64,000 nucleotides of DNA, from the NCBI RefSeq assembly GCF_003014555.1, contig NZ_PYGE01000002.1, forward strand, positions 372,001-436,000, written 5' to 3'. The position numbers and the translations under genes are program-made. The DNA is from Haloactinopolyspora alba. Its GTDB lineage: Bacteria; Actinomycetota; Actinomycetes; Jiangellales; Jiangellaceae. The notes under the pieces were generated by a model, which had not been told where the DNA came from, searched no databases, and saw only the letters and a list, made by a program, of their open reading frames with translations. Below, in pieces: positions 1-64,000 of this stretch (position 1 is its first letter; the number at the start of each line of letters is the position of its first letter).

Positions 1-302
1 CCGGAGGTGACGACCTCGCGCACGGTGGCCGGGACACCGGACGCGGCGTTCGCGCGCTGCGGCACGTAGCCCAGGCGGGAGAAGTCGCGGAACGTGCGCA
101 ACGACCGGCCGAACAGGCTGATCTCGCCCGCGGCGGCGGGCACCAGGCCGACCGCGGCCCGGACCAGCGTGGACTTGCCCGATCCGTTGGCGCCGAGCAG
201 GCAGACGACCTCGCCCTCGTCGACGCGCAGGTCGACGTCGTGCAGGACGGTGCGCTCGTCGAGGTCGACGCGCAGCCGGCGGATGTCGACGACGGTGGTC
301 AT
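1..302 (-). CDS. Zinc/manganese-type ABC transporter ATP-binding protein (5' part only)
   Basis: This is the N-terminal 100 residues of an ABC ATPase read on the minus strand, starting ATG at 302 and cut by the window edge. The Walker A motif GANGSGKST lies near residues 38-46, and a Q-loop-like stretch (LGYVPQR) near residue 80. It follows the metal-binding lipoprotein gene by 28 bp in the same direction, so it should be the ZnuC-type cytoplasmic energy subunit of the same importer. The permease is expected beyond the left edge. Substrate is inferred from the neighbours: a His-rich solute-binding protein and a Zur-like regulator. Signature and Walker B motifs are outside the window. Confidence 0.88.
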   Translation of the reverse strand, partial: MTTVVDIRRLRVDLDERTVLHDVDLRVDEGEVVCLLGANGSGKSTLVRAAVGLVPAAAGEISLFGRSLRTFRDFSRLGYVPQRANAASGVPATVREVVTS

Positions 303-330
303 GACCGCGACCGTACTCGTGCCGCAGCCG

Positions 331-1347
331 TCACGCGCACTGGTTGGCCGTGCGCAGCGCCTCGAGGTTGGCGCGCATCAGCTCGAGGTAGTCCTGGTCG
401 GCGGTGTCGTCGGTGCGGCCCTCGATCGGGTCGAGGACGGCCGCCTCGACACCGAGATCGTCCGCGAGCGTCTCGGCGACGTCCGGGCTGACCAGCCGTT
501 CGTAGAAGATCGTCGTGACGCCCTCGGCCCGGACGACGTCGTGTACCTCGGCCAGCCGCTCCGGCGAGGGTTCGGCCTCGGGATCCAGGCCGCCGATGCC
601 GACCTGACGCAGGCCGTAGCGGTCGGCGAGGTAGCCGAACGCCTCGTGCGCGACGACGATCATGTCCTGCTTGCAGTCGGCGAGACCGGTGGTGAAGTCC
701 TGGTCCAGCGTGCGCAGCTGCTCGGTGAGCGCGTCGGCGTTGGACCGGTAGGTCTGCGCGTTGTCCGGGTCGGTCTCGGCGAGCTGGTCGGCGACGGACT
801 CGGTGATGGTCACCATGATCGTCGGGTCGAGCCAGATGTGCGGGTCGCCCTCCAGGTTCTCGTGGTCGTGCCCCTCGTGGCTCTCGCCTTCGTGGGTCTC
901 ACCCTCGTGTTCCGCGTGACTCTCGTCCTCGTGGGTCTCACCCTCGTGTTCCGCGTGACTCTCGTCCTCGTGCCCGCCGTCGCCGTGGTCGGCGAAGTCG
1001 ACCAGGGTGCCGACGTCGAGCGCCTCGTCCTGCGCGTTCTGCTCCACGGCGGCGTCGACCGACGGCTGGAAGCCGTGCAGGTAGACGACCAGGTCGGCGT
1101 CGGCGACCTGACCGACCTGCTGCCCGGTGAGCTCGAGATCGTGCGACTCCGCCCCTGGCTGGGTCAGGTTCTGGACGTCGACGTTCTCGCCGCCCACCCG
1201 CTCCGCCGCGAAGGCCAGCGGATAGAACGAGGCCACGACGGTGGGGCCGCCGCCGTCCGCCGCGTCGCTGGACGAACCGCAGGCGGTGAGGAGCAGGGCG
1301 GCACCGGCAACGGCCGCGACGGCAGTGCTCGTACGTCCGATGTTCAT
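331..1347 (-). CDS. Zinc ABC transporter substrate-binding lipoprotein (ZnuA family)
   Basis: This is a cluster A-I metal-binding lipoprotein of about 338 residues. The signal peptide ends in a lipobox (LLTAC), so the mature protein would be anchored outside the membrane. The family hallmark His-rich loop is expanded (HEDESHAEHEGET twice in tandem, then HEGESHEGHDHE), just before DPHIWLDP, a metal-site motif of ZnuA/TroA proteins. Later ligands are expected at VVAHEAFGYLADRYGL and in the C-terminal lobe. The start at 1347 is preferred because a promoter (TTGACA at 1384-1379, GAGAAT at 1360-1355 on the minus strand) would place the transcript start on or next to this ATG, giving a leaderless mRNA. 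In-frame ATGs at 1356 and 1362 are alternatives. It sits divergent from the zur-like gene. Confidence 0.92.
   Translation of the reverse strand: MNIGRTSTAVAAVAGAALLLTACGSSSDAADGGGPTVVASFYPLAFAAERVGGENVDVQNLTQPGAESHDLELTGQQVGQVADADLVVYLHGFQPSVDAAVEQNAQDEALDVGTLVDFADHGDGGHEDESHAEHEGETHEDESHAEHEGETHEGESHEGHDHENLEGDPHIWLDPTIMVTITESVADQLAETDPDNAQTYRSNADALTEQLRTLDQDFTTGLADCKQDMIVVAHEAFGYLADRYGLRQVGIGGLDPEAEPSPERLAEVHDVVRAEGVTTIFYERLVSPDVAETLADDLGVEAAVLDPIEGRTDDTADQDYLELMRANLEALRTANQCA
892..969 (-). repeat. Two exact 39-bp tandem copies in the His-rich loop
   Basis: Copies span 892-930 and 931-969 and are identical. Each encodes the 13 residues HEDESHAEHEGET (phase-shifted) of the metal-capturing loop of the zinc-binding lipoprotein. 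The repeat is in frame, so copy number changes would lengthen or shorten the loop without disrupting the protein. Confidence 0.9.
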
Positions 1348-1385
1348 GGGAGACATTCTCATCTGTATTGAGAGCCATTGTCAAA
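1345..1385 (-). promoter_or_regulatory. Promoter of the zinc-binding lipoprotein with two Zur-box-like sites
   Basis: On the minus strand TTGACA (1384-1379) and GAGAAT (1360-1355) are separated by 18 bp. Two 15-bp imperfect palindromes cover these elements: TGACAATGGCTCTCA (1383-1369) and TGAGAATGTCTCCCA (1361-1347). They match the Zur-type palindrome TGAAAATGATTTTCA at 11 and 10 of 15 positions. A Zur-like gene is divergent, so zinc repression is the obvious inference. Binding is not shown by sequence alone. Confidence 0.5.
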
Positions 1386-1452
1386 ACGGCGCTGGTGTCA
1401 ACAGCGTCGAGGTTGCCCACCGGGTTGCCCGTGGCGGCTACCATGAACAACA

Positions 1453-1468
1453 GAATCATCATCGATTC
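1453..1468. promoter_or_regulatory. Inverted repeat upstream of the zur-like gene, possible operator
   Basis: The 16-bp imperfect palindrome GAATCATCATCGATTC lies about 60 bp before the preferred GTG start of the Fur-family gene. It could be an autoregulatory or shared metal-regulator site. An ATG at 1443 in the same frame would make it coding if that start were used instead. Confidence 0.3.
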
Positions 1469-1526
1469 GCTCGTGACGGTGCTGTGTCGCCGGTGTGTCG
1501 GGCGAGCAGGGAGGCGGGCCAGCCCA

Positions 1527-1949
1527 GTGTCGGTCAGCGGACAGCCGGTCAAGGAGCAGCGCCGCACGCGTCAGCGGGCGGCCGTCGACGAGGTGCTCGA
1601 CGAGACCGCCGACTTCATCAGCGCCCAGGAGCTGCACGCCATCCTGCGCTCACGCGGCGCCGGAGTCGGCCTGGCTACCGTGTACCGCACCCTGCAGACC
1701 ATGGCCGACGACGGCCGTGTCGACGTGCTGCGTGCCGACGGCGGCGAGGCGGTCTACCGGCGGTGCCTGCGCGAGGAGCACCACCACCATCTGGTCTGCC
1801 GCTCGTGCGGCGCTGCCGTCGAGATCGCCGGTCCCACCGTGGAACGGTGGACGAAGTCGATGGCGGACAAGTACGGCTACGTCGACATCTCGCACACGCT
1901 GGAGATCTTCGGCACCTGCCCGCGCTGCGCGGCGCAGAGTTCCCCATGA
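1527..1949 (+). CDS. zur: Fur-family regulator, Zur-like
   Basis: This is a 140-residue Fur-family DNA-binding repressor, the usual length for the family. The winged helix is at residues 8-85 (ISAQELHAILRSRGAGVGLATVYRTLQ, with the typical GLATVYRTL recognition helix). The metal and dimer region follows, with HHHHLVCRSCG and a C-terminal CPRC giving the two CxxC pairs of the structural zinc site. Start: GTG 1527 gives family length and has GAGG 12 bp upstream; ATGs at 1368 or 1443 would add 28-53 unrelated residues. The divergent zinc-uptake operon with Zur-box-like sites points to zinc-dependent repression. The stop codon lies inside a long inverted repeat that probably terminates transcription. 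Confidence 0.88.
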   Translation: MSVSGQPVKEQRRTRQRAAVDEVLDETADFISAQELHAILRSRGAGVGLATVYRTLQTMADDGRVDVLRADGGEAVYRRCLREEHHHHLVCRSCGAAVEIAGPTVERWTKSMADKYGYVDISHTLEIFGTCPRCAAQSSP

Positions 1950-2000
1950 TCATCGGCACTTTCCCGTCACATGGGCGGGAAAGTGCCGATGATCATGGGG
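1942..2000. terminator. Perfect 25-bp inverted repeat between convergent genes
   Basis: Arms at 1942-1966 and 1976-2000 are exact reverse complements with a 9-base loop. They begin with the GATC-containing core CATGATCATCGGCA. The left arm contains the zur-like stop codon, and the opposing gene ends 11 bp after the right arm. There is no T tract. The position between convergent genes suggests a bidirectional terminator or an mRNA 3'-end stabiliser. A diverged relative lies at 53341-53397. Confidence 0.7.
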
Positions 2001-2010
2001 AGAGTGCCGG

Positions 2011-2424
2011 TCACGGCAGGCCGCCGGTCGCCTGAGCCAGCACCAGCCCGGCCATCACGAGGACCACCACCAGCCGGATCAGCCGCGGGCCCGGCTGCAG
2101 CCGCGGCCAGGCCAGCGTCAGCAGCCACGCGAGGAACAGCACCACCACGCCGAGCAACGCCGGGCCCACCGGCGGCGGCGCCAGCAGGCCGCCGAGCAGG
2201 ATCGCACCGGTGACGACGCCGAGCACCCACTTGGGCGCCGAGCTCAGCCGCACCAGGATCGGGTAGCTGACCTTCTCGAGCCGCGCCCGCGCGCCCGACC
2301 GGGGCGGCGGCGTGGCGGGTCCGGGCCGGCGCGGCCCGCCCGAACGCGGCGCCCGAGAACCCTGCCCCGGGGCCTGGGGCCGGCGGTTGGGAGTACGGCG
2401 GGGCTGGCGGCGGTTCTGCGGCAC
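2011..2424 (-). CDS. Small membrane protein with basic Pro/Arg-rich N terminus (DUF6703-like)
   Basis: This is a 137-residue protein of unknown function. The first 45 residues are rich in Arg, Pro and Gly with little predicted structure and should be cytoplasmic. Three hydrophobic segments follow around residues 63-80, 85-103 and 112-132, which are predicted membrane spans. GTG 2424 is chosen because AAAGGA lies 5 bp upstream on the minus strand; upstream Met codons are possible but lack a ribosome site. It resembles small actinobacterial membrane proteins listed as DUF6703, from memory only. It is convergent with the zur-like gene and divergent from the ABM-domain gene. Confidence 0.6.
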   Translation of the reverse strand: MPQNRRQPRRTPNRRPQAPGQGSRAPRSGGPRRPGPATPPPRSGARARLEKVSYPILVRLSSAPKWVLGVVTGAILLGGLLAPPPVGPALLGVVVLFLAWLLTLAWPRLQPGPRLIRLVVVLVMAGLVLAQATGGLP

Positions 2425-2548
2425 GGTTGTCCTTTGTTGGGCGTGCGGGCGACGGAGGTCACTCGGCATCGTACGGTGGTGCGGCACCGTCGTGCTGCAC
2501 GGCTCGGCGTCCGGGTTCGAGCCCAGCACCGCACCGAAGGGAACACCC

Positions 2549-3043
2549 ATGCTCGTCGTCACGCGGTACCGGGTCCCGCCCGATGACGCGACGTCGTTTC
2601 GCGACCAGGCCCACGACGCGCTCGTCGTGCTGTCCCAGCAGCCGGGCTGGCTCGGCGGTCAGGTGGGGCGCGCCACCGACGATCCGGAGGCCTGGGTGAT
2701 CAGTACCGTCTGGCGCGACGTCGGCTCCTATCGCCGTGCGCTGTCGGCCTACGACGTCAAGGTCGGCGCCGTTCCGCTGCTGTCGCGGGCCATCGACGAG
2801 CCGACCGCGTACGAGGTGCTGGCCGCGGTGCCGGCCGGCGGACCGGGCACGTCCGGCGACGCGGCGCCCGCGGGTGTGTCCGGCAGCGCCCGCGCCAGCG
2901 ACGCCGACGAGGTCGGGCTCGGCTCCGCCGCGGCGCCGACGGTGCGCACCGACACCGATGCGCCGGAGCCCGGCCGGCAGTCCGGCCGGCCCGGCGGTTC
3001 CGGCACGGACGGTTCCGGCGCCGACGGGGACCGCTCGACGTGA
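2549..3043 (+). CDS. Antibiotic biosynthesis monooxygenase (ABM) fold protein with disordered tail
   Basis: Residues 1-95 look like a dimeric ferredoxin-like ABM/heme-degrading fold (MLVVTRYRVPP start, then QQPGWLGGQVGRATDDPEAWVISTVWRDVGSYRRAL). Residues 95-164 are Gly/Ser/Pro/Asp-rich and probably disordered. GAAGGGA sits about 6 bp before ATG 2549, deciding this start over upstream open sequence. The gene overlaps the following YibE/F gene by 4 bp (GTGA), implying translational coupling. The domain family covers quinol monooxygenases and heme oxygenases; nothing here fixes the substrate. Confidence 0.68.
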   Translation: MLVVTRYRVPPDDATSFRDQAHDALVVLSQQPGWLGGQVGRATDDPEAWVISTVWRDVGSYRRALSAYDVKVGAVPLLSRAIDEPTAYEVLAAVPAGGPGTSGDAAPAGVSGSARASDADEVGLGSAAAPTVRTDTDAPEPGRQSGRPGGSGTDGSGADGDRST

Positions 3044-4311
3044 CCGGCGCACACCTGCACGGCAGTGCGCAGCACGACGATCCACCACCGGCGAGCCCGC
3101 ACGTGCGGCACCTGGTCGTGGCCGTCCTGGTCCCGCTGATCCTGGCCACCGTCGCCGGCCTGATCATGCTGTGGCCCTCCGGCGAGCAGCCCAGTGTCGA
3201 CGCGGGCGTGCGCACCGACGCGACCATCCTGTCGATCGAACCGTGTCCCGACGCCGCGACGGCGCCTCAGGCGGGACACGACCACGGCGGTCAGGGGCAG
3301 CAGGGGAGCCAGCAGTGCTACGAGGCCGGGGTCCGGGTCGACTCCGGACCGGACGAGGGCGTGGAGACGACCGTGCCGTTGCCGTTCGGCGCCGGCGCTC
3401 CGGAGTTCTCCGTGGGCGACGAGGTGGTGCTCGGAGCGCTGCCGGACGCACCGCTGGACAGCCGGTACGAGGTGCTGGACTTCCAGCGCAGCGGGTCGCT
3501 GATCTGGCTCGGAGCGCTGTTCGCGGTCGCCGTGGTGGTGCTGTCCGGTTGGAAGGGCCTGGCGGCGCTGGGCGGGCTGCTGGTGTCGCTCGGGGTGCTG
3601 GTCGTGTTCGTGCTGCCCGCGCTGCTGACCGGGGGTGATCCGTTACCCGTCGCCGTCGTGGGCGCGTCGGTGATCATGATCGTGACGCTGTACCTGGCGC
3701 ACGGGGTGTCGGTGCGCACCTCGATCGCGCTCATCGGCACTCTGGTCAGCCTGACGCTCACCGGGGTCCTGGGCACGCTGTTCACGTCGCTGGCGCACTT
3801 CACCGGCCTGGTCGATCATGCGGCGAGCTACCTCGGCACCGTCGACACCGATATCGACCTGCGCGGGCTGCTGCTCGCCGGCCTGGTCATCGGTGCTCTC
3901 GGCGTGCTGGACGACGTGACGATGACGCAGAGCGCCGCCGTGTGGGAGCTCGCCGCCGCCGACCCTGCCGCGTCGCGGAGGTCGCTGTTCGGTGCCGGGC
4001 TGCGCATCGGGCGCGAGCACGTCGCGGCGACGGTGAACACGCTGGTGCTGGCCTACGTGGGCGCGTCGCTCCCGCTGTTGATGATGTTCAGCGTCGCCGG
4101 GCAGGGGGTCACGGACGCGATCACCACCGAGGCGGTCGCCCAGGAGATCGTCCGGGCCCTCGTCGGAGGCCTGGGCATCATCGCCGCCGTGCCCGTGACC
4201 ACCGGACTGGCCGTCGTCGCCGTCCGCAGCAAGGGACATCGTCCGGCGGGCCGGCGCGCCGGACGCCAGGCGCAGCCGTCGGCGGCGCGTACCCCGGCGG
4301 CGGCCGACTGA
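3040..4311 (+). CDS. YibE/F family multispanning membrane protein
   Basis: This is a 423-residue integral membrane protein of the YibE/F family, whose function is not established. One N-terminal span (about residues 24-46) is followed by an extracytoplasmic region of about 110 residues containing GHDHGGQGQQG. Six to seven further hydrophobic segments follow from residue 150 to 400. The family-typical region is LAGLVIGALGVLDDVTMTQS at about residues 280-299, followed by GREHVAATVNTLVLAYVG. The GTG start overlaps the ABM-domain gene stop. The C terminus is basic and cytoplasmic. The pairing with an ABM protein may be functional but no pathway is apparent. Confidence 0.85.
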   Translation: MTGAHLHGSAQHDDPPPASPHVRHLVVAVLVPLILATVAGLIMLWPSGEQPSVDAGVRTDATILSIEPCPDAATAPQAGHDHGGQGQQGSQQCYEAGVRVDSGPDEGVETTVPLPFGAGAPEFSVGDEVVLGALPDAPLDSRYEVLDFQRSGSLIWLGALFAVAVVVLSGWKGLAALGGLLVSLGVLVVFVLPALLTGGDPLPVAVVGASVIMIVTLYLAHGVSVRTSIALIGTLVSLTLTGVLGTLFTSLAHFTGLVDHAASYLGTVDTDIDLRGLLLAGLVIGALGVLDDVTMTQSAAVWELAAADPAASRRSLFGAGLRIGREHVAATVNTLVLAYVGASLPLLMMFSVAGQGVTDAITTEAVAQEIVRALVGGLGIIAAVPVTTGLAVVAVRSKGHRPAGRRAGRQAQPSAARTPAAAD

Positions 4312-4375
4312 CGCGACCCGGAGCACCCTGGGTGGACGGGAAGGCTCCGGCCCGGCGGCGTGCTCGTCTACTCTC

Positions 4376-4391
4376 GATACCGGCCGGTATC
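4376..4391. promoter_or_regulatory. Perfect 16-bp palindrome upstream of glyS
   Basis: GATACCGGCCGGTATC is an exact palindrome 60 bp before the glyS start, in a 139-bp gap. It is a candidate operator or short hairpin. No T-box features (specifier stem, conserved antiterminator bulge) were recognised. Confidence 0.4.
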
Positions 4392-4450
4392 TCCTGGTAG
4401 TGGTGGGGCCGGTCCGCAAGCCGTCAACGTCCGACATGGAGTGAGTGCTC

Positions 4451-5836
4451 GTGCCCGCACCCGTCGACGCCATCGTCTCGCTGGCCAAACGGCGCGGCTT
4501 CGCCTACCCGTCCGGGGAGATCTACGGGGCGACGCCGTCCGCGTGGGACTACGGACCGCTGGGGGTGGAGCTGAAGGAGAACATCCGGCGGCAGTGGTGG
4601 CGGTCCATGGTGCAGCAGCGTGACGACGTGGTCGGCCTCGACTCCGCGGTCATCCTGCCGCCCGACGTGTGGGCGGCGTCGGGTCATGTGGACGAGTTCG
4701 TCGACCCGCTGACCGAGTGCCGGGCGTGCCGGCACCGGTTCCGGACGGACCAGATCGACGACGGTCCCGGCCCGTACGACCCGGCCCGGCTGGCGCTGGT
4801 CCCGTGCCCGGACTGCGGCGCGAAGGACGCCTGGACCGAGCCGCGGCTGTACAGCGGTCTGCTGGCGACACGGGTCGGCACCGGCGAGTCCGGCTCCGGC
4901 GCCGGGGACGGGACGCACTATCTGCGTCCCGAGACCTCGCAGGGCATCTTCGCGAACGTCTCGAACGTCATGAACTCCGCTCGGCGGCGGCCGCCGTTCG
5001 GCATCGCCCAGGTCGGCAAGGCGTTCCGCAACGAGATCGCTCCGGGCGACTTCGTCTTCCGTACCCGGGAGTTCGAGCAGATGGAGATGGCGTTCTTCAT
5101 CGAGCCCGGCTCGGAGGAGTCCTGGCACGAGTACTGGCTGCAGGCGCGGTGGGACTGGTACGTCGACCTGGGGATCCCCGTGGCCGACCTGCGCCTGTAC
5201 GAGCACCCGCAGGAGTCGCTGGCGCACTACTCCACCCGCACCGTCGACATCGAGTACCGCTTCGGCCTCGGCGGCGATCCGGACGGGTTCGCCGAGCTCG
5301 AGGGTGTGGCCAACCGCGGCGATCTCGACCTGAGCCGGCACGCGAAACGCTCCGGGCAGGATCTGAGCTTCTTCGACCAGGAGAAGGGCGAACGGTGGGT
5401 GCCGTACGTCATCGAGCCGGCCGCCGGTCTGTCCCGTTCGGTGCTGGCCTTCCTGCTCGACGCGTACGACGTCGACGAAGCGCCGAACGCGCGCGGAGGC
5501 ACCGACGCGCGCACGGTGCTGCGCCTGGACCCGCGTCTGGCGCCGGTGAAGGTCGCGGTGCTGCCGTTGTCGCGCAACGCCGAGCTGTCCCCGCGCGCGA
5601 GGGAGCTGTGCCGGCAGTTGCGCGAGCGCTGGAACGTCGAGTTCGACGACTCCGGCGCCATCGGCCGCCGGTACCGCCGCCAGGACGAGATCGGCACGCC
5701 GTACTGCGTCACCGTTGACTTCGCCTCGCTCGACGACGGTGAGGTCACGGTCCGCGAACGCGACACCATGGGCCAAGAACGGGTCGGTCTGGACAACGTC
5801 GAGCGGTACCTCGCCGAGCGCCTTCCCACCTGCTGA
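4451..5836 (+). CDS. glyS: Glycyl-tRNA synthetase (alpha2 type)
   Basis: This class II aminoacyl-tRNA synthetase charges tRNA-Gly with glycine in the cytoplasm. The 461 residues match the bacterial homodimeric form. Visible elements are the N-terminal [18 protein letters not shown], a zinc-ribbon-like insertion (CRACRHRF ... CPDCGAK), the RPETSQGIF motif, motif 2 ([22 protein letters not shown]) and motif 3 ([15 protein letters not shown]). A C-terminal anticodon-binding domain starts near residue 360 ([12 protein letters not shown]). GTG 4451 is preferred with GGAG 9 bp upstream; GTG 4445 is too close. It is convergent with the ABC permease, only 21 bp apart. Confidence 0.97.
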
Positions 5837-5857
5837 GGCGGCCGGCAGGGAAGGGTG

Positions 5858-6700
5858 TCAGCGGAGGTCGCGGCGGGCGAACACAGCAGTCCCGATGACG
5901 ACGGCGGGCACGATGACGGCCAGGGGCAGCAGCGTCGACGCGGGCGTCCAGCCGTCGGTCAGTGGTGACGGCTCCAGGAACCAGTGCCACGGCGACGTCC
6001 ACCGCAGATCGTCGAAGAAGTCGACGAACGCCGACAGCGCGAACACGACGTAGGTCGCGGCGGCCAGTCCCGCTCCGACCGCGATGGCGGCGCCCTTGCT
6101 CCCGGTGGCCGCGCCGACCGCGAAGGTCAGGCTCGCGAACAGCAGCGCCAGCAGGAACGTGGCCACGCCGACGGCGGCGAACACGTTCAGGCCCAGCGGA
6201 TCCAGCTCGAACGGCCCGCGCAGTGCGGCCAGCACGCCGGTACCCACGAGGGTCAGCACGGCCAGCAGGACGGCCACTCCGGCGAAGCGCTCGAGAGCCA
6301 CGCGCGTCCGGCTCACCGGGTTGGCCAGCAGCGGCTCGAGAGTGCCCTCGCGCTCCGCGCCCGCGACCGTCCAGGCGGCGACCATGATGCCGAACACGAG
6401 CAGCAGGATCGGGAAGATGTTGGAGTAGAACTGGCTGTTCAGGTAGCCATCCGGGGTGACGAGGCCGCTGCTGGCCCCGAGCATCTCGCTCACGCCCTCC
6501 GGCATCTGTTCCATCATCTCGTCGAACCCGCTGCCGAACTCCTTGACGGTCGGGTAGCTGCCGCCGGTGATGGCGGCGAGAGCGCCGACCGCGATCGACC
6601 ACCACAGCAGGCTGCGGACGCGTTCGCGCAGCATCTGGCGCAGCACTCCGCCCGGCGCGGCCGGGGCCCTCCGCGCGGTCGTGGTCGCAGTCGTCGTCAT
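5858..6700 (-). CDS. ABC-2-type transporter permease
   Basis: This is a 280-residue membrane subunit with about six hydrophobic spans and a large external loop (residues 50-100, FDEMMEQMPEGVSEMLG). The pattern AGAEREGTLEPLLANPVSRTRVALERF between spans 2 and 3 is typical of ABC-2 export permeases. ATG 6700 overlaps the stop of the ATPase gene by 4 bp (ATGA), so the pair is co-transcribed and translationally coupled. It likely exports a drug, lipid or peptide; there is no evidence for a specific substrate. Confidence 0.88.
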   Translation of the reverse strand: MTTTATTTARRAPAAPGGVLRQMLRERVRSLLWWSIAVGALAAITGGSYPTVKEFGSGFDEMMEQMPEGVSEMLGASSGLVTPDGYLNSQFYSNIFPILLLVFGIMVAAWTVAGAEREGTLEPLLANPVSRTRVALERFAGVAVLLAVLTLVGTGVLAALRGPFELDPLGLNVFAAVGVATFLLALLFASLTFAVGAATGSKGAAIAVGAGLAAATYVVFALSAFVDFFDDLRWTSPWHWFLEPSPLTDGWTPASTLLPLAVIVPAVVIGTAVFARRDLR

Positions 6701-7617
6701 CGGGCACCCCCGTCCGCCTGGTAGTAGTCGAAGAAGATGTCCTCCAGATCCTCGTCGTGGCTGACGATGCGGTCCACGCCGCGGTCGGCGACCCGCCGCA
6801 GCAGTGGCGCCACACTGCCGTCCACGACGACGTGCACCGTGTGCCCGTCCACCTCCGCCGAGGCGACGCCGTCGACACCGTCCAGCAGGTCCGGAGCCAC
6901 GTCGTCGGAGAAGCGCAGCTCGAGGCGCTGCCGGGCCTCCTCGCGCAGGCTGGCGATGGTGTCCTCGCGCACCAGCACGCCCTCGCGCAGGATGCCGACG
7001 CGGTCGGCGATGTCCTCGACCTCCGGCAGCAGGTGCGACGAGAACAGCACGGCGCAGCCGTCGGCACGGCGCTCGCGTACCAGGTTCAGGACCTCGCGCT
7101 GCAGGAGCGGGTCGAGTCCGACCGTCGGCTCGTCGAGCACGAGCACGTCGGGCCTGTGCATGAACGCCTGGACGATCGCGACCTTCTTCCGGTTGCCCGT
7201 GGACAGTTCGCCGATCTTGCGGTCGGTGTCCAGCGAGAGCCGGCGGCACAGGGCGTCGACGGCGTCCGGGTCGACGCCGCCACGCAGGTCGGCGTACCAG
7301 TTCAGCAGGTGCTGTGCCCGGAGCCCTCGGTCGAGCACGACGTCACCGCCGACGTAGCCGACGCGGCTGCGTAGCCGCAGGTCGCGTGCGGTGCCGCCGA
7401 GCAGGCCCGCCGTGCCGCTGGTCGCGTTGACGAACCCCATCAGCGCGCGGATGGTGGTGGACTTGCCGGCGCCGTTCGGCCCGAGCAGGCCGTAGATCTC
7501 GCCGGAGCCGACGGTGAGGTCGAGCGTGTCGACCGCGGTGAGCGGGCCGAACCGTTTCGTGAGTCTGCGGATGTCGATGGGCGGCGTGCCGTCATCGACC
7601 GGTCGTGTCGTTGTCAC
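6697..7617 (-). CDS. ABC transporter ATP-binding protein (ABC-2 export type)
   Basis: This is the 306-residue cytoplasmic ATPase partner of the permease encoded just downstream. Walker A is GPNGAGKST near residue 45, and the signature is a variant ELSTGNRKKVAIVQAF in place of the canonical LSGGQ. Walker B is VLVLDEPTVGLDP, with the H-loop in FSSHLLPEVEDIADRVGIL. The C-terminal part resembles the regulatory extension of DrrA/CcmA-like proteins. The start is GTG 7617 with GGAG 6 bp upstream. It is divergent from dusB, with a repeat element in the gap. Confidence 0.93.
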   Translation of the reverse strand: MTTTRPVDDGTPPIDIRRLTKRFGPLTAVDTLDLTVGSGEIYGLLGPNGAGKSTTIRALMGFVNATSGTAGLLGGTARDLRLRSRVGYVGGDVVLDRGLRAQHLLNWYADLRGGVDPDAVDALCRRLSLDTDRKIGELSTGNRKKVAIVQAFMHRPDVLVLDEPTVGLDPLLQREVLNLVRERRADGCAVLFSSHLLPEVEDIADRVGILREGVLVREDTIASLREEARQRLELRFSDDVAPDLLDGVDGVASAEVDGHTVHVVVDGSVAPLLRRVADRGVDRIVSHDEDLEDIFFDYYQADGGAR

Positions 7618-7656
7618 GCGGATCTCCTACCCGATCAGCGTCCGGTCACCACCCTC

Positions 7657-7735
7657 TCACGTTGATCTTGTCAATCTGGTGGTGACGCGTCCAGTTTGTC
7701 CGAAACTCAGCACAAGAACTCCACGATCAACGTGA
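7657..7735. repeat. Intergenic inverted-repeat element, copy 1
   Basis: Outer arms 7657-7667 and 7725-7735 are exact complements (TCACGTTGATC). A small inner hairpin (AGTTT/AAACT) lies at 7693-7707. The right part 7698-7732 is identical at 32 of 35 bases to 36239-36273 in another intergenic gap 28.5 kb away. It lies between the divergent ABC operon and dusB, so it may overlap their promoters. Confidence 0.75.
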
Positions 7736-7801
7736 CGAGGTGCGTGGCTGGGTCTCGCCGCCGCGCGGCGCGCGGAGTGCGTGGGTGACAATGGCAGGGC
7801 G

Positions 7802-8983
7802 ATGACGACGACGATTCACCCTCCCTCCGCCCCTGACCCGGCCGGCGACGGCGCGCCGGTGGCCGGGCTCCGCCTGGGCGATCTGCACGTACGGCCGCCG
7901 GTGGTGCTGGCGCCGATGGCCGGCATCACCAACGCGGCGTTCCGCCGGCTGTGCGCCGAGCAGGGCGCCGGGCTCTACGTCTGCGAGATGATCACCTCCC
8001 GCGGCATCGTGGAGCGAGACGAGAAGACGCTGTCGATGCTGGTGTTCGCCGACGCCGAGGATGTCCGGTCGGTGCAGCTCTACGGTGTCGACCCTTACCA
8101 CGTCGGCGAGGCCGTGCGGATACTCGCCGGTGAGTACGGCGTCGCGCACATCGATCTGAACTTCGGCTGCCCCGTCCCCAAGGTGACGCGCAAGGGCGGC
8201 GGCGCGGCGCTGCCGTACAAGCGCGGCCTGCTGGCGCGCATCCTGCACGCGGCGGTCGGTGCCGCGCAGCCGTACGGGGTCCCGGTGACGATGAAGACCC
8301 GGAAGGGCATCGACGAGCATCTGCTCACGCATCTGGACGCGGGCCGGATCGCCCAGGAGGCCGGCTGTGCGGCCATCGCGCTGCACGGGCGCACCGCGGC
8401 GCAGCACTACTCCGGGTCGGCGGACTGGGGCTCGATCGCGCGGCTCAAGGACCATGTCGACATCCCGGTGCTGGGCAACGGCGACATCTGGGAGGCCGCG
8501 GACGCCCGGCGCATGGTCGAGAGCACCGGCGCCGACGGCGTGGTCATCGGCCGGGGCTGCCTCGGCCGGCCCTGGCTGTTCCGCGACCTGGTGGCGGCGT
8601 TCGCGGGCACGCCGGTTCCGCCGCTGCCCACGCTCGGCGAGGTGGCGGTCATGATGCGGCGGCACGCAGAACTGCTGGCCGAGCTGATGGGCGAGGACCG
8701 CGGGTTGCGGGACATGCGCAAGCACGTGTCCTGGTACCTCAAGGGGTTCGTCGTCGGGCAGCAGGTGCGTGCTGCGCTCGGCATGGTCGGCGGGATGGAC
8801 GAGCTCGACCGGCTGCTCGCGGAGCTCGACCCGGACCAGCCGTTCCCCGAGTCGGAGCTGGGCACGCCGCGTGGGCGACAGGGCAGCCCGCGCAAGGTCG
8901 CCCTCCCGGAGGGGTGGCTCGACGACACCGACGGCGGGGGAGACGACCTGGCGGGCGCGGAGCTGGGGATCTCCGGAGGGTGA
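7802..8983 (+). CDS. dusB: tRNA-dihydrouridine synthase, DusB type
   Basis: This FMN-dependent enzyme reduces specific uridines to dihydrouridine in the tRNA D-loop, using NADPH. The 393-residue protein has the TIM-barrel start VLAPMAGITNAAFRRLC, the catalytic Cys motif NFGCPVPKVTRKGGGAAL, and MKTRKGI. It also has the barrel motifs LHGRTAAQHYSG and VLGNGDI, then ADGVVIGRGCLGRPWLF, followed by a helical C-terminal RNA-binding domain. ATG 7802 is preferred over an in-frame GTG 21 bp upstream. The N-terminal 25 residues are Pro-rich and poorly conserved. Confidence 0.95.
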   Translation: MTTTIHPPSAPDPAGDGAPVAGLRLGDLHVRPPVVLAPMAGITNAAFRRLCAEQGAGLYVCEMITSRGIVERDEKTLSMLVFADAEDVRSVQLYGVDPYHVGEAVRILAGEYGVAHIDLNFGCPVPKVTRKGGGAALPYKRGLLARILHAAVGAAQPYGVPVTMKTRKGIDEHLLTHLDAGRIAQEAGCAAIALHGRTAAQHYSGSADWGSIARLKDHVDIPVLGNGDIWEAADARRMVESTGADGVVIGRGCLGRPWLFRDLVAAFAGTPVPPLPTLGEVAVMMRRHAELLAELMGEDRGLRDMRKHVSWYLKGFVVGQQVRAALGMVGGMDELDRLLAELDPDQPFPESELGTPRGRQGSPRKVALPEGWLDDTDGGGDDLAGAELGISGG

Positions 8984-9122
8984 CGACGCGGGCGCCGCAC
9001 CGCCGCCGGAGGTGACGCGGTGTCTGACAGGTGGTCGACGGGGTCGTGTGGTGCGGCCGTGGCGCTTATCCTGCCGGTAACGGCACGAGCGTGTCGTCCG
9101 TGCGACCCGAAACGGAACGCCC

Positions 9123-9452
9123 ATGTCCGACGCGGCTCATTCCCTCGCGAGTGTCTCCGGCGGTGCCGGCGACGTCGTGCGTGCCGGGATCCTCGACTGG
9201 GCTTCGGCGACCGCGGTCGATCTGCGTCCGGTGCTGCAGACCGTGGCCATCACCGTCGCCGTCCTGTTCGTCATCTACAAGGCGGTCCAGTCCAAGTTCT
9301 CGCTCGGCACCATCGTGGTGTCGGCGCTGGCCGCGGGCGTGTTCGTCTGGGTGGTGTTCAACGTGAACACGCTGAGCGACACCATCGGCGAGGACCTGCC
9401 CGGCGATTCGCCGGCGGTCGACGACGCCCGTGGCGGCGCGAGTGCCGGCTGA
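9123..9452 (+). CDS. Small two-span membrane protein, unknown
   Basis: This 109-residue protein is not assigned to any family. Residues 36-56 and 62-82 form two hydrophobic helices (VLQTVAITVAVLFVIYKAV and LGTIVVSALAAGVFVWVVF) joined by a short basic turn (QSKFS). The N and C termini are soluble and the C-terminal 20 residues are Asp/Gly/Ala-rich. The start is ATG 9123. It stands alone between dusB and ppdK with gaps of 139 and 220 bp. Coding is supported by high third-position GC and a plausible topology only. Confidence 0.6.
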   Translation: MSDAAHSLASVSGGAGDVVRAGILDWASATAVDLRPVLQTVAITVAVLFVIYKAVQSKFSLGTIVVSALAAGVFVWVVFNVNTLSDTIGEDLPGDSPAVDDARGGASAG

Positions 9453-9672
9453 TCTGGTAGGCCCGGTCCTGTCTGGTCCGTACCAGTTGGTGTGCGGTGG
9501 ATCACGTGCGGGCAACCATGTGGGAGTAATCGCAGGCGGTCACGGGCACCGCGGCCGTCGACGGGAGGACGCGCACGGGGGATTGGTCCGGCATTGGTCG
9601 ACGCGGGGACGCGGTCGCCCTCACTAGGCTCCGCGCCAATCGACCCGTACACCGAGCACGGGAGGCCGGCCA

Positions 9673-12411
9673 GTGGCGCAGTACGTGTACGACTTCTCGC
9701 ACGGACGCAAGGACGATCGAGACCTGCTGGGTGGCAAGGGAGCGAACCTCGCCGAGATGACGGCGTTGGGGCTACCGGTCCCGCCCGGGTTCACCATCAC
9801 CACCGAGGCGTGCCGGGCCTACCTCGCCACCGGCAGCGAGCCGGACGGACTGGCCGATCAGGTCGCCGACCATCTCGCCGAGCTCGAGCGACGCCGTGGC
9901 CAGCGGCTCGGTGACTCGACCGACCCGCTGCTGGTGTCGGTGCGCTCCGGGGCGAAGTTCTCCATGCCCGGCATGATGGACACCGTCCTGAACGTGGGCC
10001 TGACGGACACGTCCGTCGCCGGCCTGGCCGAACGCGCCGGCGACAAGCGGTTCGCGTGGGACTCCTACCGGCGGCTGATCCAGATGTACGGCGAGACCGT
10101 CATGGGCATCGAGGGCCGGCACTTCAGCGAGGCGCTGGACGGGCTCGTCGCCGAACGGGCGGTCGCCTCTGAGGTCGAGCTGGGCACCGACGACCTCCGC
10201 GGGCTGGTGGAGCAGTTCAAGACGATCGTCGGCCGCGAGGCCGGGGAGGACTTTCCGCAGGACCCGAACCGGCAGCTGACCATGGCCACCCGCGCCGTCT
10301 TCGACTCGTGGAACACCGAACGCGCGCGGCTGTACCGGCGCCAGGAACGCATCCCGGAGGATCTGGGGACGGCGGTGAACGTGGTCTCCATGGTGTTCGG
10401 CAACCTGGGACAGGACTCCGGAACGGGTGTGGCGTTCACCCGCGACCCGGCCACCGGAGAGCAGGGCGTCTACGGCGACTACCTGCCGAACGCGCAGGGC
10501 GAGGACGTCGTGGCCGGCATCCGGAACACGTTGCAGCTGACCGAGCTGGCCGAGTTGGATCGGGCCTCGTACGACCAGCTGCTCGGCATCATGGCCACGC
10601 TCGAGCGGCACTACCGCGACCTGTGCGACATCGAGTTCACCATCGAGCGCGGCACGTTGTGGATGTTGCAGACGCGGGTGGGCAAGCGCACGGCGCCCGC
10701 GGCCTTCCGGATCGCCGGCCAGCTCGTGGACGAAGGGCTGATCAGCGACGACGAGGCGCTGTCCCGCGTCACCGGCGCCCAGCTGGCGCAGCTGATGTTC
10801 CCTCAGTTCGACCCGTCCGCGGCGCGCACCGCGATCGCGAAGGGCATGGGCGCCAGCCCGGGCGCGGCCGTCGGCAAGGCGGCCTTCGACTCGGCCACCG
10901 CCGTGCAGTGGTCGGAGCAGGGCGAGGACGTGATCCTGGTGCGGCGCGAGACCAGCCCGGACGACCTGCAGGGCATGGTCGCCGCGCGCGGCGTGCTGAC
11001 CTCGCGGGGCGGCAAGACCAGCCACGCGGCCGTCGTCGCCCGGGGGATGGGGCGGACCTGCGTGGTCGGTGTCGACGCGCTGCGCGTCGACCCGCAGACG
11101 CACACGTTCACCACGCCCGGCGGCGACCGGGTGGACGAGGGCGACGTCATCTCGATCGACGGCGGGACCGGTGAGGTGTTCCTCGGTTCCGTGCCGGTGG
11201 TCGACTCGGCCGTCGTGGACGCGCTGCCGACGGCGCCGGAGGTCGACGATGCCCGCGGCGGTGAGGACGCGTCCGCCGGTGGCGACACGGCGGACGACGA
11301 CGTCGTCGCCTCGGTCCTGTGGATCATGCGCCACGCGGACCGGACCCGGCGGCTGGGGGTGCGGGCGAACGCCGACACCGCCGACGACGCGCGGCGGGCC
11401 AGGAGCCTGGGCGCGGCCGGCATCGGGCTGTGCCGCACCGAGCACATGTTCCTCGGGCCGCGACGCAAGAGCGTGGAACGGGTGATCCTGGCGCGCACCG
11501 ACGAGCAGCGCCAGGCCGGCCTCGACGAGCTGCGGCCGCTGCAACGCGAGGACTTCACCGACATCCTCGAGGCGATGGACGGGCTCCCGGTGACGATCCG
11601 CCTGCTCGACCCGCCGCTGCACGAGTTCCTGCCGGACCTGACCGACCTGTCCGTGCGGGTGGCGGTGGCGGAGGCCACCGGCACCGAGGACGCCGAGGCG
11701 TCCGAGCTGCTGGCCGAGGTGCGGCGGCTGCACGAGCAGAACCCGATGCTGGGCATGCGCGGGGTCCGTCTCGGGGTGATGGTGCCGGGCCTGTTCGACC
11801 TGCAGGTCCGTGCCATCGCGGAGGCGACCGCCACGCTGCGGCAGCGCGGTCGCGACCCGCGCCCGGAGATCATGGTGCCGCTGGTCGCCGCCGTGCAGGA
11901 GCTGGAGGCCATCCGGGACATGGCCGACGCGACGGTCGCCGACATCGCGACGGAGTACGGCGTCGATCTCACGATCCCCATCGGCACCATGATCGAGCTG
12001 CCCCGGGCGACGATGACCGCGCACCAGATCGCCGAGGCCGCCGAGTTCTTCTCCTTCGGCACCAACGACCTGACCCAGACGACCTGGGGATTCTCCCGGG
12101 ACGACGTCGAGGCGACGTTCTTTCCCGCCTATCTCGAACGTGGCGTGTTCGGCGTCAGCCCGTTCGAGTCGATCGACGCCGAAGGCGTAGGGCGGCTGGT
12201 GTCGATCGCGGCCTGGGAGGGCAAGGAGACCCGCCCGGACCTGAAGGTCGGCGTCTGCGGTGAGCACGGAGGCGACCCGGCGTCCATCCACTTCTTCGAG
12301 TCGATCAGGCTGGACTACGTCTCGTGCTCGCCGTTCCGCGTCCCGGTCGCGCGGTTGGAGGCCGGGCGGGCGGCGTTGACCGCCGGATCGGACGGCGGTG
12401 ACAGTCGCTGA
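9673..12411 (+). CDS. ppdK: Pyruvate, phosphate dikinase
   Basis: This enzyme reversibly converts pyruvate, ATP and phosphate to PEP, AMP and pyrophosphate; it can serve gluconeogenesis or glycolysis in the cytoplasm. The 912 residues carry the N-terminal ATP-grasp domain (LLGGKGANLAEMTALGLPVPPGFTI; VSVRSGAKFSMPGMMDT). The swivelling phospho-His domain has the signature GGKTSHAAVVARGMGRTCVVG near residue 450, and the PEP/pyruvate barrel ends with FFSFGTNDLTQTTWGFSRDD and VGVCGEHGGDP, which holds the catalytic Cys. GTG 9673 has GGAGG 7 bp upstream. An insert of about 25 acidic residues (516-545) lies between the His and PEP domains. Confidence 0.97.
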   Translation: MAQYVYDFSHGRKDDRDLLGGKGANLAEMTALGLPVPPGFTITTEACRAYLATGSEPDGLADQVADHLAELERRRGQRLGDSTDPLLVSVRSGAKFSMPGMMDTVLNVGLTDTSVAGLAERAGDKRFAWDSYRRLIQMYGETVMGIEGRHFSEALDGLVAERAVASEVELGTDDLRGLVEQFKTIVGREAGEDFPQDPNRQLTMATRAVFDSWNTERARLYRRQERIPEDLGTAVNVVSMVFGNLGQDSGTGVAFTRDPATGEQGVYGDYLPNAQGEDVVAGIRNTLQLTELAELDRASYDQLLGIMATLERHYRDLCDIEFTIERGTLWMLQTRVGKRTAPAAFRIAGQLVDEGLISDDEALSRVTGAQLAQLMFPQFDPSAARTAIAKGMGASPGAAVGKAAFDSATAVQWSEQGEDVILVRRETSPDDLQGMVAARGVLTSRGGKTSHAAVVARGMGRTCVVGVDALRVDPQTHTFTTPGGDRVDEGDVISIDGGTGEVFLGSVPVVDSAVVDALPTAPEVDDARGGEDASAGGDTADDDVVASVLWIMRHADRTRRLGVRANADTADDARRARSLGAAGIGLCRTEHMFLGPRRKSVERVILARTDEQRQAGLDELRPLQREDFTDILEAMDGLPVTIRLLDPPLHEFLPDLTDLSVRVAVAEATGTEDAEASELLAEVRRLHEQNPMLGMRGVRLGVMVPGLFDLQVRAIAEATATLRQRGRDPRPEIMVPLVAAVQELEAIRDMADATVADIATEYGVDLTIPIGTMIELPRATMTAHQIAEAAEFFSFGTNDLTQTTWGFSRDDVEATFFPAYLERGVFGVSPFESIDAEGVGRLVSIAAWEGKETRPDLKVGVCGEHGGDPASIHFFESIRLDYVSCSPFRVPVARLEAGRAALTAGSDGGDSR

Positions 12412-12513
12412 ATCGTGACCCGGGTGATCTTGCCGGAGGGTGCGGCGCGCTGTACGGTTTCGCCTTGTTTGTAAGTCTCAGTGAATTTCTCTGACACATC
12501 TGAAAGGGCCATC

Positions 12514-13347
12514 GTGCGCCGTCTTGCCCATGTGGCTGCCGTGCTGCCCGCCGTCGCCGTGCTCGGCGCCGCGCTGCCCGCAGCCGCCACGGACGAACCC
12601 GAACACGATCACGAACCCCACTACTACTTCGAAGGCAACGCCCAAGACTGCGAGAACCCGGAGTTCCGCGACAACGCCGCGAGCATCGGACTCGACGAAC
12701 CCGGCGAGACGCTGTTCGACGTGGACTCCGCCGACGGGAACGGAACCACCGGCAACGAGATCATCAGCGGAACGATCCACACCGACGGGAAGTACCTCGA
12801 CGTCGTGCTGCAGGACGACTCCTACGAGATCACCGCTGTCGTCGTGAAGGGCGGCCCGAACTACGCCGTCTACCTCGAGGACCCGTGGACCGACCTGCAC
12901 TCGCCGGACCTCGATTGGGTGCCCGAAGCGGCCGCGAGGACGAGCGAGTCGGTCAGGTACCCGGCGATCAGCAACTGGTTCGTCTGCGGCGTGCAGACGT
13001 CGACCCCGACGCCGACGGAACCCCCTACGGAAACCCCGACCGAGACTCCGACGGAAACCCCGACCGAGACTCCGACGGAGTCGCCCACGGAGACCCCGAC
13101 CGAGACTCCGACGGAAACCCCGACCGAGACTCCGACGGAGTCGCCCACGGAGACGCCGGCTCCGACGGAGACCCCGGACGAGTCCCCGACCGAGACCCCG
13201 GACGAGTCGCCCACGCCGTCGCCGAGCGAGACCGACGAGGGCGAGCTTCCCGACACCGGAACATCGCCGTCGGCCATGCTGCTGCTCGGCCTGACCCTGC
13301 TCGCCGGTGCCGCGCTGGCGCTGCGGGCGCGGTTCGTGCGGAGCTGA
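12514..13347 (+). CDS. LPXTG-anchored surface protein with Thr-Pro-Glu repeat stalk
   Basis: This 277-residue sortase substrate is predicted to be exported and attached to peptidoglycan. The signal peptide covers about residues 1-25 (VLPAVAVLGAALPAAA). A unique globular region (25-165) has two Cys and no recognised domain. Residues about 165-245 are a stalk of PTETPTE-type repeats with ESPTE variants. The C terminus is the sorting signal LPDTG, a hydrophobic helix and a basic end (RARFVRS). GTG 12514 is chosen for GAAAGGG upstream and because it gives a compact signal peptide; GTG 12481 would add 11 residues. No sortase gene is in the window. Confidence 0.88.
   Translation: MRRLAHVAAVLPAVAVLGAALPAAATDEPEHDHEPHYYFEGNAQDCENPEFRDNAASIGLDEPGETLFDVDSADGNGTTGNEIISGTIHTDGKYLDVVLQDDSYEITAVVVKGGPNYAVYLEDPWTDLHSPDLDWVPEAAARTSESVRYPAISNWFVCGVQTSTPTPTEPPTETPTETPTETPTETPTESPTETPTETPTETPTETPTESPTETPAPTETPDESPTETPDESPTPSPSETDEGELPDTGTSPSAMLLLGLTLLAGAALALRARFVRS
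13006..13215 (+). repeat. Degenerate repeat encoding the Pro/Thr/Glu stalk
   Basis: Units of the type ACNCCGACSGAG recur in frame. A larger block (GAGACTCCGACGGAGTCGCC and flanks) is present twice, about 60 bp apart, near 13065-13085 and 13125-13145. Slippage would change stalk length without frameshifting the sorting signal. Confidence 0.8.
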
Positions 13348-13374
13348 CAGCCCCGCTGAGCTGACACAGCCGGG

Positions 13375-13412
13375 CCGCGGGCCGGGAGCCGTCATCGGTT
13401 CCCGGCCCGCGG
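13375..13412 (+). terminator. GC-rich hairpin after the LPXTG gene
   Basis: Arms 13375-13390 and 13397-13412 pair along 16 bases with a single mismatch around a 6-base loop. It lies 27 bp after the stop codon. No strong T run follows, which is common for high-GC terminators. Confidence 0.72.
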
Positions 13413-13754
13413 TCTCGTCTGCTGCCGCCTTTGCGTGGCGCTGCGCAGCATGATCGTCGACGATCTACCACACCATGACGTGGCAAATCGTTGATGATCA
13501 CAGGATCCAGTGGAAGTGGGCGCGCGGCTTTCCACCGACCCGCAGCCTGTTGCTGCTTGGCGGCGTACCGCGCGGGCACCGCAGGATCCTTCAGCTCCGG
13601 GCGCCCGACTGCCCGCATTGATCATGGTTGTTCGCGGACATCACGAGGCGATTCGACGCGTCCCCACCTCTACAGGACTGGTGAAGCAGCAAGAACCCTG
13701 GTGATGTCCGCGAACGAACACGCCAGTTGCTCCATATCAACAGCGGGCCGACAG
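13413..13754. other. Non-coding gap with inverted repeats
   Basis: No credible gene is seen in these 340 bases. They contain the exact palindrome GATCGTCGACGATC at 13452-13465 and related GATC-rich sequence to 13503. They also contain an exact 15-base inverted repeat (13630-13644 with 13701-13715, GTTCGCGGACATCAC) around a 56-base loop. The gap separates the LPXTG gene from the convergent L-2-hydroxyglutarate oxidase gene. Confidence 0.6.
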
Positions 13755-14960
13755 TCAGCCGCGGTCGAGCATGCCGGCGACGAGATCGTCCGCGATCGCC
13801 AGACACGCGGTGGCCGCCGGCGAGGGCGCGTTGCGCACGCACACGACGCGGCCCCGGGTGGTGACCCGGAAGTCGTCGACCAGCGTGCCGTCGGCGTCCA
13901 TGGCCTGTGCGCGGATGCCCGACGGCCCGGGCATCACGTCGGCGGCGGTCAGGCCGGGGACGTAGCGCGCCGCCGCGGCCGCGAACGCCCGCCGGTTCAG
14001 TGACCCGTACATCTCGCGGACGGCGGTGCGCCGGTTGCGCCAGGCGAACCGGCGGAACCCCGGCCAGCGCATCAGCCGACGCAGCTCGCTCAGGTCGACG
14101 TCGCGGCGGCGGTAGCCCTCGCGCGCGAACGCCAGGACGGCGTTCGGGCCGACCATGACCTCGCCGTCCACCCGGCGGGTCAGGTGCACGCCGAGGAACG
14201 GGAAACGCGGGTCCGGCACCGGATACACGAGTCCCTGGACGAGATGCCGCCGCTGTGGGCGCAGCAGCCCGAACTCCCCGCGGAACGGCACGATCCGCGG
14301 GAACTCGTCGTCGCCGGCCAGGCGGGCCAGCCGGTCGGAGTGCAGCCCGGCCGCGATCACCACCCGGTCGAAGGCCAGCGTCTCGCCGTGCGCGCCGTGC
14401 ACCAGCACCTGCGGGTTCGACTGGTCGAACCCGGTCACGTCGAAACCGGTCCGTACGGTGCCGCCGGCGGCGACGGCGTCGGCGAGCAGCGCGGACGCGA
14501 CCTCGGTGAAGTCGACGATCGCGGTCGTGGGCGAGTGCAGCCCGGCGACGCCGCGGACGTACGGCTCGATGTCGCCGAGTTCGCCCCCGTCCACCCACCG
14601 GACCCCCGGTACCCCGTTCGCGAGCGCACGGGCGTGGATGTCGGACATGCGGCGGCGTTCGCGCTCGTCCAGGGCGACCAGCAGCTTGCCGCACTCGTCG
14701 TAGGTCAGCCCGTGCTGCTCGCAGTAGTCGCGCAGCATCGACACGCCGCGTCGCGAGAACCGGGCCTTGGCCGAGCCGGGCGGGTAGTAGAGCCCGGCGT
14801 GGACGACGCCGCTGTTGCGCCCGGTCTGGTGCGTCCCCGGCGCGTCCTCCTTCTCGAGGACGGTCACCGTCGCCCGCTCGTCGGACCGGGCGAGTGCTCG
14901 CGCGACCGCGGACCCGATGATGCCGCCGCCGACGACCGCGTAGCGCGGGGGATGCGTCAT
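13755..14960 (-). CDS. lhgO: L-2-hydroxyglutarate oxidase (FAD-dependent, LhgO/DAO family)
   Basis: This enzyme oxidises L-2-hydroxyglutarate to 2-oxoglutarate, passing electrons to the membrane quinone pool or oxygen. The 401-residue protein has the N-terminal Rossmann motif VVGGGIIGSAVARAL, then LEKEDAPGTHQTGRNSGVVHAGLYY. The latter block is characteristic of the LhgO group within the DAO superfamily. FAD contacts near the C terminus are suggested by GPSGIRAQAMD. It is transcribed alone, divergent from dgt with 67 bp between starts. Other DAO-family oxidases are possible, but the HxGxxxYYPPGSxKA stretch favours LhgO. Confidence 0.88.
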   Translation of the reverse strand: MTHPPRYAVVGGGIIGSAVARALARSDERATVTVLEKEDAPGTHQTGRNSGVVHAGLYYPPGSAKARFSRRGVSMLRDYCEQHGLTYDECGKLLVALDERERRRMSDIHARALANGVPGVRWVDGGELGDIEPYVRGVAGLHSPTTAIVDFTEVASALLADAVAAGGTVRTGFDVTGFDQSNPQVLVHGAHGETLAFDRVVIAAGLHSDRLARLAGDDEFPRIVPFRGEFGLLRPQRRHLVQGLVYPVPDPRFPFLGVHLTRRVDGEVMVGPNAVLAFAREGYRRRDVDLSELRRLMRWPGFRRFAWRNRRTAVREMYGSLNRRAFAAAAARYVPGLTAADVMPGPSGIRAQAMDADGTLVDDFRVTTRGRVVCVRNAPSPAATACLAIADDLVAGMLDRG

Positions 14961-15027
14961 GGTCGGCTCCTGCCCGTTGCCCGGGTACGGCGTCGTGGCG
15001 TTCAGGACGAGAGCGTAACCTCACCCC

Positions 15028-16257
15028 GTGATGAGCGGGTACGATGACGCTGACCGGGAACGGTGGGCGACCGAGCCCCCGAAACGGGCGGTGCGTACGG
15101 CGTTCGAACGCGACCGCGCGCGGGTCCTGCACTCCGCGTCGCTGCGCAGGCTGGCCGCCAAGACCCAGGTCGTGGCGCCCGGCAGCGACGACTTCGTGCG
15201 CAACCGGCTGACCCACTCGCTGGAGGTCGCCCAGGTCGGGCGCGAGCTCGGCAAGGCGCTGGGATGCGACCCGGACATCGTCGATGCGGCCTGCCTGGCG
15301 CACGATCTCGGGCATCCGCCGTTCGGGCACAACGGCGAGGAGGTGCTGAACGACATCGCGGCGGGCATCGGCGGCTTCGAGGGGAACGCGCAGACGCTGC
15401 GCCTGCTCAGCCGGCTGGAGGCGAAGGCGGCGCACCCGCACGGCCGTTCCGCCGGGCTCAACCTCACCCGGGCGAGCCTGGACGCGGCGACGAAGTACCC
15501 GTGGACGCGCTCCGACGCGACCGGTGCGAAGTTCGGTGTCTACGACGACGACCTGGACGTGTTCGACTGGCTGCGCCAGGGTGCGGCCGGCCACCGGCGC
15601 TGCCTCGAGGCGCAGGTCATGGACTTCGCCGACGACGTCGCGTACAGCGTGCACGACGTCGAGGACGCGGTGGTCGCGGGACGGCTGCCGACGGGCGCCG
15701 AACTGTCCGACCCGGACGCGCGGGCGCGGGTCGCTGCGCTGACCCGGCAGTGGTACCTGCCTGAGGCCGACGACGACGAGCTCCTTCAGGGACTCGGACG
15801 GCTGCGCGCCCTGCCGTACTGGGTCGCCGAGTACGACGGCGGGCTGCGGGCGCTCGCAGCGCTGAAGGACATGACCAGCCAGCTCATCGGCCGGTTCTGT
15901 GACGCCGCCGAGCAGGCGACCCATGCCGCCTACGGTGGCGGGGCGCTGACCCGCTACGCCGCCGACCTGGAGGTCCCGCGGGCGACGCTGGTGGAGGTGG
16001 CCGTGCTCAAAGGGCTCGCGGGGGTGTACGTGATGACCGCGGCCGACCGTGCGCCGGTGTACCGGCACCAGCGCGAACTGGTCGAGGAGCTGGTGTCGGC
16101 GCTGCGGCTGCGGGCGCCGGGGTCGCTGGAGCCGACGTTCCGCGAGTCGTGGCGTTCGGCCGCCGACGACGCCGCCCGGCTGCGTGTCGTCGTCGACCAG
16201 GTGGCGTCGCTGACGGACGGCTCGGCGTACACCCTGCACGCCGAGCTGGTGCGGTGA
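15028..16257 (+). CDS. dgt: Deoxyguanosinetriphosphate triphosphohydrolase-like protein
   Basis: This HD-domain metal hydrolase splits dNTPs into deoxynucleoside and tripolyphosphate and influences dNTP pools. The 409 residues include [21 protein letters not shown], the metal-binding His in [16 protein letters not shown], the HD pair in [15 protein letters not shown], and the downstream Asp in [16 protein letters not shown]. Start GTG 15028 or ATG 15031 (MMSGYDD) are equivalent choices. It precedes the convergent DNA glycosylase gene by 11 bp. The dgt-dnaG proximity is common in actinobacteria. Confidence 0.95.
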
Positions 16258-16268
16258 TCCCCGGGCGG

Positions 16269-17081
16269 TCACGCCGGTTGGCAGTGCGGGCACAGCACGG
16301 TGGTCCGCCCGCCCCGCTGGGTGTGTTCCAGGGTGCTCTCGCACCGGGGGCACACCCCGTCCGGGTCGTCGCGGCGGCCGGTGAGCCACGAGCGGTGGTC
16401 CGGTACCCGCCCCACCGCGCACGAGCGGGCGAGTACCGTGCGCATCCGGCGGTGCAGCCGCCGCCAGTCGCCGTCGGACAGCGACGACGCGGACGCGTCC
16501 GGGCGCAGCCGCGCGCGCCAGAGGATCTCGTCGACCAGCAGGTTGCCGAGCCCGGCGATCAGATGCTGGTCCAGCAGCGCCGGTTTGAGCCGGCGGTCGG
16601 TGTGCCGCAGCGGCCGGCTGAGCCCGGCGGGAGTGATCCGCGCGGCATCCGGTCCGATGTCGCTGAGCATCTCGTCGACGTCGGCGTCGGAGCGGGCGAG
16701 GTGGATCCCGCGCAGCTTGCGCATGTCCCGGTACCGCAGCTCACCGCCCGTCGTCACCATGACGACCCGGTCGTGCCGGTGCCGTGCCGGGGGTGGTTGC
16801 TCGTGTGCGTCGTGCCAGGACAGCGAGCCGGTCATGCCGAAATGGAAGAGCACGCTCGGCTCGCCGCTGTCGTGGCGTTCGCCGGAGCGGACGGCGGCGA
16901 TGAGCCACTTGCCGTGCCGCCGCGGGACGCACAGCCGCGCTCCGACGAGCGCGTCCCTGAGCTCGTCCGCGTCCAGCCCGCGCAGAACACCCTGGTCGAG
17001 CACGTCGACGCGATCGACCGGTCGCCCGGTGGCTCTCCTCAGCGTCCGGCGGAAACCTTCGACATCGGGGAGCTCCGGCAC
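16269..17081 (-). CDS. Fpg/Nei family DNA glycosylase
   Basis: This 270-residue base-excision repair bifunctional glycosylase/AP lyase removes oxidised bases. The N terminus MPELPDVE supplies the catalytic Pro2 and Glu3. Also visible are the conserved Lys in RRHGKWL, LFHFGMTGSL, and the helix-two-turn-helix with GLGNLLVDEILWRARL. The C-terminal zinc finger is CPRC ... GGRTTVLCPHCQ with four Cys. It could act on formamidopyrimidine/8-oxoG (MutM-like) or oxidised pyrimidines (Nei-like); sequence inspection does not decide. It is divergent from dnaG with an 82-bp gap. Confidence 0.93.
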   Translation of the reverse strand: MPELPDVEGFRRTLRRATGRPVDRVDVLDQGVLRGLDADELRDALVGARLCVPRRHGKWLIAAVRSGERHDSGEPSVLFHFGMTGSLSWHDAHEQPPPARHRHDRVVMVTTGGELRYRDMRKLRGIHLARSDADVDEMLSDIGPDAARITPAGLSRPLRHTDRRLKPALLDQHLIAGLGNLLVDEILWRARLRPDASASSLSDGDWRRLHRRMRTVLARSCAVGRVPDHRSWLTGRRDDPDGVCPRCESTLEHTQRGGRTTVLCPHCQPA

Positions 17082-17163
17082 ATCAGGGAGCTACCCAGAA
17101 CCGGCCGTGATCATTCGCCGTCCGCTCGTGCTCGGTCATGGTGGCGGACGTAGACTCGCCGCC

Positions 17164-19059
17164 GTGGTGGGACGCATCCGGGACGAGGACATCGCGGCGG
17201 TTCGCGAGCGCGCCACGGTCGACGCGATCCTCGGCGAGTACGTGGCGCTGCGCAACGCCGGCGGTGGCTCACTGAAGGGGTTGTGCCCCTTCCACGACGA
17301 GAAGTCCCCGTCGTTCCACGTCACGCCGGCGCGCGGCATGTACTACTGCTTCGGCTGCGGCGAGGGCGGCGACGTCATCACGTTCGTGCAGAAGTACGAC
17401 CAGCTCTCGTTCGCCGAGGCCGTCGAGCGGCTCGCGGACAAGGTCGGCCTGCAGCTGCGCTACGAGGAGTCCCGCGCCGGGTCGGCGCCGCAGCAGAACC
17501 GCGAGCAGCGCACCCGCCTGATCGAGGCCCATCGCGCCGCCGCCGAGTTCTACGCCGACGCGCTGGCGTCGTCCACCGAGGCGAAGGTCGGTCGCCAGTT
17601 CCTGGACGAGCGCGGCTTCGACAAGCAGGCCGCCGAGATGTTCGGCGTGGGCTACGCCCCCAAGGGCGGCGAGGTGCTCCGGCATCATCTGCGCGCGAAG
17701 GGCTTCGGCGACGACGAGCTGCTGGCCGCCGGGCTGGTGGCCCAGGGGCGCAACGCTCCCTACGACAGGTTCCGTGGGCGGCTGCTCTGGCCGATCCGCG
17801 ACCTGCTGGGCGACGTCGTCGGTTTCGGTGCCCGGCGGCTCTACGACGACGACCGCATCGAGGCGAAGTACCTCAACACCCCTGAGACCCCGATCTACAA
17901 GAAGAGCCACGTGCTCTACGGCGTCGACCTGGCGAAGAAGGACATCGCGCGCACCTCACAGGCCGTGGTGGTCGAGGGCTACACCGACGTCATGGCGTGT
18001 CACCTGTCGGGGGTGACGACGGCGGTGGCCACCTGCGGGACGGCGTTCGGCGAGGACCACGCGCGGGTGCTGCGGCGGTTGCTGCGCGATCAGGACGAGT
18101 ACCGCGGCCAGGTGATCTTCACCTTCGACGGCGACGAGGCGGGGCGCAAGGCGGCCCTGCGCGCCTTCGAGGGCGACCAGCGCTTCGTCGGGCAGACCTA
18201 CGTCGCCATCGAGCCCGCCGGGCTGGACCCGTGCGAGCTGCGCCAACGCTCCGGCGACGCCGCGGTCCGCGAGCTGATCGCGCGGCACCGGCCGCTGTTC
18301 GAGTTCGCGATCCGCGCGATCGTCGACGACTACGACCTCGACCATCCGGAGGGCCGCACGCACGCGCTGGAGCGGGCGGTCCCGATGGTGGCCAGGATCC
18401 GTGACCGGGCGCTGCGGGACGAGTACGCGCGCCGGCTCGCGGGCTGGGTCGGCGCGCCCGACGAGCTGTCGGTGGTCCGCCGGGTGCGCGGCGCCGCGGG
18501 TGCACCGGACCGGCGCGGCAACGGTCAGCGCGAGGCGCCGCCCGCGGGGCAGCAGGCGCTCGGAGTACCGGTGCACGGCAACGTCGACCCGCAGACGCTC
18601 GCTCTGGAGCACGAGGTGCTGCGGGTGGTCGTCCAGCGCCCGGCGCTGGCCGGGCCGACGTTCGACGAGATCGAGCCCGAAGCGTTCCTGTCGCCGGTCT
18701 ACCGCGCCGTGCACGAGGCCGTCACCGCGTGCGGCGGTTGCGCGACGCAGGCCGGCGGACGCGAGTGGGTCGACGCGCTGCTGGCGCAGGCACCCGACGA
18801 GGCCAGCAGACACGTGATCACCGAGCTGGCCGTCGAGACGGTCCCCGCCGACGACATGGCGCTGCCCCGCTACGTCGAGTCGGTGGTGCTGCGGCTACAG
18901 GAGGTCTGGGTGTCGCGCCGGCTGGTGACGCTCAAGGCGCGCCTGCAGCGCACCGACCCGGCCGCAGAGGTCGAGGTGTACAACCGGCTGTTCGGCGAGC
19001 TGATGGCGCTGGAGAAGTACCGCCGTGACCTGCGCGACCGCGGCCTGGGTGTCAGCTGA
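17164..19059 (+). CDS. dnaG: DNA primase
   Basis: This enzyme makes RNA primers for replication forks and acts with DnaB. The 631-residue protein starts VVGRIRDEDIAAVRERATVDAILGEY. The N-terminal zinc-binding domain has CPFH ... CFGC, and the catalytic core includes FRGRLLWPIRDLLGDVVGFGAR. The TOPRIM domain carries VVVEGYTDVMACH and TFDGDEAGRKA. The C-terminal helicase-interaction domain begins near residue 480. Open sequence extends far upstream, but homology begins at the GTG pair 17164/17167. A Uma2-type gene is convergent 8 bp downstream. Confidence 0.96.
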   Translation: MVGRIRDEDIAAVRERATVDAILGEYVALRNAGGGSLKGLCPFHDEKSPSFHVTPARGMYYCFGCGEGGDVITFVQKYDQLSFAEAVERLADKVGLQLRYEESRAGSAPQQNREQRTRLIEAHRAAAEFYADALASSTEAKVGRQFLDERGFDKQAAEMFGVGYAPKGGEVLRHHLRAKGFGDDELLAAGLVAQGRNAPYDRFRGRLLWPIRDLLGDVVGFGARRLYDDDRIEAKYLNTPETPIYKKSHVLYGVDLAKKDIARTSQAVVVEGYTDVMACHLSGVTTAVATCGTAFGEDHARVLRRLLRDQDEYRGQVIFTFDGDEAGRKAALRAFEGDQRFVGQTYVAIEPAGLDPCELRQRSGDAAVRELIARHRPLFEFAIRAIVDDYDLDHPEGRTHALERAVPMVARIRDRALRDEYARRLAGWVGAPDELSVVRRVRGAAGAPDRRGNGQREAPPAGQQALGVPVHGNVDPQTLALEHEVLRVVVQRPALAGPTFDEIEPEAFLSPVYRAVHEAVTACGGCATQAGGREWVDALLAQAPDEASRHVITELAVETVPADDMALPRYVESVVLRLQEVWVSRRLVTLKARLQRTDPAAEVEVYNRLFGELMALEKYRRDLRDRGLGVS

Positions 19060-19066
19060 AGCCTGC

Positions 19067-19645
19067 TCAGAGGCGATCGACGGCGGTCAGGTCGACGTCG
19101 ACGGGGAACGGTACCGAGAGCTCGAGCCGGTCGTGATGGATGCCGGTGAGCGCGTACGTGTGCGTGGCGGGGTCGAGCTCGTAGACGTACACCGTCGGCA
19201 GGCCGCCGACGTTCTCGACCCGCCAGAAGTGCCGGATGCCGGCCTGCGCGTAGAGCTGCGGCTTGCGCCCCCGGTCGCGCTCCTCCGACTCCGCCGACAC
19301 CACCCCGACGGCGAGCACGACGTCCTCGCCGCGGTAGGTCGTCTGGTCGGGGCCGGCGTCGGCAGCCGCGTCGACGACCACGATGTCGGGCTCCGGGCGC
19401 TGCCGCCGTTCGAGCGTGACGGTCATCTCTCGTCGGACGCGAACCGAATCGGGCGCACAACCATGCAGACCCGTCTCCAGGACGTACATGGTGAGCGAGT
19501 GGAAACGCGACTGCGGGCTCACGAAGACGAGGCTTCCGTCGATCAACTCGGTGTGCGGTGGCAGGTCGGGGAGCCGGTCGAGGTCGTCGGCGGTGAATCC
19601 GCCGGGAGGCGGGCGCAGCCAGTCGGGTAGTGGCTCGGCGCTCAT
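19067..19645 (-). CDS. Uma2 (DUF820) family protein with altered active-site Glu
   Basis: This 192-residue protein belongs to a PD-(D/E)XK-like fold family of putative nucleases of unclear role, often found in many copies. It has the usual N-terminal part (PPHTELIDGSLVFVSPQSRFHS), the PD motif (RPEPDIVVVDA) and YAQAGIRHFWRVE. The central strand, normally of the type VEVLSPSS, reads LAVGVVSAES here, so the expected Glu is Gly. The later Lys is present in RKPQLYAQAG. If the Glu is required, this copy may be inactive. The downstream gene end is convergent with dnaG. Confidence 0.82.
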   Translation of the reverse strand: MSAEPLPDWLRPPPGGFTADDLDRLPDLPPHTELIDGSLVFVSPQSRFHSLTMYVLETGLHGCAPDSVRVRREMTVTLERRQRPEPDIVVVDAAADAGPDQTTYRGEDVVLAVGVVSAESEERDRGRKPQLYAQAGIRHFWRVENVGGLPTVYVYELDPATHTYALTGIHHDRLELSVPFPVDVDLTAVDRL

Positions 19646-19739
19646 GTGATCCCCGTCGGGTCGGGAACGTCTCCGGACATGATTCAGTATGACTCACGGG
19701 ACCGACAGGCGTCCGTCCGTCGGGCCGCGGGAGGTGCGC

Positions 19740-20393
19740 ATGACCGGGCTGCTGGTCTTCTCGGCGACCAACGGCTACCGGCACGACTCGATACCGGCCG
19801 GGGTGGCGGCGCTGCGCGACCTGGGTGCTGAGGCCGGCTTCGACGTCGACGCCACCGAGGACCCCACCTACTTCACGACGAGGTCGCTGCGCGGCTACGA
19901 CGCCGTGGTGTTCCTCAGCTCGTCCGGCACCGTCTTCGACGACGAGCAGCGCGCCGCGCTCGAGCGCTTCGTGCGCGACGGCGGTGGCTACGTCGGCATC
20001 CACGCCGCCAGCACGACCGAGTACGACTGGCCGTTCTACGGTGAGCTGGCCGGCGCCCGGTTCGACCGGCACCCGCCGGTGCAACCGGGCGTCATCACGG
20101 TCGAGGACCACGACCATCCGGCGACGGCCCATCTGCCGGCCCGATGGGAGTGGACGGACGAGTGGTACGACTTCCGCTCCGACCCGCGTCCGCACGTCCG
20201 CGTGCTGCTCTCGGTCGACGAGGACAGTTACGAGGGCGGCCGGATGGGGCCCGGGCACCCGATCGCCTGGTGCCATCGTGTCGGTTCCGGCCGGTGCTTC
20301 TACACGGCGCTGGGGCACACCGCCGAGGCGTTCGACGAGCCCGTGTTCCGGGCACACCTGCACGGCGGCATCACGTCGGTGCTGCCGGGCTGA
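19740..20393 (+). CDS. ThuA-like domain protein (single domain)
   Basis: This 217-residue cytoplasmic protein has the glutamine-amidotransferase-like ThuA fold. Motifs are GLLVFSATNGYRHDSIPAGVAAL, then GGYVGIHAASTTEYDWPFYGEL, WTDEWYDF and HPIAWCHRVGSGRCFYTALGHTAEAF. The same core occurs in three large secreted proteins of this window. ThuA of rhizobia is needed for trehalose and related disaccharide use together with the dehydrogenase ThuB. ATG 19740 is chosen because GGAGG lies 5-6 bp before it; an ATG at 19689 would add 17 residues. No signal peptide is seen, so this is an intracellular version. Confidence 0.88.
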   Translation: MTGLLVFSATNGYRHDSIPAGVAALRDLGAEAGFDVDATEDPTYFTTRSLRGYDAVVFLSSSGTVFDDEQRAALERFVRDGGGYVGIHAASTTEYDWPFYGELAGARFDRHPPVQPGVITVEDHDHPATAHLPARWEWTDEWYDFRSDPRPHVRVLLSVDEDSYEGGRMGPGHPIAWCHRVGSGRCFYTALGHTAEAFDEPVFRAHLHGGITSVLPG

Positions 20394-20411
20394 GCGCCGC
20401 CCCGCTTCTGC

Positions 20412-20598
20412 GTCACCTGATCGTCTCTTGGTCACCTGATCACGTAGATCGAGATGATCAGGTGATCCACAGCGACGACGCTGCTGGCGCCGTCTCTCGG
20501 ACGGGTCACCTGATCGTCTCCAGCATGTGGACGCGAAATGATCAGGTGAGGGTGCTCCCTGCGCGAGGTGTTGCGAGGCGTCCGAATGTCACCTGATC
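20412..20598. repeat. Cluster 1 of the GATCAGGTGAC repeat (six copies)
   Basis: Copies: minus orientation at 20412-20422, 20431-20441, 20505-20515 and 20588-20598; plus orientation at 20456-20465 and 20540-20549 (these two as GATCAGGTGA). Opposite neighbours can pair into stem-loops. The unit 20505-20549, read on the minus strand, matches 28544-28589 at about 39 of 45 positions, including an inner GTCCACAT-CTGGAG block. The layout resembles REP/BIME-type palindromic clusters. Confidence 0.85.
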
Positions 20599-20665
20599 GT
20601 TTCAAGCTCGTGTGACATGACCGCGGGCTGGGCTGAGCACGTCCGTGCCGATAGACAACTCGGCG

Positions 20666-24067
<3,402 letters not shown>

Positions 24068-24172
24068 CGTCGTCGCCGTCGCGGGGCGGCGGCAGGGTGG
24101 GAATAGCGGGGTGAACGGCGGTGCTGACCCGCGGTGAGAGCCGTACCGGTGTCATCCAGTGGAGGTGTGTCG

Positions 24173-24340
24173 ATGAACGACGCGACGGCGGCGGAGCCGT
24201 CCCGAGCCGACGAGCCGGCGTCCGGCGGCGGTCTGGTCATGGTGGACGGTGACGCGGACGCGGACGCGGGCGCGTGCGCCGACGGCGTGTGCGCGGTCCC
24301 GCCGACGGCGACGCCCGGCGATCCGTCGGCAGGAGCGTGA
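24173..24340 (+). CDS. 55-residue Cys-pair protein ahead of a DsbA-like gene
   Basis: This small acidic protein is rich in Ala, Asp and Gly and ends with a CADGVCAVPP motif; no family is recognised. ATG 24173 has GGAGG 7 bp upstream, a strong site for so short a frame. Its stop lies 1 bp before the ATG of the thiol oxidoreductase, so the two are almost certainly co-translated. The two Cys spaced CxxxxC may bind a metal or be a substrate or partner of the oxidoreductase. This is inference. Confidence 0.6.
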   Translation: MNDATAAEPSRADEPASGGGLVMVDGDADADAGACADGVCAVPPTATPGDPSAGA

Positions 24341-24341
24341 C

Positions 24342-24989
24342 ATGCTGATCGAGGTCTGGTCCGATTTCGTCTGCCCGTGGTGCTACATCGGCAAGCGCCG
24401 GCTCGAGTCCGCGCTCGGCGAGTTCGAGCACGCCGACGACGTCGAGATCGTCTGGCGCAGCTATCAGCTCGACCCGTCCGTCGAGGCGGGAACCGCCGAA
24501 AGTCTGCACGAGCACATGAGCCGCAAGTTCGGCGGGCTCGACCGGGCCCGCGAGATGACCGACCGGGTGACGGAGATCGCCGCCGGCGACGGCCTGGAGT
24601 ACCGGCTCGACCGGGCGCGGGTGGCGAACACGTTCGACGCGCACCGGGTGGCGCATCTCGCTCGTGAACACGGCGCCGGAGCCGCGGTGCACGTAGGGTT
24701 CATGCGGGCCTACGTGACGGACGCCGAGGACCTCGGCGATCACGAGACGCTCGTCCGGCTGGCCGCCGAGGCCGGTGTGCCGGAGGACGACATCCGCCGT
24801 GTCCTCGCCGGTGACGCGTTCGGCGACGAGGTCCGCTCCGAGATCGGCGAGGCGGGCAGGCTGGGCGCGAGCGGCGTTCCGTTCTTCGTCATGGGCCGCA
24901 CCCACGGCGTCGCCGGGGCACAGCCCACCGAGACGTTCCTCGGCGCGTTGCGTGAGGCGTACAGCAGGGTCGGCGTGGCGGCCCGATAG
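24342..24989 (+). CDS. DsbA family oxidoreductase (FrnE-like)
   Basis: This 215-residue protein has a thioredoxin fold with a helical insertion. The active-site motif CPWC is at residues 13-16 ([19 protein letters not shown]), followed by [13 protein letters not shown]. The cis-Pro loop is [11 protein letters not shown], then [12 protein letters not shown]. It lacks a signal peptide, so it is likely a cytoplasmic FrnE-type disulfide isomerase/oxidoreductase rather than a secreted DsbA. It lies directly after the small Cys-pair protein, with ATG 24342 spaced 1 bp from the previous stop. Confidence 0.92.
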
Positions 24990-25027
24990 TCCCCGCCCCG
25001 CTCGCGAGAGGCCGGACGAAACCGGGC

Positions 25028-26446
25028 ATGATGACCGGCATGACTCTGGTGGCTGGAATCGATTCGTCCACGCAAGCCTGCAAGGTCGTCCTCGTCGACG
25101 CGGACTCCGGTGCGGTGGTCGACACCGGGCGGGCCGACCATCCGGACGGCACCGAGGTCGGGCCGGAGGCGTGGTGGGACGCGTTACGGGCGGCCGGCGA
25201 CGGCCTGCTGGAGCGGGCCGACGCCGTCGCGGTCGGTGGTCAGCAGCACGGCATGGTGGTGCTGGACGCGGACGGCGCCGTGGTGCGGCCGGCGCTGTTG
25301 TGGAACGACACCCGCTCGGCGGGCGCGGCGCGTGAGCTCACCGACGAGCTGGGCGGAGCCGGCGCGTGGGCCGACGCCGTCGGGCTGGTGCTGGTCGCCA
25401 GCTTCACGGTGACGAAGCTGCGCTGGCTGGCCGCGCACGAGCCCGCGAACGCCGCACGCGCCGAGCAGGTCATGCTGCCGCACGACTACCTGACCTGGCA
25501 GCTGGCCGGCCGGCCCGACGAGGCGACGACCGACCGCGGGGACGCGTCCGGCACCGGGTACTGGTCCGCGGCGAACGAGTCGTACCGCCCCGATCTGTTG
25601 AGCATGGCCTTCGGCCGCGAGCTGGGGGTCCCGCGGGTGGCCGCTCCGGCAGAGGTGGTGGGGCGCACGCCCTCCGGCGCGGCCATCGCTGCCGGCACCG
25701 GCGACAACATGGGCGCGGCTCTGGGGCTGACTCTCGAGCCGGGCGACGTGGTCGTGTCCCTGGGCACCAGCGGGACCGTGTTCGCGGTGTCCGAGTCGCC
25801 GGTGACCGACGTGACCGGCACCGTGGCAGGGTTCGCGGACGCCACCGGGCGGCATCTGCCGCTGGTGGCGACGTTGAACGCGGCGCGGGTCCTTTCTGCG
25901 ACCGCCACGATGCTCGGCACGGACCTGGCCGGGCTGGACAGGCTCGCGCTCGAGGCCCCCGCCGGTGCGAACGGGCTGGTGCTGCTGCCGTATCTGGACG
26001 GCGAGCGGACGCCGGACCTTCCGGGCGCCACCGGCAGCCTGGTCGGGCTCACCCGCGCGAGCATGACGCCGCAGACCATGGCACGCGCGGCGGTCGAGGG
26101 GATGCTGTGCGGCCTGGCCGACGGCGTGGACGCGATGCGTGCCCAGGGCGTCGCGGTCGAGCGGATCGTCCTGGTCGGAGGCGCGGCACAGTCGGCGGCG
26201 GTGCGTGCGGTGGCCGCGGACGTGTTCGGCGTGCCGGTGGTGGTTCCGGCGGCGGGGGAGTACGTGGCCCGCGGCGCCGCGCGGCAGGCGGCCTGGGCGC
26301 TGGCCGCTACGTCGGCCCCACCGGAGTGGGAACTGGCGGTGGACACCACTGTGCATCCGGGCGCCGGTATCGAGACCGTCGGCGGCGCCGACGGTACCCA
26401 GGTCCGTGCGGCCTACGCCGAGGCGCGGTCCCGCCTGCACCCCTGA
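25028..26446 (+). CDS. xylB: FGGY family sugar kinase, xylulokinase-like
   Basis: This 472-residue cytoplasmic kinase probably phosphorylates D-xylulose, feeding the pentose phosphate pathway. N-terminal domain motifs are [18 protein letters not shown] (phosphate loop), [12 protein letters not shown] and [10 protein letters not shown]. The C-terminal domain has [13 protein letters not shown], where the catalytic Asp is expected, GTSGTVF, and [24 protein letters not shown]. In-frame ATGs at 25028, 25031 and 25040 are all possible; homology begins at TLVAGID. Other FGGY kinases cannot be excluded, but QQHGMV and the length fit XylB. No xylose isomerase gene is nearby. Confidence 0.87.
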
Positions 26447-26510
26447 CGCCGCTGGGGCCGCGAACGGTGACCGGCGCTCGAGAAGAATCCGGCACGCGCA
26501 ACCGTCGCGG

Positions 26511-26530
26511 AATGATCACGTTCAGCATGG
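26511..26530 (+). repeat. Single arm related to the 44-bp palindrome at 51007
   Basis: These 20 bases match 51007-51026 at 19 positions (AATGATCACGTTC, then A instead of C, then GCATGG). The complementary right arm is missing here; instead a short hairpin (ACCACC/GGTGGT) follows. It lies in the 233-bp gap after xylB. Confidence 0.65.
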
Positions 26531-26641
26531 TTTTGCCTGGAGTACCACCCGTGTAGGCCTGGTGGTGCGACGGTTCCCCTGGTGATGGCCCGCACCGTCG
26601 CGGAATAGGACATCGACGCCAACCGTTGCAGCCGTGTATCT

Positions 26642-26656
26642 TTGATGACACGTCAA
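26642..26656. promoter_or_regulatory. Inverted repeat before the luciferase-like operon
   Basis: TTGATGACACGTCAA has arms TTGA/TCAA and lies 23 bp before the ATG. It resembles the TTTGATTGACACACGTCAAA region in front of the Gfo/Idh/MocA gene at 30073. It may be an operator or contain the -35 region, with CAATAT downstream as a weak -10. Confidence 0.35.
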
Positions 26657-26679
26657 CAATATGGGCGGGTGAGTAAACG

Positions 26680-27825
26680 ATGACGATGCAGTTCGGGATC
26701 TTCAGCGTGGGCGACGTGACGCCGGATCCGACGAACGGGCGCGTGCCGTCGGAGGCGGAACGGATCAAGGCGATGGTCGCCATCGCGCTGAAGGCCGAGG
26801 AGGTCGGCCTGGACGTCTTCGCCGTCGGCGAGCACCACAACCCGCCCTTCGCCGCCCCGCCGAACCCGCCGGTGCTGCTGGCCAACGTCGCCGCACGGAC
26901 CGAGCGGATCGTCCTCTCCACGGCGACGACCCTCATCACCACCAACGACCCGGTCCGCCTCGCCGAGGACTACGCCTACCTGCAGCATCTGGCCGACGGC
27001 CGGGTCGACCTGATGATGGGCCGCGGCAACACCGGCCCGGTCTACCCGTGGTTCGGGCAGGACATCCGCAACGGCATCGCGCTCGCGGTCGAGAACTACG
27101 CGCTGCTGCACCGGCTGTGGCGCGAGGACGTCGTCGACTGGCAGGGCAAGTTCCGCACGCCGCTGCAGTCGTTCACCGCGACACCCCGCCCGCTGGACGG
27201 CGTGCCGCCGTTCGTCTGGCACGGTTCGATCCGCAGCCCCGAGATCGCCGAGCAGGCGGCCTACTACGGCGACGGCTTCTTCCACAACAACATCTTCTGG
27301 CCGATGACGCACACCAAGCAGATGGTGGACCTCTACCGCCGCCGCTACGAGCACTACGGCCACGGCCGCGCCGACCAGGCGATCGTCGGGCTCGGCGGCC
27401 AGGTCTTCATGCGGGCGAACTCCCAGGACGCGGTACGGGAGTTCCGTCCGTACTTCGACGTCGCGCCGGTGTACGGCCACGGCCCGTCGCTGGAGGAGTT
27501 CAGCGCCGAGACGCCGTTGACGGTCGGTAGTCCGCAGCAGGTCATCGACCGCTACGCGGCGATGCGCGAGGACGTCGGCGACTACCAGCGCCAGCTGTTC
27601 CTGATGGACCACGCGGGTCTGCCGCTGTCCACCGTGCTGGAGCAGTTGGAGATCCTCGGCGGCGAGGTGGTGCCGGTGCTGCGCAAGGAGCTGGACGCCG
27701 GGCGCCCTGCTCACGTCCCGGACGCGCCGACGCACGCCTCGCGCGTCGCCGCGGCCGAGCAGGCGGCCGAAACGGCCGAGCGGACGACCGACCGTGGCGC
27801 CGACGCGCCGGCGGAGGTGCTGTGA
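26680..27825 (+). CDS. FMN-dependent luciferase-like monooxygenase (CE1758 family)
   Basis: This 381-residue flavin-dependent oxidoreductase has a TIM barrel of the bacterial luciferase type. Motifs are MQFGIFSVGDVTPDPTNGR, EEVGLDVFAVGEHHNPPF, RIVLSTATTLITTNDPVRLAEDYAYLQHLADGRVDLMMGRGN and FVWHGSIRSPEIAEQAAYYGDGFF. It pairs with an FMN reductase whose start overlaps its stop, which matches the CE1758/CE1759 two-component arrangement in actinobacteria. It would use FMNH2 from that partner. Substrate is unknown. The C-terminal 30 residues are a charged, Ala-rich tail. Confidence 0.9.
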   Translation: MTMQFGIFSVGDVTPDPTNGRVPSEAERIKAMVAIALKAEEVGLDVFAVGEHHNPPFAAPPNPPVLLANVAARTERIVLSTATTLITTNDPVRLAEDYAYLQHLADGRVDLMMGRGNTGPVYPWFGQDIRNGIALAVENYALLHRLWREDVVDWQGKFRTPLQSFTATPRPLDGVPPFVWHGSIRSPEIAEQAAYYGDGFFHNNIFWPMTHTKQMVDLYRRRYEHYGHGRADQAIVGLGGQVFMRANSQDAVREFRPYFDVAPVYGHGPSLEEFSAETPLTVGSPQQVIDRYAAMREDVGDYQRQLFLMDHAGLPLSTVLEQLEILGGEVVPVLRKELDAGRPAHVPDAPTHASRVAAAEQAAETAERTTDRGADAPAEVL

Positions 27826-28454
27826 TGACGCAGCGGAAGCTGGCCGTCGTCTCCGCCGGGCTGCGTGAGCCGTCGTCGACCCGGATGCTGGCCGACCGCC
27901 TGGCCGCAGCCACCGCCGAGGCGCTGCGGCAGCAGGACACCGAGCCGGAGGTCACCGTCGTCGAGCTCCGCGACCACGCGGCGGAGCTGAGCAGCACCAT
28001 GCTGACCGGGTTCGCGACCGGGACGCTGAGCACGGCGATCGACGACGTGGTCGCGGCCGACGGCCTGATCGCGGTGACGCCGGTGTTCACGGCGTCGTAC
28101 AGCGGCCTGTTCAAGTCGTTCTTCGACGTGCTCGACGCGGACGCGCTGGCCGGCATGCCGGTGCTGATCGGCGCGACCGGCGGGACGGAGCGGCACTCGC
28201 TGGTCCTCGAGCACGCGATGCGCCCGATGTTCACCTACCTGCGCTCGGTCGTCGTGCCGACCGGTGTGTACGCCGCGACGTCGGACTGGGGCACGGGGAC
28301 GGCGACCGGCGTACTCGGCGACCGGATCACCCGTGCGGGTGCCGAACTGGCCGGGCTCGTCGCGTCCCGGAAGCCGCGCGAAGCGGCGGACCCGTTCGCC
28401 GCGCCGACACCGTTCGAGCAGCTGCTGGCCGAGGTCGATCACTCCGACAACTGA
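27825..28454 (+). CDS. NAD(P)H-dependent FMN reductase (CE1759 family)
   Basis: This 209-residue flavodoxin-like reductase supplies reduced FMN to the monooxygenase encoded upstream. Motifs are LAVVSAGLREPSSTRMLADRL (phosphate-binding loop), VTPVFTASYSGLFKSFFDVLD, VLIGATGGTERHSLVLEHAMRPMFTYL and PTGVYAAT. ATG 27825 overlaps the preceding TGA (TGATG) and has GGAGG 7 bp upstream; GTG 27822 is less well spaced. The shared overlap implies equal synthesis of the two proteins. Confidence 0.9.
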   Translation: MTQRKLAVVSAGLREPSSTRMLADRLAAATAEALRQQDTEPEVTVVELRDHAAELSSTMLTGFATGTLSTAIDDVVAADGLIAVTPVFTASYSGLFKSFFDVLDADALAGMPVLIGATGGTERHSLVLEHAMRPMFTYLRSVVVPTGVYAATSDWGTGTATGVLGDRITRAGAELAGLVASRKPREAADPFAAPTPFEQLLAEVDHSDN

Positions 28455-28506
28455 TCGCGTGATCTCTCGGACTCGTGGCCGGGCGCCGGTGCCGACCAAC
28501 CGTGAT

Positions 28507-28718
28507 GATCAGGTGACAAACAGAAGCCGTACGACGCGTGGCAGTCACCTGATCGTTCTGTGTCCACATCCTGGAGGCGATCAGGTGACAACGGACCGCT
28601 CGGCGGTGACGTCGGCCGTCGTCGGAGCAGGCGTCGGCCGGTTGGGTGTCACCTGATCACGCGAGAGGCGATGATCAGGTGCACAAGTGGTGATCAGGTG
28701 ACACGGCGATCAGGTGAC
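28507..28718. repeat. Cluster 2 of the GATCAGGTGAC repeat (seven copies)
   Basis: Plus copies are at 28507-28517, 28579-28589, 28692-28702 and 28708-28718, with a truncated one (GATCAGGTG) at 28673-28681. Minus copies are at 28544-28554 and 28648-28658. It fills the 268-bp gap between the convergent FMN reductase and ROK genes, ending 5 bp from the ROK stop. It may act as a bidirectional terminator, a protein-binding array or a dispersed palindromic element. Confidence 0.85.
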
Positions 28719-28722
28719 GCGG

Positions 28723-29961
28723 TCACGATGTGCCGAGCAGTGCGTCCAGCTGCGCCGGGGCCAGCGCATGGTCGATCACCATGACGGCCGCGCCGATGAC
28801 GCCGGCCCGGTCGCCGGTGCGGGACTGCACGATGCGCAGGTGCTGGGTGGCCAGTGGCAGCGAGCGCCGGTAGACGATCTCGCGGACGCCGGCGATCAGG
28901 TGCTCGCCGGACTGCGCCAGCGAGCCGCCGATGACGATCAGCGACGGGTTGAACAGGCTGACGGCCGCGGCGAGCACCTCGCCGATGTCGCGCCCGGCCT
29001 GCCGCACCAGTTGCAGCGCCTCCACCGACCCGCCGCGGGCGAGGTTGACGACGTCGCGGCTGGACGCGGCGGGGATGCCGCGTGTCGTGAGCGCCGCGGC
29101 GATGGCGGCGCCGCTGGCGACGGCCTCGAGGCAGCCGGTGTTCCCGCATCGGCAGACGACGTCGTCGCTGTGCGGCAACTGCAGGTGTCCCATGTCGCCG
29201 GCGGCGCCCTGCGCGCCGCGGTGCAGCCGGCCGTCGCTGATCAGGCCGCTGCCGATGCCGGTGGCGATCTTGACGAACATCATGTGCGGCGCGCTGCGCC
29301 ACTGGGTGAAGTGCTCGCCGAGCGCCATGATGTTGACGTCGTTGTCGACGAGGGCGACGACGCCGAGCCGTTCGCGCAGGTAGCCCTGGACGTCGAAGCC
29401 GTCCCAGCCGGGCATGATCGGCGGGTTCACCGGCCGGCCGGTGGAGTGTTCCACCGGGCCCGGCAGGCCGATGCCGACGCCGAGCAGGTCGGACGGTGAG
29501 CGGCCGATCTCGTCGAGAAGCTCGTGTGAGGCGCGGACCACGCGGTCGAGTACCGGGTCCGGTCCCTGGGCGACGTCCAGTTCCTCGCGCAGCTCGGCGA
29601 GCACGTCGCCGGCGAGGTCGGTGACGGCGACCCTGGCGTGCGTGGCGCCGATGTCCGCCGCGAGCGTCACTCGCGCCGTCGGGTTGAACGCGAAGCGGGT
29701 CGGCGGGCGCCCGCCCGTGGACGTCGCCTCACCTGCCGGGCCGATGAACCCCGCGGCCAGCAGCGCGTCGACGCGCTGCGCGATGGTCGAGCGCGCCAGC
29801 CCGGTGACCGACGCCAGCTCGGAGCGGGTGCGGGGGGTGCCGTCGCGCATCATCCACAGCAGCGCGCCCGCTCCGGCCACCGTGGGACCGGTGACGGGGT
29901 CGGACAGCATGTCCGCTGGCGGCGTCCCCTTGTGGCCGTCGCCGACCGAGTCTTCCAGCAT
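28723..29961 (-). CDS. ROK family transcriptional regulator (ROK-1)
   Basis: This 412-residue sugar-responsive regulator has a winged helix at residues about 35-90 (RSELASVTGLARSTIAQRVDALLAAGF) and a ROK sugar-kinase-like domain from residue 95. The domain contains AADIGATHARVAV, GIGLPGPVEHSTGRPVNPPIMPGWDG, ALVDNDVNIMALGEH and the zinc motif CRCGNTGCLE. The gene is divergent from the dehydrogenase/ABC operon at 30073, whose promoter carries an inverted repeat, so it is the likely local repressor. It is closely similar to ROK-2 (PPIMPGWDG and VYRRSLPLAT are shared). Confidence 0.92.
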   Translation of the reverse strand: MLEDSVGDGHKGTPPADMLSDPVTGPTVAGAGALLWMMRDGTPRTRSELASVTGLARSTIAQRVDALLAAGFIGPAGEATSTGGRPPTRFAFNPTARVTLAADIGATHARVAVTDLAGDVLAELREELDVAQGPDPVLDRVVRASHELLDEIGRSPSDLLGVGIGLPGPVEHSTGRPVNPPIMPGWDGFDVQGYLRERLGVVALVDNDVNIMALGEHFTQWRSAPHMMFVKIATGIGSGLISDGRLHRGAQGAAGDMGHLQLPHSDDVVCRCGNTGCLEAVASGAAIAAALTTRGIPAASSRDVVNLARGGSVEALQLVRQAGRDIGEVLAAAVSLFNPSLIVIGGSLAQSGEHLIAGVREIVYRRSLPLATQHLRIVQSRTGDRAGVIGAAVMVIDHALAPAQLDALLGTS

Positions 29962-30026
29962 CTATTAAGTGAAACATATCTGGCTTGCGTCGGTGCGTCG
30001 TGCCATAGTTTTGCAACGAACCGGCA

Positions 30027-30072
30027 ACTTTTGATTGACACACGTCAAAAGTCACCGCTAGGTTCGGCGTCC
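30027..30072 (+). promoter_or_regulatory. Promoter with operator-like inverted repeat, probable leaderless start
   Basis: TTGACA (30035-30040) and TAGGTT (30059-30064) are 18 bp apart, placing transcription initiation at or next to ATG 30073. An inverted repeat ACTTTTGA ... TCAAAAGT (30027-30034, 30045-30052) embraces the -35 box. A regulator bound there would block the polymerase. The divergent ROK-1 is the first candidate. Confidence 0.6.
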
Positions 30073-31215
30073 ATGGGAGTGGCCCCCGTCACAGAAGAGA
30101 CCGCAGACCAACCAGACATCCCCGCCGGAAACGGTCGCCGGGCGGCGATCGTCGGCACCGGATTCATGGGCCGGGTACATGCCCGGGCCGTCCGGGCCGG
30201 CGGTGGCCGAGTCGTCGGGATCGTCGGATCGAGCCTCGAACGAGCCGAGTCGGCGCGCCCGGAGATCGGCGCGGACCAGGCGTTCGGTGACCTCCGTGAC
30301 CTGGTGGAATCGGTGGACGTGGACGTCGTCCACGTCTGTACGCCGAACCACCTGCACGAACCGGTCGTCCACGCCGCACTCGCCGCCGGCAAGCACGTCG
30401 TCTGCGAGAAACCGCTCGCCGTCGACGGCGCGACCGCCGAGCGCCTGGCCGACGCCGCGCGTTCCGCGGACCGGATCGCGACGGTGCCGTTCGTCTACCG
30501 CTTCCACCCGGTGGTGCGCGAAGCGCGCGAGCGGGTGCGGCGCGGCGAGATCGGAACGATATCGCTGGTGCACGGCAGCTATCTGCAGGACTGGATGCTG
30601 CACCCCAGCGACGACAACTGGCGCGTCGACCCGGAGTTCGGCGGGCCGACCCGGGCATTCGGCGACATCGGCTCGCACTGGTGCGACCTGCTCGAGTTCG
30701 TCACCGGCGACCGGATCGTCGGGCTCAGCGCGCGGACGTCCACGGTGAACGGGCGGCGCGGCGAGTCGCAGCAGCGCGACGTCACCACCGAGGACGTCGT
30801 GACCATGCAGTTCGCCACCGCGTCGGGAGCCCCCGGCTCGGTGGTGATCAGCCAGGTCTCCGCCGGCCGGAAGAACCGCCTGCTGCTCGAGGTGTCCGGG
30901 TCCCAGGGAACGCTCAGCTTCGACCAGGAGAACCCGGAAGTGCTGTGGTGGGGCGGACGCGAGCGCAGCAGCCTCGTCGTGCGCGACCCCGACACGCTCA
31001 GCGACGCGGCCGCCCGGTACGCGCACATCCCCGCGGGACACCCGCAGGGCTACCAGGACTGCTTCAACTCCTTCGTGGCCGACACGGCCGCCGCCGTCCG
31101 CGGAGACACCCCGGACGGGCTGCCGACCTTCGACGACGGCCTGCGGGCTGCCCGGCTCGCCGACGCCGTCGTGGCCTCGGCCCGTGAACAGAGCTGGGTG
31201 GAGGTGGCACGGTGA
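30073..31215 (+). CDS. Gfo/Idh/MocA family NAD(P)-dependent sugar dehydrogenase (first)
   Basis: This 380-residue cytoplasmic oxidoreductase has a Rossmann domain (AAIVGTGFMGRVHARAV) with the family motif CEKPLAVDG near residue 115. The substrate-binding domain contains VHGSYLQDWMLHPSDDNWRVDPEFGGPTRAFGDIGSHW, ending in the GDIGxHxxD-type catalytic region (D near 200, H near 203). Family members oxidise sugars or inositols, often at C3; ThuB is one. The stop overlaps the start of the ABC ATPase gene (GTGA). ATG 30073 fits a leaderless transcript and there is no ribosome site. Confidence 0.9.
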   Translation: MGVAPVTEETADQPDIPAGNGRRAAIVGTGFMGRVHARAVRAGGGRVVGIVGSSLERAESARPEIGADQAFGDLRDLVESVDVDVVHVCTPNHLHEPVVHAALAAGKHVVCEKPLAVDGATAERLADAARSADRIATVPFVYRFHPVVREARERVRRGEIGTISLVHGSYLQDWMLHPSDDNWRVDPEFGGPTRAFGDIGSHWCDLLEFVTGDRIVGLSARTSTVNGRRGESQQRDVTTEDVVTMQFATASGAPGSVVISQVSAGRKNRLLLEVSGSQGTLSFDQENPEVLWWGGRERSSLVVRDPDTLSDAAARYAHIPAGHPQGYQDCFNSFVADTAAAVRGDTPDGLPTFDDGLRAARLADAVVASAREQSWVEVAR

Positions 31216-32750
31216 CCGCCAACCCGTCCGCGGCGCCCTCCGGCGGCACGGCCGTCGGTACAGCGCTGCTGCGGATGACCGGCGTCGAGAAGTCGTTCCT
31301 CGGCGTGCGCGTGCTGCACGGCGTCGACCTCGACCTGCGTGCCGGCGAGGTGCACGCGCTGGTCGGTGAGAACGGCGCCGGGAAGTCGACGCTGATGAAG
31401 ATCCTCGCCGGCGTGCATCGCGCCGACAACGGGCGCGTGGAGCTCGACGGCGAGCCGGTCGACTTCGAGCACCCCCTGCAGGCGCAGGAGGCCGGCGTCT
31501 CCACCGTCTTCCAGGAGTTCAACCTGCTGCCGGACCGCTCGGTGGCCGAGAACATCTTCCTCGGGCGCGAGCCGCGCACCCGCGGGATGGTCGACGCCGG
31601 CAAGATGAACGCGGACACCGCCTCGCTGCTCGAGGAGCTGGGGCTGACGTGGCTGTCCCCGCAGGCGCCGGTGCGCTCGCTGTCGGTCGCCGGCCAGCAG
31701 ATCGTCGAGATCGTCAAGGCGCTGTCCTACGACGCGCGCATCATCTCGATGGACGAGCCGACCGCGGCGCTGGCCGACGAGGAGGTCGAGCTGCTGTACC
31801 GGCTGGTCGGCCAGCTGCGTGAGCGCGGCGTCGCGATCCTGTACGTCTCGCACCGGCTCAAGGAGATCTTCGACCTCTGCGACCGGGTGACGGTGCTGAA
31901 GGACGGCGCCCTGGTCGACACGGTCGACACCGCGGCGATCGACTCCGAGGACCTGGTCCGCATGATGGTCGGCCGGCCGATGTCGTCGTTCTTCCCGGAA
32001 AAGATCCCCGGGACGACGGTGGGCGACGTCAAGCTGCGGGTCAGCGGCGGCGGGAACGAACAGCTCGACGGCATCGACCTGGAGCTGCGCTCCGGCGAGA
32101 TCGTCGCGCTGGCCGGGCTGCAGGGCAGTGGGCGCACCGAGATCGCGCACGCGTTGTTCGGCATCGCCCGGTTCACCCGCGGCTCGGTGCACATGGACGG
32201 TCGGCGGCTGCGGCTGCGATCGGCCCGGCAGGCGGTCCGTGCCGGACTCGCGCTGGTCACCGAGGACCGCAAGGCCGAAGGGCTGGCGCTGAACCAGTCC
32301 GTGTCCGCGAACGCGCGGCTGGTGCTCGACGCGGTCAGCCCGCGTGGCGCTACCCGCCGCGCGAAACGGATCCCCGGCATCCTGTCCTCGCTCGATCTCG
32401 TCGCGCGCGGCGAGGACCAGGAGGTGCGGTTCCTCTCCGGCGGCAACCAGCAGAAGGTGGTCCTGGCCAAGTGGCTGGCCACCGAGCCGTCGGTCATCGT
32501 GCTCGACGAGCCGACCCGCGGCATCGACGTCGGAGCGAAGCACCGCGTCTACAGCCTCATGCGCGAGCTCGCCGCCGAGGGGGTGGCGATCCTGATGATC
32601 TCGTCCGAGCTTCCGGAGGTCATCGGCATGGCCGACCGGATCGTCGTGCTGAGCGACGGCCGGATCGCCGGAGAGACCTCCGGCGGCGTGCCGGAAGAGG
32701 ACGTGATGGCGCTGGCCACCGGCCACGCGAGCGAAGGGGGGAGGTCGTGA
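31212..32750 (+). CDS. Sugar ABC importer ATP-binding protein, RbsA-like (first system)
   Basis: This 512-residue protein has two ATPase halves in one chain, as in RbsA/XylG/MglA. First half: Walker A GENGAGKST near residue 57, signature-region LSVAGQQIVEIVKAL, Walker B ISMDEPTAAL. The second half starts near residue 275: degenerate Walker A GLQGSGRTE, signature LSGGNQQKV, Walker B IVLDEPTRGID. It would power import through the two downstream permeases. Start and stop codons overlap both neighbours by 4 bp. Confidence 0.94.
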   Translation: MTANPSAAPSGGTAVGTALLRMTGVEKSFLGVRVLHGVDLDLRAGEVHALVGENGAGKSTLMKILAGVHRADNGRVELDGEPVDFEHPLQAQEAGVSTVFQEFNLLPDRSVAENIFLGREPRTRGMVDAGKMNADTASLLEELGLTWLSPQAPVRSLSVAGQQIVEIVKALSYDARIISMDEPTAALADEEVELLYRLVGQLRERGVAILYVSHRLKEIFDLCDRVTVLKDGALVDTVDTAAIDSEDLVRMMVGRPMSSFFPEKIPGTTVGDVKLRVSGGGNEQLDGIDLELRSGEIVALAGLQGSGRTEIAHALFGIARFTRGSVHMDGRRLRLRSARQAVRAGLALVTEDRKAEGLALNQSVSANARLVLDAVSPRGATRRAKRIPGILSSLDLVARGEDQEVRFLSGGNQQKVVLAKWLATEPSVIVLDEPTRGIDVGAKHRVYSLMRELAAEGVAILMISSELPEVIGMADRIVVLSDGRIAGETSGGVPEEDVMALATGHASEGGRS

Positions 32751-33853
32751 GCACGACCGTGACCACGCAGACGGCGACACCGGTGCGTCGCCGCCGGCTC
32801 GGCTCGACCGAGCTGGTGTACCTGGCGCTGCTCGGCGTCGTGATCATCGGCGCGGTGCTCGTGGGCATCCGCGGTGACAACCTGCTCAGCACCGCCAACA
32901 CGGTCGACATGCTGACCCGCTCGAGCCTGCTGGGCTTCGTCGCCCTCGGGCAGACGTTCGTCATCCTGTGCCGCTCGCTCGACCTGTCGGTCGGTTACGT
33001 GATGGCGCTGTCCAGCCTGATCGGCGCCACCACCATGGCCGGCGACGCCGCGCGGATACCGCTGGGCATCGCCGTCGTCGTGCTGGTCGCGGGCGCCATC
33101 GGCCTGGCGAACGGGCTGATCATCACGCTGCTCAAGGTCAACCCGTTCATCACCACCCTGGGCATGGGCCTGATCATCAAGGGGTACCTGGACACGCAGT
33201 ACAAGGGCCCGGCCGGCGAGGTGCCGAGCGTGTTCCAGCAGTTCGGGTACAGCCGGATCGGGCCCGTCCCGCTGTCGGCCGCGGTCATGCTGATCGCCGT
33301 CGTCGCCGGCATCCTCTACCTGCGCAAGACGCGGACCGGCTACCACATGTACGCCGTCGGCGGCAGCGACGACGTCGCGCGGCTGTCCGGGATCCGCACC
33401 GGCCGGGTGATGATCATCTCGCACGTGCTGTGCTCGATCGCGGCCGGAGTCGCCGGCCTGCTGATCGCGGCACGGTTCGGCACCGGTAGCGCCCTGGTCT
33501 ACGACTCCGGCTACGAGCTCGACTCGATCGCCGCGGTGGTGCTGGGCGGCACCTTCCTGATGGGCGGGCGCGGCGGAGTCGCCGGAACGCTCGCCGGGGT
33601 GCTGATCCTGGCGGAGCTGGACACGATCTTCAACATCCTGCAGGTGGACCCGTTCTTCAAGGACGTGCTCCGCGGCGTGGTCATCATCGCCGCCGTCGCC
33701 ATCTACGCCCGTCGCTACCACGACCGGCAGGCCACCCGGGTCCGGTTCCGCGGTAACGGCGGAGGCGGCGAGAGACGGGGCCGTGACCCCGGGGCGCCCC
33801 CGGACTCCGCCGACGACGAATCCGTTCCGGCCGGCCACGGGGGTGGACGATGA
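32747..33853 (+). CDS. Sugar ABC importer permease, RbsC-like (first system, permease A)
   Basis: This 368-residue membrane protein has 8-10 hydrophobic segments. Family motifs are ALGQTFVILCRSLDLSVGYVMALSS, INTL-like NPFITTLGMGLIIKGY, YAVGGSDDVARLSGIRTGRV and AVVLGGTFLMGGRGGVAGTLAG. The C terminus after residue 325 is hydrophilic and Gly/Arg-rich, longer than usual. GTG 32747 overlaps the ATPase stop, and the end overlaps the second permease. The presence of two different permeases suggests a heterodimeric channel. Confidence 0.93.
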   Translation: MSTTVTTQTATPVRRRRLGSTELVYLALLGVVIIGAVLVGIRGDNLLSTANTVDMLTRSSLLGFVALGQTFVILCRSLDLSVGYVMALSSLIGATTMAGDAARIPLGIAVVVLVAGAIGLANGLIITLLKVNPFITTLGMGLIIKGYLDTQYKGPAGEVPSVFQQFGYSRIGPVPLSAAVMLIAVVAGILYLRKTRTGYHMYAVGGSDDVARLSGIRTGRVMIISHVLCSIAAGVAGLLIAARFGTGSALVYDSGYELDSIAAVVLGGTFLMGGRGGVAGTLAGVLILAELDTIFNILQVDPFFKDVLRGVVIIAAVAIYARRYHDRQATRVRFRGNGGGGERRGRDPGAPPDSADDESVPAGHGGGR

Positions 33854-34899
33854 CCATGACCCAGACGCCCGCGCCACAGCGCCAGGGCGGAAACAGGGCC
33901 GCGGGACTGCTCGCGGCGTTGTTCGGCGGAGGCAGCGCCACCGTGTTCGCGCTGCTGGTCGTGATCTTCGCGGTCATCGCCGTGGTCAACCCGGGATTCA
34001 TGGAGCCGCCGTCGTTGATGGCGTTCATCAAGAACGCCGCTCCGCTGGTCATCCTGGCCGTGGGGCAGTACTTCGTGATCGTCGCCGGCGAGCTGGACCT
34101 GTCGGTCGGTTCGCTGGTGGGCGCGCAGGTCGTCATCGCAGCGGCGCTGATCGACGGCGAGGAGAGCCGCACCGTTCCGGTGATGCTGCTGATGCTCGCC
34201 TTCGGGATCGTGGTCGGCCTGGTGAACGGGCTGATCACGACCCTGCTGAAGGTGCACTCACTGATCACCACGCTCGGCATGATGCTGGTGCTCTACGGCG
34301 CCATCCGGCTGTGGACCGGAGGCTCGCCGACCGGTGCGCTGTCCGAGGGGTTCCGCCAGGCCGGGCGCGGTGGCATCGAGATGTCGGTGGTGCGGCTGCT
34401 GCCATGGGCGCTGTTCATCCTCGTCGCCGTGGTGATCGCAGCTGTCGTCCTCATGCGCAGCCCGTACGGCCGGACGTTGATCGCGGCCGGCGACAACGAG
34501 AAGGCCGCGGCCTTCTCCGGGGTGCGGGTGTGGCAGGTGCGCACCGCCGCCTTCGTCCTCTCGAGCGTGCTGGCGAGTCTCGCCGGCGTGCTCATCGGCG
34601 GCTACGCGGGCGTCACGGCGCAGGTGGGTGACGGGCTCGAGTTCACGGCGATCACGGCCGTGGTGCTCGGCGGTGTGGTGCTCGGCGGCGGACGCGGCAC
34701 GGTCGTCGCCGCGATGGCCGGTGCGCTGACCGTCGAAGCACTGTTCACCCTGTTCAACCAGCTCAGCTTGCCGTCGACCATCCGGCCGGCGGTCCAAGGC
34801 GTGATCATCATCGCGGCGGTGGCCTATGCCGCGCGCGAACGGTCACGTCCCGCAGTACCGGCAACCGATGCTCGACCCGACGAAACCACGGGGTCCTAG
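33850..34899 (+). CDS. Sugar ABC importer permease, RbsC-like (first system, permease B)
   Basis: This 349-residue membrane protein is paralogous to the upstream permease. Motifs are AVGQYFVIVAGELDLSVGSLVGAQV, HSLITTLGMMLVLYG, IAAGDNEKAAAFSGVRVWQVR and AVVLGGVVLGGGRGTVVAA. It has 8-9 predicted spans. ATG 33850 overlaps the previous stop (ATGA). The ATP-binding protein, both permeases and the downstream lipoprotein form one import system. Confidence 0.93.
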   Translation: MTMTQTPAPQRQGGNRAAGLLAALFGGGSATVFALLVVIFAVIAVVNPGFMEPPSLMAFIKNAAPLVILAVGQYFVIVAGELDLSVGSLVGAQVVIAAALIDGEESRTVPVMLLMLAFGIVVGLVNGLITTLLKVHSLITTLGMMLVLYGAIRLWTGGSPTGALSEGFRQAGRGGIEMSVVRLLPWALFILVAVVIAAVVLMRSPYGRTLIAAGDNEKAAAFSGVRVWQVRTAAFVLSSVLASLAGVLIGGYAGVTAQVGDGLEFTAITAVVLGGVVLGGGRGTVVAAMAGALTVEALFTLFNQLSLPSTIRPAVQGVIIIAAVAYAARERSRPAVPATDARPDETTGS

Positions 34900-34923
34900 G
34901 ACCGTTCGAGGAAGGAAAGTCAT

Positions 34924-36147
34924 ATGCGGAAGCTTCGTGTTCTGTCCGCCGGCGCCGTTACCGCGGTGCTCGCGCTGACGGCATGCACGACCGACGAGCC
35001 GGCGGACACCACCGACGAGGTGGACCAGGCCGCCGAGCAGCCGGACGACGGGGGGCAGTCCTCCGAAGGCTCCGGCGACGAGTGGTTCGTCCAGGCCGAG
35101 TACGAGAAACAGCTCGCCCAGCGCGACAAGGAGCCGGAGGGCCCGGCGGACAAGCCGTGGCTGCAGGCGATCGACCCCGAATACGTCGAGACCGCCGAGT
35201 ACGCACAGGACGGCAACACGCTGTGCTTCTCCAACGCCTCGGTCGCCAACCCGTGGCGGGTGACCGGCTGGATCACGATGCAGCAGCAGGTCCAGGTGTA
35301 CAAAGACAGCGGCGACATCGGCGAGTTCCGCGTATCTGACGCCGGCGGCGACGACAACAAGCAGATCTCCGACATCCAGGCGTTCGTCGACGCGGGTGAC
35401 TGCAACGCGATCATCATCTCGCCGTCGACCACGGCCACCCTCACGCCGGCCGTCGAGGCGGCGTGCCAGAGCGGTGTCCCGGTGATCGTGTTCGACCGCG
35501 GCGTCAACACCGACTGCATGGTGACGTTCATCCACCCGATCGGCGGCTACGCCTACGGCGCCGACGGCGCGGAGTTCCTGGTCGAGAACCTCGAGCCGGG
35601 CTCGAAGGTGCTGGCGCTGCGGATCCTGCCCGGTGTCGACGTGCTGGAGCACCGGTGGGCGGCGGCACAGGAGATCTTCGCCGACAGCGACCTGGAGATC
35701 CTCGGCAACGAGTTCACCGAGGGCGACGCCGCCACCATCAAGGACACCGTCACCCAGTACCTGCAGCGCGGCGAGGTCGACGGCATCTGGATGGACGCCG
35801 GCGACGGCGCGGTCGCGGCCGTCGAGGCGTTCGAGGACACCGGCAACGATTACCCGGTCATGGTCGGTGAGGACGAGCTGGGCTTCATGCGCAAGTGGAA
35901 GGAGACCGGCATGACGGCCATCGCTCCGGCGTACTCGAACTTCCAGTGGCGCACCCCGATCGAGGCCGCGGTGAAGATCTGGAACGGCGAGAAGGTCCCG
36001 TCCGAGTGGGTGCTGCCGCAGGAGCCGATCACCGAGGAGGACCGGGACGAGTACCTCGACCGCAACGAGGGCATGCCCGACCTGCACTACGCGAAGTTCG
36101 GCGGCGAGGACCTTCCCGGGTTCCCCGAGGCCTGGCAGGATCGCTGA
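34924..36147 (+). CDS. Sugar ABC importer substrate-binding lipoprotein (first system)
   Basis: This 407-residue protein has a lipoprotein signal (LALTACTTDEP, Cys near residue 21) and an acidic linker before a type I periplasmic-binding-protein fold of the ribose/xylose/galactose group. Visible segments are LCFSNASVANPWRVTGW, DIQAFVDAGDCNAIIISPST, GVPVIVFDRGVNTDCMVTFI and DGIWMDAGDGAVAAVEAFEDTG. GGAAAG about 5 bp before ATG 34924 is a fair ribosome site. It confers sugar specificity, which cannot be read from the sequence. A repeat element follows before the isomerase gene. Confidence 0.92.
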   Translation: MRKLRVLSAGAVTAVLALTACTTDEPADTTDEVDQAAEQPDDGGQSSEGSGDEWFVQAEYEKQLAQRDKEPEGPADKPWLQAIDPEYVETAEYAQDGNTLCFSNASVANPWRVTGWITMQQQVQVYKDSGDIGEFRVSDAGGDDNKQISDIQAFVDAGDCNAIIISPSTTATLTPAVEAACQSGVPVIVFDRGVNTDCMVTFIHPIGGYAYGADGAEFLVENLEPGSKVLALRILPGVDVLEHRWAAAQEIFADSDLEILGNEFTEGDAATIKDTVTQYLQRGEVDGIWMDAGDGAVAAVEAFEDTGNDYPVMVGEDELGFMRKWKETGMTAIAPAYSNFQWRTPIEAAVKIWNGEKVPSEWVLPQEPITEEDRDEYLDRNEGMPDLHYAKFGGEDLPGFPEAWQDR

Positions 36148-36196
36148 CCCGTCCGACCTCTCGTTCCCGACCACCGACGATCACCACCCCTCCCGT

Positions 36197-36277
36197 CCCT
36201 CGTTGATCGTGGAGAAATACGGCTCCAGCGGGCGATTCGTCCGAATCTCAGCCGAAGAACTCCACGATCAACGAGGG
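36197..36277. repeat. Intergenic inverted-repeat element, copy 2
   Basis: Arms 36197-36214 and 36260-36277 are exact 18-base complements (CCCTCGTTGATCGTGGAG). An inner hairpin GATTC-GTCC-GAATC lies at 36234-36247. The segment 36239-36273 matches 7698-7732 at 32 of 35 bases. It sits between the binding-protein and isomerase genes and may attenuate transcription within the operon. Confidence 0.8.
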
Positions 36278-36312
36278 CGGGGCGGAGACACACCTGATGA
36301 GGAGCTGAGCCG

Positions 36313-37182
36313 ATGAACAGGGCGCTGGGCGTCAACACCTGGGTGTGGACGTCACCGCTGACCGACACCAGCCTGGCGGCGCTGGCGCCGCGGATCGCGG
36401 ACTGGGGCTTCGACGTCATCGAGCTCCCGGTCGAGAACCCGGGCGACTGGGATCCGCAGCGCGCGTCCGCCCTGCTCGACGAGCTCGGCCTGAAGGCGTG
36501 CGTCGTGCTGGTCATGGGTGAGGGGCGCGAGCTGGTCGCCACGGACCCGGGAACGGTCGCCACCACCCGCGACTACCTGCGCCATGTCGTGGACGTGGCG
36601 CAGGCGGTGGGGTCGCCGGTCATCGCCGGCCCCGCGTACGCCTCGGTGGGCCGGACGTGGCGGATGGACGACATCGAGCGCCGGCAGCGCTACGCCGAGT
36701 TGCGCGACGGTCTCGGCCCCGTGGTCGAGCACGCCGCGGACGCCGGCGTGACCGTCGCCGTCGAGCCGTTGAACCGATACGAGACCAGCCTGATCAACAC
36801 CGTCGAGCAGGGTCTGGACGCCCTGGACGGGCTACCGCCCGCGGCGTGCGGTCTGGCGCTGGACGTGTACCACATGAACATCGAGGAACGTGACATCGCC
36901 GAGGCGATCACCCGCGCAGGGGACCGGATCGCCCATGTCCAGGTCTGCGCGAACGATCGAGGGGCGCCGGGCGCGGACCATCTGGACTGGACCGGCATCC
37001 TGGCCGCTCTCGACCGGGCCGGCTACGAGGGTCCCCTGGCCATCGAGTCGTTCACCGCCGAGAACGCCACCATCGCCACCGCCGCGTCGATCTGGCGGCC
37101 GCTCGCGGCCAACCAGGACGCGATCGCCGTGGACGGGCTGTCGTTCCTGCGGGACGTGGAGGAGGTGGTCGGCCAGCCGTAG
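36313..37182 (+). CDS. Sugar phosphate isomerase/epimerase-type TIM barrel protein
   Basis: This 289-residue protein resembles xylose-isomerase-like TIM barrels of the D-tagatose/L-ribulose 3-epimerase group. Putative metal ligands are Glu151 (VAVEPLNRYETSL), Asp184 (LALDVYHMNIEE), His near 210 (RIAHVQVCANDRGAPG) and Glu near 245 (PLAIESFTAEN). Such enzymes epimerise or isomerise ketoses at C3/C4, and related ones act on keto-sugars formed by Gfo/Idh/MocA enzymes. The start ATG 36313 follows GAGGAGCTGAGCCG. It lies between the importer and the secreted ThuA proteins. Confidence 0.86.
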   Translation: MNRALGVNTWVWTSPLTDTSLAALAPRIADWGFDVIELPVENPGDWDPQRASALLDELGLKACVVLVMGEGRELVATDPGTVATTRDYLRHVVDVAQAVGSPVIAGPAYASVGRTWRMDDIERRQRYAELRDGLGPVVEHAADAGVTVAVEPLNRYETSLINTVEQGLDALDGLPPAACGLALDVYHMNIEERDIAEAITRAGDRIAHVQVCANDRGAPGADHLDWTGILAALDRAGYEGPLAIESFTAENATIATAASIWRPLAANQDAIAVDGLSFLRDVEEVVGQP

Positions 37183-37259
37183 GTGTTCGCGACCGCCGGC
37201 GCCGGCACGCCGCGGGGCTCCGAGAAGACGCTGATGCTCTTTCCCTGGAGGAAACCCTG

Positions 37260-40200
37260 ATGTACGTGGCTCTACGCCAGCGGTGGGGACGGCTGTTAGC
37301 CGTAGCCCTCACCGTCGCACTCGCATTCTCACTGCTCAACGCCTTACCGTCGCAGGCGCAGGAGGAACCGCCTGCCGCGGAGGACGCCCACGTCCTGATC
37401 TTCACGAAGACGGCGGCGTACCGGCACACCGAGGCCATCAACCAGGGCGTCCCCGTCCTCGAGACGTCGCTGGCCGACGCCGGCATCACGTCCGAGCACA
37501 CCGAGGACTCGACGATCTTCAACGACGAGGACCTCGCCCGGTTCGACGCGCTGATCATGTTCCAGGCCTCCGGTGACCCGTGGACCGCCGACCAGAAGGC
37601 GGCCCTGGAGCGGTACCAGCAGGGCGGCGGCGGCATCGTCGCGGTTCACAACGCCGCGGACATGCGCGGTGGCTACCAGTGGTGGGACGACCTGATCGGG
37701 TCGTTGATGCCCGGGCACGCCGCCACCGGGACCAGCCCGGGCCAGCCCGGCACGGTCCGCGTCGAGGACCAGACCCACCCGTCCACCCAGCACCTGCCGC
37801 AACGGTGGGACCGCGCCGACGAGTGGTACAACTTCTCCACCAACGTCCGTGGTGACGCGCACGTGCTGGCGACCATGGACGAGACCACGTACGACCCCGG
37901 CAGCAACGCCATGGGCTACGACCACCCGATCTCGTGGTGCAAGCCGTACGACGGCGGCCGCGCGTGGGTGACGGCCATGGGTCACTTCGGTGCGCACTAC
38001 ACCGAGGAGCCGGCGTTCGTGCAGCACATCATCGGCGGTGTCGAGTGGGCCGCCGGTATCGCCGAGGGTGACTGCGGCGGTACGAAGTGGGACCAGTTCG
38101 AGCGGGTCTCCCTGGACGAGAACACGAGCGCGCCGTTCGCGATCGACGTCGCCCCCGACGGGCGGGTGTTCTTCACCGAGCTGGTTCGCGGGCAGATCCG
38201 CGTGTACGACCCGGAGACCCGGACCACCGACACGGCCATCACCATCCCGGTGTACTCCGGCGGTGAGGACGGCCTGCTCGGCATCGCCCTGGACCCGAAC
38301 TTCGCGGACAACGGCTACCTGTACGTCTACTACTCGCCGGCCAGCGAGGACGACACCGACCCGGCGAACTTCTACAACCGGCTGTCCCGGTTCACGGTCG
38401 GCGCGGACTCGCAGATCGACCCCGCGTCCGAGTCCGTGATGCTGGAGGTGCCGGCACGGCGGCTGCCCGACGAGCCGGGGCACACCGGCGGCGGCCTGGA
38501 GTTCGGCCCGCAGGGCAACCTCTACCTGGGCGTCGGCGACGACGTGAACCCGCACTCCGAGCCGTCCGGTGGCTACGCCCCGCTGTCCGAGCGTGAGGGC
38601 ACGTTCCACGACGCCCGCGCGACGTCGGCGAACACGAACGACCTGCGCGGCAAGCTGCTGCGGATCACGCCGCAGCCGGACGGCAGTTACACGATCCCCG
38701 AGGGCAACATGTTCCCGGAGTCCGAGGACACCCAGGACAAGACCCGCCCGGAGATCTACGCGATGGGCTTCCGTAACCCGTTCCGTTTCACCATCGACGA
38801 CGAGACCGGTGCGATCGGCATGGCCGACTACTCGCCGGACAACGGCACCGACAACCCGGACCGCGGCCCCGCCGGTATCGCGGAGTGGAACCTCATCACC
38901 GAGCCCGGCTTCTACGGCTGGCCGCTGTGCATGGGCAACAACGAGCCGTTCAAGGACGTCGACTACACCACCGACCCGGTGACCGTCGGCGACTCGTTCG
39001 ACTGCTCCAACCCGGTCAACGACTCGGTGCGCAACACCGGGCTGACCAACCTGCCGGCGGCGAAGCCGGCCGACATGTGGTACGGCTACCAGCGTTCGTC
39101 GGTCCCCGAGGTCATTCCGCAGGGCGGCGGCCTGGCGCCGATGGGCGGGCCGTTCTACAACTTCGACCCGGCGCTGGAGTCCGACACCAAGTTCCCGGAG
39201 TCGTACGACGGCAAGGCCTTCTTCTACGAGTGGTCGCGCAACAAGATGTACACACTCATCCCGAACGGTGACACCACGGAACTGGAGAAGGTGAACCCGT
39301 TCCTGCCGGAACAGGAGTTCCTCGCGCCGATCGACTCGGAGTTCGGGCCTGAGGGCTCGATGTACGTGCTCGACTGGGGCGGCGGCTTCGGCCGCGACAA
39401 CCCGAACTCCGGGCTGCACCGCATCGACTACGTCTCCGGGTCGCGATCACCGGAGGCGAACATCACCGCCACACCGGACTCCGGGCACGCCCCGCTGGAG
39501 GTCTCGTTCGACGGCAGCTCCAGCACCGACCCGGAGGAGGAGCAGCTCACCTACGAGTGGGACTTCACCAGTGACGGCACGGTGGACGCGACCGGGACGA
39601 CGGCGACGCACACCTACGACGCGAACGGTGTGTACGACGCCCGGCTGACGGTCACCGACCCGCACGGCAAGACGGGGACGACCACGGTGCCGATCACGGT
39701 CGGCAACACCCGCCCGGAGGTGGACTTCGGGTTGCCGCCGAACGGCTCGTTCTTCGAGTTCGGTGACGACATTCCGTGGGATCTGACCGTCACCGACGCC
39801 GAGGACGAGTCCATCGCCGACGCCGACGTCGTCGTCCAGCCGGCACTCGGGCACAACGGGCACGCTCACTCGGGCGCTCCGTTGTCCGGCCGGACCGGCA
39901 CCGCGACGACCTCACTGGGCGGTGGCCACGGCGAGGACATGAACGTGTTCTACGTCCTGGACGCCCGATACTCCGACAGCGGAGGCGAAGGGGACATCCC
40001 GTCGCTGACGGGGTCCGACACCACGCTGCTGTTCCCGAAGAAGCGGGAGGCGGAGTTCTACGACGAGGCACAGGGCGTCACCGCGTCGAGTTCGCGTGAC
40101 GTCGAGGGCCACGGCGACGCGATCACCGGATCGGACGGTGCGTGGGCGTCGTATGCGCCGGTCAACCTGTACAACGTCGACGGCCTGACGGTGCGCGCCG

Positions 40201-43200
40201 CCGCGCCGGACGGCGGCACCATCGAGTTGCGCAAGGGCGCTCCCGACGGTGAGCTGCTGGGGACCGCCGAGATCCCGGCCACCGGGCCGACCGGCTACAC
40301 CGACGTCACCGTGCCAGTAGCCAACACAGGCACGGACACGCCTGATTCCTTCACGCTGTACGCGGTGTTCCCCGGGGCCGGCGAGCGGAGGCTGAACTTC
40401 GTCGAGGCCGAGGGCAAGGGCGCGGCGACGACGTCCAAGCCGGAGGTGGCGATCACCTCTCCGGCGGCCGACGACCAGCTGGAGCCGGGCGCGATCGAGG
40501 TCACCGCCGAGGCCAGCGACGAGGAGAACGCGGTCACTCAGGTCGAGTTCTTCGCCGACGGCGAGTCGATCGGCGTGGACGACACCGCGCCGTACGCCAC
40601 GACGTGGGACGTCACCGAGAAGCGGCGCTACGACCTCACCGCCGTGGCGACGAACGACAACGGCGACAGCACCACGTCGCGCATCGTCCGGGTCGAGGTC
40701 GGTGACCTGTACGGGAACTGGCTGACCTACAGCAACGCCGGTGCGACGTTCGATCGCCCGGACACGGACACCTGGATCGTCAACTCCGGCGGCGGGAACA
40801 TGTGGCAGGGCACCGACGAGTACGGTGCGGCCTACCTGCCGGCGGCCGCCGGTGAGCAGTGGACGGCGACGGTGCGCATCGACGGCCAGTCCGGGACCGA
40901 GGACTCGGCCAAGGCCGGGCTGATCGTGCGCAACGACGTCACCCAGCCGGGGTCGTCAGCGGGCTACGCGGCCCTGGTCATGCGGGCAGGGCTCGAGTTC
41001 GAGTGGCTGCGTGACACCGACGGCAACGGCGAGCTCGACGCGAGTGACGGCGGGGGCACGAACGGGCACCCGGCGTGGGTTCGCCTCGTCCGCGACGGCG
41101 ACCAGTACACCGCGTACTGGAGCAAGGACGGCCAGGAGTTCACCGCGATCGGTGACCCGGTCACGCTGCCCGGTGCCACGTCGGCGCAGGACATCGGCGT
41201 CGCGGTCACCGCGCACAGCTCGACCGAGACGAACCGTGCCCAGTTCAGCGGGTTCACGCTGACCAACGAGGTGTGGACGCCGGAACCGGAACCGGACCCG
41301 GACCCCGAGCCGGGACCGGTCTGCGAGAAGGGCCAGTCCGACCAGTTCGACGGGGCGGAGCTGGACACCAGCCGGTGGAGCACGGTGCGCAACGCCGAGG
41401 GGATGCCCGCCACCGTCGCCGACGGCGCGCTGACGCTGCCGGTGACCGACGGCGACATCAACGAGGCCGCCACCGGGCCGATCAGCTACGTGGGCCAGCC
41501 GGCCCGCGACGGGGAGTGGACGGTCGAGACCCAGGTGTCGATCGAGCACACCCGCGAGTGGCAGCACGCCGGGCTCCTGTTGCACGGCACCGACGACGAC
41601 TACGTCAAGGTGGCGTTCACCAGGAACGCGTCCGGCGGCCGGCTGTTGGAGTTCCAGACCGAGTCGGGCGGTTCGCGGACGTGGCACGACAACGTGACAC
41701 TGCCGGCGGACTTCCCGTCCACCGCACACCTGCGTCTGAGCAGTGACGGTTCGCAGCTCACCGCGGCGTACTCCGCCGATGGTGAAACCTGGACCGATCT
41801 GGCGGGCGCGGCGTCGGTCATCGATGGCGCGACCATCGGGCTGATGGCGGCCGGCGACACCGGCACGCCGGAGGTCGACGCGGTGTTCGAGCACTTCACC
41901 GTCACCCCGGACACCGACGACGATGGTGTTCGTGCGCCGTCGGACGAGTTCGACGGTGACGCTGTCGACGGGTGCCGCTGGAACTCGGTGGTCCGTTACG
42001 ACTCGTCGGCGGTCTCCGTGGCCGACGGCCAGCTGCGCATCCAGACCCAGCCCGGCGACATCAACGGTGGCGCCAACGAGGATCCGAGCAACTTCATCCT
42101 GCAGGATCTTCCGGCGGGCGACTGGACCGTCGAGACCCAGCTGACGCCGACGATGCTGCACCAGTGGCAGCTCGCCGGCCTGATGGTGTACGGCGACGAC
42201 GACAACTACGTGAAGTTCGACGTGGCCGCGCGGAACACGCCGGACACCGCGACCGATCTCGGAGCCGAGCTGGTCTCCGAGCAGGGCGGCGACTTCGGCG
42301 CCGGCGGCAACCGGCAGCTCGACGTCGCGGAGTCGACCGAGAGCGGCAAGTACCAGCTGCGCCTGACGAAGTCCGGAACCACCTACAGCGCCGAGATCAG
42401 CGGCGACGGGGTGAACTGGACGTCGCTGGGCGAGCCGGTGACCAACGACGCGGAGCTGGACTCCTTCGGCCTGATGGCCATCGGACCCCAGCAGCAGGAG
42501 CCGGTCACGGTCGGCTTCGACTACTTCCGGGTCACCAGCGACGGCGGCGAGGACACCACGGCGCCGGCCGTCACCGCACGGCAGCTGGGCGAGGTGACCG
42601 GTGAGTTGGTCAAGATCCCGGGGCGCACCGACCTGGACGTGACCGGTGAGGTGACGATGGTCCGCTCGTCGGACAACGGCACCGCGGTGGACGTCCGCGT
42701 CGAGGGCCTCGACCCGGGGTCGACCTACCCGTCGCACCTGCATGCCGGTACCTGCGCGGAAGGCGGCGGGCACTACATGCACGACTCGGACGGTTCGCCG
42801 GAGCCGCCGAACGAGATCTGGCTGTCGTCGTCGGCGGACCCGAAGGGTGAGCTGGAGGCGAACAGCCAGGGCGTCGCCGTCGGATCCGGCTCGGCGAGCT
42901 GGGTCGCGCGTCCGGTCGAGCTGGGCGTCATGGTGCACGACTCGGAGTTCCCGGGGCTGCCCATCGCCTGCGCCGACCTGGATCAGGGCGGACCGCAGAC
43001 GCTCGAGCTGACCGCCGACGACGGCTCCGGCTCGGGTGTGGACTCGATCGAGTACCGGTTGGCCGGTGAGGAGCCGACCAGCTACGACGGGCCGGTCACG
43101 TTCGACGAGCCCGGCGACTACACGGTCGAGTACCGGGCGACGGACGCGGCGGGCAACGCCGGACAGTGGCAGTCGCTGTCGTTCACCGTGGCCCCTGACG

Positions 43201-43964
43201 ACACCACCCCGCCGACCGTGGACGTGCAGGTCGACCCGGCCGAGCCGACCGGCTCGAACGGGTGGCACGTCGACCCGGTCACCGTCACCGCGACGGCGGC
43301 CGACGACGGCGGCGATGTCACCGTCGAGTACCGGGTCGGTGACGGCGAGTGGACGGCGTACGACGGCCCGGTCGAGGTCGCCGACGACGGCGTGCACGAG
43401 CTGGCGTTCCGTGGCACCGACGAGGCCGGCAACGTCTCCGAGCCGGTTTCGGCGTCGGTCCGGCTGGACGCGACGGCGCCCGAGGTGACGGTGTCCGGTG
43501 TCGAGGACGGCGGATCCTACGATCTCGGCGCCGAGGTCGAGCTCGGCGCCGCGGCCGAGGACGCGGTGTCCGGCGTGGCCGGTGTCGAGCTCCGGCTCGA
43601 CGGTGAGCCGGTGGACAACCCGTCCACCGTCACGCCGCTGGCCGGTGCGCACACGCTGACCGCGGTGGGCACCGACGAGGCCGGCAACACCACCGAGGTC
43701 ACGGTCGAGTTCACGACCTTCGTGAACTACGAGCTGGCGCGGTCGCTGGTCCAGCAGCTGCACGACGACGGGCTGGTGACCACGTCCGAGGCCAACCGGA
43801 TGCTCGGGCATCTGCGGGCGGCCGAGGAGACCGCCGAACACCGTCGGGCCCGGCAGGCCGAGGCCGCGCTCGACAGGTTCGCCGCAGTGGCCGAGGGAGT
43901 CGCGGACGAGGAGGTGAGAGCGCAGCTGCTCGCGGTCGCGGACGCGCTGCGGGCGCAGCTGTAG
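37260..43964 (+). CDS. Giant secreted ThuA / PQQ-type sugar dehydrogenase / multi-domain protein (2234 aa)
   Basis: Exported (signal peptide 1-37, ending LPSQAQE). Approximate order: ThuA-like domain 40-270 (VLIFTKTAAYRH, DEWYNF, HPISWC); soluble glucose-dehydrogenase-like six-bladed propeller 280-730 with GHTGGGLEFGPQGNLYLG near 405 and GFRNPFRFTID near 503, the His and Arg-Asn signatures of PQQ enzymes. Next are PKD 731-815, a domain with LGHNGHAH 816-925, CBM6-like 925-1055, Ig-like 1060-1147, and three ConA-like (DUF1349/GH43-C2 type) domains 1150-1340, 1355-1550 and 1560-1760. A CHRD/SodC-like domain follows at 1768-1909 (HLHAGTCAEGGGHYMHD), then Ig/OmpL47-type domains 1918-2154 and a C-terminal helical FIMAH-like module. 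GGAGG precedes ATG 37260. Extracellular glycoside oxidation and polysaccharide binding are inferred. Confidence 0.85.
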   Translation: MYVALRQRWGRLLAVALTVALAFSLLNALPSQAQEEPPAAEDAHVLIFTKTAAYRHTEAINQGVPVLETSLADAGITSEHTEDSTIFNDEDLARFDALIMFQASGDPWTADQKAALERYQQGGGGIVAVHNAADMRGGYQWWDDLIGSLMPGHAATGTSPGQPGTVRVEDQTHPSTQHLPQRWDRADEWYNFSTNVRGDAHVLATMDETTYDPGSNAMGYDHPISWCKPYDGGRAWVTAMGHFGAHYTEEPAFVQHIIGGVEWAAGIAEGDCGGTKWDQFERVSLDENTSAPFAIDVAPDGRVFFTELVRGQIRVYDPETRTTDTAITIPVYSGGEDGLLGIALDPNFADNGYLYVYYSPASEDDTDPANFYNRLSRFTVGADSQIDPASESVMLEVPARRLPDEPGHTGGGLEFGPQGNLYLGVGDDVNPHSEPSGGYAPLSEREGTFHDARATSANTNDLRGKLLRITPQPDGSYTIPEGNMFPESEDTQDKTRPEIYAMGFRNPFRFTIDDETGAIGMADYSPDNGTDNPDRGPAGIAEWNLITEPGFYGWPLCMGNNEPFKDVDYTTDPVTVGDSFDCSNPVNDSVRNTGLTNLPAAKPADMWYGYQRSSVPEVIPQGGGLAPMGGPFYNFDPALESDTKFPESYDGKAFFYEWSRNKMYTLIPNGDTTELEKVNPFLPEQEFLAPIDSEFGPEGSMYVLDWGGGFGRDNPNSGLHRIDYVSGSRSPEANITATPDSGHAPLEVSFDGSSSTDPEEEQLTYEWDFTSDGTVDATGTTATHTYDANGVYDARLTVTDPHGKTGTTTVPITVGNTRPEVDFGLPPNGSFFEFGDDIPWDLTVTDAEDESIADADVVVQPALGHNGHAHSGAPLSGRTGTATTSLGGGHGEDMNVFYVLDARYSDSGGEGDIPSLTGSDTTLLFPKKREAEFYDEAQGVTASSSRDVEGHGDAITGSDGAWASYAPVNLYNVDGLTVRAAAPDGGTIELRKGAPDGELLGTAEIPATGPTGYTDVTVPVANTGTDTPDSFTLYAVFPGAGERRLNFVEAEGKGAATTSKPEVAITSPAADDQLEPGAIEVTAEASDEENAVTQVEFFADGESIGVDDTAPYATTWDVTEKRRYDLTAVATNDNGDSTTSRIVRVEVGDLYGNWLTYSNAGATFDRPDTDTWIVNSGGGNMWQGTDEYGAAYLPAAAGEQWTATVRIDGQSGTEDSAKAGLIVRNDVTQPGSSAGYAALVMRAGLEFEWLRDTDGNGELDASDGGGTNGHPAWVRLVRDGDQYTAYWSKDGQEFTAIGDPVTLPGATSAQDIGVAVTAHSSTETNRAQFSGFTLTNEVWTPEPEPDPDPEPGPVCEKGQSDQFDGAELDTSRWSTVRNAEGMPATVADGALTLPVTDGDINEAATGPISYVGQPARDGEWTVETQVSIEHTREWQHAGLLLHGTDDDYVKVAFTRNASGGRLLEFQTESGGSRTWHDNVTLPADFPSTAHLRLSSDGSQLTAAYSADGETWTDLAGAASVIDGATIGLMAAGDTGTPEVDAVFEHFTVTPDTDDDGVRAPSDEFDGDAVDGCRWNSVVRYDSSAVSVADGQLRIQTQPGDINGGANEDPSNFILQDLPAGDWTVETQLTPTMLHQWQLAGLMVYGDDDNYVKFDVAARNTPDTATDLGAELVSEQGGDFGAGGNRQLDVAESTESGKYQLRLTKSGTTYSAEISGDGVNWTSLGEPVTNDAELDSFGLMAIGPQQQEPVTVGFDYFRVTSDGGEDTTAPAVTARQLGEVTGELVKIPGRTDLDVTGEVTMVRSSDNGTAVDVRVEGLDPGSTYPSHLHAGTCAEGGGHYMHDSDGSPEPPNEIWLSSSADPKGELEANSQGVAVGSGSASWVARPVELGVMVHDSEFPGLPIACADLDQGGPQTLELTADDGSGSGVDSIEYRLAGEEPTSYDGPVTFDEPGDYTVEYRATDAAGNAGQWQSLSFTVAPDDTTPPTVDVQVDPAEPTGSNGWHVDPVTVTATAADDGGDVTVEYRVGDGEWTAYDGPVEVADDGVHELAFRGTDEAGNVSEPVSASVRLDATAPEVTVSGVEDGGSYDLGAEVELGAAAEDAVSGVAGVELRLDGEPVDNPSTVTPLAGAHTLTAVGTDEAGNTTEVTVEFTTFVNYELARSLVQQLHDDGLVTTSEANRMLGHLRAAEETAEHRRARQAEAALDRFAAVAEGVADEEVRAQLLAVADALRAQL

Positions 43965-43969
43965 GTCGT

Positions 43970-44033
43970 GTGGTCGGCAGGGGGCGGGGCCGGTCCGGCG
44001 GTCGCCGCCGGCCCGGTCCCCCCTGCCGACCAC
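43970..44033 (+). terminator. Strong hairpin between the two giant genes
   Basis: GTGGTCGGCAGGG (43970-43983) pairs with CCCTGCCGACCAC (44021-44033), and further GGCCGG/CCGGCC pairing lies inside. It begins 6 bp after the stop codon. It should terminate or attenuate transcription ahead of the next gene. Confidence 0.72.
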
Positions 44034-44094
44034 CACAACACAGGGCCGGGAGATCCAGGGGCGCCGTGTCAGTTCCACGACAAGAGGAGGCGTT

Positions 44095-47000
44095 GTGAGA
44101 GACGATCCGAGACGGGTCCGAACGAGATCGTTACGACGTGGTGCCGCTGTCGTCCTGGGCGCGGCCGTGCTGACCCCGCTGGGTCTGAGCGCGACCGCCG
44201 CACCGGCGCCATTGCCCGCGGCCGACGAACCGGCGTCCGGTGACGCCGACACGTCGGCGGTGGAGCCGATGCACGCGGAGTTCGACGTCCTGGTCTTCAG
44301 CAAGACCGCCGGCTTCCGGCACTCGTCCATTCCGGACGGGATCGCCGCCATCGAGACACTGGGGGAGGCGAACCACTTCGGCGTGACGGCCACCGAGGAC
44401 GCGTCCGCCTTCACGACCGAGAACCTGGCGCAGTACGAGGCCGTCGTCTGGCTGTCCACCACCGGCGACGTCCTGAACGAGCAGCAGCAGGCCGCGTTCG
44501 AGGACTACATCGCCTCCGGGGGCGGGTACGTCGGCATCCACGCGGCCGCCGACACCGAGTACGACTGGCCCTGGTACCACGGGCTGGTGGGCGCGTACTT
44601 CGACTCGCACCCGCAGATCCAGCAGGCCGCCGTGGACGTCACCGACTCCGTGCACCCGTCGACCGCGCACCTGCCGCGGCGCTGGGAGCGCACCGACGAG
44701 TGGTACAACTACCAGACCAACCCGCGCGGCGACGTGCACGTGCTGGCCGAGCTCGACGAGTCGAGCTATGACGCCGGCGACGGAGCCATGGGGGCCGACC
44801 ATCCCATCGCCTGGTGTCACGACTACGCCGGCGGACGCGCCTGGTACACCGGCGGCGGGCACACGTCCGACTCGTTCACCAACGAGCCGGCGTTCACCGA
44901 GCACGTGCTCGGGGGCATCATGACCGCCGCCGGGCAGGCCGAGGCCGACTGCGGCGCGACCGTCGACGCCAACTTCGACCAGGTGACGCTGGCGAAGGGC
45001 CAGGAGGAGATGGGCGAGCCGATGGGCGTCGCCGTGCTGCCCGACGGCAGCGCGCTGCACACCGCGCGCTCCGGTCAGGTCTACTACACCGCGGCCGCCG
45101 GCGAGACCAGCCTGGCTGCAGAGGTGCCGGTGTACGACTTCCGCGAGGACGGGATGCAGGGCATCGCGCTCGATCCGAACTTCGAGGAGAACCGCTGGGT
45201 CTACCTCTACTATTCGCCGGTGCTCGGCACACCGGAGGGCGAGGTGGCGCACAGCAGCCTCGACCCGAGCGTGTGGGAGGCCTACGAGGGCCACAACAAC
45301 CTGTCCCGGTTCAAGTTCGTCGACGGCCAGCTGGACCTGGAATCCGAGCAGGTCGTCATGCAGGTGCCGCAGGACCGCGGCAACTGCTGTCACCACGGCG
45401 GCGACATCGACTTCGACGCCGACGGCAACCTGTACCTGTCGACGGGTGACGACTCCGACCCGTTCGAGTCCAACGGGTACTCTCCGATCGACGACCGCGC
45501 CGACCGGGCGCCGCAGTTCGACGCGCGCCGCACCTCCGGCAACACCAACGACCTGCGCGGGAAGATCCTGCGCATCTCGGTGAACGCGGACGGTTCGTAC
45601 ACCGTCCCCGAGGGCAACATGTTCCCGGAGTCCGCGGACACCGAGGACAAGACCCGTCCGGAGATCTACGCGATGGGCTTCCGCAACCCGTTCCGCATCA
45701 GCGTCGACGAGCCGACCGGCGACGTCTGGGTCGGCGACTACGGGCCGGACTCCGGCAGCGCCGGGCGCTACGGCCCCGCCGGGCAGGTCGAGTTCAACCG
45801 CATCACCGAACCGGGCAACTTCGGCTGGCCGTTCTGCACCGGGAAGAACACCCCGGAGGAGACCTACGTCGAACGCGAGTTCACCGCGTACTACGGCGAG
45901 GACCCGAACACCGGCGAGCCGGACCCGAACGACGGCATGAACGATCCGATCGGGGAGAAGTTCGACTGCGCCGGCGGCCCGACGAACGACTCGGTGCTCA
46001 ACACCGGCCTGTCGACGCTGCCTCCGGCGGAGCCGGCCTGGATCCCGTACAACGGCGGATCGGTGGCGGAGTTCGGCAGCGGCAGCGAGTCGCCGATGGG
46101 CGGTCCCGTCTACCGTTACGACCCGCAGTTGGAGTCGCAGACGAAGTTCCCCGAGTACTACGACGGGCAGTTCTTCGGCTACGAGTTCGGCCGGCAGTGG
46201 ATCAAGAACATCAGCGTCGCCGAGGACGGATCGCCGCAGCACATCGGCGCCTTCTCGGACGGCGTCGTGGACAACACCCAGCTGATGGACCTGGAGTTCG
46301 GTCCGCAGGGCTCGCTCTACGTGCTCGACTACGGCACCGGGTTCTTCGGCGGGGACGAGAACTCCGCGCTGTACCGCGTCGACTACGTCAAGGGGACACG
46401 TTCGCCGGAGGCTATGGCCTCGGCGAGCCCGACCTCGGGGCAGGCCCCGCTGACGGTGGAGTTCACCTCCGAGGGGTCGAACGACCCGGACCCGGGTGAC
46501 ACGCTCAGCTACGCCTGGGACTTCGACGGGGACGGCACCACCGACTCCACCGAGCAGGCGGCGTCGTACACCTACACCGAGAACGGCGAGTACACCGCGA
46601 CGCTGACGGTCACCGACCAGACCGGCAACGAGGGCGTCGCCACGGCGCACATCGTCGTCGGCAACACCGCGCCGGTGGTCGAGGTCGTCCAGCCGGCGAA
46701 CGGGCAGACGTTCTCGTTCGGCGACGAGATCGACTACGAGGTGTCCGTCACCGACCCGGACGGCATGCCCGTCGACTGCTCGAAGGTCGAGGTGACGTTC
46801 GCGCTGGGGCACGACCAGCACACGCACGGCGGCGAGACCGTCAACGGCTGCTCCGGCACCCTGACCACCGGAGCGGACGCCTCGCACGGCACCGACGACA
46901 ACATCTTCGGGCTGATCCTGGCCGAGTACACCGACACGCCTCCGAACTCCGACTCCGCGCCGGTGACCGGGTCGACGAGGATCGTCCTGCAGCCGAAGCA

Positions 47001-48828
47001 CCGGCAGGCCGAGCACTTCTCGAACCAGAGCGGTGTGCAGGTCGTCAACCATGGTGCGGCCGAGGGCGGTGCCCGCATCGGCTACATCGACGACGGCGAC
47101 TGGGTCTCGTTCGAGCCGTGGAACCTCACCGGTGTCGAGTCGGTCGGGATGCGCGTGTCCGCCGGCGGTCCCGGCGGCACCGTCGAGGTGCGCATGGGCG
47201 CTCCGGACGGGCCGCTGGCCGCGACCGTTCCGGTGCCGCACACCGGCAGCCCGGACAACTACGTCCAGGTGCCGCCGGTGGCGGTGGACGACCCGGGCGG
47301 CACCGACGAGCTGTTCCTGGTGTTCCGCGGTGACGGCGGCGGGCTGATGGACATCGACGCGATGAGGTTCAGCTCCGAGCAGGCCGCCTGCCCCGACCCG
47401 GACGCGCCGGTCGAGCCGGACGACGAGTTCGACGGCGACGGTCTGGACCGGTGCCGGTGGTCGAGCATCCTGCGGCCGGACCTGGCGCACTACGAGGTTG
47501 CCGGCGGGCAGCTGCGCATCGACGCGCTCGAGGGTGACATGCACGGTGGCAACACCAGTGCCAAGAACGTCGTCCTGCAGGACGTCGCCGACCCGGCCGC
47601 CGGGTTCGAGGTGTCGACACAGCTGTCGCTGCCTGCCGGCGGCGACTACGAGCAGGCCGGTCTGATGGTGCACTCCGGTGACCAGAACTTCGCCAAGGCG
47701 GTTCTGATCAACATCCCGAACGTGGGGTGGCGGTTCGAGTTCGGCCAGACCACCAACGGTTCAGCCGTGTTCGATGCCGCACTCGACCGCTCCGGCGAGC
47801 TGCCGGAGGGCATCACCGAGAACGCCCACGTCAAGATCGTCAGCGACGGTCACGTGCTGACCGCGTACTGGTCGGCCGACGGCGAGGAGTGGACACGGTT
47901 CGGCCGGCCGCGCCCGCTGTCGCAGATGCCGAACCCGAAGGTCGGTCTGGCGGCGTTCAACGGCGAGGGCCAGACGGCGGCGTTCGAGCACTTCCGGATG
48001 GCGGAGTACACGCCGCCGCAGTGCGAGGCGACTCAGCCGGAGCCGGGCTACCGCAGCCTGTTCGACGGCACCGAGGCCAGCCTCGAGGGCTGGCAGATGG
48101 CCGGTCCCGGCGGGTTCGCCTACACCGGGTGTGATCTGTTCTCGTACGGTGGCATGGGCCTGTACTGGTACGACGAGGCCTTCGAGTCGTACAGCCTGAA
48201 GCTCGACTGGAAGATGCTCGGCGACGACAACTCCGGTGTGTTCGTCGGCTTCCCCGACCCGGGCGACGACCCGTGGGTGGCGGTGAACAAGGGTCACGAG
48301 ATCCAGATCGACGCGACCGACGATCCCACCCACACCACCGGGTCGATCTACGGGTTCCAAGGCGCTGACCAGGAAGCCCGGGACGCAGCGCTGAACCCGC
48401 CGGGGGAGTGGAACTCGTACGAGCTCCTCGTGCAAGGCGACCGGATCCAGGTGTTCCTGAACGGTGTGAAGATCAACGATTACACCGACACCGACCCGGC
48501 CCGGATGAACGCGCCGAGCTACATCGGGCTCCAGAACCACGGCGGCGCGGACGACGTGTACTTCCGCGACGTCCGGATTCAGGAGTTCACGTTCGCCAAC
48601 GCCACCACCCTGGTCGACGACTACTACCAGGCGGGAGCGCTGAACCGGCGGCAGGAGCGTCAGGTGGTGAAGCATCTCGAGGTCGCCGAGCGGCTGTCCG
48701 GTCGTGGTGTGACCGAGCAGGCCGGTGAGGCGCTCGACCGGTACGCGGACGTGGCCTCGGAGGTCGAGGACGAGCAGGTCCGCACCGAGCTCCTCGACAT
48801 GGGTGAGGCGCTGCGAGAGCAGCTGTGA
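44095..48828 (+). CDS. Secreted ThuA / PQQ-type dehydrogenase / 3-keto-disaccharide hydrolase fusion (1577 aa)
   Basis: Secretion signal 1-37 with a basic start (RDDPRRVRTRSLRR). Approximate domains: ThuA-like 62-282 (VLVFSKTAGFRH, GIHAAADTEYDWPWY, HPIAWC); sugar-dehydrogenase propeller 291-769 (CCHHGGDIDFDADGNLYLS near 432, GFRNPFRISVD near 527). Then PKD 772-857, the LGHDQHTH-containing domain 858-964, CBM6-like 969-1095 and ConA-like 1106-1305. DUF1080/3-keto-disaccharide hydrolase 1312-1497 is recognised by YRSLFDGTEASLEGWQ, LDWKMLGDDNSGVFVGFP and GHEIQIDATDDPTHTTGSIY. A FIMAH-like helical module ends the protein. GTG 44095 has GAGGAGG 5 bp upstream. Oxidation of a disaccharide and cleavage of its 3-keto form could occur on one polypeptide; this is inferred from the domains. 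Confidence 0.88.
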   Translation: MRDDPRRVRTRSLRRGAAVVLGAAVLTPLGLSATAAPAPLPAADEPASGDADTSAVEPMHAEFDVLVFSKTAGFRHSSIPDGIAAIETLGEANHFGVTATEDASAFTTENLAQYEAVVWLSTTGDVLNEQQQAAFEDYIASGGGYVGIHAAADTEYDWPWYHGLVGAYFDSHPQIQQAAVDVTDSVHPSTAHLPRRWERTDEWYNYQTNPRGDVHVLAELDESSYDAGDGAMGADHPIAWCHDYAGGRAWYTGGGHTSDSFTNEPAFTEHVLGGIMTAAGQAEADCGATVDANFDQVTLAKGQEEMGEPMGVAVLPDGSALHTARSGQVYYTAAAGETSLAAEVPVYDFREDGMQGIALDPNFEENRWVYLYYSPVLGTPEGEVAHSSLDPSVWEAYEGHNNLSRFKFVDGQLDLESEQVVMQVPQDRGNCCHHGGDIDFDADGNLYLSTGDDSDPFESNGYSPIDDRADRAPQFDARRTSGNTNDLRGKILRISVNADGSYTVPEGNMFPESADTEDKTRPEIYAMGFRNPFRISVDEPTGDVWVGDYGPDSGSAGRYGPAGQVEFNRITEPGNFGWPFCTGKNTPEETYVEREFTAYYGEDPNTGEPDPNDGMNDPIGEKFDCAGGPTNDSVLNTGLSTLPPAEPAWIPYNGGSVAEFGSGSESPMGGPVYRYDPQLESQTKFPEYYDGQFFGYEFGRQWIKNISVAEDGSPQHIGAFSDGVVDNTQLMDLEFGPQGSLYVLDYGTGFFGGDENSALYRVDYVKGTRSPEAMASASPTSGQAPLTVEFTSEGSNDPDPGDTLSYAWDFDGDGTTDSTEQAASYTYTENGEYTATLTVTDQTGNEGVATAHIVVGNTAPVVEVVQPANGQTFSFGDEIDYEVSVTDPDGMPVDCSKVEVTFALGHDQHTHGGETVNGCSGTLTTGADASHGTDDNIFGLILAEYTDTPPNSDSAPVTGSTRIVLQPKHRQAEHFSNQSGVQVVNHGAAEGGARIGYIDDGDWVSFEPWNLTGVESVGMRVSAGGPGGTVEVRMGAPDGPLAATVPVPHTGSPDNYVQVPPVAVDDPGGTDELFLVFRGDGGGLMDIDAMRFSSEQAACPDPDAPVEPDDEFDGDGLDRCRWSSILRPDLAHYEVAGGQLRIDALEGDMHGGNTSAKNVVLQDVADPAAGFEVSTQLSLPAGGDYEQAGLMVHSGDQNFAKAVLINIPNVGWRFEFGQTTNGSAVFDAALDRSGELPEGITENAHVKIVSDGHVLTAYWSADGEEWTRFGRPRPLSQMPNPKVGLAAFNGEGQTAAFEHFRMAEYTPPQCEATQPEPGYRSLFDGTEASLEGWQMAGPGGFAYTGCDLFSYGGMGLYWYDEAFESYSLKLDWKMLGDDNSGVFVGFPDPGDDPWVAVNKGHEIQIDATDDPTHTTGSIYGFQGADQEARDAALNPPGEWNSYELLVQGDRIQVFLNGVKINDYTDTDPARMNAPSYIGLQNHGGADDVYFRDVRIQEFTFANATTLVDDYYQAGALNRRQERQVVKHLEVAERLSGRGVTEQAGEALDRYADVASEVEDEQVRTELLDMGEALREQL

Positions 48829-48834
48829 TCGTGG

Positions 48835-48911
48835 CGTGGGTAGGCGCCGCCCTCGCCCGCGGCTCGTGCTTCGCCGATGCCCGACCGCACCATGGCCGGC
48901 GCCGACCCACG
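48835..48911 (+). terminator. Inverted repeat after the 1577-residue gene
   Basis: Arms 48835-48848 and 48898-48911 pair over 14 bases with one mismatch around a 49-base loop. It starts 7 bp after the stop codon. A terminator or 3' stabiliser role is likely, but the loop is long. Confidence 0.5.
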
Positions 48912-48952
48912 TAACGCTTCATCTGTCATCCGAAGGGAAAGGAGACGTCACC

Positions 48953-49732
48953 GTGCGAGGCCGAAGTCCTGAGAACGTGGCGGGCAAACGCAACGGGTCC
49001 CGGAGACCGGACTTGCGCGGCGGACGGGGGACCGGTGCCGGCCGGTCCTCGGCCCCGGCGCCGGAGCGGGCATCCCTGCTCCGGCGCCGGGGATCCACGA
49101 TCATCACCGCGACCTCCGTCGTCGTGGCGGTGGCGGCGGTGATCGTCGCCGTCGTCGTGACGGCGGACGCCGGCGAGGAGACACGAGCCGAGAAGATCGA
49201 CGACCGGGTGGCCGAGCTGCGCGCCGCCGAGCAGGAACGCAACGCCGAGGTCGTCGTCGACCTGACCGACATGGCGGTGTCCGTGCACGGCGACCTGGTG
49301 CCGATGCTCGACACGCTGAACGCCGCGCTTCCGGTCGACGAGGGCACCTCGCCGGTGCCGGCCACACCCGGCGACGTCGAACGATGGCGGTCGACGGTGA
49401 AGGACGCGCTCGCGACCTTCGGCAACCCTCCGTCGGCCTCGACCGACATCAACACGGCACGGAGCGGACTGATGCTGGCCGTCGAGCTGCTGGGCTCGTC
49501 GGTCGACGCGTACGGCCTCGCGCTGGACGCGCAGAAGCCCGAGCGTGCCCGGCTGGAGCAGCTGGCATCGGACCTGCGGACGCAGGCGGTGGACGCGTGG
49601 GCGGTCGCGTCGACGAAGCTCGACGTGCTCAACGTCGACGCCGGGCACGGGCACGTCCACGTGTATCTGCCGAAGCGTCCCGGAGAGGAGGCACAGGGCC
49701 CGCACGGCAACAGCGGGGAGAGCGAACACTGA
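48953..49732 (+). CDS. Membrane-anchored extracytoplasmic protein, unknown
   Basis: This 259-residue protein has no recognised family. Residues 1-45 are basic and Arg/Gly/Ser-rich (cytoplasmic). A single hydrophobic segment (about 47-72, STIITATSVVVAVAAVIVAVVVT) should anchor it, and residues 75-259 are external and mainly helical, with Leu/Ala heptad-like spacing around 80-100. The C terminus ends DAGHGHVHVYLPKRPGEE. GTG 48953 has GGAGA 8 bp upstream, which decides the start. It sits between a giant secreted protein and a ROK regulator in the same direction, so a role at the cell surface in this pathway is possible. Confidence 0.7.
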   Translation: MRGRSPENVAGKRNGSRRPDLRGGRGTGAGRSSAPAPERASLLRRRGSTIITATSVVVAVAAVIVAVVVTADAGEETRAEKIDDRVAELRAAEQERNAEVVVDLTDMAVSVHGDLVPMLDTLNAALPVDEGTSPVPATPGDVERWRSTVKDALATFGNPPSASTDINTARSGLMLAVELLGSSVDAYGLALDAQKPERARLEQLASDLRTQAVDAWAVASTKLDVLNVDAGHGHVHVYLPKRPGEEAQGPHGNSGESEH

Positions 49733-49796
49733 CGCGCTCCGGGCGCACCGTGCCGACTTTCGACGCGGTGCTGCGAAAGCGTGGCACGATGAATGT

Positions 49797-50990
49797 ATGA
49801 CGCACTCGCTCGCGGGACGACCGGAGACCGCGACACAGGCCAAGGTCCTCAAGTACCTGCGCGACGAGGGCCCGCTGTCGCGCGTCGAGCTGGCCGATCG
49901 GCTCGGGGTGTCGCGCACCACCATGGCCAGCGAGGTCGGGCGGCTGACGGAGCTGGGCCTGGCTGAGCCGGCCGGACCGGCTGCTTCGCGCGGCGGGCGC
50001 CGCTCCACCCTCGTCGACCTGTCGGCCGAGGTCCGGTTCGTGGGCGTCGCCATCGGCGCGACCGCGACGTCGGTGGCCGTGACCGACGGGCGGCTGAAGG
50101 TGCTCGCCCAGCGCTACGTCGAGCTGGACGTGCGTCAGGGCCCCGAGCACGTACTGGCAGAGGTGCTCGAACTGACCCGGAAGGTGCTGGCCGAGCAGGG
50201 CATCGAACGTCCCGCCGGCGTCGGCGTCGGCGTGCCCGGGCCGGTCGACTTCCACGGCGGCGTGCCGGTGTCGCCGCCGATCATGCCCGGCTGGGACGGG
50301 TATCCGGTGCGCGACGCGATGGCTCGCGAGTTCGGCTGCCCGGTGCTGCTGGACAACGACGTGAACGCGATGGCGCTGGGTGAGCAGCACTCCGGGGTGG
50401 CGAAGTCGGCGCGCGACTTCCTGTTCGTCAAGATCGGCACCGGTATCGGCTGCGGCATCGTCGTCGACGGGCAGCTGTACCGCGGCGTGGACGGCTGTGC
50501 CGGCGACGTCGGGCACATCCGCATCGAGGAGTTCGGTCCGACGTGCGCGTGCGGCAACACCGGGTGTCTCGAGGCGTTCTTCGGCGGGGCGGCGCTGGCG
50601 CGCGACGCGCTGGCGGCGGCGCGTTCGGGGCGCTCGCCGGCGCTGGCGGCTCTGGTCGAGCAGAAGGGCGAGCTGACCGCCGCGGACGTCGCGGCCGCGG
50701 TCGCTCAGGGCGACCCGTACGCGGTGCAGCTGATCCGCGACGGCGGGCACCGGGTCGGCTGGGTGCTGGCGAGCCTGGTGTCGTTCTTCAACCCGGGGCT
50801 GATCGTCATCGGGGGCCGGGTGGCCCGGCTCGGGCATCCGCTGCTCGCCGAGATCCGCGGCGTCGTCTATCGGCGGTCGCTGCCGCTGGCGACCGGCAAC
50901 CTGCCGGTGGTGCTCAGCGAGATGGGCGACGACGCCGGCGTCGTCGGCGCGGCGGCCTTGATCAGCGACGTCGTCTACGCCGCCGGCTAA
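49797..50990 (+). CDS. ROK family transcriptional regulator (ROK-2)
   Basis: This 397-residue regulator has a winged helix at residues about 15-75 (GPLSRVELADRLGVSRTTMASEVGRLTELGL) and a ROK domain from residue 80. The latter has VGVAIGATATSVAVTDG, GVGVPGPVDFHGGVPVSPPIMPGWDG, LLDNDVNAMALGEQHSG and the zinc motif CACGNTGCLE. It is closely related to ROK-1 over the whole effector domain, suggesting duplication within the island. It is followed by the palindrome and then the ThuA-less dehydrogenase gene. Effector sugar is unknown. Confidence 0.92.
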   Translation: MTHSLAGRPETATQAKVLKYLRDEGPLSRVELADRLGVSRTTMASEVGRLTELGLAEPAGPAASRGGRRSTLVDLSAEVRFVGVAIGATATSVAVTDGRLKVLAQRYVELDVRQGPEHVLAEVLELTRKVLAEQGIERPAGVGVGVPGPVDFHGGVPVSPPIMPGWDGYPVRDAMAREFGCPVLLDNDVNAMALGEQHSGVAKSARDFLFVKIGTGIGCGIVVDGQLYRGVDGCAGDVGHIRIEEFGPTCACGNTGCLEAFFGGAALARDALAAARSGRSPALAALVEQKGELTAADVAAAVAQGDPYAVQLIRDGGHRVGWVLASLVSFFNPGLIVIGGRVARLGHPLLAEIRGVVYRRSLPLATGNLPVVLSEMGDDAGVVGAAALISDVVYAAG

Positions 50991-51006
50991 CCCGTCCTGC
51001 TCCGAA

Positions 51007-51050
51007 AATGATCACGTTCCGCATGGAATTCCATGCGGAACGTGATCATT
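51007..51050. repeat. Perfect 44-bp palindrome
   Basis: The sequence from 51007 to 51050 equals its own reverse complement, centred on GAATTC, with TGATCA near both ends. There is no loop, so it can form a 22-bp cruciform arm. It lies 17 bp after the ROK-2 stop and 140 bp before the next gene. A single arm with one mismatch occurs at 26511-26530. A terminator or recombination/protein-binding role is possible. Confidence 0.9.
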
Positions 51051-51124
51051 CCCAGGGGTGGGCGGGCTTTTGTGGGGGTGTGGGCGAACTTTGTGATCAG
51101 AATGACGAAACTTCGCCGGATGTA

Positions 51125-51189
51125 TTGACACTTCTGAAACATGCCGTTTGTCTGTGTGTCATACAAACTCCAGGCGATCGGAGGCACCC
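51125..51189 (+). promoter_or_regulatory. Putative promoter region of the ThuA-less dehydrogenase gene
   Basis: TTGACA at 51125-51130 is a clear -35-like box about 60 bp before the start. The -10 is uncertain (TTGTCT at 51148 or CATACA at 51160). CTGAAACATG overlaps the spacer and resembles GTGAAACATA in the ROK-1 promoter gap (29969-29978). GGAGG at 51179-51183 is the ribosome site. Confidence 0.35.
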
Positions 51190-53322
51190 ATGCGGAGACT
51201 CATCGGGATGGCCGGAGGGGCGCTCGTGGCGTCCACTCTCGTTGCCATGCCGTCCGCGACGGCCCAGCAGGCCGGCCCCACGGACAGCCCGGCACCCCCA
51301 CCGGACGAACAGTTCCAGAAGGTCACGTTGAACGACACCCCCGGTGAGCCGATGGACCTCGCGGTGCTGCCGGACGGACGTGTGCTGCACACCACCCGCC
51401 CGGGTGAGGTGTGGCTGCACGACCCGGACACCGGGCTGAACACGCTGGCCGCCGAGCTCGACGTCTACCAGCACGACGAGGAGGGGCTGCAGAGCATCGC
51501 GCTCGACCCCGGCTTCAACGGCACCACCAACACCGGGGTCTATCTCTACTACTCGCCGCCGATGGACACGCCCGTGGACGACCCGGCGACGCCGGACGTG
51601 AACGAAGGCGACGCCCCGCTGTTCGGCGAACCGGCCGACTTCGAGCCGTTCGAGGGCGTGATCCGGCTGTCGCGGTTCGAGCTGGACGGCGACGAGCTGG
51701 ACCTGTCGACCGAACAGCAGATTCTCGACGTTCCGGTGGACCGCGGCATCTGCTGTCACGTGGGCGGCGACATCGTCTTCGACAGCGACGGGAACCTGTA
51801 CCTGTCCACCGGCGACGACACCAACCCGTTCGAGTCCGACGGGTACGCACCGATCGACGAGCGCGCGGACCGCAACCCGGCGTTCGACGCGCAGCGCAGC
51901 TCCGCGAACACCAACGACCTGCGCGGCAAGGTGCTGCGTATCGACCCGGAGCCGGACGGTTCGTACTCGATCCCGGAGGGCAACCTGTTCGAGCCCGGCA
52001 CCGAGGGCACCCGCCCGGAGATCTACGCCATGGGGCTGCGTAACCCGTTCCGGATCGAGATCGACCCGCACGACGACACCCTGTACGTGGCCGACTACTC
52101 CCCGGACGCCGGCAGCGCCGACCCGGAGCGCGGGCCGGCGGGCACCGGCAAATGGCTGAGCGTGGAGGAGCCGGGGAATTACGGCTGGCCGTACTGCATC
52201 ACCTCGGAGCTGCCGTACGTCGACTACGACTTCGCCACCGAGACGTCGGGTGAGCCGTTCGACTGCTCGTCGCCGGTGAACGAGTCGCCGCACAACACCG
52301 GGCTCACCGAACTGCCGCCGGTGACACCGGCGGAGGTGTGGTACTCCTACGACGAGTCGTCGGAGTTCCCCGAGCTGGGCTCGGGCGGGATCGGCCCGAT
52401 GGCCGGCCCGGCGTACGACTTCGACGTGCGCGACACCCGCGGCCGGGCGCCGGTGGCGTGGCCGGAGTACTACGACGGCGTCCCCTTGTTCTACGAGTGG
52501 ACCCGCGACTACGTGAAGGCGTTCCATCTCGACGACGACGGCGACGTCGCCAGCATCGAGGACGTGATCCCCTCGATCGTCACGAACCACCCGATGGACA
52601 TGGAGTTCGGTCCGAACGGCGCGCTGTACATCCTGGAGTACGGAGCCGGGTACTTCGCCGAGAATCCGGGGGCGCAGCTGGCGCGGGTCGACTACATCGG
52701 ACCCGGCGGCAACCACACCCCGCAGCCGGTGGCCGCGGCCGACCCGTCCGCGGGCCAGGCACCGCTGACTGTGCAGTTCTCCAGTGAGGGGACGACGGAC
52801 GCCGAAGGTGACCGGCTGATCTACGAGTGGGACTTCGACGCCGACGGCACGGTCGACTCCCGCGAGCAGAACCCGACGCACACCTACGGCGAGAACGGGC
52901 TGTACCGCGCCACCCTGAAGGTCACCGACATCGGCGGCCGCGACCGGCGCAAGTCCGCCTCGGCCGAGGTCGAGGTGGTCGTCGGGAACGACCGGCCGGT
53001 GGTCGAGTTCGTCACGCCGACGGACGGGGACTCCTTCTCGTTCGGCGACACGGTCGAGTACGAGGTCCAGGTGACCGACGACCAGCCGTTCGACTGCGAG
53101 GCGGTGACGGTGACCTACATCCTCGGTCACAACGACCACGGCCACCCGCAGACCACCGCCAACGGCTGCACGGGAACCATCGAGACGACCGAGCCCAGCG
53201 GGCACGACCCGGAGGTCGACGACCTGCACGGGGTCTTCGACGCGACCTACACCGACCCGGGCGGTGACGGGCTGCCGCCGCTGACCGGTCGGGACCGCGT
53301 GGTCCTCGAGCCGGCCGGCTGA
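51190..53322 (+). CDS. Secreted PQQ-type sugar dehydrogenase with PKD domain, no ThuA (710 aa)
   Basis: The signal peptide covers 1-30 (ALVASTLVAMPSATAQQ). The propeller (about 41-510) has PMDLAVLPDGRVLHTTRPGEVWL, CCHVGGDIVFDSDGNLYLSTGDD near 195 and GLRNPFRIEIDP near 282, as expected for soluble aldose dehydrogenases using PQQ. A PKD domain (about 515-600) and the LGHNDHGH-containing domain (600-705) end the protein. There is no ThuA, carbohydrate-binding or helical module, so this is the minimal form of the four related proteins. ATG 51190 has GGAGG 6 bp upstream. PQQ biosynthesis genes are absent from the window. Confidence 0.88.
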   Translation: MRRLIGMAGGALVASTLVAMPSATAQQAGPTDSPAPPPDEQFQKVTLNDTPGEPMDLAVLPDGRVLHTTRPGEVWLHDPDTGLNTLAAELDVYQHDEEGLQSIALDPGFNGTTNTGVYLYYSPPMDTPVDDPATPDVNEGDAPLFGEPADFEPFEGVIRLSRFELDGDELDLSTEQQILDVPVDRGICCHVGGDIVFDSDGNLYLSTGDDTNPFESDGYAPIDERADRNPAFDAQRSSANTNDLRGKVLRIDPEPDGSYSIPEGNLFEPGTEGTRPEIYAMGLRNPFRIEIDPHDDTLYVADYSPDAGSADPERGPAGTGKWLSVEEPGNYGWPYCITSELPYVDYDFATETSGEPFDCSSPVNESPHNTGLTELPPVTPAEVWYSYDESSEFPELGSGGIGPMAGPAYDFDVRDTRGRAPVAWPEYYDGVPLFYEWTRDYVKAFHLDDDGDVASIEDVIPSIVTNHPMDMEFGPNGALYILEYGAGYFAENPGAQLARVDYIGPGGNHTPQPVAAADPSAGQAPLTVQFSSEGTTDAEGDRLIYEWDFDADGTVDSREQNPTHTYGENGLYRATLKVTDIGGRDRRKSASAEVEVVVGNDRPVVEFVTPTDGDSFSFGDTVEYEVQVTDDQPFDCEAVTVTYILGHNDHGHPQTTANGCTGTIETTEPSGHDPEVDDLHGVFDATYTDPGGDGLPPLTGRDRVVLEPAG

Positions 53323-53340
53323 CGGGCGACTCCCGGTTCT

Positions 53341-53397
53341 CCCGTGATCATCGGCAGGTTCCCGCCCAGGTGACGGCGAACCGCCGATTATCACGGG
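53341..53397. terminator. Imperfect inverted repeat after the dehydrogenase gene
   Basis: Left arm 53341-53361 and right arm 53378-53397 pair over about 20 bases with one mismatch and one bulge. The core GTGATCATCGGCA..TTCCCG matches the left arm of the repeat at 1942-1966, so the two belong to one family. It begins 18 bp after the stop codon. Confidence 0.65.
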
Positions 53398-53804
53398 GGT
53401 CGGCCGCATACTTTGTCCAACCGTGTGCGGAAGTGATGCGGCCGTTTCGGGGACTTGTCGCATCTCGCCGTTATAACAATCACGTTACGCGCGCCGCCGT
53501 CCCGATCGATCCCGCGAGCGTTCCCGGTCGCGCTCGGCGGCGCAGTGATCGATTCCGACACAGATCAGTGCAGGTCAGACCATCACCTCTGGTCCGCAGT
53601 GCGGTGCCTGGAGCCGTCTGATGGTGGATGTCGTGTTCCATCCGGATGTATCGCGGTTTCCCGCGAGGTGAAGAAACTACCGATAACCCTCTTGACCGTT
53701 GATGCCGCCCGTTCCTAGTTTGTTTGTTCATCCGACGAACAAGCGTGACCTGGCTCACGGCAGCGTCACCACGGTCCCGGCGAGTCGAGAGGGGAGGCAC
53801 CCGA
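53398..53804. other. Intergenic region before ROK-3
   Basis: No credible gene is seen. The region contains a short AT-richer island near 53470-53490 (GTTATAACAATCACGTTA), then unassigned sequence, and the ROK-3 promoter and operator-like repeat at 53692-53742. Confidence 0.5.
53692..53742 (+). promoter_or_regulatory. ROK-3 promoter with operator-like inverted repeat
   Basis: TTGACC (53692-53697) and TAGTTT (53716-53721) are spaced by 18 bp. Just downstream, TTGTTC ... GAACAA (53724-53729 and 53737-53742) forms an inverted repeat over the expected transcription start. ROK regulators bind this type of A/T-rich dyad, so autorepression of the ROK-3/ABC operon is likely. Confidence 0.6.
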
Positions 53805-55112
53805 ATGAGCGACGGCCAGCTCCCCGACCGCGGTGCCGTCCCCGTCGACCACGTCTCGCTGCGCAGGCACAACCTCGCCGTGGTCCTGGGCAACCTGCGC
53901 GAGTCCGGGCCGCGCTCGCGGGCGCGCATCGCCACTGACACCGGCCTGAACAAGGCCACCGTGTCCAGCCTGGTGTCCGAGCTCAGCGACCTCGGGCTGG
54001 TCCGCGACGGCGAGGTCGAGCGCGGCGGCGGCGTCGGGCGACCGGGCCAGACCGTCGAGGTCGACGGCCGCGTCTGCGGCCTCGGTGTCGAGGCCAACGT
54101 CGACTACATCGCGGTGCTCGTGCTCGACCTGCGCGGCGAGGAGGTCCTCTACCGCCGGACGCCCGTCGACGTGCCCGGTCTCGGAGCTCAGCGCACGCTC
54201 GACGAGCTCGCTCGCGCCATTCGGTCCGCCGTGGCGGAGCTGCGGGACGGCGGACGTGACGTCGCCGGCGTGACCGTCGCGCTGCCCGGCATGGTCGAGA
54301 CCACGCCCGGCGTGCTCCGGCACGCGCCCAACATCGGCTGGCAGCAGGTGCAGGTCGCCGACGAGCTGACCGCCCGCCTCGCCGCGGCGGACGGCGACGA
54401 CGGGACCGCCCGCGTCGCGTGCCCGATCCGGGTGGACAACGACGCCAACCTCAGCGCCCTCGCCGAGTACGTCATGGGCTCGTCGGCCGGTGTCGCGGAT
54501 CTCGTGCACCTGACCGGCGAGACCGGCGTGGGCGGCGGTGTCATCGCCGACGGCCAGCTGTTGCGCGGCACGCAGGGCTTCGGCGGCGAGATCGGGCACA
54601 TGCCCATCGGCAATCCGTCCCAGCCCTGCGGCTGCGGACGGTTCGGCTGCTGGGAGACCGCCGTCGGCCTGGCCGCGCTGCTGCGCGAGGTCGCCGACCC
54701 GGACGACACCACCATCACCGACCCGTCGGTGGACCTCGACATCCGGCTGGCGGAGATCCGCCGCCGGGCCGAGCTGGGCGACGGGCGCACGCTCCGCGGG
54801 CTCGAGGCCATCGGCACCGCGCTCGGGCTCGGGGCGGCCATCCTGGTCGACCTGCTCAACCCGAGAGTCATCGCGCTCGGCGGGTACTTCGCGGTGCTGG
54901 GTGACTTCTTCCTGCACGCGATGGAGACCGAGCTGGACAAGCGCGTCGTCCTGCCCGGCCGCGGCGGCTGCCGGATCGTGCTGTCGTCGCTGGGCTTCCG
55001 CGCCGCCTGCCGTGGGGGTGCGCACGTCGCGCTCGAAGCGGTGCTGACCGACCCGGCGTCGGTCGCGACGCCGACCGCCGTCGTCGCCGAAGTTCCCGGA
55101 GGTATGGCGTGA
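53805..55112 (+). CDS. ROK family transcriptional regulator (ROK-3)
   Basis: This 435-residue regulator has a winged helix at residues about 20-80 (GPRSRARIATDTGLNKATVSSLVSELSDLGL) and a ROK domain with GLGVEANVDYIAVLVLD, VTVALPGMVETTPGVL, RVDNDANLSALAEY and the zinc motif PCGCGRFGCWE. It differs clearly from ROK-1 and ROK-2. The GTG of the next ABC ATPase overlaps its stop by 4 bp, so regulator and importer share one transcript. ATG 53805 follows GAGGGGAGG. Confidence 0.92.
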   Translation: MSDGQLPDRGAVPVDHVSLRRHNLAVVLGNLRESGPRSRARIATDTGLNKATVSSLVSELSDLGLVRDGEVERGGGVGRPGQTVEVDGRVCGLGVEANVDYIAVLVLDLRGEEVLYRRTPVDVPGLGAQRTLDELARAIRSAVAELRDGGRDVAGVTVALPGMVETTPGVLRHAPNIGWQQVQVADELTARLAAADGDDGTARVACPIRVDNDANLSALAEYVMGSSAGVADLVHLTGETGVGGGVIADGQLLRGTQGFGGEIGHMPIGNPSQPCGCGRFGCWETAVGLAALLREVADPDDTTITDPSVDLDIRLAEIRRRAELGDGRTLRGLEAIGTALGLGAAILVDLLNPRVIALGGYFAVLGDFFLHAMETELDKRVVLPGRGGCRIVLSSLGFRAACRGGAHVALEAVLTDPASVATPTAVVAEVPGGMA

Positions 55113-56617
55113 CAGCCGAGACGATCCTGCAGATGAGCGACATCGTGAAGACGTTCCCGGGTGTGCGCGCCCTGGACGGCGTCGACCTCGACGTCCGCAA
55201 GGGCGAGGTGCACTGTCTGCTGGGGCAGAACGGCGCCGGCAAGTCCACGCTGATCAAGGTGCTTTCCGGCGCGCACCAGCCCGACAGCGGCACCATCACC
55301 TGGCAGGGCGAGAGGGTCCGGCTGAACACGCCGATGGCGGCGATGAACCAGGGCATCGCGACCATCTACCAGGAGCTCGACCTGGTCGACGGCCTCAGCG
55401 TCGCCGAGAACATCTACCTCGGCCACGAGCTCGCCGCCGCGGGGTTCTCCCGCCACGGCGACACCGAGCGCGCGGCCGGGCGGCTGCTCGAACGGCTCGG
55501 CCACCCGGAGATCTCCCCGCAGCAAGAGGTCGGCAAGCTGCCCGCGGCCGGGCAGCAGATCGTCAGCATGGCCCGGGCGCTGTCGCACGACGTCCAGCTG
55601 ATCGTGATGGACGAACCGTCGGCCGTGCTCGACCAGGAGGAGGTCGGCCGGCTGTTCAGCGTCATCCGTGACCTGACCGCCGACGATATTGCCGTGATCT
55701 ACATCTCGCACCGGCTGGAGGAGATCCGCGAGATCGGCGACCGGGTGACGGTCCTGAAGGACGGCCGCACGGTCGCCACCGGGCTCAGCGCTCCGGACAC
55801 ACCGACGAGCGAGCTCATCCGCGAGATGACCGGCCGCGACGTGGAGTACGCCTTCCCCGAACGCGGCATGACAGCCGAGGACGCGCCAGTGGTGCTGGAC
55901 GTCGCGGGGCTCAGCTCGCCCGGCGACTTCACAGACGTCGACCTGCGCGTGCGCCGCGGCGAGATCGTCGGGCTGGCCGGGCTCGTGGGCTCCGGGCGCT
56001 CGGAGATCCTCGAGACCATCTACGGCGCTCGCAAGGCCGGGTCCGGCAGCGTCACCGTCGACGGCCGGCGGATCCGCCCGGGCTCGGTCGCGGCCGCGGT
56101 CAACGCCGGCGTCGGCCTGTGCCCGGAGGAGCGCAAGACCCAGGGCCTGCTGCTCGACGAGGCGATCTACCGCAACGTCAGCCTGGCGACGCTCGGACGG
56201 TTCGCCCGCGGCGGGTTCCTGCGCCGCGGCGACGAACGTGCGCAGGCCGAGCAGCACGTCCGCGCGCTGGACGTTCGGCCCGCGGACGTCGAGCGCACGG
56301 CGGGCACCCTGTCCGGCGGCAACCAGCAGAAGATCGTGCTCGCGCGCTGGCTGCTGCGCGAGTGTCGCGTGCTGCTGCTGGACGAGCCCACCCGTGGCGT
56401 CGACGTCGGCGCCCGCAGTGAGCTGTACGCGCTGGTGCGCCGACTGGCCGACGAAGGTGTGGCCGTCGTGCTCGTCAGCAGCGAGATCCCCGAGGTCCTC
56501 GGCCTGGCCGACCGGGTGCTGGTGCTCAGCGAAGGACACGTGGTGCACGAAGGACAGGCCGACGACATCGACGAGCACCAGGTGCTCGACCTGGTGATGG
56601 AAGGGAGCGCGGCATGA
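55109..56617 (+). CDS. Sugar ABC importer ATP-binding protein, RbsA-like (second system)
   Basis: This 502-residue tandem ATPase has first-half Walker A GQNGAGKST near residue 40 and Walker B LIVMDEPSAVLDQEE. The second half starts near residue 255, with degenerate Walker A GLVGSGRSE, signature LSGGNQQKI and Walker B LLLDEPTRGVD. It pairs with the single permease downstream. The start overlaps the ROK-3 stop and the end overlaps the permease ATG, consistent with tight coupling. Confidence 0.94.
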   Translation: MTAETILQMSDIVKTFPGVRALDGVDLDVRKGEVHCLLGQNGAGKSTLIKVLSGAHQPDSGTITWQGERVRLNTPMAAMNQGIATIYQELDLVDGLSVAENIYLGHELAAAGFSRHGDTERAAGRLLERLGHPEISPQQEVGKLPAAGQQIVSMARALSHDVQLIVMDEPSAVLDQEEVGRLFSVIRDLTADDIAVIYISHRLEEIREIGDRVTVLKDGRTVATGLSAPDTPTSELIREMTGRDVEYAFPERGMTAEDAPVVLDVAGLSSPGDFTDVDLRVRRGEIVGLAGLVGSGRSEILETIYGARKAGSGSVTVDGRRIRPGSVAAAVNAGVGLCPEERKTQGLLLDEAIYRNVSLATLGRFARGGFLRRGDERAQAEQHVRALDVRPADVERTAGTLSGGNQQKIVLARWLLRECRVLLLDEPTRGVDVGARSELYALVRRLADEGVAVVLVSSEIPEVLGLADRVLVLSEGHVVHEGQADDIDEHQVLDLVMEGSAA

Positions 56618-57675
56618 GCGAACAGACGCCGGTTCCGCAGGCGACCACGTCGCCGGCGGACGAGCACCGGCGCGTCGAGTCCGTCGAGGGGGCACCGCGT
56701 GGCTCCGCGTTCGGGCGGTTCATGAGCAGCTCGGCGGGCCGGAACGTCGGGCTCGTCGTCGCGTTGCTGGTGTTGTGCGTCGTCGGCGCGGCCACCACGG
56801 GCCAGCTCTTCGTGGACGTCGACAACGCCATGACGATCCTCCGGTACGCCTCGGTCATCGGTGTGGTGGCCATCGGGATGACGTTCGTCGTCACCGGCGG
56901 CGGCTTCGACCTGTCGGTAGGGGCGATCGTCGCGCTGGCGTCGATCTGGTCGACGACCGTGGCGACCCAGACGATGGCCCAGGACTTCCACTGGATCGTC
57001 ATGGTGTTCACGGCCATCGCGGTCGGCGCCGGCTGCGGCCTCGTCAACGGAGTGCTGATCGCCTACGGGAAGATGGCGCCGTTCATCGCGACGCTGGCGA
57101 TGATGGCCGCCGCCCGTGGCCTCGCGGAGATGATCTCCGACAAGCGGACCCAACTTGTCGACGTGCAAGGGTTCGGCGACTTCTTCAGCGGCGATTTCCT
57201 GGGACTGCCGGTGCTGGTGTGGATCTTTGCCGTGGTCTGCGCCGTCGCCTGGGTACTGCTGAACCGGACGACCTTCGGCCGGCGCACCATCGCCGTCGGC
57301 GGCAACGCGACCGCGGCCCGGCTCGCCGGCATCGCGGTCAATCGGCACACGGTGTTGCTGTACGTCCTCGTCGGCGTCGCGTGCGGCATCGCCGCGGTGA
57401 TGCTCACCGCCCGGACCTCCACCGGGAGCGCGCAGCACGGTCTGCTGTACGAGCTCGACGCCATCGCCATGGTCGTCATCGGGGGGACCCTACTGGGCGG
57501 CGGGCGAGGCACGATCGTCGGCACGATCTTCGGCGTGCTGATCTTCAGCACGCTGACCAACGTGTTCACCCTCAACAACCTCGACACGTCCACCCAGGCG
57601 GTCGCGAAGGGCGCGATCATCGTCATCGCCGTCCTGTTGCAGCAGCGGGTCGCCGCACGTAGCGACACCAGCTAG
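56614..57675 (+). CDS. Sugar ABC importer permease, RbsC-like (second system)
   Basis: This 353-residue membrane protein has about 8-9 spans after a hydrophilic N terminus of 40 residues. Motifs are AIGMTFVVTGGGFDLSVGAIVALAS, APFIATLAMMAAARGLAEM, IAVGGNATAARLAGIAVNRH and AMVVIGGTLLGGGRGTIVG. A single permease gene implies a homodimer, unlike the first system. ATG 56614 overlaps the ATPase stop (ATGA). Confidence 0.93.
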   Translation: MSEQTPVPQATTSPADEHRRVESVEGAPRGSAFGRFMSSSAGRNVGLVVALLVLCVVGAATTGQLFVDVDNAMTILRYASVIGVVAIGMTFVVTGGGFDLSVGAIVALASIWSTTVATQTMAQDFHWIVMVFTAIAVGAGCGLVNGVLIAYGKMAPFIATLAMMAAARGLAEMISDKRTQLVDVQGFGDFFSGDFLGLPVLVWIFAVVCAVAWVLLNRTTFGRRTIAVGGNATAARLAGIAVNRHTVLLYVLVGVACGIAAVMLTARTSTGSAQHGLLYELDAIAMVVIGGTLLGGGRGTIVGTIFGVLIFSTLTNVFTLNNLDTSTQAVAKGAIIVIAVLLQQRVAARSDTS

Positions 57676-57754
57676 CTCGCCAGACGACGCGGTCCGTCGC
57701 GCATGGGCGGCGTCCCAGATTCGGTCACCACATCGACCACCACGAGGAGATCTC

Positions 57755-58828
57755 ATGTTCACACCGACGAATCGGCCGCACCGCCGATTGCTGGCGTCCG
57801 CGGCAGCCGTGTTCGCCGCCGGCGCGCTCGTGGTCGGCTGCACCAGCAACGAACCCGAAGAAGAGGCCAACGCCGGCGGAGACGGCGGTGAGGGCGGTAA
57901 CGCCGAACCGGCCGGCGGCAACAACGAGCCCGGCGAAGAAGTCACCATCGGCTTCTCCGGCCCCGAGGCCGACCACGGCTGGCTGGCCGCGGTCACCGAC
58001 TCCGCGGTCGCCGAGGCGGAGAGTTTCGAGGACGTCACACTCCAGGTCGCCGAGGGCACCAACGACGCGAACCTGCAGATCAGCCAGATCGAGACCTTCA
58101 TCAACCAGGAGGTCGACGCGATCGTCGTGCTACCCAGTGACGGCGCGCAGCTCACCGAGGTGGCGACGCGGGCGATGGATGCGGGCATCCCGGTGGTCAA
58201 CGTGGACCGGGAGTTCTCCAGCCCGGACGCGTCGCGCACCACGATCCTCGGTGACAACTACGGCATGGGCGTGACCGCCGGCACCTACGCGTGCCAGCTG
58301 ATCGAGGAGAACGACATCCAGGACCCGGTGATCGCCGAGATCGCCGGCATCGACTCGCTGCCGCTGACCCAGGACCGCACCCAGGGCTTCAACGACGCCC
58401 TGGACAAGTGCGGGCAGACCGTGGACAACCGGGTCGCGGCCGAGTTCACGGTCGAGTCCGGCGAGGCCGCGGCGTCGAACCTGCTGCAGGCCGCGCCGCA
58501 GATCGACATCATCTGGAACCACGACGACGACCAGGGCGTCGGCGTCAAGCAGGCCTTCGACAACGCCGGGCGGGACGAGTTCTTCTTCATCGGCGGCGCC
58601 GGCTCGGCGAACGCGATGCGCTGGATCAAGAACGGCGAGATGGAGGCGACGGTCCTCTACCCGCCGACACAGGCTGCGGACGGCATCCGGCTCGCCCGGC
58701 TGCTGGCGCAGGACAAGGGGATGTCGGACCTGGTGCAGGAGGACGTGCCGCGGCGGATCGTCCTGGACGCTCCGCTGGTGACCGCGGAGAACGTCGACCA
58801 GTACATGCACCTGGGCTTCGAGTCCTGA
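57755..58828 (+). CDS. Sugar ABC importer substrate-binding lipoprotein (second system)
   Basis: This 357-residue protein has a lipobox (ALVVGCTSNEP, Cys near residue 29), then a Gly/Glu/Asn-rich linker to about residue 62 and a type I periplasmic-binding fold of the ribose type. Visible parts are EVTIGFSGPEADHGWLAAVTD, QISQIETFINQEVDAIVVLPSDG, GIPVVNVDREF, and WNHDDDQGVGVKQAFDNAGRDEFFFIGGAG. ACGAGGAG lies about 7 bp upstream of ATG 57755. It completes the second importer. Confidence 0.93.
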   Translation: MFTPTNRPHRRLLASAAAVFAAGALVVGCTSNEPEEEANAGGDGGEGGNAEPAGGNNEPGEEVTIGFSGPEADHGWLAAVTDSAVAEAESFEDVTLQVAEGTNDANLQISQIETFINQEVDAIVVLPSDGAQLTEVATRAMDAGIPVVNVDREFSSPDASRTTILGDNYGMGVTAGTYACQLIEENDIQDPVIAEIAGIDSLPLTQDRTQGFNDALDKCGQTVDNRVAAEFTVESGEAAASNLLQAAPQIDIIWNHDDDQGVGVKQAFDNAGRDEFFFIGGAGSANAMRWIKNGEMEATVLYPPTQAADGIRLARLLAQDKGMSDLVQEDVPRRIVLDAPLVTAENVDQYMHLGFES

Positions 58829-58841
58829 TCAACCACGTCGG

Positions 58842-58899
58842 CCCGGGCGCGGCTGTCCGGACGGCCGCGGCCGTCTCCGCAGCGGCCGCCGCGCCCGGG
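58842..58899 (+). terminator. GC-rich stem-loop between binding-protein and dehydrogenase genes
   Basis: Exact 12-base arms CCCGGGCGCGGC (58842-58853) and its complement (58888-58899) enclose a GC-rich loop with further pairing. It begins 14 bp after the stop codon and ends 32 bp before the next start. It may reduce read-through and give the binding protein a higher mRNA level. Confidence 0.6.
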
Positions 58900-58931
58900 A
58901 CCGTCGGCGATGGCGAACGGAAGGCATCGAC

Positions 58932-60176
58932 ATGACCCTAGATGGCAAGCCGGCGCTGGGGATCGGCATGGTGGGCTACTCGTTCATGGGAGTCGCGCAC
59001 TCCCATGCCTGGCGCGACGCGTCGAGCTTCTTCGACGTGGCGCTCGTGCCGCGGTTGCGAGTGCTCGCCGGCCGTAACGAGCAGGCCGCGCGTGACGTGG
59101 CCTCCCGGTTCGGCTGGGAGAGCGTCGTACCCGACTGGCAGAGCCTGGTGCACCGCACGGACGTCGACCTGGTCGACGTGTGCACGCCCGGCGACACGCA
59201 CGCCGAGATCGCTATCGCGGCGCTCGAGGCCGGCAAGCACGTGCTGTGCGAGAAGCCGCTGGCGAACACCGTCGCGGAGGCCGAGGCGATGACGCGGGCG
59301 GCCGACCGAGCCGCCGAGTCCGGCGTGCGGAGCATGGTGGGCTTCACCTACCGCCGGGTCCCGGCCATCGCGCTGGCGCGGCGGCTCGTCGCGGACGGGA
59401 CGGTCGGCGAGATCCGGCACGTGCGCGCCCAGTACCTGCAGGACTGGGCGAGCGACCCGGACGTCCCGCTGAACTGGCGGTTGCAGAAGGAGCGTGCCGG
59501 TTCGGGCGCGCTCGGCGACATCGGTGCGCACATCGTCGACCTCACGCAGTTCATCACCGGCGAGCGCATCACCGGTGTCAGCGCCATGCTCGACACGTTC
59601 GTGACCGAGCGTCCGGTGGCCGAGGGGGACTCCGTGTCCACGCCGAACAGTCTGTCCGGCGCGGCCGACGCACCTTCGGACAAACTGTCGCCGGCCTCAG
59701 CGGCGACGAGTGCCTCGGCCGGTCGCGGACAGGTCACCGTCGACGACGCAGCGACGTTCCTGGCGCGGTTCACCGGCGGCGCGATGGCGACGTTCGAGGC
59801 GACCAGGTTCGCCTCCGGCCGGAAGAACTCGATCCGGATCGAGATCAACGGGTCCGCCGGCAGCCTCGCGTTCGATTTCGAGGACATGAACGTGCTGCAC
59901 GTCCACGACCACACCGAGGACCCGGCCCGAGGCGGGTTCCGGCGGGTGCTGGTCACCGAGTCCGACCATCCGTACCTCGCGGCCTGGTGGCCGCCGGGCC
60001 ACCTGCTCGGTTACGAGCACTCGTTCACGCACCAGGCGGTCGACCTGGTGACGGCCATCGCCGACGGCGCCGACCCGTGGCCGTCGTTCGCCGACGGTCT
60101 CGCGGTGCAGCGGGTGCTGGCCGCGGTGGAGGCCAGCGCCGCCGGCAAGAGCGTATGGACGGAGGTGCCCACCTGA
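58932..60176 (+). CDS. Gfo/Idh/MocA family NAD(P)-dependent sugar dehydrogenase (second)
   Basis: This 414-residue oxidoreductase has a Rossmann start (GIGMVGYSFMGVAHSHAW) and CEKPLANT near residue 110. The substrate domain contains VRAQYLQDWASDPDVPLNWRLQKERAGSGALGDIGAHIVDLTQF, with the GDIGxHxxD catalytic motif near 195-202. An insertion of about 45 residues (225-270, Ser/Ala-rich) is absent from the first copy. It lies between the second importer and another ThuA-dehydrogenase protein. Its residues suggest a ThuB-like or inositol/glucoside dehydrogenase; specificity is not determined. Confidence 0.9.
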   Translation: MTLDGKPALGIGMVGYSFMGVAHSHAWRDASSFFDVALVPRLRVLAGRNEQAARDVASRFGWESVVPDWQSLVHRTDVDLVDVCTPGDTHAEIAIAALEAGKHVLCEKPLANTVAEAEAMTRAADRAAESGVRSMVGFTYRRVPAIALARRLVADGTVGEIRHVRAQYLQDWASDPDVPLNWRLQKERAGSGALGDIGAHIVDLTQFITGERITGVSAMLDTFVTERPVAEGDSVSTPNSLSGAADAPSDKLSPASAATSASAGRGQVTVDDAATFLARFTGGAMATFEATRFASGRKNSIRIEINGSAGSLAFDFEDMNVLHVHDHTEDPARGGFRRVLVTESDHPYLAAWWPPGHLLGYEHSFTHQAVDLVTAIADGADPWPSFADGLAVQRVLAAVEASAAGKSVWTEVPT

Positions 60177-60315
60177 CCCCGAGCCGGACGTGGGGCGCCA
60201 CTCCGGAACACCGACGACATCCGATGACCATCGACAGGGCCGAGAGCAGACCCCGGGGGGTTCACCCCGGTGCGGGGCGCACGTGTACGTACCCGACAGT
60301 CGTGAGGAGACTGTG

Positions 60316-63300
60316 GTGAGACAACTCTCGCAACGCGCTCGCCGGACGGCGAGGCGACTCGTGGCCGGCAGCCTGGCTGCCGGAGTCGCGGTACCTGTGG
60401 GTATCGCCGCTCTCGCGCCCACCGCCACCGCCCATCCGGGCCACGGCGGCTACTCGGTCCTGGTGTTCTCGAAGACGGAGGGGTTCCGGCACGGGTCCAT
60501 CCCGGACGGGGTCGCCGCCATCGAACAGCTGGGAGCAGAGCACGACTTCCAGGTCGACGCGACCGAGGACTCCGCGGCGTTCACCGACGACAACCTGGCG
60601 CAGTACGACGTCGTGGTGTGGCTGTCCACGACCGGTGACGTGCTCAACGCCGACCAGCAGGCGGCCTTCGAACGCTACATCGCCGACGGAGGTGGCTACG
60701 CGGGCATCCACTCCGCGTCCGACACCGAGTACGACTGGGCGTGGTACGGCGACCTGGTCGGCGCGTACTTCGCCGGCCACCCGGCGCAGCAGGACGCGAC
60801 GGTGAAGGTCGAGGATCCGGCGCACCCGTCGACCCAGCACCTCGACCCCGCCTGGGACCGCTTCGACGAGTGGTACAACTACCAGGCCAACCCCCGCGGC
60901 GACGTGCACGTGCTCGCGTCGCTGGACGAGTCGTCGTACGACGCGGGTGGCGGCGCCATGGGCAGCGACCACCCGATCAGCTGGTGCCAGAACTTCGACG
61001 GCGGCCGCTCCTGGTACACCGGCATGGGGCACACCGTCGACTCGTTCAGCGAGCCGGAGTTCCTCGAGCACATCCTGGGTGGCATCGAGACCGCGGCGGG
61101 GGTGACGCCGGCGAACTGTGCGGCGAGCCAGCCGGGCAGCTTCGAGAAGGTCACGCTGGACGACACCACGAGCAACCCGATGGAGCTGGCGGTCGCCGGC
61201 GACGGCCGGGTGTTCTACATCGAGCGCAACGGCGAGGTGCGACTGATCCGTCCCGACGGGTCCGCGACGACGGTCGGCGCGGTGGACGTCTACACCGGTC
61301 AGGAGTTCGGGCTGACGGGTATCGCGCTCGACCCGGACTTCGCCACGAACAACTGGATTTACCTGACCTACGCGCCGGCCGGTGACCAGGCCGTCGACCG
61401 GGTGTCCCGGTTCACGCTGAACGGCGAGACGCTGGACCCGGCGAGCGAGCAGGTGGTTCTGGAGTTCCCGACGAACCGGGACGAGTGCTGCCACGCCGGT
61501 GGCGCCCTGGAGTTCGACGGCAACGGTGACCTGTACCTCGCCACCGGGGACAACACGAACCCGTTCTCGTCGCAAGGGTACGCGCCCATCGACGAGCAGC
61601 CGGGGCGCGAGCTGTGGGACGCGCAGCGCACGTCGGCGAACTCGAACAGCCTGAGCGGCAAGGTGCTGCGGATCCACCCGGAGGACGACGGCTCGTACAC
61701 GATCCCCGAGGGCAACCTGTTCCCGGAGTCCGAGGACACGCAGGACAAGACCCGTCCGGAGATCTACGCGATGGGCTTCCGCAACCCGTTCCGTATCGGC
61801 ATCGATCCGGCGACGGACAAGCTGATGGTCGGCGACTACGGCCCGGACGCCAACAGCGCGAACCCCGATCGCGGCCCGGACGGCCGGGTGGAGTGGAACA
61901 TCGTGGACGAGCCCGGCTTCTACGGCTGGCCGTACTGCGTCGGCGACAACACGCCGTACATCGACTACGACTTCGCGACCGGCGAGTCCGGCGAGGCGTT
62001 CGACTGCGCCGGCGGCCCGGTGAACGACTCACCGAACAACACCGGCATCACCCAGCTCCCGCCCGCGGTCGAGGCGGAGGTCTGGTACGGCTATTCGCCC
62101 AACCCGCAGTTCCCCGAGATCGGCGGGGGCGGCGCGCCGATGGCCGGCGGCGTCTACCGCTACGACCCGTCCGTCGAGTCCGACCGGCAGTGGCCGGCCT
62201 ACTGGGACGGCAAGGCCGTCTTCGCCGAGTGGAACCAGGGCAACCTGTACAGCTTCCAGCTCGACGGCGCCGGCAGCGCGGTCACCGACATCAACGCGCT
62301 GTTCCCGGACATGCAGTTCCTGCGTCCGCACGCGATGGAGTGGGGCCCGGACGGCGCGCTGTACCTGATCGAGTGGGGCAGCGGCTTCGGTGGTGACAAC
62401 GCCGACTCCGGCGTCTACCGCATCGACCACGTCCAGGGTGAGCGGGCACCGATCGCACGCATCGATGCCGGTCCGTTGTCCGGGCCGACCCCGCTCGAGG
62501 TGAACTTCGACGCCTCGGGGTCGATCGACCCGGAGGCCACGACGCTGACGTACGAGTGGGACTTCGACGGCGACGGGACCGTCGACTCCACCGAACCGAC
62601 CGTCAGCCACACCTACACCGAACCCGGCGACTACACGGTGGCGCTGACGGTCACCGACGCCGACGGGCAGCAGGACATCGCGAACGTCGAGGTGACGGCC
62701 GGTAACACCGCACCCGAGATCACCGTTACCGCGCCCGCCGACGGCGGGTTCTTCGAGTTCGGCGACACCATCGCCTACGAGGTCAGTGTCACCGACGCCG
62801 AGGACGGCGAGGGCGTGTGCGACCGGATCGTCACCCAGCCGGGGCTCGGGCACAACGACCACTCGCACGAGTACGAGGAGAACTTCGGCTGCACGGGCAC
62901 CTTCGAACTGCCCGGCGACGAGGGCCACACCGGCGCGAACATCTTCGGCACCGTCACGGTGACCTACACCGACGACGGTGCTCCCGGTGTCAGCCCGCTC
63001 ACCAGCCGGGAGGTGCTGGTCCTGCAGCCCAAGCGCCGTCAGGCCGAGCACTTCGACGAGACGGGACGGCTGGCGGGGTCCGACGCGGGCGGCGACCCCG
63101 GTGTTCAGACCGAGGAGACCGGCGACACCGCCGGCGGCGGTCAGAACGTCGGGTTCATCGAGGACGGCGACTGGTGGTCGTGGGACCCGATGAACCTCAC
63201 CGCCATCGACGACATCACGCTGCGGGCCGCGACCCCCAACATCGGCGCGACCGTGGAGGTGCGTACCGGTGCGCCGGACGGCCCGACGGTGGCGACCATC

Positions 63301-64000
63301 CAGACCGAGCCCACCGGCGACTGGCAGGTGTACGACGAGTTCACCGCGTCGGTCAGCGGCGACACGGCGACGTCGAGCGGACCGCTGTACTTCGTGAAGA
63401 CGACCGGGCAGCTCAACGTCAACTGGGTCGACTTCGGCGGCAAGGGCGTCACCGAGAACCAGCGCCCGGACGTCACCGTCAGCGCCGACCCGGCCAGCGG
63501 CACGGCGCCGCTGGACGTCGGCTTCGCCGCCGAGGCGAGCGATCCCGAGGGCGACACGCCGCTGACGTACGCGTGGCAGTTCGGGGACGGCGGCACCGCG
63601 ACCGGCGCCACCGCCCAGCACACCTACACCGAGGCGGGCACCTACGACGCCGAGGTGACGGTGACCGACGCGCGCGGCGCGGAGGTGACGGAGAGCGTCA
63701 CGGTGGACGTGCAGGACGGCGGCGAACCGCCGGTGTGCCTGAAGGGGCGCTCGGACGCCTTCGACGGCGACACTCTGGACCGCGACCGCTGGACGACGGT
63801 GGTCCGCGAGAACCAGGACCTGGCCGTGCAGGACGGTCATCTGGTGCTGCCGGCAACGAGCACCGACATCTACGGCACCAACAACACGGACACGCCGAAC
63901 ATCGTCCTGCAGGACCTGCCGGACGGCGAGTTCACGGCCACGGCGAAGCTGACCATGCAGGCCTACCGGGCGTACCAGCAGGCCGGGCTGGTCATCTACG
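60316..64000 (+). CDS. Secreted ThuA / PQQ-type sugar dehydrogenase multi-domain protein (3' end beyond window)
   Basis: An open frame runs from GTG 60316 to the window edge, at least 1228 residues. The signal peptide is about 1-41 (GIAALAPTATAHPG). Domains: ThuA-like 45-270 (VLVFSKTEGFRHGSIPDG, DTEYDWAWY, HPISWC); propeller 275-708 (CCHAGGALEFDGNGDLYLATGDN near 392, GFRNPFRIGIDP near 490). Then PKD 709-798, the LGHNDHSH-containing domain 799-903, CBM6-like 905-1045, a second PKD 1048-1133 and the start of a ConA-like domain from 1139. GAGGAG lies about 8 bp upstream. It is closest in layout to the 1577-residue protein; whether a DUF1080 domain follows is outside the window. Confidence 0.9.
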   Translation, partial: MRQLSQRARRTARRLVAGSLAAGVAVPVGIAALAPTATAHPGHGGYSVLVFSKTEGFRHGSIPDGVAAIEQLGAEHDFQVDATEDSAAFTDDNLAQYDVVVWLSTTGDVLNADQQAAFERYIADGGGYAGIHSASDTEYDWAWYGDLVGAYFAGHPAQQDATVKVEDPAHPSTQHLDPAWDRFDEWYNYQANPRGDVHVLASLDESSYDAGGGAMGSDHPISWCQNFDGGRSWYTGMGHTVDSFSEPEFLEHILGGIETAAGVTPANCAASQPGSFEKVTLDDTTSNPMELAVAGDGRVFYIERNGEVRLIRPDGSATTVGAVDVYTGQEFGLTGIALDPDFATNNWIYLTYAPAGDQAVDRVSRFTLNGETLDPASEQVVLEFPTNRDECCHAGGALEFDGNGDLYLATGDNTNPFSSQGYAPIDEQPGRELWDAQRTSANSNSLSGKVLRIHPEDDGSYTIPEGNLFPESEDTQDKTRPEIYAMGFRNPFRIGIDPATDKLMVGDYGPDANSANPDRGPDGRVEWNIVDEPGFYGWPYCVGDNTPYIDYDFATGESGEAFDCAGGPVNDSPNNTGITQLPPAVEAEVWYGYSPNPQFPEIGGGGAPMAGGVYRYDPSVESDRQWPAYWDGKAVFAEWNQGNLYSFQLDGAGSAVTDINALFPDMQFLRPHAMEWGPDGALYLIEWGSGFGGDNADSGVYRIDHVQGERAPIARIDAGPLSGPTPLEVNFDASGSIDPEATTLTYEWDFDGDGTVDSTEPTVSHTYTEPGDYTVALTVTDADGQQDIANVEVTAGNTAPEITVTAPADGGFFEFGDTIAYEVSVTDAEDGEGVCDRIVTQPGLGHNDHSHEYEENFGCTGTFELPGDEGHTGANIFGTVTVTYTDDGAPGVSPLTSREVLVLQPKRRQAEHFDETGRLAGSDAGGDPGVQTEETGDTAGGGQNVGFIEDGDWWSWDPMNLTAIDDITLRAATPNIGATVEVRTGAPDGPTVATIQTEPTGDWQVYDEFTASVSGDTATSSGPLYFVKTTGQLNVNWVDFGGKGVTENQRPDVTVSADPASGTAPLDVGFAAEASDPEGDTPLTYAWQFGDGGTATGATAQHTYTEAGTYDAEVTVTDARGAEVTESVTVDVQDGGEPPVCLKGRSDAFDGDTLDRDRWTTVVRENQDLAVQDGHLVLPATSTDIYGTNNTDTPNIVLQDLPDGEFTATAKLTMQAYRAYQQAGLVIY

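Follow-up and report, generated by a model that had tools for sequence, protein, structure and literature searches.

What is a short word of 11 bases, GATCAGGTGAC, doing when it is repeated in alternating orientation in two separate intergenic gaps of Haloactinopolyspora alba? The window (the whole 64,000-nucleotide stretch of DNA that was analysed) belongs to a genome, G000, of 5,535,374 bases (~5.5 Mb) in 49 contigs. An initial annotation described six copies of the word in one gap and seven in the other, and took them for either a REP/BIME-like dispersed palindrome or the binding array of a protein. The copies are there as described. In the first array four match exactly and the other two have one mismatch each; in the second, six match exactly and one has two mismatches. 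The features are listed below by position in the window; in the layouts, signs give the orientation of each word copy and numbers the bases between copies.

20412-20598, - strand: array 1, with six copies of the word; its layout on the - strand is + 37 - 24 + 38 - 14 + 8 +, and it is flanked by a gene with a ThuA domain and one for a GH2 beta-galactosidase, both on the + strand
20412-20422, - strand: word copy, exact
20431-20441, - strand: word copy, exact
20456-20466, + strand: word copy, one mismatch
20505-20515, - strand: word copy, exact
20516-20539, - strand: central spacer of 24 bases, conserved, which contains the inner site GTCCR(N5)YGGA
20540-20550, + strand: word copy, one mismatch
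20588-20598, - strand: word copy, exact
28507-28718, + strand: array 2, with seven copies of the word in the layout + 26 - 24 + 58 - 14 + 8 + 5 +; it is flanked by an FMN-reductase gene and a ROK gene that converge on it
28507-28517, + strand: word copy, exact
28544-28554, - strand: word copy, exact
28555-28578, + strand: conserved central 24-base spacer
28579-28589, + strand: word copy, exact
28648-28658, - strand: word copy, exact
28673-28683, + strand: word copy, two mismatches
28692-28702, + strand: word copy, exact
28708-28718, + strand: word copy, exact

Both arrays lie between called genes, bounded at 20393 and 20747 in the first case and at 28454 and 28723 in the second. A further weak match at 28446, with two mismatches, runs into a gene end and probably arose by chance. 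In the window as a whole there are 45 matches to the word with at most two mismatches against 21.3 expected, and none of 100 shuffles reached 45. The likeness at about 39 of 45 bases reported between the two arrays holds. Between identical word segments, the two inner spacers of 24 bases have six differences, which by an eye count gives 39 of 45.

The word is common across the genome. The initial annotation had proposed a genome-wide count and had said that a copy number at chance level, or frequent occurrence inside genes, would tell against it. The count gave 258 exact copies (122 on the + strand and 136 on the - strand) compared to none for the reversed control, and none of the 50 arrays with at least three motifs and both neighbours readable stands inside a called gene, the calls coming from a simple codon-usage script that missed at least one gene. 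A few arrays overlap the 3′ end of a gene by 10 bases or fewer. Among 100 places of the word listed in this genome, 93 are clustered and seven are isolated single copies, at least one of which (L015) stands in seemingly coding sequence. The pattern CACCTGATC N22-28 GATCAGGTG marks 51 central units. The 45 stretches fetched around arrays, together with the window, yielded 52 clusters; one of these (L080 12523) was excluded as a chance pair, and 51 arrays remain. The genome of this soil actinobacterium holds about 50 copies of the element, mostly where two genes converge.

The arrays share one plan. They are mostly intergenic, are ~165-195 bp long and hold five to seven copies of the word, and the common layout among the 51 that were read is + 26 - 24/25 + 26/27 or 37/38 - 14 + 8 +, sometimes with one further + site or with one site missing. 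The two arrays in the window are atypical, with 37 and 38, or 58, replacing one or both of the 26-27 spacers. The earlier remark that this is more than a short operator is right. In 300 copies of the word, a sample biased by being picked with at most two mismatches, the first nine bases are 99-100% constant and RAY precedes them. The consensus of the central spacer is close to GTTTCGNGTCCRNATNNYGGACAT and contains an inner palindrome, GTCCR(N5)YGGAC; a 25-base form ends in YGAGACGC. The spacers of 26-38 bases are near random, with a mean pairwise identity of 0.42 compared to 0.36-0.38 for shuffled ones. When an exact central pair is taken as the anchor, 81 of 100 outer sites match exactly and 91 of 100 match within two mismatches, a level reached by 0 of 400 shifted controls. 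The spacers between + and - sites measure 24-28 or 36-38 bp, with none at 29-35 (n = 190, three genera). For example, in the far-side array of the sdhB gap the spacer is 37 in H. alba and Phytoactinopolyspora limicola and 26 in P. alkaliphila, a step of 11 bp.

In H. alba, 50 arrays have both neighbours, and they fall into 25 converging, 21 co-directional and four diverging gaps; converging gaps make up 25/50 of the array gaps against 73/530 of the other gaps in the same stretches (p = 1e-8). The flanking genes are ordinary core genes, the commonest Pfam family having three members among 98 flanking proteins, and no recurrent transposase or regulator is seen beside the arrays in the 25 families listed of 181 from these proteins. 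Array orientation follows no rule relative to the direction of flanking genes (by eye, 10 for and 9 against), and by eye there is no bias in the position or orientation of arrays along the complete genome G013, which may be J. gansuensis. A tRNA search of one stretch (L086) found none.

Other palindromes occur in the same genome. A second family, CATGATCATCGGCACTTTCC...GGAAAGTGCCGATGATCATG, lies at 1940-2000 of the window, in a converging gap, and at L064 10280, L067 7054, L074 2527 and L085 4678. A third, the perfect palindrome GGAATGATCACGTTCCGCATGGAATTCC..., lies at 51007-51050 and 26511 of the window and at L061 98, L082 3197 and L083 10269, and its longer form runs into CGTCACCACCC. The second, third and main families all have TGATC at their outer ends. 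In the H. alba stretches and the window, a sample centred on arrays, a strong inverted repeat outside four named families is present in 16 of 60 converging gaps (of at least 60 bp) and in 8 of 94 diverging ones.

The array is confined to part of the Jiangellaceae, a family of the Actinomycetes: 9 of 22 genomes are array-rich and 13 have none or nearly none, so its function is dispensable. The central pattern is found 51 times in G000, 37 in G021, 11 each in G013 and G014, 10 in G011, six in G018, five each in G007 and G015, two in G008 and not at all in the 13 others. A sequence profile (R1), for which at most 150 candidates were scored per genome and in which one array can match on both strands, gave 16-131 matches in the same nine genomes, three in G020, one each in G016 and G006, and none in ten. 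Named matches, 36 among the 94 stretches listed, belong to Jiangella muralis, J. anatolica, P. alkaliphila and P. limicola; the motif layout was read in 10 of the other 58 matched stretches and no such array was present. The word also has dialects. P. limicola uses a shifted form, GATCAGATG, with 220 +/- pairs of GATCAGNTG versus only two central units of the H. alba word, and its arrays carry GATCAGATGC in the same layout. In P. alkaliphila, certain positions of the array carry GATCAGATGAC and GATCAGGCGAC. A search for overrepresented words in 200 kb each of G017 and G019 returned only a coding tandem repeat and noise; G019 has a 15-base tandem repeat, GACGGCACTGAGGTC, at L246 10097-10360, which is probably coding.

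Whole arrays have been copied to new places, and arrays have also been inherited in place. Across three genera, one lies downstream of sdhB, in the sdhB/pcrA gap: G000, G015, G018, G007, G013 and G014 have arrays there, as does G008 with a shifted word. At this place G009, G003, G021 and G016 carry another palindrome, TTGATCTTGGAG..., and neither is present in G019, G020, G012, G010, G006 and G005. In G011 the sdhB stretch stops at a contig edge, and an array lies beside the neighbouring gene on another contig. In H. alba, G013 and P. alkaliphila the gap holds two arrays with a gene between them, which has no Pfam match in H. alba and is a glyoxalase-superfamily protein in P. alkaliphila; in P. 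limicola two arrays face each other. The gap of array 2 has arrays in G000, G021 and G011 (J. anatolica and J. muralis included), the TTGATCTTGGAG palindrome in G019, G013 and G003, and an TGATCACGTT palindrome in G020; the other 12 loci were read and have no array.

In ten orthologous array pairs, picked since both members still hold arrays, 533 of 572 word bases are identical (93%) compared to 638 of 937 spacer bases (68%), each pair with p < 0.02. In the distant pair G000/G018 the figures are 61/64 for the word and 52/100 for the spacers. These comparisons indicate that the word is kept by selection at orthologous sites.

Several further observations concern these gaps. In G017 (L264) a single word copy is left downstream of sdhB, where its close relative G018 has five, and the site looks as if an array had collapsed by recombination between its repeats. 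At the pcrA/sdhB site of two genera, two inverted arrays enclose different genes (L086 7082-8200; L119 2567-3308). In the converging gaps that follow sdhB and the ROK gene (L258-L294), the palindrome family present varies from species to species, and the slots look interchangeable between families.

How are such arrays to be explained? The reading that we favour, and hold to be slightly more likely than not, is a docking array on double-stranded DNA for a putative lineage-specific protein; at converging genes it would probably serve as a barrier or have an architectural role. Among the other explanations, a selfish miniature element of the MITE type is a real but minor possibility. It would be of no use to the host, its word would be kept for a transposase, and it would collect in converging gaps, where insertion does least harm. 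Like bacterial MITEs and other small mobile sequences, the array is small, non-coding, dispersed and copied with unrelated flanks. For example, the 99 spacer bases compared between the arrays L089 10988 and L094 11746 are 82% identical, and their flanks are unrelated beyond about ten bases. Copy number varies among close relatives as well, and in J. muralis the array sits inside another element that has multiplied. The array differs in that its word is selectively kept at orthologous sites, intact long after the spacers have diverged, although these sites need no further transposition. Within the array, position-specific words are preserved as well, and the 25 families listed for the flanking proteins include no transposase.

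The case of J. muralis deserves a closer look. A burst of array copies 91-96% alike was considered as mobility of the array itself and rejected, since the surrounding element, which has terminal inverted repeats of 18-19 bp and is found without an array in G017, explains it better. In G017, G018 and G011 the site of one such 290-bp insertion (L161) is cleanly empty; CTAG flanks the insertion on both sides and occurs a single time in the empty site. These empty sites are those of the J. muralis composite, whose ends are those of another element. A Jiangella element of ~160 bp (L253 18842-19010; L248 142-300; many further matches) has terminal inverted repeats of 18-19 bp (GGGTGTGTCTCCCGGGTC) and in J. 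muralis carries the array inside it; its Rfam matches are all weak and below threshold.

A second alternative, which we regard as improbable, is that the + N - pairs fold as RNA or single-stranded DNA and serve as a two-way terminator or stabiliser of mRNA ends. This would suit the perfect inverted pairs of 11 bp that lie at the 3′ ends of genes, as well as the other long palindromes often present in converging gaps of this genome. Compared to shuffles, the spacers also have a slight folding excess (mean z of -0.46 ± 0.12 for the inner spacers and of -0.90 ± 0.18 for the central ones), and those of 27 bases have a weak mirror pairing (p 0.03), so the array may have some hairpin character, a point against the docking reading. 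Against the hairpin, among 176 pairs of inverted partners 70 changed positions in the word are one-sided and five are two-sided, two of these still pairing. The spacers of 26 bases give no clear covariation signal, the variable R/Y pair in the central site gives none, Rfam returned only weak matches below family thresholds for the window stretch and the double-array gap, and spacer lengths step by ~11 rather than varying freely.

The REP/BIME family, which would be mobilised by a RAYT (Y1) transposase, was the first half of the initial annotation's reading, and its arrangement is indeed found: the copies alternate at regular spacing, number more than 100 in the genome and lie at gene 3′ ends. 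The BIMEs and REPs of enterobacteria and pseudomonads (PMC2817692; PMC3733652) too are alternating inverted copies, regularly spaced, intergenic and above 100 in a genome, many lie between converging genes, and protein binding has been proposed for them; PMC3733652 places REPs mostly between converging and co-directional genes. Membership is refuted, however, because none of the 22 family genomes has the REP-type Y1 transposase that the annotation had suggested looking for, whereas a control search found it in 5 of 14 known genomes. The end tags are missing too: within six bases of the array ends (52 clusters, one of them a chance pair), GTAG/CTAC occurs at no left and one right end and CGTC/GACG at two left and one right. 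Unlike REPs, the array has five to seven sites in one fixed layout with spacer steps of about one helical turn, and its word changes are uncompensated in the partner, which speaks against a hairpin-based REP. This origin is very improbable. A DNA uptake sequence is hardly credible: an invariant short word that forms inverted pairs where genes end, and dialects between species, recall the DUS of Neisseriaceae, for which dialects are known (PMC3630211), but the word has 258 copies rather than thousands, nearly all in structured intergenic arrays, and the competence family PF03772 is present in 21 of 22 genomes with or without arrays and so explains nothing about them. A literature search returned no paper on this element, and of 29 papers in which the exact word occurs, the 20 listed have unrelated titles.

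The uncompensated word changes, the spacer steps, the geometry of the outer sites and the word dialect together point to a protein on double-stranded DNA. The binding array is the better-supported half of the initial annotation's reading, itself partly supported overall. In the docking reading, a putative sequence-specific protein, limited to the array-bearing lineages, would bind the word on double-stranded DNA and would form a single complex on each array, in phase with the helical turns. No cognate protein was found. The 37-38 spacer class may be one inherited sub-family, in which case the argument from the helix is weaker. At the meeting place of converging transcription units, the bound array would most likely serve as a barrier or an anchor; this role is the least certain step and is put forward tentatively. 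More speculative, and on balance unlikely, is a boundary system of the Jiangellaceae in which a lineage-specific protein on a helically phased array would insulate converging genes, word and protein would drift into dialects, and the slots of a lost system would go to other palindromes.

Dispersed palindromes of bacteria are usually treated as hairpins or parasites. An array of fixed geometry, helically stepped and selectively kept, can be distinguished from both by sequence alone. Its all-or-none presence in close relatives, together with the word dialect, offers a direct route to the cognate protein and would also let the role of the array at converging genes be tested.

Follow-up and report, generated by a model that had tools for sequence, protein, structure and literature searches.

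The question raised by this locus is which chemistry is served by a single 1577-aa protein that carries a ThuA domain, a sugar dehydrogenase propeller (GSDH) and a DUF1080 (3-keto-disaccharide hydrolase) domain together with glycan-binding modules. The gene lies in a window of 64,000 nt (C2:372001-436000), which is the whole stretch of DNA analysed, from a soil actinobacterium. Its genome comprises 5.5 Mb on 49 contigs, and among named organisms Jiangella and Phytoactinopolyspora are closest to it. The answer preferred here, to which about an even chance is given, is that a bound glycan undergoes oxidation and then elimination and hydration outside the cell, the candidate C3 dehydrogenase being ThuA-GSDH.

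Gene and domain organization

The GC contents of the ORF at the three codon positions (0.67, 0.47 and 0.94) are typical of a real gene, and the ORF is thus considered to be coding. Domains were called as Pfam matches over curated cut-offs (Table 1). They bear out the claim of an earlier note on this DNA that ThuA, a sugar dehydrogenase and a 3-keto-disaccharide hydrolase are present on one polypeptide, in combination with CBM6-like and ConA-like modules. The Pfam match of GSDH covers residues 308-588 (9.2e-35). The N-terminus, judged by eye, begins with several Arg, continues with hydrophobic residues and ends rich in Ala; it looks like a signal peptide, and the protein is predicted to be secreted. 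Orthologues of identical architecture, with 76-80% identity, are found in Jiangella asiatica, Phytoactinopolyspora halotolerans and one MAG. Since the architecture is repeated in these three other genomes, a chance fusion or an assembly artefact was ruled out.

Table 1. Features of the 1577-aa protein and of its surroundings in the window
Feature	Position	Strand	Basis or remark
1577-aa protein ThuA-GSDH-PKD-CBM6-ConA-DUF1080-FIMAH	44095..48828	+	ORF, Pfam
Ribosome-binding site AGGAGG	44085..44090	+	Sequence; 4 bases before GTG start
Signal-peptide-like N-terminus, residues 1-37	44095..44205	+	By eye
ThuA domain, residues 65-275	44287..44919	+	Pfam PF06283, 8.4e-81, 271.6 bits
GSDH beta-propeller, residues 290-760	44962..46374	+	Pfam PF07995, fold, alignment
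PKD domain, residues 770-854	46402..46656	+	Pfam
CBM6 carbohydrate-binding module, residues 971-1093	47005..47373	+	Pfam, 1.9e-27
ConA-like module (DUF1349/GH43_C2), residues 1110-1303	47422..48003	+	Pfam
DUF1080/3-keto-disaccharide hydrolase domain, residues 1318-1496	48046..48582	+	Pfam 3keto-disac_hyd, 3.5e-39
Codon of His1482	48538..48540	+	Aligned position has Asn in place of His in 9fbe
FIMAH domain, residues 1501-1574	48595..48816	+	Pfam
Single-domain ThuA protein, 234 aa	19689..20393	+	No secretion signal seen
Second Gfo/Idh/MocA oxidoreductase	29638..31215	+	True start within ORF
AP_endonuc_2 sugar isomerase-like protein, cytoplasmic	36313..37182	+	Adjoins ThuA-GSDH tandem
Tandem upstream paralogue, 2234 aa, ThuA-GSDH-PKD-CBM6-DUF1349 repeats-FIMAH	37260..43964	+	Pfam; without DUF1080
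GSDH-PKD protein, 724 aa, downstream	51148..53322	+	Without ThuA
Gfo/Idh/MocA oxidoreductase, cytoplasmic	58932..60176	+	
Third ThuA-GSDH protein	60313..64000	+	Extends beyond window end; without DUF1080; start codon approximate

The island starts after the housekeeping genes dus, pyruvate phosphate dikinase and dnaG with the single-domain ThuA gene, which adjoins a GH2 beta-galactosidase gene (19689-24067). Two sets of ribose-type sugar ABC transporter genes are part of it, as are ROK regulators, a pair of Gfo/Idh/MocA genes and one AP_endonuc_2 gene. With such neighbours, the earlier view that no other single clue to the island's chemistry is as strong as the 1577-aa protein appears fair. 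Relatives of the Gfo/Idh/MocA protein encoded at 58932-60176 directly precede ThuA-GSDH genes elsewhere.

In the whole genome 10 ThuA, 11 GSDH and six strong DUF1080 matches were found. A paralogue at C2:475k has the order ThuA-GSDH-PKD-CBM6-PKD-ConA-DUF1080, and one on contig C23 (L118:2570-5908) has ThuA-GSDH fused to AP_endonuc_2 in one ORF. The paralogue on contig C7 (L115:950-5683) lacks ThuA and is arranged as GSDH-ConA-DUF1080-DUF1080 with a cupredoxin-like domain. On contig C8, ThuA is interrupted by an F5/8 type C domain and followed by GSDH and PKD; a DUF1080-like stretch, recognized by eye and without a Pfam call, begins there at the contig end.

The DUF1080 domain

The match to PF06439 reaches 135.2 bits (cut-off 26.8) and spans positions 1-187 of the 187 in the profile. 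The structure model (pLDDT 91.8) has as its top fold match 9fbe (Z 21.6, 178 aligned residues, rmsd 2.7), whose PDB title reads '3-keto-glycoside eliminase/hydratase', in complex with 2-hydroxy-3-keto-glucal; 3imm, 3s5q, 8v31, 3osd (BT2157), 8rr2 and 8tda follow. Over 227 aligned residues, 9fbe and 8rr2 differ solely by a change of His to Asn in the motif QDHG. Because this is the only difference and stands in the glucal-bound structure, we infer that the His is catalytic and was changed in 9fbe to hold the glucal. It is matched by His1482, which is kept in 44 of 46 relatives; Asn takes its place in the DUF1080 domains of Actinomadura and in the first of the two that the C7 protein carries. 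Judged from alignment and model, the domain of the 1577-aa protein is probably active. The possibility that catalytic residues of the family are missing, raised in the earlier note, does not apply, as the likely catalytic His is retained. What the same note called a hydrolase acting on the oxidised product does match a family of 3-keto-glycoside enzymes; the step itself would be elimination and hydration, with hydrolysis as the net result, and 'eliminase/hydratase' is the better name since the solved matching relatives are eliminase/hydratases.

BT2157 (3osd, 8rr2, 8tda, 9fbe) and Alistipes AL2 (8v31) have the whole-domain fold and the motifs NSG, E-x-Q, GEWN and Q-[DN]-H-G in common with the domain described here. 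They are separate single-domain proteins, whereas here DUF1080 is one of seven modules and is about 25% identical to them. It is also shorter by about 25-30 residues, as the long loop that precedes the last strands in BT2157 is absent. This bears on membership in the BT2157 subgroup and not in PF06439, because 3imm and 3s5q are also shorter.

It is very improbable that the domain is a plain glycanase or a CBM66-like sugar-binding module with no part in 3-keto sugar chemistry. CBM66, the next fold match (Z 16.9), lies nearly five Z units farther from the model than the eliminase/hydratases, and the catalytic-type His is conserved, against which stand the DUF1080 proteins of Thermogutta, proposed as xanthan backbone glycosidases with an overlap with CBM66 (PMC5673643), and the many relatives of the 1577-aa protein that have a ConA-like module without DUF1080.

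The ThuA-GSDH unit

ThuA and GSDH likely form a rigid pair of fixed arrangement, as they were modelled together with a pLDDT of 92.7 and a pTM of 0.92. A fold match of ThuA is 4jqs (Z 24.8). The propeller matches PQQ aldose dehydrogenases with Z 35-40 (39.8 for 2ism) and the Hedgehog-interacting protein HHIP with Z 25-30. With PQQ aldose sugar dehydrogenases (2ism, 3a9g, 2g8s, 3das) and sGDH it has in common six blades, a catalytic-type His, an Arg-Asn pair and Gly-Pro; the His (His433), Arg-Asn (Arg530, Asn531) and Pro are kept in 112/112 aligned sequences. The clade differs from these enzymes in that its GSDH is joined to ThuA, PKD or CBM modules, in an extra conserved Cys pair and in the R-x-R motif of the last blade, the second Arg of which is missing in all 112 GSDH domains. 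Gln729 and Met731 occupy the positions of sGDH Arg406 and Arg408, which contact PQQ in that enzyme. The Arg408 equivalent is kept in sGDH, E. coli Asd, 2ism, 3a9g, 3das and the standalone GSDH of the source genome itself.

No PqqE over the cut-off was found in the source genome by profile search, and only one of 148 genomes of the class has one. A working quinone site in the GSDH of the 1577-aa protein is doubtful, because the Arg408 equivalent is absent from all 112 domains and PqqE from the genome itself and from 147 of the 148. The host could scavenge PQQ, which is conceivable because 3das, an aldose dehydrogenase from Streptomyces coelicolor, is PQQ-bound. A CxxCH haem site for electrons is not present in the 1577-aa protein.

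The known GSDH enzymes, sGDH and Asd, oxidise C1 of aldoses. The production of 3-keto sugars by GSDH, as assumed in the earlier note, is for this reason not supported by the family and can only be inferred. An ordinary aldose dehydrogenase would use scavenged PQQ to turn reducing ends into lactones by oxidation at C1. DUF1080 would then act on 3-keto glycosides made by other enzymes, and a common need for one anchored glycan would be the sole reason for the shared chain. This is unlikely on balance, but has to be taken seriously: the fold matches to PQQ aldose dehydrogenases, the invariant His, Arg-Asn and Pro and the PQQ-bound actinobacterial relative 3das agree with it, in contrast to the second Arg, never found in the clade yet kept in sGDH, Asd and the other enzymes listed with them, and to the near absence of PqqE from the class.

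Still less probable is a propeller that serves for binding or as a scaffold, like the Hedgehog-interacting protein, with the 3-keto substrate made by an exported Gfo/Idh/MocA enzyme or arriving from other organisms. An invariant catalytic-type His and Arg-Asn in 112 sequences would be unusual for a mere scaffold, close as the fold of HHIP is and although one Arg of the PQQ site has been lost in the clade.

Distribution in related genomes

A GTDB genome scan found 343 relatives, and 80 loci were kept; ThuA-GSDH proteins were counted with home-made profiles seeded from the domains of the source genome. Among 85 such proteins of related genomes, DUF1080 is present in 33 and absent in 52, the latter number counting against the preferred explanation of oxidation coupled to elimination. 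The core ThuA-GSDH-PKD-CBM6 is nearly constant, and the C-terminus consists of DUF1080, ConA-like modules, FIMAH or nothing. On a quick GSDH tree, in which gains and losses are pooled and some placements are uncertain owing to long branches, the presence of DUF1080 changes at least nine times among 99 rows, so that the domain has been gained or lost repeatedly.

In the sample of 148 genomes of the class, the ThuA-GSDH query matches in 36 and DUF1080 in 30, and all of the latter (30/30) also encode ThuA/GSDH proteins (Fisher p 9e-26, uncorrected for kinship, which confounds the co-occurrence). Thirteen loci from such actinobacterial genomes were compared. Five have GSDH-PKD-CBM6-ThuA-DUF1080 as one ORF, two of them with extra modules, and six have a GSDH-PKD-CBM6 gene with an adjacent separate ThuA-DUF1080 gene; in one (L141) the ThuA that precedes DUF1080 is spread over two reading frames, and the last combines ThuA with CBM6 and lacks DUF1080. 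Full-length matches are 60-70% (ThuA), 56-59% (GSDH) and 57-64% (DUF1080) identical to the modules of the 1577-aa protein. In single chains GSDH and DUF1080 are spaced by 174-868 aa, in either order.

The 30/30 co-occurrence, the permuted fusions and the adjacent genes argue for ThuA, GSDH and DUF1080 being functional partners, and to this extent the earlier note was right to treat them as belonging together; neither the architecture nor the partnership is an artefact, and both are widespread. Its further suggestion, that an unstable intermediate is channeled between active sites that face each other, is unlikely, because the spacing, the order and even the gene boundaries vary, with the modules in part on separate proteins; facing sites as a requirement are ruled out by the same variation. 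The several arrangements of the trio are also more than shared anchoring requires if GSDH is an ordinary aldose dehydrogenase, and even with GSDH acting at C1 the 30/30 link of DUF1080 to ThuA/GSDH calls for an explanation. A library search of the literature on 3-keto-glycosides and DUF1080 returned no match mentioning ThuA.

Neighbouring oxidoreductase and isomerase genes

The neighbourhood seen in the island recurs in related loci: of the 33 DUF1080-bearing ThuA-GSDH proteins, 25 have a Gfo/Idh gene within 2.5 kb. No export signal was seen in the adjacent Gfo/Idh genes of related loci. In a crude export scan of Gfo/Idh genes, which covered part of 23 N-termini, one Gfo/Idh/MocA protein had a twin-Arg signal; it is encoded on contig C20 (L160, C20:58796-59173), far from the ThuA-GSDH genes. 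As a rival candidate for C3 oxidation outside the cell, it could be an alternative maker of the 3-keto group and would suit a scaffold role of GSDH, against which its distance and the lack of a signal in the adjacent genes speak; that role is rated as quite unlikely.

AP_endonuc_2 genes occur within 2.5 kb of 14/33 ThuA-GSDH proteins with DUF1080 and of 22/52 without it, and the two families as mutually exclusive alternatives were thus not seen. Several of the adjacent AP_endonuc_2 proteins, which belong to a sugar isomerase family, carry twin-Arg signals (L036, L042, L050, L055, L056, L057, L105, L108, L111 and L112) and are probably exported.

Comparison with known pathways and proposed function

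The rhizobial thuAB trehalose genes tie ThuA to 3-keto sugar chemistry. There, ThuA is a single cytoplasmic domain of the same family, whereas in the 1577-aa protein it is predicted to be secreted and packed on GSDH. In the lactose pathway of Caulobacter, DUF1080 partners LacABC (PMC9007349); there too an oxidiser and a DUF1080 protein act outside the cytoplasm on one substrate. The oxidiser of Caulobacter is the three-component LacABC enzyme, and the candidate here is GSDH plus ThuA. As the LacC-type Gluconate_2-dh3 subunit had no match in the source genome, with the Caulobacter control positive, no LacABC system was found there.

Oxidation, beta-elimination, hydration and reduction, as proposed here, also make up the GlycDH-OGE-HYD-Gfo pathway of Agrobacterium (PMC10628242) and the levoglucosan pathway LgdABC (PMC10066097). 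Published pathways of this type combine Gfo/Idh oxidoreductases with eliminases of the AP_endonuc_2 fold family, namely AtOGE (PMC10628242) and LgdB1 (PMC10066097), and both families are found in the island; the AP_endonuc_2 domain fused in the C23 paralogue is of the same fold family as these beta-eliminases. The 3-keto oxidiser of those pathways is a dedicated glycoside or levoglucosan dehydrogenase, in contrast to the secreted ThuA-GSDH with fused DUF1080 that is the candidate here.

C3 oxidation by ThuA-GSDH is plausible. The 1577-aa protein would be secreted, bind glycans and deglycosylate them oxidatively in the extracellular space. In it ThuA and GSDH, as one rigid oxidising unit, would place a keto group on a glycosyl residue, with C3 as the most likely position. 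DUF1080, tethered via the PKD, CBM6 and ConA-like modules, would then cleave the glycosidic bond by beta-elimination and hydrate the 2-hydroxy-3-keto-glucal. The steps would be coupled by tethering and shared substrate binding, with no channel between facing active sites. For the released keto sugar, the ABC transporters encoded nearby are the putative route into the cytoplasm, where the Gfo/Idh/MocA and AP_endonuc_2 enzymes may reduce or isomerise it.

A bolder reading, possible but on the unlikely side, is that ThuA-GSDH represents a new class of secreted glycoside 3-dehydrogenases, in which a PQQ-type propeller has shifted its specificity from C1 to C3 and acts with ThuA. Together with DUF1080 of the same chain it would then account for oxidation, elimination and hydration of polymeric glycans in the extracellular space, and would supply the oxidising partner so far missing for DUF1080 across actinobacteria.

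The recurrence of the same partners across actinobacteria points to an uncharacterised extracellular glycan breakdown. If this is true, many actinobacteria have a route of extracellular glycan cleavage that is independent of classical glycoside hydrolases, and a single polypeptide allows direct tests of what ThuA does and of which oxidiser supplies DUF1080.

Two minor observations concern electron transfer. The C-terminal cupredoxin-like domain of the C7 paralogue (PF00127, 24.5 bits) is a possible built-in electron acceptor. On contig C8 a multicopper oxidase gene (L119:3571-4728), a candidate electron sink, adjoins the protein of the ThuA-F5/8-GSDH type, and profile matches suggest a similar multicopper oxidase neighbour in two Amycolatopsis and in Halopolyspora (L041, L042 and L057).
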